Source: Clostridia bacterium
GTDB lineage: Bacteria; Bacillota; Clostridia; Oscillospirales; CAG-272
DNA: 36,209 nt
Assembly: GCA_017415485.1 (NCBI GenBank)
Contig: JAFQGP010000060.1
Coordinates: forward strand, 1-36,209
Direction: 5' to 3'
The notes under the pieces are model-generated. The model saw only the letters and a program-made list of their open reading frames with translations. It did not search any database and was not told the DNA's origin. Positions within the stretch are counted from its first letter, which is position 1, and each line of letters starts with the position of its first letter. Positions 1 through 36,209 of the stretch are shown one piece after another. The position numbers and the translations under genes were made by a program.

Positions 1-336
1 GTTTCATAAATACACAGTGATTTCATTTATGTTGACTTTAGAATGAGCGAACAAAGTGGTTTAACTTTAGTATTACGGTTATTCACATCAAACTCCACCG
101 TACAGGCACCGCGCCGCCCCTTGTAAATGGGGGGGCGGCACGAGATCCTTCGGGCGTATATGCCTGCGGGCACGCCCTCAGGATGACATCGTTTTTTCTT
201 GCAGGGGCTTCGCCCCTGCCCCCCATTTGTATGTGCGAACATAGCTTTCTGCTTTTGTACATACTGCTATATAATAATTTACGATATAAGTTTGTCCGTG
301 GTCTAATCCAAGAGTTCAAGTTCACGACTGATTCTG
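1..336. other. Non-coding spacer downstream of the sensor kinase gene
   Basis: No convincing gene is visible here. Short frames exist on both strands but they lack ribosome sites and run through palindromic DNA. The left third is AT-rich and featureless. The middle (113-219) holds a compact hairpin element listed separately. The right end (220-336) is AT-rich with no clear U-tracted terminator for the minus-strand operon that ends at 337. Confidence 0.6.
113..219. repeat. Multi-hairpin palindromic intergenic element
   Basis: Three inverted repeats occur in about 105 bp. GCCGCCCC at 113-120 pairs with 132-139. ATCCT at 145-149 pairs with AGGAT at 180-184 and encloses an inner GGGCGT/ACGCCC pair at 152-157 and 172-177. 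GCAGGGGC at 201-208 pairs with 212-219 across a TTC loop. None is followed by a clear T-run, so a simple terminator is unlikely. The layout resembles a small dispersed palindromic repeat (REP or MITE-like); copy number elsewhere in the genome cannot be seen. Confidence 0.5.
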
Positions 337-1398
337 TTATTTTTCAATTTCCGCAACGAAGCTGAACCAGCCTTCGTCGTAGTCGTAGGAATACTCGGCG
401 CCGAGGTTGTCGAGGGTGTTGCAGACGCTCATAAGTCCAAATCCGTGGCTGAGGGGGTCGGTCTTCGAGGTGGCGATCCTGCCGTTTTCGATCCGCACGG
501 GATTTGAGGTGTTGCGGATCGAGATATAGAGCCCTTCATCATCAAGGATGCTGCAAATGATCTCGCGGTAGCCGTCGACGCGGCGGCAAGCCTCGATGGC
601 GTTGTCCCAAAGGTTGGTCAGCACCACGACAAGCGAATCTGACGGGATATCGATGCCCGAAAGATCGTTCACCTGAACCTGCACAAGTATCTCGCTTTCT
701 TGCGCAAGCTGATACTTTTGGTTCAGTATGACGTCCACCACGGGATGGCGCGAGTTGACGCCCATTATGTGCATCGAGCGGTTCTTTTTGAGCTTATCGA
801 GATAATCGCAAGCCGCCTCGGTTTCGTTGTGCCTCAGCAGGTCGCCAAGCACCTGCAGATGGTGCTCGAACTCGTGCGTGCTCTTTCTTTGCAGGCGGTA
901 GTTCTGCTCGAGCGCGTTCATGCTTTCCTTTTGCAGCTCCATGTGCTGCTTGAGAAGGAGCGCGTCGATGTCGGCTTCCGTGCGGTTGCGACCGATGAAC
1001 TCGGTTGCGCTCAGGACCAGAACCAACGCGCAGGGCAGTGCTTTCCCCGCCGCGAGGATGAGGTAATATGCCATACCCTCATAGTCTGCGGCAAAGATCG
1101 AAAACGCTTTGTCGGTTATAAACGGCACGCCCAGTGCAACGGTCAGCAGCCCAAACCCGTGCGAGCCGTTTTCGCCGTATGCGAAAAGCAGAAGGAGGGT
1201 CGCCATTAAAAGAAACACAAAATAACTATAAAGCCCGGGAAAATCAAAGAACCCGAAAACAGAAGTTATCAGCCAGGCAAACACAAGCAGGCTGAAATAT
1301 TCGATCCCGTGAACCCGCGGCTCAAGCAGACGCCTGAAAAGCAAATGAAGAAAGCATATATGCAAAGCCGAAAACAAGGGAATAAAAAGAAAGTTCAT
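337..1398 (-). CDS. GHKL (AgrC/CitA-type) sensor histidine kinase
   Basis: Membrane sensor kinase of 353 aa, presumed to phosphorylate the LytTR regulator encoded just upstream. The first 130 residues are hydrophobic with several membrane segments. A coiled linker follows (about 140-172), then the phospho-acceptor helix with a THEFEHHLQVLGDLL stretch (His175, 179 or 180), an N-box around TNLWDNAIEA (261-270) and a G-box HGFGLMSV (318-325). This arrangement fits HATPase_c_5/AgrC-like kinases. An upstream in-frame ATG at 1491 would lie inside the regulator gene. The ATG at 1398 shares one base with the regulator's TAA (TAATG), which indicates translational coupling and decides the start. Signal unknown. 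It is the last gene of the minus-strand corrinoid operon. Confidence 0.88.
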   Translation of the reverse strand: MNFLFIPLFSALHICFLHLLFRRLLEPRVHGIEYFSLLVFAWLITSVFGFFDFPGLYSYFVFLLMATLLLLFAYGENGSHGFGLLTVALGVPFITDKAFSIFAADYEGMAYYLILAAGKALPCALVLVLSATEFIGRNRTEADIDALLLKQHMELQKESMNALEQNYRLQRKSTHEFEHHLQVLGDLLRHNETEAACDYLDKLKKNRSMHIMGVNSRHPVVDVILNQKYQLAQESEILVQVQVNDLSGIDIPSDSLVVVLTNLWDNAIEACRRVDGYREIICSILDDEGLYISIRNTSNPVRIENGRIATSKTDPLSHGFGLMSVCNTLDNLGAEYSYDYDEGWFSFVAEIEK

Positions 1399-2156
1399 TA
1401 TCTGAATCCCTTCCACAGCATATATTTTTGCTTTTGCGCGGAATAACTGCGTTCGCTTGCGGGCAGAACCGTGCCGTCGAGCAGAATGCATTCGCGGCTA
1501 CGGTATTTTCCGATATAGCGCATATTCACAAGATAGCTGTTGTGGATCCGCAAAAATCCGCATTTTTCAAGCTGATCTGCAAGGCTCGAAAGCGAGGCGT
1601 TGAGAGAATGCGTTCCTTCTTTTCTGTGAACAAGGACCTCGTGATCGTACACTTCCATATACGAAACGTCGTCAAGCGGGAACTCGATGACGGAATCGCC
1701 GTCGGACATACTGAAAAATTCGCGATCTTCTGCCATTTGCTCGACCGCCTGCAGGATATAGCGCTCGAGCACGTTGTTTCTGTTACGCTTGAGGATATAG
1801 CGGAACGCCTGGACCTCGTAACCCGCGGGGGCATAGTCGATAAAATTTGTCACGAAGAACAGCATTGCTTTTTTGTTTACCCCACGCAGACGGCGCGCGA
1901 TGTCGATGCCGTTGTAATCCTCGCCCTCAAAGTCGATGTCAAGGAACGCCATATCACAGGAGGCAAATATACTTTCGGGGATATATTCGGCGCTGTTGAA
2001 GGTGAAGAGTTCCGATTTCAGATTCAATTTTTCAAAAGCTTCTATGATCTCGGCGCGGAAAATATTCAAAAAATCCGCGTCATCGTCGCAAAGAACGACA
2101 CGGATGCTGTTCTGCCCGATATTCGTTCTGCGGATCTGCCATTCGGTCATTGCCAT
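1398..2156 (-). CDS. LytTR-family response regulator
   Basis: Two-domain regulator of 252 aa. The REC domain covers about residues 17-140, with an acidic pocket CDDD near 23-26, the phospho-acceptor aspartate in AFLDIDF (Asp73) and a conserved lysine near 123. The C-terminal part (about 150-252) is a LytTR DNA-binding domain with MEVYDHEVLVHRKEG and the signature FLRIHNSYLVNMRYI. A TTG start at 2180 is possible, but the ATG at 2156 has an AAGGAAG ribosome site about 8 nt upstream and is preferred. It lies 16 nt after the RACo-like gene and overlaps the kinase gene by one base, so both probably belong to the corrinoid operon. LytTR regulators usually bind paired direct repeats; none was assigned confidently here. 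Confidence 0.9.
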   Translation of the reverse strand: MAMTEWQIRRTNIGQNSIRVVLCDDDADFLNIFRAEIIEAFEKLNLKSELFTFNSAEYIPESIFASCDMAFLDIDFEGEDYNGIDIARRLRGVNKKAMLFFVTNFIDYAPAGYEVQAFRYILKRNRNNVLERYILQAVEQMAEDREFFSMSDGDSVIEFPLDDVSYMEVYDHEVLVHRKEGTHSLNASLSSLADQLEKCGFLRIHNSYLVNMRYIGKYRSRECILLDGTVLPASERSYSAQKQKYMLWKGFR

Positions 2157-2172
2157 ACGATCACTTCCTTTT

Positions 2173-3669
2173 TTATTCAAACATCATACCCATCATAAAG
2201 TGCTCGGAAAAAGAGGCGTTTGTTGAAAGCTCGAGGGTCTTGGCGTTGCTTGCCAATGCGCTCGCCCTCTTTCGCATTTCCGAAGCAAGAAGCAGCATCG
2301 AGGCTCCTTCGAGGGCGGCATTGCCGACTGTTTCCGAGTTTTCCGCGAGAGCGCGCGGGAGAAGGCCTATCCTTGCGGCACTTTTTTTGTTCAGATAATT
2401 GCCGAAGCCGCCGGCGATATAAAGTATTGCAACGTCCTCGGGATCGAGCCCGGCGCTTTCAAGCAGGGTCAAAAGTCCCGCACATATCGCGCTTTTGGCA
2501 AGCTGGAGCATTCGGATATCACGCGACGTGAGCGAAACTTCGCCAAGGATGAAGGGGTCTTCCTCCAAAGCGCCGGTTTCGTCCATGATCTCGCAATCAA
2601 GCAGACATGCCGCGGCATCAACAAGTCCGCTTCCGCAGATGCCGACTGCCTTTCCGCCGCCAATGACGTGTGTATACGGCGCGCCGTTGAGCAGACTCAC
2701 CTTGTCGATCGCGCCCTCTGCACCGCGCATACCCATCGAGATGCCAACGCCCTCGAAGGCGGGGCCGGCGGCTGTCGAGCAGACGGTGAGGCGGTTTTCG
2801 TGCCACACTGCCATTTCGCCGTTCGTTCCGATGTCGACGAGCATTGCGGCATCGCGCTCGCAAAGTCCGGTTGCCAGCAGAGCGCAAACGGTATCGGCGC
2901 CGACAAATGCCGAGATGCAGGGTGGGAGATAGATCTTTGCTTCGGGTGAAAGGACGGACAGATCAAGCTCGCTCGCCTTTATCACCTCGCCGAAAAGGCG
3001 TTTTGCCTCGAACGGCGCGTGCGAAAAAGGCTCTGTGTCCTCGAGGGTCAGAAGCGAAAGCATGACGGTGTTGCCCGTTATGACGGCCGATTCGATTTTT
3101 TGTGCATCAACTTTTGCGATCGATGCAAGTTCTGCAAGAATATCGCAGAGTGCCACGCGGATCGAATCTGCCAGAGCCTGCGCGTTACCGCCGAGAGCGG
3201 CTTCGATCCTTGAGATAACGTCCGCGCCGAATCCCGACTGCGGATTGAGCCGCGAGGTCTCGGCAAGGAGGTTGCCTTTTGCATCATACAGACGCGCCGC
3301 CAGAGTGGTGGTGCCGATATCGACCGCCGCGCCGCAGCACTCAAATGTCGGATCAAGCTCAAATCCGACCTGTTTACCGCCCGTGACGATCTGCGCCGAA
3401 GCGGCTGAGCCGAGGCTTTTGAGCTCGCAGTCGCCCTCGGCGAAGGTACAGCAGGAAAGGCGAATGCCGTCAGCGAGCTCTTTGCCCGACAAAAGCTCGC
3501 GCTCCGCTTCGCTCGGCGGAGAGAGCTTGCCGCTTGCAAAGACCTTGCATTTTCCGCACTTGCCGTGACCGCCGCAGGGCTTTTCGCCCGCAATTATTTC
3601 TGAAAGAGGCGAGCCCATGCGCGCGGAGCGCGGCTCGCCGTTTACTGTGACATTAATTAATTCATTCAT
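2173..3669 (-). CDS. RACo-like ASKHA protein with N-terminal 2Fe-2S domain (corrinoid reductive activator)
   Basis: Likely reductive activator of corrinoid proteins. In characterised RACo proteins, ATP use by an ASKHA domain plus an iron-sulfur centre re-reduces inactive Co(II) to Co(I). The N-terminus is ferredoxin-like, with Cys32, Cys38, Cys41 and Cys73/74 (PCGGHGKCGKC). The ASKHA core shows a phosphate-1 motif VDIGTTTLAARLYD (about 117-130), a second MLVDIGTNGE motif, GSGLVDAA and a C-terminal IAGGFGNYLNKKSA adenosine motif. At 498 aa it is shorter than the roughly 600-aa Carboxydothermus protein, so a linker region may be reduced. Its ATG overlaps the stop of the DUF2284 gene by 8 bp, and two corrinoid proteins are encoded in the same operon, supporting the role. 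Confidence 0.88.
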   Translation of the reverse strand: MNELINVTVNGEPRSARMGSPLSEIIAGEKPCGGHGKCGKCKVFASGKLSPPSEAERELLSGKELADGIRLSCCTFAEGDCELKSLGSAASAQIVTGGKQVGFELDPTFECCGAAVDIGTTTLAARLYDAKGNLLAETSRLNPQSGFGADVISRIEAALGGNAQALADSIRVALCDILAELASIAKVDAQKIESAVITGNTVMLSLLTLEDTEPFSHAPFEAKRLFGEVIKASELDLSVLSPEAKIYLPPCISAFVGADTVCALLATGLCERDAAMLVDIGTNGEMAVWHENRLTVCSTAAGPAFEGVGISMGMRGAEGAIDKVSLLNGAPYTHVIGGGKAVGICGSGLVDAAACLLDCEIMDETGALEEDPFILGEVSLTSRDIRMLQLAKSAICAGLLTLLESAGLDPEDVAILYIAGGFGNYLNKKSAARIGLLPRALAENSETVGNAALEGASMLLLASEMRKRASALASNAKTLELSTNASFSEHFMMGMMFE

Positions 3670-4216
3670 TTTCTTTGAAAAGCACCGCGCCGAAATAGGT
3701 GACGGTGTTCTGCCCGTTGATGTATTTCATGTCAGCCGCCGCGGCGAGGCGCGACACGTTGAAGCCATACGCCTCAAGCGAAGCCATTGCCAGATCGGGA
3801 TAGCGGCAGGGCTCATCGATGCGCTTGGCGCAGACCTTGCAAACTCCGCAACCGCCCGCACCGAGGTGGAGCGCCTTTTCGATCCCCGCATTGCGAAAAA
3901 CCGAGCGGAGCTTTTGGGAAACGGGATAAAACGCCTTTTTCGCGGCGACCATTCCCTCGAAATCGAAGCTATCCTCAAGCTCGGAGACGGTTTGGTACAC
4001 GAGCGCGTAATCGTATTCACGAACCTCCGCCATCAGCGCGTCGATATCTCCGACGTCGGGCGGGCACATATAGCATTTTCCGTAAACTCCGCAACCGTTC
4101 GAGGCGCAGATGTCGCGAAAAACGCGGTCGAGTTCGATCTTATCCGTTGTTATTACATTTGCCTTGTACGCGCCGAGGGCAAGTGCTTCGGCGATCAGCT
4201 TATCAAACTTTTCCAT
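3662..4216 (-). CDS. DUF2284 cysteine-rich (metal-binding) protein
   Basis: Small protein of about 184 aa that I recognise as a DUF2284-type predicted metal-binding protein. It has two cysteine clusters: NGCGVYGKCYMCPP near residues 40-53 and GGCGVCKVCA with EPCRYP about 65 residues before the C-terminus. These could hold an iron-sulfur cluster or zinc. No biochemical role is established to my knowledge, but such genes often sit beside UroD/corrinoid methyltransferase genes, as here. Three in-frame starts are possible (TTG 4237, ATG 4225, ATG 4216). None has a strong ribosome site; 4216 gives a family-like start (MEKFDKLIAEA) and a 14-bp overlap with the preceding gene, consistent with coupling. 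A role in electron supply to corrinoid activation is inference. Confidence 0.8.
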   Translation of the reverse strand: MEKFDKLIAEALALGAYKANVITTDKIELDRVFRDICASNGCGVYGKCYMCPPDVGDIDALMAEVREYDYALVYQTVSELEDSFDFEGMVAAKKAFYPVSQKLRSVFRNAGIEKALHLGAGGCGVCKVCAKRIDEPCRYPDLAMASLEAYGFNVSRLAAAADMKYINGQNTVTYFGAVLFKENE

Positions 4217-5207
4217 AATATTCATCAAAAGCGGCAAAAAATGCCTTTATGTTCTCCCAGGGGGTCATGGGCGGGATGTCACAACCCGAGGAAAGCAGGA
4301 AATTTTGATATTTCGAGCATTTTTCGAGCAGAGCGAGCGTCGCCTCGCGAACCTTTTCGGGAGTTCCCATACGAAGGATGCCCGCGGGGTCGATGTTGCC
4401 CATAACGAGCGTATCGGCGGGGACCTTTTTGATAATATCCTCTTCCATATCAACAGCGTTGCCGAAATGGTATGCCGCCGCGCCCGTCGAAAGGATCGAA
4501 TCGAGCATTCTCGGCACGTTGTCGCCGCAGTTGTGGTAGATGACGAGGAAATTATCGTCCTGAACCGCATCGACGATCTTTTTGACGTAGGGCGAGGAAA
4601 ATTCTTCCTCGAGCGTCGGCGAAAGCAGACCCGAAACGGGCTCCGCCATCACGATTCCCGATGCGCCCGCCGCCTTATACGCCTTTGCATACTCGATGAG
4701 GAACGCCGTTGACTTTTCGAGCACGACGTGGACCATGTCGGGATCGTCATAGCAATCCATCATGATCTCGGTGACGTCGAGAAGTCTTGCCGCGAGCGAA
4801 AAGGGACCGATGATGCCCGCAAAAACGGGGCGGTCAGTGATATTTTCGACGGCTTTTTTGACGGCTTCGATATAAATACCCGTTCTGCCGCTTCCAACGG
4901 CGGGAACGGCGAGAGCCTCTGCCTCATCCTCATCGGTAACGAGTCTGCCCTTGACGGTGGGCACTTCGTCCTCCGAGAAGCTGACAGTCGCGCCAAAGGC
5001 TTCCGCCTCGAGCGAGAGGTCCATAAAGCTGACCGATGCAGATGCATCGACCGCCTCTGCCACCGCCTGCATTCCGCGCGCCTGGAGCTCGCTCGACGAG
5101 ATCAGCTCGCGGACGCTGACGCCGAGAAGGCTGACCGAGGGGAACGAGAGCAGGGGCATCGGCTTTTTACACTGTTGGGACTTGAGTCCTTCGATCCAAT
5201 TTTTCAT
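4203..5207 (-). CDS. MtaA/MtbA-like UroD-family corrinoid methyltransferase
   Basis: UroD-fold methyltransferase, 334 aa. It carries the zinc-thiol signature of MtaA/MtbA/CmuA enzymes: His225-x-Cys227 in IYHNCGDN and a distal Cys309 in SSGCDIPPMTPWENI. An acidic residue in MAEP (Glu189) and GNIDPAG (270-276) also match. In methanogens such enzymes move methyl from a corrinoid protein to coenzyme M; in bacteria the acceptor varies and cannot be read here. The start is one nucleotide after the stop of the previous UroD gene, with no clear ribosome site, so translation is probably coupled. It could act as the second methyltransferase of the system, or as a substrate-specific one. Confidence 0.85.
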   Translation of the reverse strand: MKNWIEGLKSQQCKKPMPLLSFPSVSLLGVSVRELISSSELQARGMQAVAEAVDASASVSFMDLSLEAEAFGATVSFSEDEVPTVKGRLVTDEDEAEALAVPAVGSGRTGIYIEAVKKAVENITDRPVFAGIIGPFSLAARLLDVTEIMMDCYDDPDMVHVVLEKSTAFLIEYAKAYKAAGASGIVMAEPVSGLLSPTLEEEFSSPYVKKIVDAVQDDNFLVIYHNCGDNVPRMLDSILSTGAAAYHFGNAVDMEEDIIKKVPADTLVMGNIDPAGILRMGTPEKVREATLALLEKCSKYQNFLLSSGCDIPPMTPWENIKAFFAAFDEYYGKV

Positions 5208-5208
5208 T

Positions 5209-6333
5209 TTACACTCTTATCTTCTTGATTTCTTCGGCATAGTACTGCACAAGCTCGAATTTCGAGCCGGGCATAAGTCTGTGGTCGGGACAAGGAATGA
5301 AACCGCCGAGGTCGAAGAGGCGCTTGAGTCGCTCGAGTTCGGCATCTACCGCCGCCTTGTCCTTGCGGAACTCGGTCTTATCCATACCGCCGACGCCGAG
5401 GATCTCCTTGCCGTATTTCTTGCGCGCGGGCTCGAACTGATCGCCCCACACGCCGACCTCGATCGGGAACAGGACGTTTACGCCCGTTTCAAGCCAAGTG
5501 GGGATGAGTTTTTCGGTCACGCCGTCACAGTCGAGAGAAATAATGTCGATTCCGTACTTATGAAGCAAGTCGTTTCGCTTTTTGTAGTGCTTACGGCAGA
5601 GCTCGTCGAACACCTCGGGCGAGAGAAGCGGACCGCTCTTGAAGCAGATATCTTCCCAATAGTGAGCGAAATCGAATTTCAACCCTGTTTTGAGCGCTGT
5701 TTCAACGCATTTATACTGCATCTCCGCATAGGCGTCCACGATATCAGCAAAAAGCTCTTCATCCTCATCGTACATAAGGTAGCTCATACCCATAACGGTC
5801 GTAATATCGCGGATATCACCGAGAACGCTTCCGACTCTGAGTCCTATCGGGGCATCGTACTCGAGTTTTCCGTTATACTGTCTGATAAGATCCTCGCTCT
5901 TGGCACGATCCTCCGAATACTGCATTTTCGGCAGAAAGAACTCCTCGAAGGCTTTTCTGTCCTTGAGAAGATAATCGTCCTCCGAGGGGATCGAAACGAT
6001 TCCGGGCTTGAATTTTTCAATTACGCCCTTGTCGGTGAGCACTCTTTGAGAGCCGTCGGGAAGGGTCTCGATGACCTTTCTTTGAAAAGCGGGATAAAGT
6101 CCCAATTTTGGGTACACGCAATTATGCCAGGTGCAATCCCAGCCGATGATCTTGTCAAGCTCTGCCTGTACCGGAGAGCCATCGTGGACGGCACCCTTTG
6201 CCATTTCCATAGAAATATGTCCCTGCTCTGCCCATTCGACGAGCAGTTCTCCCCAATAGCCGAAATGCACGGCGGGGATGCGGTCGGTATCCTTATAATG
6301 AAGGATATTCATACAACGTTCGCGTGTTGTCAT
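5209..6333 (-). CDS. UroD-family corrinoid-dependent methyltransferase (substrate side, inferred)
   Basis: UroD-superfamily protein, 374 aa, opening with a typical N-terminus (MTTRERCMNILHYKDTDRIP). It lacks the His-x-Cys motif of its downstream neighbour. Instead it has FAHYWEDIC (222-230), SLDCDG (266-271) and a C-terminal PCPDHRLMPG (347-356), which is the pattern of the bacterial branch that includes O-demethylase-type methyltransferase I. It probably moves a methyl group from a methylated substrate to the corrinoid protein; the substrate is unknown. A GGGAGG ribosome site sits about 9 nt before the ATG. The first 51 bp are duplicated, with a 4-base deletion, at 8121-8167, indicating a rearrangement at this gene's start. 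Confidence 0.82.
   Translation of the reverse strand: MTTRERCMNILHYKDTDRIPAVHFGYWGELLVEWAEQGHISMEMAKGAVHDGSPVQAELDKIIGWDCTWHNCVYPKLGLYPAFQRKVIETLPDGSQRVLTDKGVIEKFKPGIVSIPSEDDYLLKDRKAFEEFFLPKMQYSEDRAKSEDLIRQYNGKLEYDAPIGLRVGSVLGDIRDITTVMGMSYLMYDEDEELFADIVDAYAEMQYKCVETALKTGLKFDFAHYWEDICFKSGPLLSPEVFDELCRKHYKKRNDLLHKYGIDIISLDCDGVTEKLIPTWLETGVNVLFPIEVGVWGDQFEPARKKYGKEILGVGGMDKTEFRKDKAAVDAELERLKRLFDLGGFIPCPDHRLMPGSKFELVQYYAEEIKKIRV
6283..6333 (-). repeat. Direct repeat copy A (start of intact UroD gene)
   Basis: The first 51 bp of the intact UroD gene match 8121-8167 almost base for base: two substitutions plus a 4-base gap. Both copies have the same orientation and bracket the AraC-corrinoid segment, with an offset of 1834 bp between the two ATG codons. 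Confidence 0.8.
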
Positions 6334-6351
6334 TATTATGTCCTCCCAATA

Positions 6352-6984
6352 CTATTTGCAAAATTCAACAGCAGCATCTGCCGCGCTTGCTGCATCTACC
6401 GTGTAGCAATCCGCGCCAATCTCGTCGCAGTATTCCTGCGATACGGGTGCGCCGCCAACCATAATTTTCACTTTATCGCGAATACCCGCAGCCTCAGCAG
6501 CCTTTACAACCTCTTCCATTACGCCCATAGTAGTGGTCAAAAGAGCCGAACAGCATATAACCTGACAATTTTGCTCGATCGCGGTCTGAACGAACATTTC
6601 GGGTGAAACGTCGGTTCCGAGGTCAACGACTTCAAGCCCCTTGCCTTCCATCATCATTTTTACAAGATTCTTTCCTATATCGTGAAGGTCGCCCTGAACA
6701 GTTCCAATACAAACTTTGCCCGTCGCAACAACACCGTTTGCTGCGAGGTAAGGCTTAAGTATCTGAGCGCCCATATTCATGGCACGAGCCGCTACCAAAA
6801 CTTCCGGGACATATATTTCATTGTTCTTGAATTTCTCGCCTATAACGCTCATACCTGCAAGAAGTCCGTCGTTGAGTATCTGATTGGGATCTGCCCCCTC
6901 GTTGATAGCCTGCTGTACAAGCTCCTTAACTATCTTCGCTTTTCCCTTCTGAAGATTTTCCGAAATATCGCATAAAAGAACCAT
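6352..6984 (-). CDS. Possible internally initiated corrinoid protein (copy A)
   Basis: Alternative product of the fusion frame, starting at the internal ATG 6984: 210 aa, exactly the length of the free paralogue at 9414-10046 and about 87% identical to it by hand count (28 differences). A methyltransferase corrinoid protein carries a methyl-cobalt intermediate between UroD proteins; the GDLHDIGKN motif supplies the lower-ligand histidine. The AAAGGAG site 8 nt upstream is stronger than many true starts in this window, so independent translation is plausible. Whether this is the main product, or the fusion is also made, cannot be decided from sequence. Confidence 0.65.
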   Translation of the reverse strand: MVLLCDISENLQKGKAKIVKELVQQAINEGADPNQILNDGLLAGMSVIGEKFKNNEIYVPEVLVAARAMNMGAQILKPYLAANGVVATGKVCIGTVQGDLHDIGKNLVKMMMEGKGLEVVDLGTDVSPEMFVQTAIEQNCQVICCSALLTTTMGVMEEVVKAAEAAGIRDKVKIMVGGAPVSQEYCDEIGADCYTVDAASAADAAVEFCK

Positions 6985-7890
6985 GATTTTTTCTCCTTTG
7001 AATATATTACTGTTTTTATTTGTTTTTCCGTGAGTCAGTTTTGTTGACTGCCGATATTCGTTTGGTGTCATGCCCATGTGAGAATTGAAGTTTTTATAAA
7101 ATGAAGGAAGATCGCGCAATCCACATTCTTTGACGATCTCCTCGATAGTAAGCTCGCTTTCTCTCAAAAGCCGGCATGAGTATTCGATTCTGACTGAACG
7201 TAAATATTCGGTAAATCTTTTTCCTGTCAGTTCTTGGAATATCCTGCTCATGTGAGCCTTACTGATACCAATTGTTTCTGAAATCGATCCAAGAGTAAGA
7301 TCAGCATTGCTGCAATTATTTTTTATGATCTCTATTGCCGTCAATACAACGCTCCACTCCTTCGGAGATACTGAGGATATATTCTTTATTGAACTATCTA
7401 TATAACGCTCAACATCAATCAACATCAACAAAAGATTGCTACTCACTGCATTCTGCCATGATTGTCTTTTTTCTGAAATTTCTTTCTCAATCGTATCAAA
7501 TAAAGAGCGTATCTTCTCAAACATAGACTTGTTCAACATTGCATACGCAGTTACAGAACCGTCTTTGAAAAGTCCATTACAGTATCTAAGCTTTTCGGAC
7601 ACCGAATCATCTTTATCAGGAAAAAAACGCAGTTGCCGAACGGTAAGTGTCTCTATCTCATTTTCAAGAAAAAATCTATGCGGTATATTTGACGGTGTTA
7701 TGAATATATCTCCCACCTTGCAAGGAATTGCCTGATCGAGAACACAGTTAATACCGTTTCCTGCAATAACCATACTTATTTCAAAATAATCATGTGTTTG
7801 AATATCCATCCATGCCTTTTCAGGTTCATAAACCTTTTCGCATGAGAATATCTCGTGATAGACGATCAAATTACTTACATCATTCGCCAT
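6352..7890 (-). CDS. AraC-family regulator fused in frame to a corrinoid-binding protein
   Basis: One open frame of 512 codons joins two recognisable proteins. Residues 1-285 are an AraC-type regulator: an N-terminal cupin-like sensor (HDYFEISMVIAG, residues 33-44; TPSNIPHRF near 65-73) and a double HTH ending GMTPNEYRQ (273-281). A roughly 20-residue linker follows. Residues 303-512 are a methyltransferase-associated corrinoid protein with a helical cap and the DLHDIGKN base-off cobalamin motif, then SALLTTTM and GGAPV. Met303 (ATG at 6984) is preceded by a strong AAAGGAG at 8 nt and corresponds to the start of the free paralogue at 10046. The region may therefore yield a fusion, a free corrinoid protein, or both. 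AraC genes normally stop about where the linker begins. Codon use is more AT-rich than in neighbouring genes. Confidence 0.85.
   Translation of the reverse strand: MANDVSNLIVYHEIFSCEKVYEPEKAWMDIQTHDYFEISMVIAGNGINCVLDQAIPCKVGDIFITPSNIPHRFFLENEIETLTVRQLRFFPDKDDSVSEKLRYCNGLFKDGSVTAYAMLNKSMFEKIRSLFDTIEKEISEKRQSWQNAVSSNLLLMLIDVERYIDSSIKNISSVSPKEWSVVLTAIEIIKNNCSNADLTLGSISETIGISKAHMSRIFQELTGKRFTEYLRSVRIEYSCRLLRESELTIEEIVKECGLRDLPSFYKNFNSHMGMTPNEYRQSTKLTHGKTNKNSNIFKGEKIMVLLCDISENLQKGKAKIVKELVQQAINEGADPNQILNDGLLAGMSVIGEKFKNNEIYVPEVLVAARAMNMGAQILKPYLAANGVVATGKVCIGTVQGDLHDIGKNLVKMMMEGKGLEVVDLGTDVSPEMFVQTAIEQNCQVICCSALLTTTMGVMEEVVKAAEAAGIRDKVKIMVGGAPVSQEYCDEIGADCYTVDAASAADAAVEFCK
6993..6999 (-). promoter_or_regulatory. 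Ribosome binding site inside the AraC-corrinoid frame
   Basis: AAAGGAG on the minus strand, 8 nt before the ATG at 6984. It is read through as codons of the linker, so it is both coding sequence and a candidate internal start signal. Confidence 0.75.
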
Positions 7891-7933
7891 TAACGTACCA
7901 CCTCACGATTATCATTAGTTTTCCTGACAACAA

Positions 7934-7960
7934 ACTTTAACGAAAAACTGCAGTTAAACT
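7934..7960. promoter_or_regulatory. Candidate operator upstream of the AraC gene
   Basis: ACTTTAAC (7934-7941) and GTTAAACT (7953-7960) form an inverted repeat with one mismatch, and AACTGCAGTT (7946-7955) is a perfect palindrome between them. The pair lies at about +1 to +27 of the predicted transcript, a position suited to repression or autoregulation. Assignment to the AraC protein is inference. Confidence 0.4.
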
Positions 7961-7966
7961 ATATAT

Positions 7967-7995
7967 ATTATATCTTTTTTAACTCACCTTGTAAA
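7967..7995 (-). promoter_or_regulatory. Sigma-A promoter for the AraC-corrinoid gene
   Basis: On the minus strand TTTACA (7990-7995), a 17-bp spacer and TATAAT (7967-7972). The predicted start near 7960 leaves a leader of about 70 nt, too short for a cobalamin riboswitch. It could drive the whole set from 7890 to 337. Confidence 0.65.
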
Positions 7996-8111
7996 TATGG
8001 TAAAATTTCTTTTCAATAAAAAATTGAAACAGAACCATATAAATACACCAATATACATATCGAAGAATAATCTCATAATTCCTACTTTAATAATACATTT
8101 CTCCTCTCAAA
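7996..8111. other. AT-rich spacer without a gene
   Basis: Strongly AT-rich compared with the flanks. It holds a weak inverted repeat, TTTCAAT/ATTGAAA (8011-8017 and 8023-8029, 5-nt loop), that might end transcripts from 10046. No coding frame is convincing. Confidence 0.45.
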
Positions 8112-8167
8112 AGGAACGCTGTCTGTATCCTTATAAGGATATTCATACAGCGTTCGCGTGTTGTCAT
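8112..8167 (-). pseudogene. Broken 5' end of a second UroD gene
   Basis: Beginning with ATG at 8167, five nt after the stop of the preceding UroD gene and behind a GAGG ribosome site, the minus strand reads MTTRERCMNIL, identical to the start of the intact UroD gene at 6333. A 4-base deletion then shifts the frame. With the gap corrected, the text continues as YKDTDSVP, a typical UroD N-terminus, before similarity stops. As it stands the frame ends after about 26 codons. The rest of the gene is absent and AT-rich DNA follows. This is best read as the scar of a rearrangement that placed the AraC-corrinoid segment here. Confidence 0.75.
8121..8167 (-). repeat. Direct repeat copy B (UroD remnant)
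   Basis: 47-bp counterpart of 6283-6333 in the same orientation, differing by two substitutions and a 4-base deletion. Confidence 0.8.
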
Positions 8168-8172
8168 GCCGT

Positions 8173-9399
8173 TTACCTCGGATCGTAGTATTTGTCGAGC
8201 ACGTCGCTGACCGTTTGCGCCCAGACGATCAGGTTTTCGGGTCTGCCCGAGACCGTGCTGATGTCCTTGAGCACATAGTCATAAGCACAACCGTATTTAA
8301 TGCAAGCCTTGACGGTCTCCTCGACCTCGCGTTTTATGACGTCGGGGTCGGTGCTGATCGCCACGTGCGCGGGGTTCGGCTTTCTTGAAAGCACGTAGTC
8401 ACCGCCGATCTGCTCGGCGCATTTTTCGACGTTCGCCCAAGGGGAGCAGCCGATCTTTCGCAGATTTGGTATCTTTTTGAGCACGCCGATCTTATCGTCA
8501 AGCGGCTCGCAACATCCGTAATAAGTATATTTGAATCTCTTTGCGACCGAAAGCAGATAATCGACCTCGAATTCCTCGAACATTGCGGGCGAGATGACGC
8601 CAAAAGTCTGCGCCATACTGCGGCACCAAGTGGCAGTCAAGCCCTCGTCATCTAAGCCCGATACTTCTCCCGGTGTGCAATGAAGCGACGGGGTCGGGCA
8701 GACGTCGAGATTCTTTTCCACAAAATCGAGCTCTGCGTGCGCGGCGGAGACGTATTTTTTGATGATCTCGTGCAGGTATTCGGGGCGGTCGTACATATCC
8801 ATCAAGATCGGCTCAACTCCGCGCAGGCGGGTGATCTTATCCCACGGGGCGAAGTAAAAATAAGCATAGCCATATAGCTTGACGGGGATTGTGTCGCCAA
8901 GCAGGTCGGTATAAAACGCCATTCTCTCGGCGTCCTTGTCGGGGCGGAGCGTGAGAACGGGGTCGTGGAGCCGCTCAAGAGCGGACTCGTCCTCAAGGAT
9001 ATCCTCGAACTCGCGGGAGACGATGTTGTTGATCTCGTCGGTCCGCTTCATATCCGCGGTGACGGGTTCAAGTCCGATCCCCGTCGTTTCAACCGCGCGC
9101 TTGACGCGAAAAACGGGCTCATAAAGATTATCAGCCTTGAAATGCTCCATATAGTAGATAGCTTTTCTGAAATAGAGCTCGGTGTTCCGCGCGCCCTTGT
9201 CCTCGCAGATGCAGGTGAGCTCGCCGTGCGCGTTCATCTGATACCACGGGATCTCGTCAAGGATAACGGGCGGTCTTCCGGGCTTCAAGTCATTGGTGTC
9301 GCGAAAACGGCGAACCATCCTCTCCTGCTTTTCGGTGCAGACAAGCTCCATATATCGCTTTGCAAGCTCCCTGACGACATATCTGTCTTTTTCGGTCAT
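8173..9399 (-). CDS. UroD-like corrinoid-associated methyltransferase family protein
   Basis: Protein of 408 aa from the UroD/cobalamin-independent methionine-synthase-like superfamily. I recognise a conserved C-terminal half: YYGCCEPLDDKI (293-304), IPNLRKIGCSPWANVEK (310-326), SRKPNPAHVA (338-347) and VLKDISTVSGRP (376-387). This branch lacks the MtaA His-x-Cys motif; the Cys-Cys-Glu of GCCEPL (296-298) may take the metal or substrate role, which is inference. It lies 14 nt after a corrinoid protein gene and presumably works with that protein. Its substrate is unknown; methylated amines, aryl ethers and related compounds are candidates by family analogy only. No strong ribosome site was seen before the ATG. 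Confidence 0.8.
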   Translation of the reverse strand: MTEKDRYVVRELAKRYMELVCTEKQERMVRRFRDTNDLKPGRPPVILDEIPWYQMNAHGELTCICEDKGARNTELYFRKAIYYMEHFKADNLYEPVFRVKRAVETTGIGLEPVTADMKRTDEINNIVSREFEDILEDESALERLHDPVLTLRPDKDAERMAFYTDLLGDTIPVKLYGYAYFYFAPWDKITRLRGVEPILMDMYDRPEYLHEIIKKYVSAAHAELDFVEKNLDVCPTPSLHCTPGEVSGLDDEGLTATWCRSMAQTFGVISPAMFEEFEVDYLLSVAKRFKYTYYGCCEPLDDKIGVLKKIPNLRKIGCSPWANVEKCAEQIGGDYVLSRKPNPAHVAISTDPDVIKREVEETVKACIKYGCAYDYVLKDISTVSGRPENLIVWAQTVSDVLDKYYDPR

Positions 9400-9413
9400 A
9401 GCTTCAGATGGCT

Positions 9414-10046
9414 TTATTTGCAGAATTCAACAGCCGCGTCCGCAGCGCTTGCGGCGTCAACGGTATAGCAATCTGCGCCGATCTTCTTGCAGTAATCCTC
9501 GCTTACGGGCGCACCGCCGATCATGATCTTGACCTTGTCGCGGATGCCCGCCTCCTCTGCCTTCTTTACGACCTCCTCCATCACGCTCATAGTGGTGGTG
9601 AGAAGTGCCGAACAGCAGATGACCCGGCAATTCTGCTCGATAGCGGTCTGAACAAAGGTCTCGGGAGAAACGTCGGTGCCGAGGTCAACGACCTCAAGAC
9701 CCTTGCCCTCCATCATCATCTTTACAAGATTCTTTCCGATGTCGTGAAGGTCGCCCTGAACGGTGCCGATGCAGACCTTGCCGGTTGCGGTAACTCCGCT
9801 TGCGGCAAGAAGGGGCTTGAGGATCTGGGTGCCCATATTCATCGCGCGAGCCGCAACGAGAACCTCGGGGACATAGATCTCATTGGTCTTGAACTTTTCG
9901 CCGACAACGTTCATGCCCGCAAGAAGTCCCTCGTTGAGTATAATTTCGGGGCTGATGCCCTCCTCAACCGCCTGGGCAACGAGCTCCTTTACGATCTTGG
10001 CTTTACCCTTCTGAAGGTTTTCGGAAATATCGGTTAAAATAGACAT
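9414..10046 (-). CDS. Methyltransferase corrinoid (B12-binding) protein, copy B
   Basis: Free corrinoid protein of 210 aa. An N-terminal helical cap (about 1-85) is followed by a Rossmann-like B12-binding domain with GDLHDIGKN for the cobalt-ligating histidine, then SALLTTTM and GGAPV. Such proteins accept methyl on Co(I) and pass it to a second methyltransferase in the cytoplasm. It is about 87% identical to the corrinoid half of the AraC fusion, but its codons are more GC-rich. TAAGGAG stands about 8 nt before the ATG, and a near-perfect promoter lies just upstream. It is the first gene of the minus-strand locus. Confidence 0.93.
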   Translation of the reverse strand: MSILTDISENLQKGKAKIVKELVAQAVEEGISPEIILNEGLLAGMNVVGEKFKTNEIYVPEVLVAARAMNMGTQILKPLLAASGVTATGKVCIGTVQGDLHDIGKNLVKMMMEGKGLEVVDLGTDVSPETFVQTAIEQNCRVICCSALLTTTMSVMEEVVKKAEEAGIRDKVKIMIGGAPVSEDYCKKIGADCYTVDAASAADAAVEFCK

Positions 10047-10078
10047 GGATTATCTCCTTACAATAATTTATTACATTA

Positions 10079-10107
10079 ATTATATACTAACTCAAAAGAA
10101 ATTTCAA
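10079..10107 (-). promoter_or_regulatory. Sigma-A promoter for the corrinoid operon
   Basis: Minus-strand TTGAAA (10102-10107), 17-bp spacer, TATAAT (10079-10084). The predicted start near 10072 gives a leader of about 25 nt, leaving no room for a riboswitch. Confidence 0.75.
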
Positions 10108-10146
10108 TAGTATGTTCAAAAAAATATGCCCCGAAAAACATTTCTC

Positions 10147-10175
10147 TTGATATTTTTGATATTTTATGCTATAAT
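10147..10175 (+). promoter_or_regulatory. Sigma-A promoter for the 10207 lipoprotein gene
   Basis: TTGATA (10147-10152), 17-bp spacer, extended TGC-TATAAT (10170-10175). It is divergent from the corrinoid promoter, with about 40 bp between the two -35 boxes. Confidence 0.78.
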
Positions 10176-10206
10176 TAACCCAACCCAAAGTAAGGAAATC
10201 CTGACT

Positions 10207-11514
10207 ATGACACTAAAAAAGCTCATCACCTTAATTTTGATCCTTTTCTCACTTCTCTCGCTTTGCGCCTGCAAGCAGGGGGAAGCCGAACAGACAACCG
10301 AAACTGTGCCCGAAACCTCGGCAGAGCTCACCGAGCCCGCCGCGCCTACCGAGCTCGTCTTCATTGAGGACGGAAAGACCGGTTTTACCGTTATCCGCTC
10401 CGAGACCGCGCAGGGTTACTACCTTGATACCGCCGCGGTGGTAAACAAGAAGCTCAAAAGCCAATTATGCCCGGATATTAAAATAACCGATGATTGGCTC
10501 AATCCCCGCGAGCCGATGCCCGAAAACGTTCCCGAGCTGCTTCTTTTTGAAACCAATCGCGAGGAATCGAAGAAGGCACTTGCCGATCTTGACGTTGAGG
10601 GATATATGATCCGCGTGACCGATTGCAAGATCGTCATTGTCGGAACCTCGCCAGCCGCTTGCAACGAGGCACTTTACTGCTTCTTCGGCCGCCTCATCCC
10701 CGAGCATACCAAGGACGGAAGAATCGCTTTCCCGATCGGGCTCGAGATCAAAGAGGAATTCAAAGCGAGCGATTTTGACATTGGTCAAGCTCTGCGCGAG
10801 GGCAAAGAGCTTTGCGCGGATTTTGAGGTGATCTTCAATTACCGCGGCAAAGACGGCTTCAGCACCGCACAGGGTGCCGCCACCGATGGCAAATACGCCT
10901 ACGTCGTTATGAAGAAAAAGGAAGATAACGTTGAGACCGACCGCGTTGTCAAGATTGACATGGAAACGCTGCAGATCGTTCTTGAAAGCAAAGAAATGCC
11001 CCTCGACCACGCCAACGACATGACCTACGACCCCGTGAAGAAGCGGCTTGTCGTTGTCAATATGTTGAATAACCTGATCTCAATAATCGACCCCGAAACT
11101 CTTGAGCTTGTCGAGCAGAAGACGCCAGCTTACGGCACTTGGGGCGTGGGATACATAGACGGCGCCGAGCAATACGCCTTTCTCGCTTACGGTTCGCCGA
11201 GCGGACTTGTTATAACCGACAGCAACTTCGATCCCATCCGTTCATCGAAGCTTGCAGACACTACCGGCTACATCGGTCAGGGTATGGATGCCGACGCGAA
11301 ATACGCCTACGTCCCCCTCAGTCCCGACAGCGGCGCGAGGGACAATATCATCCAGATCTTCGACATCAAAACGGGTGAATATCTCGGCAAAGTTTCAGTA
11401 AAAACGTCGATGGAATCCGAATCTATGTTCCACATCGGCGACGATCATTACCTGCATTTCAACAGCCAAGGCTCAAAGATCGCAACGCTGGAATTTTATA
11501 TCAGATTTGAATAA
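10207..11514 (+). CDS. Secreted lipoprotein with propeller-like C-terminal repeats
   Basis: 435-aa protein with a lipoprotein signal peptide (MTLKKLITLILILFSLLSL then Cys-Ala-Cys); Cys22 is the likely lipidation site. A short Thr/Glu/Pro-rich linker follows. Residues about 45-180 resemble the alpha/beta N-terminal domain found on some glycan-active proteins (TGFTVIRSE, PELLLFETNREES). From about 200 to the end there are short beta units such as KYAYVVMKKKE, KIDMETLQIV, VVNMLNNLISIIDPETLEL and NIIQIFDIKTGEYLG, typical of a six- or seven-bladed propeller. An upstream in-frame ATG at 10126 lies before the predicted promoter, and AAGGAAA precedes the ATG at 10207, which decides the start. No enzyme motif was recognised. 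Confidence 0.75.
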   Translation: MTLKKLITLILILFSLLSLCACKQGEAEQTTETVPETSAELTEPAAPTELVFIEDGKTGFTVIRSETAQGYYLDTAAVVNKKLKSQLCPDIKITDDWLNPREPMPENVPELLLFETNREESKKALADLDVEGYMIRVTDCKIVIVGTSPAACNEALYCFFGRLIPEHTKDGRIAFPIGLEIKEEFKASDFDIGQALREGKELCADFEVIFNYRGKDGFSTAQGAATDGKYAYVVMKKKEDNVETDRVVKIDMETLQIVLESKEMPLDHANDMTYDPVKKRLVVVNMLNNLISIIDPETLELVEQKTPAYGTWGVGYIDGAEQYAFLAYGSPSGLVITDSNFDPIRSSKLADTTGYIGQGMDADAKYAYVPLSPDSGARDNIIQIFDIKTGEYLGKVSVKTSMESESMFHIGDDHYLHFNSQGSKIATLEFYIRFE

Positions 11515-11519
11515 AAAGC

Positions 11520-11545
11520 AAGGACTGACCCGCGGGGCAGTCCTT
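11520..11545. terminator. Shared terminator between convergent genes
   Basis: AAGGACTG (11520-11527) pairs with CAGTCCTT (11538-11545). On the minus strand the stem is followed by GCTTTTTA, a usable U-tract for the sulfatase gene; the plus side has a weaker tail. Confidence 0.65.
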
Positions 11546-11550
11546 TAGTA

Positions 11551-12975
11551 TTAATATCTTCCTATCCTGTTTTGTCCCGGTCTTTGAACGACGGCAGAGA
11601 CGTCGAAGGATCTTTTGAGCATATTGAAGCGCAGTTCGGTGTATGCGGGGTCGTACCAGAGGTTGTGCTCCTCGCGGGGGTCGGATTCCATATCGTAAAG
11701 CTCGCCGGTTTCGATGCCGTGGTAGACCACGAGCTTGTAGCGGCGGTCGCGGAACATTGTGGCATAAGCCGGGGGCTTTCCGGGTCCGAGGCAGGACCAA
11801 TAATACTCGGTGCGGACGTAGTCGCGCTCGATGCCCTCGCCGCCCTCCTCGGAAAGCGCGGCACAGAGGGAATGTCCGTGCGTATCGGGAAACTCGATGC
11901 CGCAAAGCTCGGCGATCGTGGGGGCGATGTCGGTATACTCGGTAATTCCCTTCACCACCTTGCCCGAGGCAAAACGCGCGGGGCAGGAGAAGATGAGCGG
12001 CACGCGCACCGCGCCGTCATAAAATCGGCAGCCCTTGTGCGTCAAGCCGTGGTCGCCGAGCATTTCGCCGTGGTCGGAGGAGAAGATGATGACGGTATCA
12101 TCTCGCAGACCGAGCTCGTCGATGACGTCGATGATGCGTCCGTAATGCGTGTCAACGATCTCGCAGGTGCCGTAATAGGACGCCTTGTTGCGGCGCATCA
12201 CGTCATCGGGCGCGTTTACACCCTTCGACTGATGATATGCATCCTTGAGCTGCTCGCCGAGGGTATAATCGGATTCGTTGAAGATCGGATCGGGAATATT
12301 TCGCGCGAGGTACTTTTCGATCAGATGTGTCGGCGCGTCATAAGGCGGGTGCGGGTCGAAGCAGTTTACGGACAGAAGCCAGGGCTCGTCCGACTCTGCG
12401 CGCTCACGGATGAACTTTTCGGCTTCCTGTGCCATCCAAGCGGTCTGACGAAGCTCGAGCGGCGCGTCCTCGCGGTACCAGAAATAGTCGCTCTTGCCGC
12501 TGTCGTTGGTCATAATGTCGCGGAAATTGACCCCCTTGCGTTTCAGCCACTCGCGGTATTCGTTGACACCCGATTCCATCTGATGTCCGCCCGAGAGGCT
12601 GTAAATGAAGGTCTCGTAACCGTCCTCGCCGCGCTCCTCGTAGCCGCGCCAGGCGGTTGTGATGTGGAGCTTACCGATGTTTCCACAATGATAGCCCGAG
12701 TCGGCGAGCGCCTTGGTAATGAGGGTACAATGCTCGGGCAGATTGTCGCCGCCAAGGATATTGGCATTGATCGCCGAGGGATATTTGCCCGTCAAAAAGC
12801 TCGATCTGCTCGGCGTGCAGACGGGATTTTGCACGTAAGCCTTGTCAAAAGCCACCCCCTCGCGGCAAAGCCTGTCGAGATTCGGCGTGTCAATATATTC
12901 GTTTCCAAGCGCGCGGATAGTGTCATATCTCTGCTGATCGGCGCAAAGCCAGAGAATGTTCGGTCTTTTTTTCAT
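11551..12975 (-). CDS. Cys-type (formylglycine) sulfatase
   Basis: Type I sulfatase of the alkaline-phosphatase superfamily, 474 aa, with no signal peptide, so probably cytoplasmic. The modification motif is Cys53-Thr-Pro-Ser-Arg57 (VCTPSRSSFLTG), whose cysteine would be converted to formylglycine by an anaerobic radical-SAM maturase (not in this window). Other active-site features are Asp13-Gln14 near the N-terminus, GKLH (101-104), FDPHPPYD (206-213) and SSDHGEMLGDHGLTHKG (299-315) with Asp301, His302 and Lys314. The substrate is unknown; sulfated glycan fragments or small sulfate esters are family possibilities. GGAG lies about 9 nt before the ATG. Confidence 0.92.
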   Translation of the reverse strand: MKKRPNILWLCADQQRYDTIRALGNEYIDTPNLDRLCREGVAFDKAYVQNPVCTPSRSSFLTGKYPSAINANILGGDNLPEHCTLITKALADSGYHCGNIGKLHITTAWRGYEERGEDGYETFIYSLSGGHQMESGVNEYREWLKRKGVNFRDIMTNDSGKSDYFWYREDAPLELRQTAWMAQEAEKFIRERAESDEPWLLSVNCFDPHPPYDAPTHLIEKYLARNIPDPIFNESDYTLGEQLKDAYHQSKGVNAPDDVMRRNKASYYGTCEIVDTHYGRIIDVIDELGLRDDTVIIFSSDHGEMLGDHGLTHKGCRFYDGAVRVPLIFSCPARFASGKVVKGITEYTDIAPTIAELCGIEFPDTHGHSLCAALSEEGGEGIERDYVRTEYYWSCLGPGKPPAYATMFRDRRYKLVVYHGIETGELYDMESDPREEHNLWYDPAYTELRFNMLKRSFDVSAVVQRPGQNRIGRY

Positions 12976-13004
12976 TTTGGTTGCTCCATTTTGTTATTGG
13001 TTAT

Positions 13005-13013
13005 ATTATAGCA
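13005..13013 (-). promoter_or_regulatory. Extended -10 promoter for the sulfatase gene
   Basis: Minus-strand TGC-TATAAT. The -35 position (TTTCTT) is poor, so it relies on the extended -10. Confidence 0.5.
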
Positions 13014-13115
13014 TACTTTCGGCAAAAAAGAAAGATTTCTGCCCAATTTTCCGTGCAAATTACGGTTGCAACCCCAAATGCGAACGCCGGTTGCGCGGAT
13101 TCCACCTTGTAGTGG

Positions 13116-13144
13116 TTGAAAACGGGGCGGATTTATGCTATAAT
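13116..13144 (+). promoter_or_regulatory. Sigma-A promoter for the Xre-family regulator
   Basis: TTGAAA (13116-13121), 17-bp spacer, extended TGC-TATAAT (13139-13144), starting transcription about 25-30 nt before the ATG. Confidence 0.78.
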
Positions 13145-13177
13145 TGTGGCGAGATCAAACGAAAGGTAAAACGGAAA

Positions 13178-14113
13178 ATGGATAAATCAGCTACGCTTGG
13201 CGAAAGAATCTATAAATACCGCACCGCAATGGGGCTCTCGCAGCTCGAACTTTCCGAGCTTCTTGACGTTTCGCGCCAGTCGATCTCGAAATGGGAGACC
13301 GACGTTGCCGTGCCCGAGCTTTCAAAGCTTGTGAAGATGGCGGAGGTCTTCGGGGTCAGCCTCGATGCGCTCGTTCTCGGCAAAGAGGAGGAGGTGAAGG
13401 CAGAAGAAATCAAAGAAGAGCCCGCTCCCGCCGCGCCCGTATCGATCGCGGAGATACGCGAGCGAAGCCGCCTGAAAACGGGATTCGGATTCTGCTTTCT
13501 CGGCGTGGGAATACTGATCTCCTTCCTCATTCTGCTCCTCGCGGGCGATTTTCTTGCGGCTTTCATTCTTTTCGTTCCCTTCGGAGTTTCGGCATTCTTC
13601 TGCCTAAAGCAGTTCCGCCACGCTGCGCTTTGGTGCTTCGAATCCTGGTATTGCTGGATCGCGGCATACTTTTACTACGCCACGGGATGTCATTGGAACG
13701 CGTGGCTACCGAGGCTCATACATTTTCCCGAGCTCGGCATTGATATTCAAACTGTCATTTCGCTCGGATTCTTCCTTTTGCTCGTTTTCTTCATTTTTAT
13801 GACTGTTTTCGTCCACCGCAAGGAGAAAATTGAGCTTTCAAAGAAAAAGCATATCGTTCTTGCCATTGTTACCGCGCTTGCACTTCCGTTGAAGCATCTT
13901 GCTCTGTGGCTTATGCAGATCTTTTGGTTCGAGGTTGTGGCAAACGGAGATGCGGAATATTATGCCCGCGTGATCGCTATGAACTACCGCGCGCTCATTC
14001 TGACGCTTGAGTTCATCGTCGATCTCGCCTTCACCGTAACCTTCACCGCCTGCCTTGTGCCGACTTTCTATTGGCTGCGCGGGATGATGAAGAACAGAAA
14101 AGCGAGCAAATAG
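13178..14113 (+). CDS. Xre-family HTH regulator with C-terminal membrane domain
   Basis: 311 aa. Residues 8-62 form a Cro/C1-type helix-turn-helix with the clostridial signature GLSQLELSELLDVSRQSISK (19-38). A charged linker (65-98) leads to a membrane domain with about five or six hydrophobic helices (roughly 101-122, 124-142, 152-170, 189-212, 225-248, 272-298). It is therefore probably a membrane-tethered transcription regulator, a layout often seen beside transport or envelope genes in Firmicutes. The longer frame from 12956 crosses the promoter; the ATG at 13178 fits the promoter and the HTH start. Target genes are unknown; it has its own promoter and terminator. Confidence 0.85.
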   Translation: MDKSATLGERIYKYRTAMGLSQLELSELLDVSRQSISKWETDVAVPELSKLVKMAEVFGVSLDALVLGKEEEVKAEEIKEEPAPAAPVSIAEIRERSRLKTGFGFCFLGVGILISFLILLLAGDFLAAFILFVPFGVSAFFCLKQFRHAALWCFESWYCWIAAYFYYATGCHWNAWLPRLIHFPELGIDIQTVISLGFFLLLVFFIFMTVFVHRKEKIELSKKKHIVLAIVTALALPLKHLALWLMQIFWFEVVANGDAEYYARVIAMNYRALILTLEFIVDLAFTVTFTACLVPTFYWLRGMMKNRKASK

Positions 14114-14120
14114 CTAAAAA

Positions 14121-14160
14121 GCAGCAGAGGCTGTCACGAAATTGTGACAGCCTCTGCTGC
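14121..14160. terminator. Strong bidirectional terminator
   Basis: Perfect 17-bp stem (14121-14137 with 14144-14160), 6-nt loop, flanked by AAAAA before and TTTT after, so it can stop transcripts on either strand. Confidence 0.85.
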
Positions 14161-14202
14161 TTTTGCCAACGAATAATCACATAAAATTCAATAAAATCCG
14201 TA

Positions 14203-14343
14203 TTTTCGGTGGCTTTGCCGCCGAAAAAACACCTTTTAGGAGAGCAAGGCGAGCCCGCGCGCCGAGGGTAGCCGTAAAAATCAAAGATTTTTGCGGCGGC
14301 GATACGCGCGCGCCTTCAATTGTAAAACGTAGTTTTACAATTG
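14203..14343. repeat. Three-hairpin spacer element
   Basis: Three separate stem-loops: 14203-14227 (11-bp stem with one wobble pair), 14271-14297 (12-bp stem, AAA loop, one wobble) and 14317-14343 (perfect 12-bp stem, GTA loop). They are separated by GC-rich text. The last lies just after the stop of the dehydrogenase gene on the minus strand and could stabilise its 3' end; it lacks a T-run. Confidence 0.6.
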
Positions 14344-14347
14344 GATG

Positions 14348-15670
14348 TTATCCGAATACCTTCTCGCAAACCTCGTCGAGCTCGCCGATATCCCAGAGGA
14401 GTCTGGGAAGAACGTACTTATCTCTGATGTCCTTGGTGGACTTGAGGGTCATTGCGAGTGTGGAGGAGTCGAGTCCGATCGCTTCGAGAGTCTTCGGTGC
14501 CTCGATGGAATCAAGGATCGCCTCAAATTCCTCTACCGAGGGAAGCTCCTCGTCGATGATGCGGAGAATGTCATCCCACTTTTCAAGAATGACCTCGAGT
14601 CTTGCCGCGTGCTTGTCAAGATCATACTTCTTTTCCTTCGCCTCAAGCGCGATCATAGCCTCTGCGCCCTTGCCGACGAAGGTGCGAAGCTGTTCGCTCC
14701 AATCGGCAAAATCGAAGTTCTTTGCATAAGCGAGGGCCTTTTCGCGGTTGGGGGTGATGTTTTTGAGCTCCTGATAGCACTTGATGGTGTTGAGAGTGCC
14801 GAGGGCGACCTGCATACCGTGCGAGGATGTGGGAGTGCCGAAATCGAGGCCTCTCATATCCCAGATGTGGGAGAAATAATGCTCGACTCCGCCGCCGGGA
14901 CGCGAGCAGCCGGCATAGTCCATAGCCTTGCCGCAGTTGATAAGTCCCTCAAAGAGCATCTTCATGCTTTCGCTGTTGCGGTCAAGAAGACCCTTTGCGC
15001 CGTTTACGCAAGCGCGGAGCGACTGACGGGTGAATTCGGCAACTTCTTCGCAATAATACTCGCCGTTGATGAGATTTGAAAGTCTCCACTCGCAGATGCT
15101 GACATATTTTGCAAGCATATCGCCGAGTCCAGCCTTAGCCATATGTATCGGTGCGCCGTTCAGGATATTGATATCGCCGATGATAACGTCGGGTGACTTT
15201 GCGGGAACGGTCACCTTTACGCCGTCGATAGCCATGGAGGAACTGCCCGCAGCGTAGCCGTCCATAAATGCGGCAGAGGCAACGATCACGTAGGGGGTGT
15301 TTGTCTGATATGCGATGATCTTGCTGATATCATTGATAACACCCGAGCCGATCGAGATGATGATATCGCTCTTTGCGTCATAGTGCAGAACGAGAGAGCC
15401 GACGGCCTTTTCATCGGGCTCAAGGCGTCTTTCTTTAAAAATGTAAGAGGTGCAACAGATGCCCTCCGCCTCGAGCATAGCGGTGATCTTGTCGCCTGCG
15501 AGGGGATATGTGTTGATATCTCCGATGATGAATGCCTTTTTTGCGCCGTAAGCCTTGGCATAGCCGGGGATGGCGTTGATGGCGCCTTCCTCGATGGTGA
15601 CGTGTTCTACGGCGGTGGTATGGGTCTTTCCGCAAGCACAAACCTTTGCGGGATCAAAATTGAATGACAT
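14348..15670 (-). CDS. sn-glycerol-1-phosphate dehydrogenase-like (AraM/EgsA family) enzyme
   Basis: 440-aa member of the metal-dependent polyol dehydrogenase superfamily. It has a nucleotide-binding GSGVINDISK (108-117), AAFMDGYAAG (133-142), KAGLGDMLAKY (179-189), GGGVEHYFSHIWD (259-271) and SSHGMQVALGT (282-292). Asp184, His264 and His284 match the metal-ligand order and spacing of glycerol-1-phosphate dehydrogenases. The family interconverts dihydroxyacetone phosphate and sn-glycerol-1-phosphate using NAD(P)H. In bacteria (AraM of Bacillus) the product is not an archaeal lipid but feeds minor lipids or sugar metabolism. An AGGAGG site lies 8 nt before the ATG. Substrate assignment for this longer homologue is tentative. 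Confidence 0.82.
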   Translation of the reverse strand: MSFNFDPAKVCACGKTHTTAVEHVTIEEGAINAIPGYAKAYGAKKAFIIGDINTYPLAGDKITAMLEAEGICCTSYIFKERRLEPDEKAVGSLVLHYDAKSDIIISIGSGVINDISKIIAYQTNTPYVIVASAAFMDGYAAGSSSMAIDGVKVTVPAKSPDVIIGDINILNGAPIHMAKAGLGDMLAKYVSICEWRLSNLINGEYYCEEVAEFTRQSLRACVNGAKGLLDRNSESMKMLFEGLINCGKAMDYAGCSRPGGGVEHYFSHIWDMRGLDFGTPTSSHGMQVALGTLNTIKCYQELKNITPNREKALAYAKNFDFADWSEQLRTFVGKGAEAMIALEAKEKKYDLDKHAARLEVILEKWDDILRIIDEELPSVEEFEAILDSIEAPKTLEAIGLDSSTLAMTLKSTKDIRDKYVLPRLLWDIGELDEVCEKVFG

Positions 15671-16105
15671 GGATAAACCTCCTGATTAATAAAAAATCTT
15701 AGAATACGATACGATTTCACTTCCGACAGAACGCAGCGGAAAGTTTTTGAAGATCCTTAAGGAACTTTTTTCAAAAAGTTCCTTAAGTCGCCCTCCGCAG
15801 AGGGCGAAACTCTCTTGTGTGCTTCGAGCCGACTGCGTCCCGCAGGCGGCTCGGAAGGAGTAAAACCTCCCTGCGGGGAGGTTTTACTCCTTCAATCTAA
15901 AATGCATAAAGCCCATTCACAGGGGGTGACAGAGCGCAACACTTCCCTAAAATCGGGAAGTGTTGACTCTGTCCAAAATGCCGAAGCAGAGCTTCGTCAT
16001 TTTGAAGCATAGAAGCAAAAGCTGAAGCTTTTGCATTGAAATGAGGCTCTGCCTCATACTCCGCAAACTTTTGAAAAAGTTTGATCAAAACTTCAAGCTT
16101 GATTA
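15671..16105. other. Long non-coding spacer filled with palindromes
   Basis: No gene is supported. The right edge holds the ribosome-site region of the dehydrogenase gene; the rest is the hairpin cluster at 15756-16082. Small frames here run through palindromic DNA and have no ribosome sites. Confidence 0.7.
15756..16082. repeat. Cluster of nine tandem stem-loops
   Basis: Consecutive inverted repeats: 15756-15787 (15-bp arms), 15789-15806 (7), 15826-15852 (6), 15854-15893 (perfect 18-bp stem, TGCG loop), 15928-15973 (nested 7 plus 10 bp), 15975-16003 (6 plus 6), 16015-16034 (8), 16041-16057 (7) and 16065-16082 (8). Each stem differs in sequence, so this is not a CRISPR array. Several stems carry strong coding-like bases (GGAGTAAAACCTCCC). 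The cluster looks like an assembly of dispersed palindromic units. Confidence 0.75.
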
Positions 16106-17962
16106 TTAATAAGCTCTGACCTCGAAGATAGTAATATTCTCTGCGCCATTGGTCGAATAAATGCAGAACTCAACGCTGTCGCACTCGGTCGACTCGAATT
16201 TATGAACGCAATGACGCTGATGATTGTCGCGAACTTCAATAGTCTTGACGACCTCGCCGCCATTCTTGAAGACGATGTCATAATCCTTGACAAGCTCTGC
16301 GGGAACGCCGGGACGCTGCTGTTCCTGACGCTTGGGTGCCATTGTGACACGGATGGGGTAGTTGAAATCCGACTCAAAGGTCAGAGCAAGCTCGGAGAGA
16401 GTCTTTTTCGAGTCAAATGCCATTGCAAGCACTTCTCCGCCCTCGCGGATTCCGTCGGAGACCCAGCCGTGAGCGTCGTCGCCGAGACGGCGGGAGATGC
16501 CGTCGATGACTTTCGCGGGCTCACAGCCTGCCTTTGCGGAGGATGCGGTGAAGGTCGCGGTGCGCGCGAGGTCGAGGACATCCTCATTCTTGAAGCCGGG
16601 GATGAAGCAGTCGCGGCGGAGGAGGAGCTGCTGGAGCTCGGGAACGTGGGGAGTAAGTCCGCGGGGATCGCAAGCATACTTCGTGCAGAGCGCCGCAGCC
16701 GCGCCGACAGCCTGTCCGCCGACAGCACAGCAACCGATGATACGGGTCGAGCACATTCCGAGCTTGGTCGCGGAGATATTACGTCCCGCCATAAAGAGGT
16801 TCGAGATGTTCTTCGAGTAGTAAGAACGGTAGGGGATCGTGTAAACGCCGTCATAGAAGCGGCAGTCTCCCGAGGGCATTATGTCGGTATCAAGCAGACC
16901 GTGCGGGCAATGAAGGTCAACGCACCAGCCGCCGTAAGCCACCGCGTCCTCGAAGATGCGGTTGTCGAGAATATCGGTCTCGTTGAGTATATAATCGCCC
17001 ATCAAACGGCGCGATTCGCGCGTGCCGGGGAGCATTCCGACCCATTCGAGCTCGTGATTCTCCGCGCCGTGGTCGCCGCCGTTCTTGATGTGATCCCAAA
17101 CGCCGTAAAGCGACGCAACAAGCTCGTCGCGGATGTTTTCATAATCGGTGATGATGTCGTCCTTGTCGCCCATCAGCTCGATCCAGAAATAGCCGTAATC
17201 AACTCCGCGCGCCGAAACGCCGCCGCACTGCTCGTTCTTTTCGGGGTCCTTGCAGCTCGAGTAGTCGACCTTGTGGTTAGCGCAATGCATACGGAAGCGC
17301 AGATCGTGCTCGGTGTACTTCTTGGCGAACGAGGGGGGAGTGAACTTGACGGGATGACCCATATTTCTTGCGCGGAAGAAGATGGTGTTGCCCATTCGCT
17401 CGTTGTTTCCCGCCTCGGGCGCGTCGATCTCGCCGGTTTCAGCCTTCGATTCGCTTCCCTGACGGTATTCGGCACCCGCATAGTATCCGAGCGTGCCGTT
17501 TCCGGTGCAGTCTGCGAAGAGCGGAGCGGTCAGGCGGTAGCGCATCTCGGTCGTCTCCTGAACGCAGAGCGCGGCGGTGATGCGGTCGCCCTCGGTCTCG
17601 CAGTCGTAAAGTACGGTGTTATAGTAAACAGTAAGATTTTCGGTATTTTTTGCCGCCTCAAAGAGGATCATATCCCAGATCGAGTAGGAAAAATGCTCGT
17701 TGCGCGCCTTGTTTTCGAGCATCAGCTCGTAAAGCAGACCGCTTTCGGCAAAATCGGGCTTTTCCATACCGTGATCGGCACCCGAAATATGCACTCTGAT
17801 CTCGCTCGATGCATTGCCGCCAAGGACGGGACGAGCGTGAACAAGCGCAGTCTTCGCGCCCGAGCGCGCAGCTTCGATAGCTGCACAAACGCCCGACATT
17901 CCGCCGCCGACAACGATGAAATCGTATGATCTTTCGGCAAATCTTTCTGCAATTCTCTTCAT
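16106..17962 (-). CDS. FAD-dependent oxidoreductase with C-terminal discoidin-like domain
   Basis: 618 aa, no signal peptide. The N-terminus has an FAD-binding Rossmann motif VVGGGMSG (17-24) followed by LGGNASSEIR (47-56), the hallmark of the FAD_oxidored (PF12831-type) family. LFADCTGNGTLGYYAGAEY (second nucleotide-binding region) and NLFMAGRNISATKLG with GCCAVGGQAVG near 405-435 complete the flavin fold. From about residue 465 a beta-rich region resembles an F5/8 type C (discoidin-like) domain, typical of carbohydrate-linked proteins. The substrate is unknown; relatives sit in glycan-use loci. GGAGG precedes the ATG by about 11 nt, and a consensus promoter with an embedded palindrome lies upstream. 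Confidence 0.87.
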   Translation of the reverse strand: MKRIAERFAERSYDFIVVGGGMSGVCAAIEAARSGAKTALVHARPVLGGNASSEIRVHISGADHGMEKPDFAESGLLYELMLENKARNEHFSYSIWDMILFEAAKNTENLTVYYNTVLYDCETEGDRITAALCVQETTEMRYRLTAPLFADCTGNGTLGYYAGAEYRQGSESKAETGEIDAPEAGNNERMGNTIFFRARNMGHPVKFTPPSFAKKYTEHDLRFRMHCANHKVDYSSCKDPEKNEQCGGVSARGVDYGYFWIELMGDKDDIITDYENIRDELVASLYGVWDHIKNGGDHGAENHELEWVGMLPGTRESRRLMGDYILNETDILDNRIFEDAVAYGGWCVDLHCPHGLLDTDIMPSGDCRFYDGVYTIPYRSYYSKNISNLFMAGRNISATKLGMCSTRIIGCCAVGGQAVGAAAALCTKYACDPRGLTPHVPELQQLLLRRDCFIPGFKNEDVLDLARTATFTASSAKAGCEPAKVIDGISRRLGDDAHGWVSDGIREGGEVLAMAFDSKKTLSELALTFESDFNYPIRVTMAPKRQEQQRPGVPAELVKDYDIVFKNGGEVVKTIEVRDNHQRHCVHKFESTECDSVEFCIYSTNGAENITIFEVRAY

Positions 17963-17995
17963 TATAATAGAACCTCCAAAACTATATCAGTTTAA

Positions 17996-18024
17996 TTATA
18001 TCACTTATGGTTACCATTGTCAAC
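17996..18024 (-). promoter_or_regulatory. Consensus promoter for the FAD oxidoreductase gene
   Basis: Minus-strand TTGACA (18019-18024), 17-bp spacer, TATAAT (17996-18001): both boxes match consensus exactly. Confidence 0.85.
18008..18018. promoter_or_regulatory. Palindromic operator candidate inside the promoter spacer
   Basis: ATGGTTACCAT reads as a 5+1+5 palindrome exactly between the -35 and -10 boxes. A protein bound here would block RNA polymerase, so it suits a repressor. It loosely recalls LacI-type half sites; the regulator is not in the window as far as I can tell. Confidence 0.5.
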
Positions 18025-18071
18025 ACTTTTGCAAATAAACTATTCCTTTATTTCCCTCAATCAAAAAACTA

Positions 18072-18100
18072 TTGACAAGGGCGCGCCGATATTATATAAT
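18072..18100 (+). promoter_or_regulatory. Consensus promoter for the first LRR lipoprotein
   Basis: TTGACA (18072-18077), 17-bp spacer, TATAAT (18095-18100); both boxes are perfect. It is divergent from the FAD-gene promoter. Confidence 0.85.
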
Positions 18101-18108
18101 TGTAGTGA

Positions 18109-18129
18109 GAAGAAGGCTGATGATTCTTC
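18109..18129 (+). promoter_or_regulatory. 5'-terminal leader hairpin (copy 1)
   Basis: GAAGAA (18109-18114) pairs with TTCTTC (18124-18129) around a GGCTGATGA loop, only a few nt from the predicted transcript start. A matching stem with the same loop core occurs before the second LRR lipoprotein gene (29289-29305). Confidence 0.45.
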
Positions 18130-18152
18130 GACTTACACTCAAGGAGAAAAAT

Positions 18153-21100
18153 ATGAAAAAAATAAACATTACCTTAATTATGCTGCTCGCGCTGGTGCTT
18201 GTGTTTACAGGCTGCCGCGGCGAGGGCGGCGAGGACACGACAGCTCCCCCGACCATCACCGAATCCCCAACGGTAACGACTTCGCCCGAAACATCCGCCG
18301 AAGAAACCACTTCCGTACCCGAAACCACGGAATGCCAACATTATAGCTATGTAACCGAGGAAATTACGGCATCCTGCGCAGACGCGCAAGCATTCGCCAA
18401 TTCTCATTGCATTGCCTGCGGCTACAGTTGGAGCGTGCCCGTAACTCCTCCCGCGCATAACTACGTCGACGGTGTATGCAAGGGTTGCGGCAACGCTCTG
18501 TGGTCGCTCGGTCTCGAATTCCGCACTTTTGCCGACTACGCGGTAGTCGTCGGAATCGGCGCTTGCGAAGACAGCGAAGTTATAATTCCCGCGACTTACA
18601 ACGGCTTACCCGTTACCGAGATATGGGATAGAGCGTTTTATCAAGTGAAAAATATGACCTCCGTCACGATCCCCGAGGGCGTGACATATATCGAGAGCGA
18701 AGCGTTCCTTAACTGTCCCGATCTGCGTGAGATCCATCTTCCCGCCTCGCTTGAAAACGTCACGGGAAGCCTGAGCATCGGATTTATGAACTGCTCTGCG
18801 CTCGAGTTCATCGAGATTGCCGAGAGCAATGCCAAATATTACGTTGCCGACAACTGCCTGATAGAAAAAGCTACAGGCAAGCTGATCCTCGCCGGCGGGA
18901 AGACCCAACATCTCGCAATCGGAATAAAATCCATCGGCGCGCACGCATTTTCGGGAAATCTTTTGCTTAAATCGCTCAATATCCCCGAGGGCGTGACAGA
19001 TATTCACACCTCCGCATTCGAGGGTTGCACGAATCTTGCAAGCATTACGCTTCCGAAAACGCTGAAAACGATCCGTCAGTCGGCGTTCAAGGGATGCACC
19101 GTGCTCACCTCGATTGTCATCCCCGACTCGGTCACCGAGATATATAACGCCGCATTTTCGGATTGCAAAAATCTGAAAAACGTAACGCTTTCAAAGAATC
19201 TTACCCTGATCGACAGCGAAGCCTTCAAGGATTGCGCGATCGAGGGCATTGAGATCCCCGCGGGAGTCAAAGAGCTCGGCGCGGCTTTCTCGGAGTGCGA
19301 AAAGCTCAAAAGCGTCACCCTCCCCGAGAGCTTCGAGCGCTTCGTCGGTCACACATTCGCGGGTTGCACCGAACTCGAAAGCATCAACCTGCCCGCGAGC
19401 CTCAACCATTTGGGCTTTTTCACCTTCAAAAACTGCGCCGCGCTAAAAGAACTGAATTTCGGCGGCACGGTTTCCGAATGGAATGCCGTTTATAAGCAGG
19501 AAAGTTGGAACGATGACGCGGCGTTTGTTTCAGTCAATTGCTCGGACGGCGAAGTCAAGCTCTACGCCGACGCCGCGGACGGCGGAAGCGCAGGTCTTGA
19601 ATACAAGATCGACGGCTACGGCGCGATGCTCGTCAGTATCGGTAACTGCACCGACAAAAACATCGTGATCGCGCCCACTTTCGGCGGCATGGCAGTCACG
19701 AGGATAGATGCATCCGCATTTTCGGGCTGCGACTTTATCGAATCCGTCGTCATTCCCGATGGCGTGACGATCATTAGTGACGAGGCTTTCTATCTCTGCA
19801 AAAATCTGAAAAAGGTCACGCTTCCGAGCACGCTCGATATCATCGGCTCTTGGGCGTTTGCAAACTGCGAAAAGCTTGAAAAAATCGCGATTCCAAACGG
19901 AATTATGATAATCGAGCCACGCGCCTTCAGCGATTGCGTCAAGCTTTCCTCTCTGACTTTGGGCAAAGAGCTTGAACGCATCGAGGAAAACGCTTTTATG
20001 AACTGCTCGTCGCTAAAATCGGTAACAATTCCGTCGAAGGTCATATATTTCGGCAACTCGGCATTTTCGGGCTGCTCATCCCTCGAGAAAGCAACCTTGA
20101 CCAAAGGCATCGAAATGATCGGCGATGCGGTGTTTGCCGATTGCCCCAAGCTTACTGCGATAAATTTCACAGGCAAGATCGCCGATTGGGAAAAGCTCGT
20201 TCCCTCACCGCGCTGGATGAAGGGCTCCTCGATCGAGCGCGTGATCTGCTCGGACGGCGACGCGAGGTTGAAGGACAGCTTTGACGGCACACCCGGTCTG
20301 ACTTACCGTATCGCAAAGGACGGCAAAAGCGCGTTCCTTGCGGGAATCGGCGTATTTTCAGGCAGTGAGATCGTCGTTGCGACCGAATTCAACGGTCTTC
20401 CCGTGACCTCGATCGCCTACCGCGTTATAAACAACGCTCCGAATCTGACAAGCATTCATATATCAAAAACCGTCACCGATCTGCCAAAAGAGCTGTTTTA
20501 TCAGTGCGACAAGATCCTTTCGCTGACGGTCGATCCCGAAAATCCCGTCTATATGAGCGAGGGCAACTGCATCATTGAGCGAAAGACGGGCAAGCTTCTT
20601 TACGGTTGCAACGGAAGCGTGATTCCCGACGGCGTGAATATAATCGGCGAATCGGCATTTGCATCCTGCACTTCGCTTACGTCGCTGACCGTCCCCGAGG
20701 GTGTCGAGGTCATTGAACCCCGCGCGTTTTCGGTCTGCACTGCACTTTCATCGATAACGCTTCCCGATAGCCTTGTGAGCGTCGGCGAGTTTGCGTTTTC
20801 CAACAGCACATCGCTCGAAAGCATCACTTTCGGCAGCAAGGTCAAAACGATCGACAGCAGTGCGTTCAGCGGATGCACCGGGCTGAAAAAGGTAGATCTT
20901 CCCGACACGGTAACGCTCGGTCGAAGCGTTTTCCAAAACTGCTCGTCGCTTAAAAGCATAAAGCTCCCCGCGGCTCAGACCTCGCTCTGCGGCACCTTCT
21001 TCGGCTGTTCCTCACTTGAAAGCGTTATTCTGCCCGAAAAGCTGACTTCTCTTCTCGGCAACACCTTCAGTGGTTGCACCTCTCTCGGCAGCATCACGCT

Positions 21101-22022
21101 TCCCGCAAGCGTGAGAGAGATCAACGGCAGTGAATTTAAGGATTGCGTATCTCTCACCGACTTCACCTTTGGCGGCACGGTTGCCGAGTGGAATGCGATT
21201 TTCAAGCAGTATTGGAAGGAAGGTGCGCCATTCAATACGGTGAAATGCTCGGACGGCACCGTGCGCGCGGATGAGGTCGATGAGTATGAAGCCATCGAGA
21301 TCGCGCGCGAATACTGGAAAGACATCATATCGGACGGCTGTTTTGTCAGCATAAAGCGTTACCCCACACATGAAGAGCCCTGCTTTACCGTCGTTCTTGC
21401 ACGCAAAAACGATGCGGGCAGATATCCGATAGAAACCGAGATCCTGATCGACCGCGCTACGGGCAATATCACGCATCCGGACTATTCCTATCCCGATATT
21501 CCCACGGCGATAATGGATGCGCTTATGAACAGAAGCACTCTCACTTTCACCAATCACGAGGGCACGAACGATGCGTATTTCAAGGATATCTTCCTTTGGG
21601 CGGACCATTTCGGTGCGACAACCGAGACCTTCTCCTATTCCGTATGCGATCTTGATTCGGACGGAGAGAAAGAGGTTATCCTTTTGACCGGCGGTAACAC
21701 CGTCATTCTCCGTGTATTTGGCGAAAAGGTCTACGGCAAAGAATACCCGAACAACGCCATCCCCGTGCTTTTCAGCGACGGAAGCTATACTTACTACGTA
21801 AATGCGGGAATTAAGGAATACACCTCGATGATAACCTTTGACGGAGCAGAGACCAAGAGCGTAACTATTCTGCTTCATGACCGCGGCAAGCAAAAGTATT
21901 ACGTTGAAGGCAGAGAGGTCACGCAGGCAGAATACAAAGCCCGCGAGGCACTTCTCTCAACAGAAAAGCTTGAATTTGAACCGCTCGATCTCTATCCGTT
22001 GGAAATTTATCCTCCAAATTAA
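18153..22022 (+). CDS. BspA-like LRR lipoprotein 1 with zinc-ribbon-like N-terminus
   Basis: 1289-aa surface lipoprotein. The signal peptide ends VFTG-Cys21; a Thr/Ser/Glu/Pro-rich stalk follows. Residues 61-112 hold a Cys/His cluster (Cys61, His63, Cys75, Cys86, Cys89, His102, Cys109, Cys112) that resembles paired zinc-ribbon half-sites. About 120-1040 is LRR_5/BspA repeat (units like AFSGCSSLE plus IP.GV..I) in three blocks. Each block opens with a GLEY-type beta unit and the first two close with a GT-x-EWN ... CSDG unit. About 1040-1289 has a PepSY-like segment (AIEIAREYW), an acidic DLDSDGEKEV calcium-like loop and a tail shared with the other LRR proteins here. BspA-type proteins generally bind host or matrix ligands. 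AAGGAG 6 nt before the ATG and the promoter fix the start; an upstream frame from 18072 overlaps the promoter. Confidence 0.9.
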   Translation: MKKINITLIMLLALVLVFTGCRGEGGEDTTAPPTITESPTVTTSPETSAEETTSVPETTECQHYSYVTEEITASCADAQAFANSHCIACGYSWSVPVTPPAHNYVDGVCKGCGNALWSLGLEFRTFADYAVVVGIGACEDSEVIIPATYNGLPVTEIWDRAFYQVKNMTSVTIPEGVTYIESEAFLNCPDLREIHLPASLENVTGSLSIGFMNCSALEFIEIAESNAKYYVADNCLIEKATGKLILAGGKTQHLAIGIKSIGAHAFSGNLLLKSLNIPEGVTDIHTSAFEGCTNLASITLPKTLKTIRQSAFKGCTVLTSIVIPDSVTEIYNAAFSDCKNLKNVTLSKNLTLIDSEAFKDCAIEGIEIPAGVKELGAAFSECEKLKSVTLPESFERFVGHTFAGCTELESINLPASLNHLGFFTFKNCAALKELNFGGTVSEWNAVYKQESWNDDAAFVSVNCSDGEVKLYADAADGGSAGLEYKIDGYGAMLVSIGNCTDKNIVIAPTFGGMAVTRIDASAFSGCDFIESVVIPDGVTIISDEAFYLCKNLKKVTLPSTLDIIGSWAFANCEKLEKIAIPNGIMIIEPRAFSDCVKLSSLTLGKELERIEENAFMNCSSLKSVTIPSKVIYFGNSAFSGCSSLEKATLTKGIEMIGDAVFADCPKLTAINFTGKIADWEKLVPSPRWMKGSSIERVICSDGDARLKDSFDGTPGLTYRIAKDGKSAFLAGIGVFSGSEIVVATEFNGLPVTSIAYRVINNAPNLTSIHISKTVTDLPKELFYQCDKILSLTVDPENPVYMSEGNCIIERKTGKLLYGCNGSVIPDGVNIIGESAFASCTSLTSLTVPEGVEVIEPRAFSVCTALSSITLPDSLVSVGEFAFSNSTSLESITFGSKVKTIDSSAFSGCTGLKKVDLPDTVTLGRSVFQNCSSLKSIKLPAAQTSLCGTFFGCSSLESVILPEKLTSLLGNTFSGCTSLGSITLPASVREINGSEFKDCVSLTDFTFGGTVAEWNAIFKQYWKEGAPFNTVKCSDGTVRADEVDEYEAIEIAREYWKDIISDGCFVSIKRYPTHEEPCFTVVLARKNDAGRYPIETEILIDRATGNITHPDYSYPDIPTAIMDALMNRSTLTFTNHEGTNDAYFKDIFLWADHFGATTETFSYSVCDLDSDGEKEVILLTGGNTVILRVFGEKVYGKEYPNNAIPVLFSDGSYTYYVNAGIKEYTSMITFDGAETKSVTILLHDRGKQKYYVEGREVTQAEYKAREALLSTEKLEFEPLDLYPLEIYPPN

Positions 22023-22038
22023 CCAAACTTAATACAAA

Positions 22039-22071
22039 GAGGCTGAGCTAATTACAAATGTGCTCAGCCTC
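22039..22071 (+). terminator. Stem-loop after LRR lipoprotein 1
   Basis: GAGGCTGAGC (22039-22048) pairs with GCTCAGCCTC (22062-22071), 13-nt loop. The tail GAATGTTTA is a weak U-tract, so termination may be partial. Confidence 0.55.
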
Positions 22072-22096
22072 GAATGTTTAGTTACGTGTTTTTTCG

Positions 22097-22125
22097 TTGA
22101 CAAATCACAACTTTTATGATAATAT
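22097..22125 (+). promoter_or_regulatory. Promoter of the first ECF sigma operon
   Basis: TTGACA (22097-22102), 17-bp spacer, TAATAT (22120-22125), giving a leader of about 100 nt. The leader contains a GTGAAG/CTTCAC palindrome directly before the ribosome site. Confidence 0.75.
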
Positions 22126-22231
22126 GTTTATAGATCAAAAAATTTTTCAACTTTTTTTCAAAACCCTGCAACCAAGTCCCGTTTTTTGGTTACTTGTTAA
22201 GTGAAGGGACTTCACGAAAGGAGGCGAACTT

Positions 22232-22789
22232 ATGACAGACGAAAGAATCATTGAGATGCTTTTTAATCGCGATGAGGCGGCGCTTGGCGAGATCGAGAAG
22301 AAATATTCGGCTTTTTGCCACACGGTGGCGGCGAATATTCTTGCCATCCGTGAGGATCGCGAGGAGTGCGTCAACGACGTGCTGCTTGCGCTCTGGAACG
22401 CCATTCCGCCCGAGCGTCCCGAAAGTCTGAAAGCGTACATTTCAAGAATAGTTCGCAATATTGCATACAACAAAACGAGGGCAATGGGCACCTGGAAGAG
22501 ATGCGCGAGCTTTTTGACGGTGGGGGACGAGTTCCTTGAGACCATTCCCGACACCGCGGACCTCGCCGAGCAATTCGAGGCTTCGCGCGCGGGCGAGATC
22601 ATCAACGATTTTCTCGCTTCTCTTCCCGCGCACGAGCGCCAGGTCTTTGTTCTTCGCTATTATTTCGGCGAGAGCGTCAACAACGTTGCCGAGGATATGG
22701 ATTTCTCGGTCAGCAAGGTCAAGTCGCTTTTGATGCGCACGCGCCAGCGTCTTGCGCAGAGGCTCGGAAAGGAGGGGATCATCGTATGA
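22232..22789 (+). CDS. ECF-type RNA polymerase sigma factor 1
   Basis: 185-aa group 4 sigma factor. The region-2 core spans about 20-85 (EDREECVNDVLLALWNAIPP, then LKAYISRIVRNIA), and region 4 spans about 125-180 (LPAHERQVFVLRYYFGESV, then VAEDMDFSVSKVKSLLMRTR). It would direct RNA polymerase to a small set of promoters and is expected to be held by a membrane partner. It overlaps the next gene by four bases (ATGA), the usual layout for sigma/anti-sigma pairs. An AGGAGG site precedes the ATG. It is about 66% identical to the second sigma factor at 34116 by hand count. The sigma-A-like promoter upstream does not itself show autoregulation. Confidence 0.93.
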   Translation: MTDERIIEMLFNRDEAALGEIEKKYSAFCHTVAANILAIREDREECVNDVLLALWNAIPPERPESLKAYISRIVRNIAYNKTRAMGTWKRCASFLTVGDEFLETIPDTADLAEQFEASRAGEIINDFLASLPAHERQVFVLRYYFGESVNNVAEDMDFSVSKVKSLLMRTRQRLAQRLGKEGIIV

Positions 22790-25700
22790 AACGGGAGAAG
22801 AATTACAAAACCGCAAGGCTGATCGAGGCACTTGAATACATCGACGTCCGCTTCATCGAGGAAGCCGCCGAGAAGATCAAGCCCCGCCCGACGGGTCAGG
22901 CGTTTTACGGCAAGCCGAGCCGCAGCAAGGCTCTGCGCCAGTTCCTCGCGCTTGCAGCCTGCGTGCTGCTTCTGAGCGCCGCCATCCCCGCAATAACCTA
23001 TCTTGCGAACCATCTGCCAGACATCGTCGCATTCTTCATCGGCGACGAAACCACCGGCACCGACCCCGAACTGACCCACCCCGAGACCCCGCCGACCGAA
23101 ACGTCGCGAGCTCCCGAGACCACGGTCAACACCGACCCCGAAACCACCGCTCCCCTCTACGACGGCACGACCGCCGAGCCCGAACCCGAGCACAACGGAA
23201 GCTATGGCCTTGAATACAAGATGAACGAGGACGGAAAGAGCGCGATGCTCTTCCATCGCGGAATATGCACGGATGAAAACGTCATCGTCGCCTCTGTCTG
23301 GAACGGCGTACCCGTAACTATCATAGGCGAAGCCGCATTTGCCGATTATATCAAATATAAGACCATAACGATTCCTGAAAGCGTAACGGCGATAGATATG
23401 CGCGCCTTCAAGAACTGCACGGGGCTTGAAAGTGTCGTGCTTCACGACGGCATCTCTTACATCGGCGCAGACGCCTTTGAGAACTGTGTTTCGCTTACGG
23501 AGATCACCCTCCCGAAGTCGCTCGAATGGATCCAGACCGGACTTTTTGCGAATTGCATCAATCTCCAAAAGGTTATTATCGGAAACGAAGTCGAAAGAAT
23601 CGTTTTTGGTGCCTTTTACGATTGTTCCGCTCTGCGCGAGCTCCATTACCTCGGCACAAAGGCAGAATGGAACAAGATCCAAAAGGACTTGGATTGGAAT
23701 GCAAAGAGCGCGATTACCGTAGTCCATTGCTCCAACGGCGATGTTGAAATTACACCTTATAATGCCGATGAACCCGAATACGACGGCTCGCGCGGGCTTG
23801 AGTATAAGGTAAACAACGATGGTAAAACCGCCTCGCTTTTCGGGATCGGAACCTGTACCGATACCGAGATCGTTGTCGCTTCCACCTATAACAGTTTACC
23901 CGTTACGGAAATATTCTACAATGCTTTCAACGGTAATTCGCAGATAGTCAGCGTTATCATACCCGAGAGCGTTACCTTTATAGAAGAACGCGCATTCGCA
24001 AACTGCAGTTCTCTCCAAAGAATAACGCTCCCCTCCGGCTTAAAAAATTTCGGCGAAGCTGAAACCTTCAAAAACTGCACCTCTCTCAAAACCATTGTTC
24101 TGCCCGACGGTATGAATTATCTCGGCGTAGAGACCTTCAAGGGTTGCACTTCTCTTGAAAGTATTGTTATGAAGGGGGTCGGAAGCATCGATATAAGTGC
24201 TTTTGAAGATTGTACCAAACTTAACAATATAGTTATTTCCGGAAAATGCATAGAAATATCGCATTCCGCCTTCAAGAATTGCAGCTCGCTTACAAATTTT
24301 TCATTTGACGGTACTGTAAACGAGTGGTTGAAGCTTGCCAAAGAAGATGAATGGAGCGAAGGCTGCCCCTTCACCGTCATCCATTGCTCCGACGGTGACG
24401 TTGATCTGATCGAATACGACGGCAGTGTTGGACTTGAATACAGCATCGGCGGCAATGCCGAAATAGGTCGGTATATGACTCTTGACGGTATCGGAACCTG
24501 CACAGATGTCGACATTGTTGTTGCTTCATATTACAAGGGCTATCCCGTCAAGTATATCGAGCAAGGTGCTTTTTACGGGCAGACTCAAATAAAAAGTATA
24601 AGGCTCTCTGACACCGTGGAGAGAATCGACTCCCAAGCTTTCCGCAATTGCACCTCTCTTGAAAGTATATATATCGGATCAGGCTTCAGAGAATTCAATA
24701 GCAATGCTTTCTGGGGCTGCGGTAATATTTCTAAAATAGAGATCGATCCCGACAACAAGTTTTTTGAGGGAGTTAACTGCATTATTGAAAAAAGCAGAAA
24801 AGCACTCGTTCGCGGTTGCAGAACCACCGTTATTCCCGCCGACGGAAGCGTCACACGTATCGACGGTCTTGCATTTATCGATGTTCACGGTTTGACCTCT
24901 ATCACTATTCCCGAAGGAGTTACTTCCCTCGGAGAAGATGCCTTCAGCGGCTGCCCCGATCTCAAGAGCATACATTTTTCAAGCACTGTAAACTCTTTTG
25001 AGCTTGTTTCCGTAATGGGCTGCGATGCTCTTGAAGTCATAACGGTAGACTCGAAGAATCCGAGGTTCTATTCATCGGGCAACTGCGTTATAGAAAAAGA
25101 GACCGGCACGCTCTTCCTCGGATGCGGAGGGAGCGTGATCCCGAATGACGGAAGCATCAAAAAGATCGGTTATTATGCGTTCGGAAGTAACGATTCGCTT
25201 ACCAATATTGTGATACCCAATGGTGTAACGCATATAGACGGCTATGCATTTGCGGGCTGCGCGGGCTTAAAGGAGATCATCCTCCCTGACAGTGTTACAC
25301 GGGTTGGATTCGGCGTTTTCAGCGGTTGTTCGAGCCTTGAAAGATTCGAATTCAGTGAAAACACAAAGACGATAGGAAGCTGGGTGTTTGATAACTGCGT
25401 AAATCTGCGCGAAGTGAAAATGCCCAAGTACGGAAGCATCGGCGAGGGCGTTTTCAGCGGTTGTTCGAACCTTGAAAGCATCGTCATTCCGATCGGTCAG
25501 GATATTCTCCACATAGGAACATTCTCTGCGTGTATTAATCTTAAATCCGTCGTTCTTCCTGACACGCTGACACAGATACACAGTCCTTTCCCCGACTGTA
25601 CCTCGCTCAAAAGCATAACGATCCCCGCAGGTGTAACTATCATAGAAAATCAGGCATTTATTGGCTGCACCTCTCTTACTGAGTTCAATTTCAAGGGCAC

Positions 25701-28700
25701 CGCTTCGGAATGGAAGAAGGTAACGAAAGAAAACGGCTGGAATCGCGGCTGTCCCTTCACCGTCATCCATTGCTCCGACGGCGATGTCGATCTGATCGAA
25801 TACGACGGCTCGCGCGGGCTTGAATACCGAATTGAGGGCGATCACGCCGTGCTTGTCGGCATTGGTACTTGCACCGATAAGGATATTGTAACTGCAACGA
25901 CCTATAACGGTCTGCCCGTTACCGGAATCGACAGCTTTGAAATATCCGGCAACAAGGGGATAACCTCAGTCACTGTCTCCGAGGGTGTTACTCATATTGA
26001 AGTGTGTGCATTTTCAGGTTGCCCCGATCTTCGCGCCGTCTATCTGCCGAGTACGCTTCAATTTTTGTCCGCGGGCGAAGGAATTGCATTTGAAAACTGT
26101 GATAATATCGATACAATAAAGGTAGCTGACAGTAATCCGAAATACTATTCTGTCGGGAACTGTCTGATCGAAAGAGGAACAGGCAATCTTGTTTTGGCGT
26201 GCTCAAAGAGTGTTCTGCCGTCCGACGGAAGCATAAAGAGTATAGGTCAATTTGCTTTCGGAGGCAGTGATTCGCTTGAGAAAATTGTTATTCCGGAAGG
26301 AGTCACAGTAATTAATCCTTATGCTTTTGCCGGATGCGCTTCGCTCAAAAGCGTGACATTCCCCGACAGCTTAACTACCGTCAAGTGGGATGCGTTTGCA
26401 AATTGCACCTCGCTTGAATCGGTCAAGCTTGGCGATAACGTGACAGAGATCGGAAGCCGTGTATTCAGTGGCTGTTCGAGTCTTGTTGACATTACCCTTC
26501 CGGGGCGCGTGGATTCCTTCGGCGAGGAGATATTCGCGGGATGTCCTATCGAAAGCATTGTCATCCCCGACGGGGTAAAGACCCTTCACGGCGGAATGTT
26601 TGCTAATTGCCGAAAGCTCAAAAGCGTAACACTTCCCAATGGAATTGAAACAATAGTCGGCTTTGCTTTCGCTTATTGTTCGTCTCTCGAAAAAATAACG
26701 CTCCCCCGCAGTGTAACGAAGATACAAGGCGAAGTTTTTGCAGATTGCTCAAACCTTACCGAGTTCACCTTCAAAGGCACAAAGGCGGAATGGAACGCTA
26801 TAGAGAAACAGGACGGATGGAACGACGGCTGTCCCTTCACCGTCATCCATTGCTCCGACGGTGATCTTGAGCTCTACGAATACGACGGCTCGCGCGGGCT
26901 TGAATACCGAATTGAGGGCGATCACGCCGTGCTTGTGGGCATTGGTACTTGCACCGACAAAGAGATCATCGTCGCTTCTACCTATAACGGTCTGCCCGTT
27001 ACGGCAATCGGACGCAAAGCTATTTATTCGCTTGACGGCATAACGCGCGTCGTCATATCCGATACCGTAACCCATCTCGATTATATGGCTATCGCGTGGT
27101 GTTCCGATCTCGAATCGATCCATATTCCTGCCAATCTGACGACTATGGAAGAGTACGCGATCATTGCATTCGGCAATATTCGCAGCATTACCGTTGACCC
27201 GAACAATCCGAACTATTACAGCGTGAATAATTGCCTTATAAACAGAGAAACGAAAACACTCATTCTCGGCTGTGATACAAGCATTATCCCAACCGACGGA
27301 AGCATCAGCGCCATAGCGCCTAAAGCTTTTACGATGTGTGACGGCATTGAAAGTATCACTATCCCCGAGGGTGTAACAAAAATCGGAGAGGATGCCTTTT
27401 ATGATTGCTCGGCGCTCAAAAGCATTGAGCTTCCCGAAAGTCTGATTACAATAGATTCGAGCGCTTTCGCAAACTGCTCGTCGCTCCAAAATGTAAAGCT
27501 CGGCGGTAAAGTCGAGTATATGGGCGATTACGTTTTTTCCGAATGTGTGAAATTGGGCGAGATAATACTCCCCGACAGCCTGAGCTTTCTCGGAAATTAT
27601 GCTTTTCAGTGTTGTACCGATCTAAAGCGTGCAGTTCTGTCGAGCAATCTGGAAATACTCGAGCTGATGATTTTCGCATCCTGCACGAATCTTGAAGACG
27701 TTATCATCCCCGAGGGTGTGAAAATCATTAGCACCGATGCTTTTTCAAACACTGCGCTGAAGGAACTAAAACTGCCCGCGAGCATCAAAGAGATACGGCA
27801 GGGGGCGTTTGAATATTGCGACAATCTTATGAATGTAAGCTATGCGGGAACTGTTGCCCAATGGATCGCCGTAGAAAAGGACATCGGTTGGCACACAGTC
27901 GGCACATTCAAAAAGATTAGTTGCTCGGACGGCGAGATGAAGCTCTACTCAGATTCCAAGGATGAAGGCAGCCTCGGACTTGAATATGAGATCAACACGG
28001 ACGGCAAGAGCGCACGATTGATTGGCGAAGGTATCTGTACCGATGCCAAAATAGTAGTTGCGGCAAAATTCCACGGCCTGCCGGTGACCGAGATATATTC
28101 GGTTGCTCTGTCGAACTGCGACTTTATCGAGGAGATCGTAATTCCCGAGGGCGTAACGGTTATCCGCAACCAAGCCTTCTACCGTTGCGTAAATCTGAAA
28201 AAAATAACCTTGCCGAGCACGCTGGAATATATCTACGATTCCGCTTTTGCCGATTGCGAGAGTCTTGTAAGCATAGTCATCCCAAGAGAAGTAAAGCTTA
28301 TTGAGACTTGGGCGTTTCGGGATTGCAAAAATCTCACGAAGTTTACCTTTGCGGGTACAGTCGCTGAATGGAACGCCGTTCAGAAAGGTTTGGGCAACAA
28401 TTGGAACGAAGGCTGCCCCTTCACCGTCATCCATTGCTCCGACGGAGATGTTTTAGCGGAGCCGATGTCCTATGACGAGGCTACCGAGCTTGCGCGTCAG
28501 TATTGGTCGCCGATAGAAAGCGGATATTTCGTCTGCTATGCAAGCTACGAAATGTATCTCCTCGTTCGTCCCGATGAAGTGATCGTGGACAGGATCTACA
28601 TTGACCGCTACACGGGCGAGATCTCGCAGCCCAAGCTGACATATCCCGACATACCCGATCCACTTCTCAAGGTTCTTCTCAACGAAACGACCTATATCCG

Positions 28701-29178
28701 CCAATTTGATTCCGAATCGGAAGGGTATTTCAAGGATACCGTCCTTGATTACCCGACCGCGGAGACAGGCTCTTTCGGCTACGCCGTCTGCGATCTTGAC
28801 GGAGACGGAAAGGAAGAGCTTATCCTTTCCTCGATGCAATATGAGATCGTTCTGCGCGAATTTGAGGGCAAGGTTTACGGATATTTGTTCGACTTCAGAT
28901 CTTTGCTTGATCTCAAAACCGACGGAAGCTTCAATTTCACCTCGAACGCGGGAATGACTTACGGCACGGCAAGGCTGAGTTTTGACGGCACAAAATACGT
29001 TTTCACCGAATTGACCCGAAGAGAACTTGTCGATAACGGAAGCATATCCTACTTTGTTGACGACAAAAAGGTCACAAAAGAGGAATTTGACGCCCGCGAG
29101 GCACTTCTTTCGCAAGAAGAAGCACCTTACGAGCACCTTGCGATCTATCCCCTCAGGGCTTGGTTCCCCGGAGGATAA
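22786..29178 (+). CDS. Giant single-pass membrane protein with BspA-like LRR ectodomain (putative anti-sigma/sensor)
   Basis: 2130 aa with no cleavable signal. Residues 1-50 are cytoplasmic and carry RLIEALEYID, FIEEAA and IKPR, motifs shared with the partner of sigma factor 2. One membrane helix follows (about 52-74), then a Thr/Pro/Glu-rich stalk (85-135). About 140-1890 is LRR_5/BspA repeat in six blocks, each opening with GLEY/IGTCTD/YNGLPV units and most ending GT-x-EW ... GCPFTVIHCSDGD. The C-terminal part (about 1890-2130) has a PepSY-like segment, DLDGDGKEEL and the shared tail. The four-base overlap with an ECF sigma gene and the cytoplasmic motif suggest an anti-sigma factor whose sensor is the LRR array; this is inference. 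No zinc-finger anti-sigma motif or sortase signal is present. Blocks four and five are nearly identical in part at DNA level. Confidence 0.88.
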   Translation: MKREKNYKTARLIEALEYIDVRFIEEAAEKIKPRPTGQAFYGKPSRSKALRQFLALAACVLLLSAAIPAITYLANHLPDIVAFFIGDETTGTDPELTHPETPPTETSRAPETTVNTDPETTAPLYDGTTAEPEPEHNGSYGLEYKMNEDGKSAMLFHRGICTDENVIVASVWNGVPVTIIGEAAFADYIKYKTITIPESVTAIDMRAFKNCTGLESVVLHDGISYIGADAFENCVSLTEITLPKSLEWIQTGLFANCINLQKVIIGNEVERIVFGAFYDCSALRELHYLGTKAEWNKIQKDLDWNAKSAITVVHCSNGDVEITPYNADEPEYDGSRGLEYKVNNDGKTASLFGIGTCTDTEIVVASTYNSLPVTEIFYNAFNGNSQIVSVIIPESVTFIEERAFANCSSLQRITLPSGLKNFGEAETFKNCTSLKTIVLPDGMNYLGVETFKGCTSLESIVMKGVGSIDISAFEDCTKLNNIVISGKCIEISHSAFKNCSSLTNFSFDGTVNEWLKLAKEDEWSEGCPFTVIHCSDGDVDLIEYDGSVGLEYSIGGNAEIGRYMTLDGIGTCTDVDIVVASYYKGYPVKYIEQGAFYGQTQIKSIRLSDTVERIDSQAFRNCTSLESIYIGSGFREFNSNAFWGCGNISKIEIDPDNKFFEGVNCIIEKSRKALVRGCRTTVIPADGSVTRIDGLAFIDVHGLTSITIPEGVTSLGEDAFSGCPDLKSIHFSSTVNSFELVSVMGCDALEVITVDSKNPRFYSSGNCVIEKETGTLFLGCGGSVIPNDGSIKKIGYYAFGSNDSLTNIVIPNGVTHIDGYAFAGCAGLKEIILPDSVTRVGFGVFSGCSSLERFEFSENTKTIGSWVFDNCVNLREVKMPKYGSIGEGVFSGCSNLESIVIPIGQDILHIGTFSACINLKSVVLPDTLTQIHSPFPDCTSLKSITIPAGVTIIENQAFIGCTSLTEFNFKGTASEWKKVTKENGWNRGCPFTVIHCSDGDVDLIEYDGSRGLEYRIEGDHAVLVGIGTCTDKDIVTATTYNGLPVTGIDSFEISGNKGITSVTVSEGVTHIEVCAFSGCPDLRAVYLPSTLQFLSAGEGIAFENCDNIDTIKVADSNPKYYSVGNCLIERGTGNLVLACSKSVLPSDGSIKSIGQFAFGGSDSLEKIVIPEGVTVINPYAFAGCASLKSVTFPDSLTTVKWDAFANCTSLESVKLGDNVTEIGSRVFSGCSSLVDITLPGRVDSFGEEIFAGCPIESIVIPDGVKTLHGGMFANCRKLKSVTLPNGIETIVGFAFAYCSSLEKITLPRSVTKIQGEVFADCSNLTEFTFKGTKAEWNAIEKQDGWNDGCPFTVIHCSDGDLELYEYDGSRGLEYRIEGDHAVLVGIGTCTDKEIIVASTYNGLPVTAIGRKAIYSLDGITRVVISDTVTHLDYMAIAWCSDLESIHIPANLTTMEEYAIIAFGNIRSITVDPNNPNYYSVNNCLINRETKTLILGCDTSIIPTDGSISAIAPKAFTMCDGIESITIPEGVTKIGEDAFYDCSALKSIELPESLITIDSSAFANCSSLQNVKLGGKVEYMGDYVFSECVKLGEIILPDSLSFLGNYAFQCCTDLKRAVLSSNLEILELMIFASCTNLEDVIIPEGVKIISTDAFSNTALKELKLPASIKEIRQGAFEYCDNLMNVSYAGTVAQWIAVEKDIGWHTVGTFKKISCSDGEMKLYSDSKDEGSLGLEYEINTDGKSARLIGEGICTDAKIVVAAKFHGLPVTEIYSVALSNCDFIEEIVIPEGVTVIRNQAFYRCVNLKKITLPSTLEYIYDSAFADCESLVSIVIPREVKLIETWAFRDCKNLTKFTFAGTVAEWNAVQKGLGNNWNEGCPFTVIHCSDGDVLAEPMSYDEATELARQYWSPIESGYFVCYASYEMYLLVRPDEVIVDRIYIDRYTGEISQPKLTYPDIPDPLLKVLLNETTYIRQFDSESEGYFKDTVLDYPTAETGSFGYAVCDLDGDGKEELILSSMQYEIVLREFEGKVYGYLFDFRSLLDLKTDGSFNFTSNAGMTYGTARLSFDGTKYVFTELTRRELVDNGSISYFVDDKKVTKEEFDAREALLSQEEAPYEHLAIYPLRAWFPGG
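25747..25863 (+). repeat. Long direct repeat inside the giant LRR gene (copy 1)
   Basis: Nearly identical to 26827-26943 at an offset of exactly 1080 bp (360 codons). It includes a perfect 35-bp stretch (25747-25781) and a perfect stretch of about 59 bp (25798-25856). It marks the junction between LRR blocks. Confidence 0.85.
26827..26943 (+). repeat. Long direct repeat inside the giant LRR gene (copy 2)
   Basis: Second copy of the block junction; a single C/G change separates the copies over the tract of about 60 bp ending at 26938. Confidence 0.85.
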
Positions 29179-29182
29179 AGCA

Positions 29183-29221
29183 AACTTCCCGAACCGTTTT
29201 TTACGGTTCGGGAAGTTTTTT
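29183..29221 (+). terminator. Rho-independent terminator after the giant LRR gene
   Basis: 15-bp stem (29183-29197 with 29203-29217), T-rich loop, followed by TTTT: a textbook intrinsic terminator that closes the first sigma operon. Confidence 0.9.
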
Positions 29222-29249
29222 CGCATTATTATGTTCACAGAAAAAATTA

Positions 29250-29278
29250 TTGACAACGAAAAAATAATATGATATACT
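29250..29278 (+). promoter_or_regulatory. Promoter for the second LRR lipoprotein
   Basis: TTGACA (29250-29255), 17-bp spacer, TATACT (29273-29278). Confidence 0.78.
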
Positions 29279-29288
29279 TAAATCGAGA

Positions 29289-29305
29289 GGAAGGCTGATG
29301 CTTCC
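29289..29305 (+). promoter_or_regulatory. 5'-terminal leader hairpin (copy 2)
   Basis: GGAAG (29289-29293) pairs with CTTCC (29301-29305) around GCTGATG. It matches copy 1 (18109-18129) in loop and in distance from the promoter. Confidence 0.45.
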
Positions 29306-29353
29306 CCGAAGAATATCGAAGTTCACACCTACCATTCGCAAAAGGAGTTTTTA

Positions 29354-32300
29354 ATGAAAAAAATAAACATTACTTTAGTTATGCTGCTCGCGCTTGTGCT
29401 TGTATTTACAGGCTGTCGCGGCGATGGCGGCGAGGACACGACAGCTCCTCTGACCGTCACCGAATCCCCGGCGGTAACAACTTCGCCCGAAACTACTGCC
29501 GAAGAAACCACTTCCGCGCCCGAAACAACCGCGGAGGAAACAACAGCAGAGGAAACAACCGCAGAGGAAACGACCGCTCCGGTCGAAGATGTTTACGACG
29601 GCTCACGCGGGCTCGAATATTGGGTCATCGGAACCGGATACAGGGTGCGTCTTGTCAGCATTGGCACCTGCACCGACACCGACGTCGTTGTGGCATCGAC
29701 CTATAACGGTGCGCCGGTTACCGAGATCAGCGCGGGAGCTTTCGCGGGCGGCGAGAAGATCGAATCGATCACGCTGTCCGACAGCATCACCACAATTCCC
29801 GCCGGAGCTTTTGCGGGTTGCACCAATCTGAAAAAGCTTGTCATCGGCGCGGGCGTGAATAATTTCAGTCCCTCTGTTCTCAAAGATTGCCCTTCACTTG
29901 AGAGCATTGAGGTCTCACCCGAAAACGCGAACTATTCTGCCGTGAACGGCTGTATCATCAACAAACACACCAAAACCTTGGTCTATGCGACCGAATCGGC
30001 ACAGATCCCGAGCGACGGCAGCGTTGAGACCATAGCCGCGGGGGCTATTGCAAACCACAAAAATCTCACCTCGCTCGTCATCCCCGAGGGGGTCAAGACG
30101 ATCAAAGCGGGCGCGATCGCGAATTGCCCCGAGCTCCAAACCGTTGCTCTGCCCGCAAGCCTTGAGACCTTCGAGGAAGGCGCGCTGGTCGGATGCCCCA
30201 AGCTTTCCTCCCTCTCTACCAAAGATGACGGCAACTACGTCGTCAAGGGCAACTGCCTTGTCAGCATTCCGCTCAAGCGGCTGATCCTCGGATTCTCCAC
30301 AAGCGTCATCCCCGACGATCTTGGGATCGTGTATATTGGAAAATCCGCCTTTGAGGGCTCGGGAATAACGTCGGTCAGCATCCCCGATTCTGTCACGACC
30401 ATCGAGGAATCGGCTTTCCGAAACTGTACCGCACTCAAGAGCGTAACCCTCCCCGACAGTCTGACAACGATCTCGGATTACGCCTTCTATGAATGCTCCG
30501 CGCTCGAGGCGGTCGAATTCCTGCGTAATGTGAAGACTATCGGAAAATATGCCTTCACGGGATGCACTTCTCTCACGTCTTTAAGGGTCGGAAGCTATAT
30601 CAAATCTGTCGAAGAGGCGGCGTTTAAGGACTGCACTTCGATCAAGACTCTAATTATCGACAAGTATTCGAGCTGGAGTAATTCCGATATATATTTTGGC
30701 AAATCCGTATTTGAGGGCTGCACCGCGCTTGAGAGCGTTGAGATCTCCGATAGCGGACTGATCACCTATGGCGAAGCTGCTTTCAAGAACTGCACAAGCC
30801 TCAAGAGCTTCAGGCATGTCAGAACCTATTATTACGTCCCTGCGGAAATGTTTTACGGCTGCACGAGCCTTGAAGAGGTTGAATTCTCCGACAATCTTTC
30901 CGAGATACGCAACAATGCCTTTTACGGTTGCACGTCTCTGGGGAGCGTGACCGTCGGCGAGTCGCTCCAAAAGATTCAGGATAACGCCTTTTACGGCTGC
31001 CGTTCTCTTGGAGAGTTCGTCTACCTTGGCGTCTCCGGTGATTGGCAGGGCATCACGAAATCTGCAAATTGGCGCGATGGGGCTCTCTTCACCGACGTCA
31101 AATGCTCCGACAAAACTATCGGCGTCAATGATCCTCTGAATCACAACGGCGCGCCCGGACTCGTCCACGTTATGAACGCTGACGGCAATTCCGCAACTCT
31201 CACCGACCTTGGCAAATGGTGGTTTTCAAACGGTGCAAAATTTGCCGATACCTATAACGGCGTGCCCGTCACACACATTGCGCCCGACGTTTTCAAGGGC
31301 AGAGTTAATGTGGTGCAAAAAATAACATTGCCGCAGAGTCTTGTCGAGATCTGCGAGGGGCAGTTCATATACTGCAATCGCCTCTCAAGCGTGACCATCC
31401 CCGCAACCGTTAAAGAGATCGGCGCGGATGCTTTCCGCGGCTGTTTAGAGCTTGAAACGGTGACTTTCAAAGGCACACGCGAACAGTGGAAGCAAATCAA
31501 GCTGGGCGAAAACTGGAATATCGGCTGTAATTTTACCACAGTTACCTGCTCCGACGGCACCTTGACCGTAGACTTGCCCGCAGAAGCAAACGACGGCACA
31601 CCCGGTCTGTATTACAGCATATCCAATGACGGCTATGCATACCTGAGGGCTATGGATCAGAATTGCACCGAAACAGAAATCAGAATCGCAACGGAATACA
31701 GGGGATACAAGGTGACCCGCATATATGAACGCGCGCTTCAGTACAATACACAGATCAAGAGCGTTATAATCCCCGAAGGAATAACCTCTATCGGAGACTA
31801 CGCCTTCTACGGTTGTTCGTCGCTTAAGAGCGTCAAGCTGCCAAAGTCTTTGCTCAGCATAGGCGAATATGCATTTGCGGCTTGCCCCGAATTCAAGAGC
31901 ATTTCACTGCCCGATGGACTTACGACTCTTATCGGCAACGCCTTCTACGGCACCCCCATAAAGGAACTCTATATTCCCAAGAACGTGACCGATATCGGCT
32001 GGATCGAATGCGAAACTCTCGCGACCCTCGAGATCCACCCCGACAATCCGAGATACAGATTTGTTGGCAATTGCTACATCGACAAAGAAACAAAAACGCT
32101 CCTGCAGGTCTTCGGCAAACCCACCTTCCCGACCGACGGAAGCATCGAGACCTTCGGTGAGGGCGTGCTTTGGGGCAACGAGGAGATCACCGAGCTGATC
32201 ATCCCCGAGGGCGTTACCCATCTTTGGAATAACGCAATAGGCGACAATCCAAATCTCAAAAAGCTCCATATCCCGAGCACGCTTGTCGAGATCTATTCTC

Positions 32301-33901
32301 CGATCGAATCCTATTTCGATCTCAGAAATCTTGAAAAGATAACCGTTGCAGCCGGTAACGAGCGTTATTATGCCAAGGATAACTGCCTTATTGAGAAGGA
32401 CACCGGCTTGCTGATGATGGTCAACAAGTACGGCAAGATACCGACTGACGGAAGCATCAAGAGCATAGGCGAAGGCGCTTTCGCGGCATTCAAGGATCTC
32501 AAGTCGATCGTTATTCCCGAGGGAGTTGTCAGCATAGAAGAGGGTGCTTTCAGCGGTTGTTCCTCTCTTGAGAGTGTAAGCTTCCCCGAAAGTCTTGAGA
32601 GCATCGGCTCACGTGCGTTTAGCGGATGTACCGCGCTGAAGAAAATTGATATCGGCGATAACGTCAAGCACTTCGGAACCGAAGTCTTTGTGGGATGCAC
32701 CGCGCTCGAAGAGGTCAGCCTGCCCAAAGAGGTCGAATATTGGACTTGGGGTATTTTCGACTCCTGCACGAGCCTCAAACGCATCGTTGTACCTTACGGA
32801 GTTAAAGACTTTGACATCCGCAGATGCACAAGCCTTACCGAGGTCGTGCTCCCCGAGACCGTGACACACGCAGCTTTTAACGGTTGCACAAGCTTGCGCA
32901 CCGTCATCCTGCCCGAAAGTATGAGGAGTATGTACGATATGTTCTTCGGCTGCACAGGACTCGAAGAGATCGTTCTTCCCGCGGGCTTGACCGTGATCTA
33001 TTCCGAGGCATTCTACGATTGCACCTCGCTCAAAAAGGTCACCATCGAGGGCGACATCACCGAGATCGGCGCCGAGGCTTTCCGTAATTGCATCTCTCTT
33101 GAAACCATCACGCTTCCCGCATCCGTGAAATCGATCAAGTCGGACGCTTTCAAAGGCTGTACCGCGCTTCGCGAGATCGTCTTTGAGGGAAGTAAGGCAG
33201 AGTGGGCAAAGATCTCGAAGGGTGCAAACTGGGATACCGACACCGCGCTTGCCGTGATCCGTTGCTCGGACGGCAATATCACCGCGGACGCTCAGCCCGA
33301 GGATTATTCCGATATGTCAAAGATCCCCGAGCCGCTCAGAGACGTGCTTCTCGGCAAAGCGACCTTCCGCTACGCGGGCAAGGGCGTGGATATTCTGCTT
33401 GAAGATATCGAAACCTCTTGGGAAAAGGGTATACTCAAGGAGAAGGATAACGTTGCTTACGCAGTCCTTGATATGGACGGCGACGGAAAGCTTGAGGTCG
33501 TGGTGTCAACTTATTTTACCGATACCTACTATGATTCCAATTACGGCGACAAGATCATCCTCCGCGAGGAGGGCGGCGTTGTTTACGGCTACCATTTCGG
33601 CGGCAGCTCGCTCCATAAAGGTGATTATATGGAAGATATCAAGGCTGACGGCTCGTTTATATGGTGTATCGATACTCCGATGAGATATGATTGCTACGCA
33701 ACCATCCGCTTCTCCGGCGAAAATTACACGATCGTGACGCATTGCAAATATAGTATATCGGGAGCGGACGCCGAATATGATATTGCAGGCAAAAAGGTCA
33801 CCCGAGAGGAGTTCAACGAGTACACCAAGCGTTTTGACAAAGATCACGTCATCTGGTACCACCTCGACCGCTACCCGCTTGAAAATTCGACGAAAAATTA
33901 A
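29354..33901 (+). CDS. BspA-like LRR lipoprotein 2
   Basis: 1515-aa surface lipoprotein whose first 21 residues differ from LRR lipoprotein 1 at one position; Cys21 is the lipidation site in VFTGC. The stalk contains a short ETTAE tandem repeat. Residues about 95-1310 are LRR_5/BspA repeats in three blocks opening SRGLEYW, APGLVHV and TPGLYYS, with linker units carrying a DG-x-ETF or EGV-x-L turn. The C-terminal part (about 1310-1515) lacks the PepSY-like segment of its relatives but keeps an acidic DMDGDGKLEVV loop and the VTREEF ... YPL tail. AAAGGAG lies 7 nt before the ATG. It probably acts as a surface adhesin or ligand-binding protein; a functional link to the flanking sigma operons is suggested by position and shared domains only. 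Confidence 0.9.
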   Translation: MKKINITLVMLLALVLVFTGCRGDGGEDTTAPLTVTESPAVTTSPETTAEETTSAPETTAEETTAEETTAEETTAPVEDVYDGSRGLEYWVIGTGYRVRLVSIGTCTDTDVVVASTYNGAPVTEISAGAFAGGEKIESITLSDSITTIPAGAFAGCTNLKKLVIGAGVNNFSPSVLKDCPSLESIEVSPENANYSAVNGCIINKHTKTLVYATESAQIPSDGSVETIAAGAIANHKNLTSLVIPEGVKTIKAGAIANCPELQTVALPASLETFEEGALVGCPKLSSLSTKDDGNYVVKGNCLVSIPLKRLILGFSTSVIPDDLGIVYIGKSAFEGSGITSVSIPDSVTTIEESAFRNCTALKSVTLPDSLTTISDYAFYECSALEAVEFLRNVKTIGKYAFTGCTSLTSLRVGSYIKSVEEAAFKDCTSIKTLIIDKYSSWSNSDIYFGKSVFEGCTALESVEISDSGLITYGEAAFKNCTSLKSFRHVRTYYYVPAEMFYGCTSLEEVEFSDNLSEIRNNAFYGCTSLGSVTVGESLQKIQDNAFYGCRSLGEFVYLGVSGDWQGITKSANWRDGALFTDVKCSDKTIGVNDPLNHNGAPGLVHVMNADGNSATLTDLGKWWFSNGAKFADTYNGVPVTHIAPDVFKGRVNVVQKITLPQSLVEICEGQFIYCNRLSSVTIPATVKEIGADAFRGCLELETVTFKGTREQWKQIKLGENWNIGCNFTTVTCSDGTLTVDLPAEANDGTPGLYYSISNDGYAYLRAMDQNCTETEIRIATEYRGYKVTRIYERALQYNTQIKSVIIPEGITSIGDYAFYGCSSLKSVKLPKSLLSIGEYAFAACPEFKSISLPDGLTTLIGNAFYGTPIKELYIPKNVTDIGWIECETLATLEIHPDNPRYRFVGNCYIDKETKTLLQVFGKPTFPTDGSIETFGEGVLWGNEEITELIIPEGVTHLWNNAIGDNPNLKKLHIPSTLVEIYSPIESYFDLRNLEKITVAAGNERYYAKDNCLIEKDTGLLMMVNKYGKIPTDGSIKSIGEGAFAAFKDLKSIVIPEGVVSIEEGAFSGCSSLESVSFPESLESIGSRAFSGCTALKKIDIGDNVKHFGTEVFVGCTALEEVSLPKEVEYWTWGIFDSCTSLKRIVVPYGVKDFDIRRCTSLTEVVLPETVTHAAFNGCTSLRTVILPESMRSMYDMFFGCTGLEEIVLPAGLTVIYSEAFYDCTSLKKVTIEGDITEIGAEAFRNCISLETITLPASVKSIKSDAFKGCTALREIVFEGSKAEWAKISKGANWDTDTALAVIRCSDGNITADAQPEDYSDMSKIPEPLRDVLLGKATFRYAGKGVDILLEDIETSWEKGILKEKDNVAYAVLDMDGDGKLEVVVSTYFTDTYYDSNYGDKIILREEGGVVYGYHFGGSSLHKGDYMEDIKADGSFIWCIDTPMRYDCYATIRFSGENYTIVTHCKYSISGADAEYDIAGKKVTREEFNEYTKRFDKDHVIWYHLDRYPLENSTKN
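29522..29578 (+). repeat. 15-bp tandem repeat in the lipoprotein stalk
   Basis: Three full units of GAAACAACCGCAGAG-type sequence plus a partial fourth encode repeated ETTAE. LRR lipoprotein 1 has only one such unit at the same place, so the tract has expanded or contracted in whole codons. Confidence 0.8.
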
Positions 33902-33909
33902 ATAATTCT

Positions 33910-33931
33910 CCCGCAGGCTTTTGCCTGCGGG
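33910..33931 (+). terminator. Terminator after LRR lipoprotein 2
   Basis: CCCGCAGGC and GCCTGCGGG form a perfect 9-bp stem with a TTTT loop, followed by ACTTCTTTA. It sits only 9 bp before the -35 box of the next promoter. Confidence 0.75.
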
Positions 33932-33940
33932 ACTTCTTTA

Positions 33941-33969
33941 TTGACAAACTCAAATAAATATGCTATTAT
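33941..33969 (+). promoter_or_regulatory. Promoter of the second ECF sigma operon
   Basis: TTGACA (33941-33946), 17-bp spacer, extended TGC-TATTAT (33964-33969). Confidence 0.75.
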
Positions 33970-33980
33970 ATTTGTGAATC

Positions 33981-34010
33981 TGCACAAAATGGGTTGGGTC
34001 AATTTGTGCA
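33981..34010 (+). promoter_or_regulatory. Inverted repeat in the sigma factor 2 leader
   Basis: TGCACAAA (33981-33988) and TTTGTGCA (34003-34010) are perfectly complementary across 14 nt; another TTTGTG stands at 33971-33976. It lies near the predicted transcript start and could be an operator or a leader stem-loop. Confidence 0.45.
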
Positions 34011-34115
34011 AATCTACAAAGTTCCGGAAAATACCGAAATATATGAAACCAAAATGCCCCGAGGTGGTACTTGATAGATGAAGGGACCCTTTGAAAACTG
34101 ACAGGAGGTGAGCGT

Positions 34116-34673
34116 ATGAATGACGAGAAGATAATTGAGATGCTTTTTGAGCGTGACGAGGGTGCTTTGCGCGGGGTGGAGCAGAAATACGGCGCATTTT
34201 GTCACACGGTGGCGGCGAATATTCTTTCCCTGCGCGAGGACCGCGAGGAATGCCTCAACGATCTGCTTTTGGCGCTCTGGAACGCCATTCCGCCCGAAAG
34301 ACCGCAATGTCTGAAGGCTTATATCGCCAAGATCGTCCGCAATCTCGCCATGAAGAAAACGCGATCCGAGAACGTATGGCGGCGCTCGAAGAGCTTTGCC
34401 GAGATCGGCGAGGATTTTCTCGAATCGATCCCCGATTCCTTTGACCTGTGCGACCAATTCGAGTCGGCGCGCGCAGGCGAGATCCTCAATGAGCTCCTTG
34501 AAAGCCTGCCCGAGCACGAGCGCGACGTGTTTGTGTTGCACCACTATTTCGGCGAAAAGGTCGCGCACGTTGCCGCCGATATGGGATTCAGCGAGGGAAA
34601 GGTGAAAACTATCCTTTTCCGAACACGCCGAAAACTTGCAGAAAAACTGCAAAAGGAGGGTATTTTGGTATGA
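34116..34673 (+). CDS. ECF-type RNA polymerase sigma factor 2
   Basis: 185 aa, the same length as sigma factor 1 and about 66% identical to it. Region 2 (EDREECLNDLLLALWNAIPP; LKAYIAKIVRNLA) is the most conserved part. Region 4 (LPEHERDVFVLHHYFGEKV; VAADMGFSEGKVKTILFRTR) has changes in the recognition helix (SEGKVKTIL versus SVSKVKSLL), so promoter choice may differ. AGGAGG lies about 7 nt before the ATG, and a TGAAGGGA leader element is shared with the first sigma operon. It overlaps the following gene by four bases (ATGA), indicating coupled expression with its membrane partner. Confidence 0.93.
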   Translation: MNDEKIIEMLFERDEGALRGVEQKYGAFCHTVAANILSLREDREECLNDLLLALWNAIPPERPQCLKAYIAKIVRNLAMKKTRSENVWRRSKSFAEIGEDFLESIPDSFDLCDQFESARAGEILNELLESLPEHERDVFVLHHYFGEKVAHVAADMGFSEGKVKTILFRTRRKLAEKLQKEGILV

Positions 34674-36190
34674 AAAACAAAAACGATAAGCGGCTGATCT
34701 CCGCGTTCGAGCACATCGACGACAAATTTATCGAATCCGCCGCAAAAAGGATCAAGCCGCGCACCGAGGGAGTCGCAGAGCGCGGCGCGAACAAGATGAA
34801 AATGATCAAGCAGGTCGCTCTGCTTGCCGCGTGCCTCGTTCTTCTCGGCGCGGCTGTCCCGCTCGCGGGAAGGCTCGTCGGGCTCATCCCCGAGCTCTTC
34901 AACCCCGCGGCCACCGAGAACGAATCGAACGTTCTTGAAACAAACGAAAACGATCCGCCCAAGATCGATGATCTCCCCGAGGAATATTTTACGGCAGGAG
35001 ACGGATTTTTGTCCTATCCCTCCTACTACCTCGGAGTTGAATACGACGGGTGCTGGATTCACAAATCGAGGGCATACAAGGATTTTGAGGGCGGATTATA
35101 CGATTACTTCCCATATCTATACAAGTACGACCCCGTGGCAAAGACAAGCACAAGCATTTGCATCAAGCCTTCCTGCAAGCACACGGACGAAAGCTGCCCC
35201 GTTTTCGTGCCCGCAGGGTGGAATATTGACTCCATCACCGTTTTTGATGATTGGTGCTTGTATCAATGTACGAAAGCTGTTGCTATCGAATTCAACGACG
35301 AGACTCAGGTGCGCCTTTACAATATGAAGACCGGCGAGGCGCGTGTGATCGCGGAAAAGAGCCAAGCTGATAGTCCCCACTCGACGCCCAAATCCGCCTT
35401 TGCTATGGATGGAAAGGTATATTTGAGTGTATCGGATGTGTCATGGGATACGGGTCTGATTTCGAGGCAGATCCGCAATTACATTGTCTGCTACGATCCC
35501 GCGACGGACACGGCAGATAGGTTGTGCGATTTCCCTGCAAAGATGTATCTTGTCGGCATGACCAACAAACGCTTCTTCTTCAGCGAAGATCCGTTCATTG
35601 AGATACATTATAATTCTGAGATCTGGGCCTGCGACTATTCGGGCGAGAATTACAGAAAAATGGCGAACTTCAATTTTGTTCCCATGTACGTCTGCGGAAC
35701 GCTTGCATACGGCGTGGGAGAAAACAACACCGTGCTTGCTTACGATCTCGCGACAGATTCGGCTTCAACGATCGATTTCGGCAATATCCAGTACGTCTAT
35801 CTGGATTCGGAGGAACTCGGATTCACCACGACTTCGCGCATTGAGGAATACAACAAGTACCTCGCAGATCAGGATGCCTATATTGCATGGAACTATCCGG
35901 GCGTGACCGACCCCGACAAGATCTCGAAGTTCAAAGCCGAAACCGAGATCAAGCTGAATTGCAAGGTGGATATGCAATTCTACCTCACCGATTCGCGCGG
36001 CGGGAACCAAACCCTTGTTTTCGAAGGCGAAAACATCAACTTTAAGCCTTACCGCCGTGTGGGTGACCATATCATCGGTTCTTTGATAAAGGCTTCGAAA
36101 TACGAGGTGTATATTCTCGACAGCGGTTTTGCCGCCCTCAACCTCAAAACCGGCGAGTTCGAAATGATCCCCAGATTAAAATTTGACTAA
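34670..36190 (+). CDS. Single-pass membrane protein with propeller-like ectodomain (putative anti-sigma/sensor)
   Basis: 506 aa. The N-terminal RLISAFEHID, FIESAA and IKPR match the cytoplasmic tail of the giant LRR protein at 22786. A membrane helix (about 47-70) and a short linker follow. The ectodomain (about 90-506) has repeated beta units with aromatic and Tyr-Asp motifs (YLYKYDPVAKTS, YNMKTGEARVI, VCYDPATDTAD, LAYDLATDSAS, LNLKTGEFEM) and a CIKPSCKHTDESCP cysteine motif seen in clostridial DUF5050/propeller-like proteins. It is the likely partner of sigma factor 2; an anti-sigma role is inferred from the shared tail, the ATGA overlap and topology. The gene ends inside the window; no terminator is visible in the last 19 bases. 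Confidence 0.85.
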   Translation: MKNKNDKRLISAFEHIDDKFIESAAKRIKPRTEGVAERGANKMKMIKQVALLAACLVLLGAAVPLAGRLVGLIPELFNPAATENESNVLETNENDPPKIDDLPEEYFTAGDGFLSYPSYYLGVEYDGCWIHKSRAYKDFEGGLYDYFPYLYKYDPVAKTSTSICIKPSCKHTDESCPVFVPAGWNIDSITVFDDWCLYQCTKAVAIEFNDETQVRLYNMKTGEARVIAEKSQADSPHSTPKSAFAMDGKVYLSVSDVSWDTGLISRQIRNYIVCYDPATDTADRLCDFPAKMYLVGMTNKRFFFSEDPFIEIHYNSEIWACDYSGENYRKMANFNFVPMYVCGTLAYGVGENNTVLAYDLATDSASTIDFGNIQYVYLDSEELGFTTTSRIEEYNKYLADQDAYIAWNYPGVTDPDKISKFKAETEIKLNCKVDMQFYLTDSRGGNQTLVFEGENINFKPYRRVGDHIIGSLIKASKYEVYILDSGFAALNLKTGEFEMIPRLKFD

Positions 36191-36209
36191 CACAGACGCG
36201 GGGAATATA

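Follow-up and report, generated by a model that had tools for sequence, protein, structure and literature searches.

The window analysed here (the whole 36,209-nt stretch of contig JAFQGP010000060.1, from the Clostridia assembly GCA_017415485.1 of a gut bacterium) carries on its minus strand an open reading frame of 512 codons (6352..7890) in which an AraC-type regulator and a corrinoid protein are joined in a single frame. A first-pass annotation had proposed this frame without giving its strand. Pfam assigned AraC_binding/cupin to residues 30–101 of the predicted 512-aa protein, HTH_18 to 204–281, B12-binding_2 to 309–379 and B12-binding to 392–506. The AraC half (residues 1–284; 7039..7890, minus strand), which consists of a cupin-like N-terminal domain and an AraC helix-turn-helix (HTH) region also matching HTH_AraC, was mostly modelled with confidence by AlphaFold2 and ends at about residue 284, the normal end of AraC proteins, as annotated. 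The two-HTH DNA-binding domain matched HTH_18 with an E value of 6e-20 (71.7 bits against a cut-off of 33.6); the cupin-type domain, strand-rich in the model, matched AraC_binding at 21.6 bits, barely above the cut-off of 21.1. A linker of 18 codons follows (residues 285–302; 6985..7038, minus strand), partly disordered in the model. It had been described as some 20 codons of former spacer, and this fits, since the linker is read through in frame and contains the carrier's ribosome site: a Shine-Dalgarno (SD) sequence AAAGGAG (6993..6999, read from 6999 to 6993) lies exactly 8 nt upstream of an internal ATG (6982..6984) encoding Met303, at the spacing reported. From Met303 to the end of the frame (6352..6984) extends the complete 210-residue corrinoid protein that had been claimed, with DxHxxG at residues 401–406. 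The fused domain thus has the composition of a methyl carrier, namely B12-binding_2 together with B12-binding carrying DxHxxG, and from these motifs it is expected to bind a corrinoid.

Downstream of the fusion, on the same strand, lie in order a 374-aa URO-D superfamily protein (Pfam URO-D; 5209..6333), a MtaA/CmuA-like methyltransferase of the same superfamily with HxCG and a downstream Cys (4203..5207), a DUF2284 metal-binding protein of uncertain start (3662..4237) and a RACo/RamA-like corrinoid reductive activase (RACo_C_ter, Raco_middle; 2173..3669). The gene therefore stands beside its own methyltransferases and reductive activase, as expected of a methyl carrier. The 374-aa protein is the candidate substrate methyltransferase; it belongs to a conserved partner family, carries no HxC zinc motif and has no solved relatives detectable by sequence. 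The activase corresponds to recurrent neighbour family 2, and family 3 resembles, in a comparison by eye only, the DUF2284 protein, a recurrent member of these operons. Because the simple gene caller sometimes chose antisense reading frames, statements on neighbours rest on homology families. A GHKL-type sensor kinase and a LytTR response regulator (337–2180, minus strand) lie directly downstream of the RACo-like gene. Farther off in the window, 18072–33901 is occupied by a row of three giant leucine-rich-repeat proteins of BspA type (1316, 2130 and 1515 aa).

Upstream of the fusion, a neighbouring unit on the minus strand, absent from the first-pass annotation, contains a free corrinoid carrier paralogue of 210 aa (9414..10046), 86.7% identical to the fused domain, followed by a weakly URO-D-like protein of 408 aa (8173..9399; E 6e-4, below the Pfam cut-off). 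Just after the latter gene there is a relic of about 50 nt (8118..8167, minus strand), which matches the first 18 codons of the 5209..6333 gene at 87% identity. To judge from its sequence, the relic looks like a scar of duplication, recombination or insertion, and it suggests an older free-carrier operon next to which the fusion operon either arrived or was duplicated. Since this genome has a second, free carrier, dual expression from the fusion gene may be redundant here, and the internal start is still intact.

The window comes from a draft metagenome-assembled genome (86.9% complete, 154 contigs), in which an assembly or sequencing artefact might have produced the fusion. Across 84,980 species genomes, a survey found 79 loci, to which loci from a further genome search were added; among them, AraC half and carrier were fused in one frame at 50 loci including that of the window, all from Clostridia and representing about 50 species. 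As the same architecture was found in independent assemblies from many studies, the chance that it is an artefact is negligible. The database search for the same fusion that had been advised was therefore successful, and the finding of only split forms in relatives, named beforehand as grounds for abandoning the idea, does not apply, because the fusion is conserved across these species. Relative to the window's protein, AraC halves of the other fused loci are 32–59% identical and carrier domains 61–84%. Linkers range from 6 to 22 codons, and no stop occurs in their 632 codons (from base composition, ln P is about −37, with loci treated as independent). Three more fused genes outside the 50 (L119, L120 and L127) all have the internal start; L127, 44% identical, comes from elsewhere in the class. 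Broad sampling showed the fusion to be rare: it was present in 9 of 394 genomes when the order was sampled, in 2 of 391 at class level and in 1 of 299 at phylum level, with the window's own genome included in each count.

The stop-free linkers also bear on a second explanation, that ordinary neighbours, an AraC gene and a carrier gene, were joined by chance loss of a stop and that the long form has no role. There is a second group of loci in which a separate large AraC-type gene ends just before a free carrier gene, an arrangement that counts in favour of this explanation. Against this stand 50 in-frame loci with uninterrupted linkers, and 12 loci where the internal start is lost or weak and both domains are nevertheless conserved. 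We therefore give joining by chance only a very small probability; artefact and chance fusion are rejected, and it is practically certain that the fusion is real and conserved.

Several other arrangements of these domains were observed. At L012, L016, L018, L021, L026, L032, L034, L084, L089 and L094, a separate AraC-type gene of a different type shares its strand with a free corrinoid gene and stops a short distance before it; judged by sequence, such pairs are possibly the unfused counterpart. L133 (2686–5373, minus strand; G808:C45) encodes an 895-aa AraC-corrinoid-URO-D methyltransferase triple fusion in one frame, of which the first junction has no start and the corrinoid/URO-D junction has an SD and ATG (−10.4 kcal/mol). 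At L132 (1956–3929, plus strand; G097:C13), a URO-D methyltransferase and a corrinoid domain are fused in one 657-aa reading frame.

An internal start was scored when an in-frame ATG lay at the first residue of the carrier, or at most two codons away, with an SD energy of −8 or lower. An SD and ATG of this kind are present at the junction in 37 of the 50 fused loci, under a class limit (−8) for an intact start that was chosen post hoc, when the data were already known. The median SD energy at the junctions (−9.3 kcal/mol) equals that of free carrier genes; other in-frame ATGs of the same genes give −3.1. It can be seen, first, that the junction SD is spelled in differing codon phases, giving the peptides KGE, QKES, TEEK or NKEK. 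Secondly, it is stronger (mean −9.36) than in synonymous recodings (−7.99, sd 0.38), with none of 300 recodings as low. These two results indicate that the nucleotides, beyond the peptide alone, are under selection. A conserved SD, an in-frame start at a domain border and selection at the nucleotide level together point to a functional internal start.

In 12 of 50 fused loci the internal start has either disappeared or become much weaker; both domains are still conserved there, and in all 12 the genome has a separate free carrier gene. Eleven of these loci carry the free carrier in the same locus, 18–2247 nt downstream; at the twelfth, L081, the contig ends 132 nt downstream and the genome carries its free copy on a different contig. 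By contrast, 34 of the remaining 38 loci are in genomes without a second close carrier (E <= 1e-50). The association between loss of the start and a free carrier at genome level is significant (Fisher p=1.5e-8), and stays at about 1e-6 or better when the borderline loci L040 and L057 are moved; L040 combines a retained ATG with a weak SD, and its genome has no second carrier. On the tree of AraC halves the start character changed at least 8 times, and the losses are independent. When a free copy in the locus is the criterion, all 8 independent pairs point as expected (p=0.0078); when the whole genome is considered, 5–7 pairs agree, 1–3 are ties and none is opposed (median p=0.03). The exceptions, which have an intact start in spite of another carrier gene, are the window genome, G001, G447 and G438, so that the dual product is not strictly needed there.

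Start-less fusions and their free partners have diverged. A carrier-domain tree pairs each of the fused domains of L062 and L072 with its own free partner as sister; those of L071 and L076 group near theirs, and the fused copies sit on longer branches. In 11 of 11 in-locus pairs, the free copy is closer to the window's carrier domain than the fused copy is. Across 75 near-invariant carrier columns, start-less fused domains have 1–9 breaks each, compared with means of 0.29 in start-bearing fused domains and 0.59 in free carriers. This pattern, read from the sequences, fits duplication followed by division of labour. DxHxxG is retained in every fused domain, those of start-less loci included, as are the S-x-L-L-T and GGAP motifs in all start-less fusions, and corrinoid binding itself thus appears to be selected in the regulator.

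The opposite change was also found. At L101 and L014 there is no AraC half, and the former internal SD and ATG have been kept as the sole start; at L101 the AraC half is gone except for a degenerate tail remnant with a stop, and at L014 the AraC-tail stretch is short and degenerate. No other close carrier copy was found in the genomes of these two loci.

These observations bear on a further possibility, that a single protein does both jobs, the 512-aa fusion acting as regulator and methyl carrier while the internal ribosome site is a relic yielding little or no free carrier. Two observations favour it: the fused domain retains nearly all carrier-type invariant residues, and most genomes have no other close carrier. 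Against it stands an SD that is stronger than under synonymous recoding and held in different codon phases. The constant company of a separate free carrier at start-less loci suggests, in addition, that the fused form alone is insufficient, and at the AraC-less L101 and L014 the former internal start is the one in use. We consider a single dual-function protein quite improbable. The idea that both a B12-bound regulator and a free carrier come from one gene, raised in the first-pass annotation as one of several options, gains comparative support from the conserved fusion, the selected start, the loss of the start only where a free carrier exists, and L101 and L014. On this sequence evidence, a dual product in the family is very probable.

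About 40 of the 50 fused loci share a bipartite motif (TATGGTTTTGTTTC, about 24 nt, AAACCATATTTAC), with its second part at the −35 region, upstream of the fusion gene or of a URO-D gene preceding it; some 10 loci have no recognisable operator. In the window, this candidate operator (34.6 bits) consists of half-site 1, TATGGTTCTGTTTCA (8025..8039, minus strand), and half-site 2, TTTACCATATTTAC (7991..8004, minus strand), of which the latter overlaps the −35 of the predicted fusion-operon promoter TTTACA-17-TATAAT (7967..7995, minus strand). That promoter matches the consensus at 11 of 12 positions, the best in the region, and its spacing to the operator is similar in relatives. The −10 element at operator-bearing promoters is TG-extended in 31 of 39 cases. 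The matrix was trained on 20 sites, and many others were found outside the training set. Among carrier genes outside the fused loci, 5 of 59 score at least 17 bits: one (L099) is the L081 genome's separate carrier, another is the AraC-less L014, and the other three are without the usual promoter context. Throughout the window genome, a strict pattern found only the window site (8039–7991) and one weak match. Because the two arms covary only weakly (one position at p=0.03, a second showing none), the operator is termed inverted-repeat-like. The simplest reading of these sequences is that the long form autoregulates its operon through the conserved −35 site; we infer DNA binding at the operator and, likewise, the direction of regulation. 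A comparison of the window with Rfam matched no known RNA, cobalamin riboswitches included.

AlphaFold2 modelling with 43 fused sequences gave a pLDDT of 86.5 and a pTM of 0.42, with linker residues 288–296 below 50. At this pTM the domains are confident, and no defined arrangement of them or coupling between them is predicted. Foldseek matched MttC, 4jgi, MetH, CarH and a MerR-family B12 domain, together with the AraC-family proteins ToxT, Rns and CsvR. Like the CarH/LitR-type MerR B12 photoreceptors, the fusion combines a DNA-binding domain with a helical-bundle and Rossmann B12-binding domain; unlike them, it has an AraC HTH in place of MerR, a domain of the methyl-carrier type and, apparently, a free carrier from the same gene. 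The W...EH adenosylcobalamin light signature of CarH (PMC11796333) is present in none of the 50 fused proteins, and CarH-like light sensing is therefore rejected. The C-terminal 210 aa are a complete homologue of the free carriers MttC, MtbC, MtaC and MtgC (MtgC, pyl_corrinoid; 1y80, 7xcn, 3ezx, 4jgi), from which the window domain differs in scoring below every NCBIfam curated cut-off and in its fusion to an AraC regulator. With AraC/XylS regulators such as ToxT, Rns and AraC, the protein shares the cupin-like N-terminus, the paired HTH and a putative bipartite site by the −35; the C-terminal corrinoid carrier of 210 aa is additional. The mlp gene clusters described by Kountz and Balskus (PMC10418091) differ in that the candidate substrate protein at 5209..6333 has no HxC zinc motif, and AraC is not mentioned in the main text of that publication. 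Cas11b within cas8b (PMC11899642) is likewise a case of one gene giving a long protein and a separate part from an internal start, whereas here the long product would regulate transcription and the short one would carry an enzyme's cofactor. No published AraC-corrinoid fusion was found in full-text searches of the open-access literature, the scope of which does not extend to subscription papers.

There is another view of the signal. The gene might give two products, with the cupin domain sensing the substrate and the corrinoid domain only docking on the methyltransferase or reporting B12 supply. This explanation overlaps with the preferred one on the dual product and differs on what is sensed. 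The cupin domain does occupy the usual effector-domain position of AraC proteins and has some invariant residues, and the two halves are modelled without a confident arrangement; but the three carrier motifs are kept in the start-less fusions in every case. We regard substrate sensing by the cupin domain as rather unlikely.

The reading we prefer, to which we assign a probability of roughly three in four on the sequence evidence, is that of a dual-product gene whose long form would be a corrinoid-state autoregulator and whose short form would be the carrier of the operon. One gene within a corrinoid methyltransferase operon would thus supply both regulator and carrier. Full-length translation would give the AraC-type regulator with a C-terminal corrinoid domain of the methyl-carrier type; translation from Met303 would give a free 210-aa carrier serving the URO-D methyltransferases and the RACo-like activase of the operon. 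The long form would bind the bipartite inverted-repeat-like operator at the −35 of its own operon promoter and would most likely activate the operon in response to whether its corrinoid is methylated, reduced or absent. That it senses the corrinoid state is what we think probable; specific sensing of the methylation state is more tentative, at somewhat less than even odds. One set of enzymes would serve regulator and carrier alike in loading, reduction and methylation. As the same B12 part is in both products, the control protein would be built from a part of the enzyme system under control. The sensor would then be the system's own carrier, made from the same gene by way of an internal start, and may read the methylation or redox status of cobalamin through being processed by the methyltransferases and activase that act on the free carrier, a proposal for which we put the chances at slightly under even.

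Regulation of the many corrinoid methyltransferase systems of anaerobes is described as largely unexplored (PMC13222342). If the preferred reading is true, the fusion would represent a new class of gene regulation by B12 in these organisms and would extend the B12-based regulators to the AraC type. A regulator built from a carrier would offer a direct route from methyl transfer to transcription, and the family makes it possible to trace an internal start over about 50 species, including how it is lost and how a separate gene takes its place.

What the first reader, a model, noticed from the sequence alone, without database searches (positions are those of the whole stretch)
22232..36190. Two paralogous ECF sigma/membrane-sensor pairs with swapped ectodomains, one a giant LRR array
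Sigma factors 1 and 2 are about 66% identical and each overlaps its partner by ATGA. The partners share only a cytoplasmic tail (RLI-x-A-x-E-x-ID, FIE-x-AA, IKPR) and a membrane helix. Outside the membrane one carries about 1750 residues of BspA LRRs and the other a propeller-like domain. This is the pattern of a modular sigma/anti-sigma family in which a short anti-sigma tail is joined to interchangeable sensors. A 2130-aa LRR anti-sigma partner is not something I know to be described.
Basis: partly seen in the sequence, partly recalled or inferred. Interest (0 to 1): 0.8.

Follow-up and report, generated by a model that had tools for sequence, protein, structure and literature searches.

The report
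Modular sigma/anti-sigma family with swapped ectodomains
The two gene pairs belong to a large, so far unlabelled family in gut Clostridia in which a short cytoplasmic tail that grips an ECF sigma factor is joined across the membrane to very different outside domains (leucine-rich-repeat arrays, propellers, protease-trapping serpins and macroglobulins), so one bacterium carries nearly thirty separate surface-to-gene switches.

Summary
Observation confirmed, interpretation supported and extended. The window (G000:C45) holds two ECF sigma genes (66% identical), each overlapping by ATGA a membrane protein with the same N-terminal tail and helix but unrelated ectodomains: 2130 aa with a BspA-type LRR array, and 506 aa, beta-rich; 'propeller' is unproven. 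The genome carries 28 such tails, all right behind sigma genes; in three sister genomes 66 of 66 are. Sampled with the tail alone across Clostridia, 190 of 199 tails follow an ECF sigma gene. Of 346 pairs, 319 share the 4-base overlap. Ectodomains include LRR, PF09826 propeller, Ig, serpin and alpha-2-macroglobulin. Pfam, NCBIfam and the PDB hold no model of the tail. Sigma operons carry an ECF-type promoter, and a conserved Ala-Ala in the membrane helix suits intramembrane proteolysis. Inhibition and signals are inferred. A new variant of a known kind, with an anti-sigma domain apparently unnamed; the main ECF classification paper was not available.

The parts
22157..22205 (+). putative self-regulated ECF-type promoter of sigma 1: TGCAAC, then a -10-like GGTTACT, then the conserved box AGTGAAGGGAC
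   Evidence: Family profile TGNAAC-N16-CGTCT plus GTGAARGG from 210 of 246 upstream regions; model R1 hit G000:C45:22168-22217, E 5e-5 (the model was partly built from this site)
22232..22789 (+). ECF sigma factor 1 (185 aa)
   Evidence: AlphaFold model pLDDT 83 with the sigma2-sigma4 layout
22786..29178 (+). membrane partner 1 (2130 aa), putative anti-sigma factor with a BspA-type LRR ectodomain
22786..22887 (+). cytoplasmic tail of partner 1 (residues 1-34; sigma-coupled residues 10-28)
   Evidence: tail family alignments; couplings to sigma
22933..23001 (+). membrane helix of partner 1 (about residues 50-72) with the family's near-invariant Ala-Ala (residues 57-58)
   Evidence: AA at these two columns in 88% of 346 partners
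23203..28455 (+). LRR array of partner 1 (about residues 140-1890), ~360-residue cassettes
   Evidence: PF13306 in 13 stretches; cassette comparison
28456..29175 (+). C-terminal domain of partner 1 shared with the neighbouring LRR lipoproteins
   Evidence: 38% identity over 263 residues with lipoprotein A, 32% over 188 with lipoprotein B
34037..34086 (+). putative self-regulated ECF-type promoter of sigma 2: TGAAACC, then GGTACTTG, then GATGAAGGGAC
   Evidence: hit G000:C45:34043-34092, E 0.009
34116..34673 (+). ECF sigma factor 2 (185 aa)
34670..36190 (+). membrane partner 2 (506 aa), same tail and helix, ectodomain of unknown fold (beta-rich)
18153..22022 (+). neighbouring LRR lipoprotein A (1289 aa from the internal ATG), no tail; sigma-A-like promoter; context, not a proven part
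29354..33901 (+). neighbouring LRR lipoprotein B (1515 aa), no tail; sigma-A-like promoter; context, not a proven part

Best explanation
[quoted passage not shown] The first ~28 residues of the partner (two short helices, L..A...IDD..I.EA) dock on the first two helices of sigma4, with a few contacts to the last helix of sigma2, and so would keep the sigma factor off RNA polymerase. One membrane helix links this clamp to an exchangeable outside domain: an LRR array in pair 1, a beta-rich domain in pair 2, and serpin, macroglobulin, PF09826 propeller or Ig domains in paralogues and relatives. An outside event (ligand binding, cleavage or loss of the ectodomain) would trigger cleavage in or near the membrane, degradation of the tail from the exposed Ala-Ala, and release of sigma, which transcribes its own operon from an ECF promoter. 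Shown by sequence: pairing, shared tail, residue-level co-variation, promoter motif, varied ectodomains, Ala-Ala conservation. Inferred: inhibition, proteolytic release, the signals, the targets beyond the sigma operons.
For: 28 of 28 tails in this genome follow an ECF sigma gene; 66/66 in three other genomes; 190/199 in tail-first sampling. 319 of 346 pairs overlap by four bases. Coupling analysis: top inter-protein scores 3.8 against a largest shuffled value of 1.32 (346 pairs, Neff 314); sigma residues 120,121,125,129 and 133,136,137,140,141 lie on two consecutive sigma4 helices (112-130, 133-144 in the model) at helical spacing; 67, 72, 83 on a sigma2 helix; 101 in the linker helix. In the 248-pair set, giving each sigma the tail of one of its 3 nearest sigma relatives drops the top score from 3.17 to 1.09, and leaving out the window's genus keeps the same top pairs. 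Couplings learned from the other pairs match 21 of 27 sigma genes of this genome to their own tails; trained without the sister genomes, mean rank 7.8 of 27, none of 10,000 permutations as good. Ectodomain variety. ECF-type promoter upstream of 210 of 246 sigma genes (about 40 in shuffled DNA). Ala-Ala in 88% of tails at one position of the helix, M50 protease loci in the genome, and ClpXP recognising XAA sites in the membrane helices of RsgI anti-sigma factors (PMC12203970). One locus has sigma and tail in a single open frame (L366).
Against: No experiment shows inhibition; co-variation shows contact, not its sign, and a co-activating tail is not excluded. Six tails with room upstream have no separate sigma gene (in L366 it is fused; L258 and L259 carry serpins). 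Blind matching within the sister-genome expansions is weak when trained only on outsiders (mean rank 16.3 of 37), so cross-talk there is possible. No PrsW-type site-1 protease was found; the genome is 87% complete. Sigma-A-like promoters also precede several sigma genes, including sigma 1.
Confidence: 0.85

Rival explanations
1. The tail is a co-factor ('pro-sigma') that the sigma factor needs for activity, as described for FecR-like proteins, rather than an inhibitor; the ectodomain signal would then switch the tail from idle to helper.
For: Coupling shows contact but not its sign. That FecR N-termini can promote sigma activity is from general knowledge, not tested here.
Against: The contacts fall on sigma4 helices, with some on sigma2, the two domains that known anti-sigma factors of three classes contact (PMC7406223), which fits blocking better; there is no TonB receptor or other FecA-like third gene in the window.
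Confidence: 0.1
2. The membrane proteins are mainly surface effectors (adhesins, protease traps) and the tail is only a feedback device that keeps their own amount constant; there is no outside ligand to sense.
For: 24 of the 26 best matches of the promoter-plus-box model in this genome lie upstream of the family's own sigma genes; serpins keep an inhibitory-type hinge (for example EGTEAAAAT in L132), and macroglobulin ectodomains have bait-region matches.
Against: The promoter model was built from sigma promoters and includes the box, so targets lacking the box would be missed; two other sites were found (C18:32579 before a lipid kinase, C109:109367 before a lipoprotein). It does not exclude sensing.
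Confidence: 0.25
3. The pairing is only operon hitch-hiking: sigma and membrane gene are co-transcribed and duplicated together but do not touch.
For: Shared duplication alone would give matching gene trees.
Against: Near-neighbour tail swaps, which largely keep the tree signal, abolish the couplings; couplings are confined to tail columns 4-22, with none in the linker and membrane columns of the same proteins; sigma positions form consecutive helical faces.
Confidence: 0.03

Closest known systems
SigI/RsgI of Clostridium thermocellum
   Same: Several paralogous sigma/anti-sigma pairs in one genome, short N-terminal cytoplasmic domain, one membrane helix, exchangeable outside sensors, self-regulated operons (PMC6056542, PMC12203970)
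   Different: SigI is not an ECF sigma factor; the tails here gave no RsgI match in Pfam; known RsgI ectodomains are carbohydrate modules and enzymes, here LRR, serpin, macroglobulin, propeller and others; up to 28 pairs per genome
ECF30 SigV/RsiV and other DUF4179 anti-sigma factors of Firmicutes
   Same: ECF sigma with a membrane anti-sigma factor, outside sensor, regulated proteolysis (PMC6066255)
   Different: DUF4179 reaches E<0.001 in only 6 of 183 partners tallied; where its position was listed (weak own-genome hits) it covers the membrane/juxtamembrane stretch, not the tail; most ectodomains are unrelated to RsiV
Class II anti-sigma domain (CnrY)
   Same: Short cytoplasmic segment with two helices touching sigma4 and sigma2 (described in PMC7406223)
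   Different: No sequence match to any PDB chain above background, CnrY included; here both helices couple mainly to sigma4
Class I anti-sigma domain (zf-HC2/RseA/RsiW type)
   Same: Cytoplasmic clamp, membrane helix, ECF partner; contacts to sigma2 and sigma4
   Different: About 100 residues and often zinc-binding; the tail is ~30-50 residues without a zinc motif. This genome has one conventional zf-HC2 pair (L053) that is distinct

Membership tests
ECF sigma factors (Group IV) | sigma2 and sigma4 only, no sigma3 or region 1.1 | tested here: met
   Pfam/NCBIfam matches and the model's helices
ECF/membrane anti-sigma pair (general kind) | Co-transcribed membrane protein with a cytoplasmic segment that contacts sigma | tested here: met
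   ATGA overlap in 319/346 pairs; residue couplings. Contact is computed, not measured
ECF/membrane anti-sigma pair (general kind) | The segment inhibits sigma until a signal arrives | not testable with these tools
   Needs genetics or biochemistry
ECF/membrane anti-sigma pair (general kind) | Sigma transcribes its own operon | tested here: inconclusive
   ECF-type motif upstream of most sigma genes; not shown that the cognate sigma uses it
Class I anti-sigma (ASDI) | Anti-sigma domain of ~100 residues, often with the zinc motif | tested here: not met
   Tail ~30-50 residues, no zf-HC2 match in the 28 family partners or the 183 tallied partners
Class II anti-sigma (CnrY type) | Short two-helix domain, helix 1 on sigma4 and helix 2 on sigma2 | tested here: inconclusive
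   Length fits; two helices only in a low-confidence model; no sequence match in the PDB; couplings put both helices mainly on sigma4 with fewer to sigma2
SigI/RsgI | SigI-type sigma factor and RsgI N-terminal domain | tested here: not met
   Sigma matches ECF models, and no RsgI match to the partners
DUF4179 (RsiV-like) | PF13786 above its cut-off | tested here: not met
   Absent from both window partners; below cut-off in own-genome hits; E<0.001 in 6 of 183 others

The most novel reading that the evidence does not exclude
Pair 1 would be the LRR version of the same principle (loss or occupancy of a surface array reporting on itself).
Probability: 0.2. Interest if true: 0.9.

Novelty: new variant of a known kind. 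Interest (0 to 1): 0.7.

Why it matters
The family was found in 218 of 394 sampled genomes of the window's order, 83 of 391 of the class and 27 of 398 of the phylum, yet Pfam, NCBIfam and the PDB have no model of the tail and partners in cultured gut strains are annotated 'hypothetical protein'. If right, many unannotated surface proteins of gut Clostridia can be recognised as sensors from ~30 residues, paired with a sigma factor, and their regulons made testable. Serpin and macroglobulin ectodomains suggest that these bacteria monitor proteases through anti-sigma factors, for which I found no report in the library searched. The expansion to ~28 pairs in one genome, with a computed specificity interface, is also a natural set for studying insulation between paralogous signalling pairs.

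Tried and rejected
An unpaired alignment of sigma and tail rows with MAFFT put all tails on the wrong half. AlphaFold of partner 2 alone: pLDDT 40, useless for the propeller question; profile comparison of its ectodomain with the PF09826 paralogues: no match. A broad sigma alignment (A3) was too diverse for the pattern search; a subset (A4) worked. Idea that the LRR lipoproteins next door are sigma 1 targets: their upstream DNA shows TTGACA/TATAAT-type promoters and not the ECF motif, so rejected as direct box-bearing targets. PrsW as site-1 protease: not found. Chance explanation of the shared tail: rejected. The large ECF re-classification paper (PMC7826278) is not held, so the ECF group number could not be assigned.
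Full report
What is there. The window is contig C45 of a 2.69-Mb assembly (87% complete). Sigma 1 (22232-22789) and sigma 2 (34116-34673) are ECF sigma factors, 66% identical over 185 residues, and each stop codon overlaps the start of a membrane protein by ATGA. The two membrane proteins share only their first ~75 residues: a tail with RLI.A.E.ID..FIE.AA..IKPR, a basic stretch and a hydrophobic helix. Beyond it partner 1 is a BspA-type LRR protein (13 LRR_5 stretches) made of ~360-residue cassettes 30-50% alike, ending in a domain it shares with the LRR lipoproteins on either side.

A family, not a pair. Searching the genome with sigma 1 gave 32 matches, of which about 28 are close paralogues (34-66% identical) and two are distant ECF-like matches. 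Nearly all are followed, mostly with the ATGA overlap, by a membrane protein with the same tail. A tail profile finds 28 tails in the genome, all behind these sigma genes; the next match (E 0.003) covers only the membrane helix. The profile was built from these tails, so independent tests were run: in three sister genomes all 66 listed tails lie behind a sigma gene. In loci fetched because of the tail alone, from samples of the class, order and phylum, 190 of 199 have an ECF gene directly upstream; three of the nine exceptions are at contig ends, one is a sigma-tail fusion in one frame (which may be a sequence error), and two carry serpins without an adjacent sigma gene. Of 346 non-redundant pairs 319 overlap by exactly four bases. 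The family was found in 218 of 394 genomes of the order, 83 of 391 of the class and 27 of 398 of the phylum (thresholds 1e-5, 1e-4 and 1e-5). Named relatives are mostly uncultured ruminant- and other gut-derived Clostridia; cultured carriers include Lachnospira eligens, Monoglobus pectinilyticus and Vescimonas fastidiosa, where the partner is annotated 'hypothetical protein'.

Ectodomains. Among the partners in this genome: LRR_5 in six, Beta_propel (PF09826) in four, a serpin in one, no family in most. Among 183 others tallied: serpin 8, LRR_5 6, Beta_propel 4, DUF4179 6, Ig-like Big_14 3, and single DUFs; most have no match. Eleven serpin partners are found among the 346 pairs by sequence; several keep an inhibitory-type hinge such as EGTEAAAAT. 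Giant partners elsewhere are LRR arrays (1216-1602 aa), alpha-2-macroglobulins with bait-region matches (1734-1808 aa, five genomes, fetched because of their length; no clear thioester motif), or without a family. So a giant LRR partner is part of a recurrent pattern.

Does the tail touch sigma? With 248 pairs the top couplings of the joint alignment were between sigma4 and the tail motif. With 346 pairs (Neff 314) 18 inter-protein couplings exceed the largest value of 20 shuffles (3.79 against 1.32); all lie in tail columns 4-22 and none in the linker or membrane helix, which serves as an internal control. Sigma positions 120, 121, 125, 129 and 133, 136, 137, 140, 141 (then 145, 146) follow helical spacing on the two first helices of sigma4 in the AlphaFold model (pLDDT 83); 101 is in the linker and 67, 72, 83 in a sigma2 helix. 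Relatedness is the main worry with such statistics: in the 248-pair set, replacing each tail by that of one of the three nearest sigma relatives (mean identity to the nearest sigma neighbour 64%) brought the top score down to shuffle level, and leaving out the window's genus kept the same top pairs. Couplings matched 21 of 27 sigma genes of this genome to their tails when sister genomes were in training, where orthologues help; without them the mean rank was 7.8 of 27, still better than all 10,000 permutations; for the sister-genome pairs trained on outsiders only the result was weak.

How it most likely works. The contacts are on the sigma domains that anti-sigma factors of other classes use (PMC7406223), so blocking of RNA polymerase is the simplest reading; the sign is inferred. 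Upstream of 210 of 246 sigma genes there is an ECF-type promoter, TGNAAC-N16-CGTCT, followed by a conserved GTGAARGG box near the expected transcription start (about 40 in shuffled DNA). In this genome 24 of the 26 best matches to a model of it lie upstream of the family's sigma genes (the model was built partly from them), which points to self-regulation, with a lipid-kinase gene and a lipoprotein as further candidates. The LRR lipoproteins beside pair 1 have sigma-A-like promoters instead. Release by intramembrane proteolysis is suggested by an Ala-Ala at one position of the membrane helix in 88% of partners, the most conserved residues of the aligned region, by M50 proteases in the genome, and by the published use of XAA sites in RsgI membrane helices by ClpXP (PMC12203970); no PrsW homologue was found.

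Comparison with the known. In layout it works like SigI/RsgI of C. thermocellum (paralogous pairs with exchangeable sensors), but the sigma factor is an ECF and the tail is not RsgI. It is not class I (too short, no zinc motif), and not DUF4179. It resembles class II (CnrY) in size, but no sequence link was found. Searches for papers combining anti-sigma factors with LRR/BspA, serpin or macroglobulin in the held library gave nothing relevant; the main ECF classification paper is not held, so an existing ECF group may already contain these sigma factors. I therefore call it a new variant of a known kind, with an apparently unnamed anti-sigma domain.

Noticed in passing
upstream of the family's sigma genes, e.g. 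window 22180-22205 and 34060-34086: A GTGAARGG box just after the ECF -10 element, at about the expected transcription start and 24-45 nt before the start codon, is the most conserved part of the upstream region; its role is unknown.
   Followed up: partly
window 6352-7890 (-): A 512-aa protein joins an AraC-type regulator (residues 29-290) to an MtgC/MtbC-like corrinoid domain (306-507), inside a corrinoid methyltransferase cluster (2173-10046); it could be a regulator that reads the corrinoid state.
   Followed up: no
L258 and L259: Tail plus serpin ectodomain without an ECF sigma gene next to it; L259 appears split by a frameshift.
   Followed up: partly
L366:946-2382: Sigma factor and tail with ectodomain in one open frame, a natural fusion or a sequence error.
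   Followed up: partly
L319 (G000:C18:32579-32630): The same promoter-plus-box motif stands before a diacylglycerol/lipid-kinase-like gene, a candidate target outside the sigma operons.
   Followed up: partly
L443-L447: Alpha-2-macroglobulin-like giant partners (1734-1808 aa) behind ECF sigma genes in five genomes, two of them in the window's genus.
   Followed up: partly
genus of the window (G000-G012): Copy number varies from 0 to 28 tails between species of one genus at the threshold used, so the expansion is recent or unstable.
   Followed up: no
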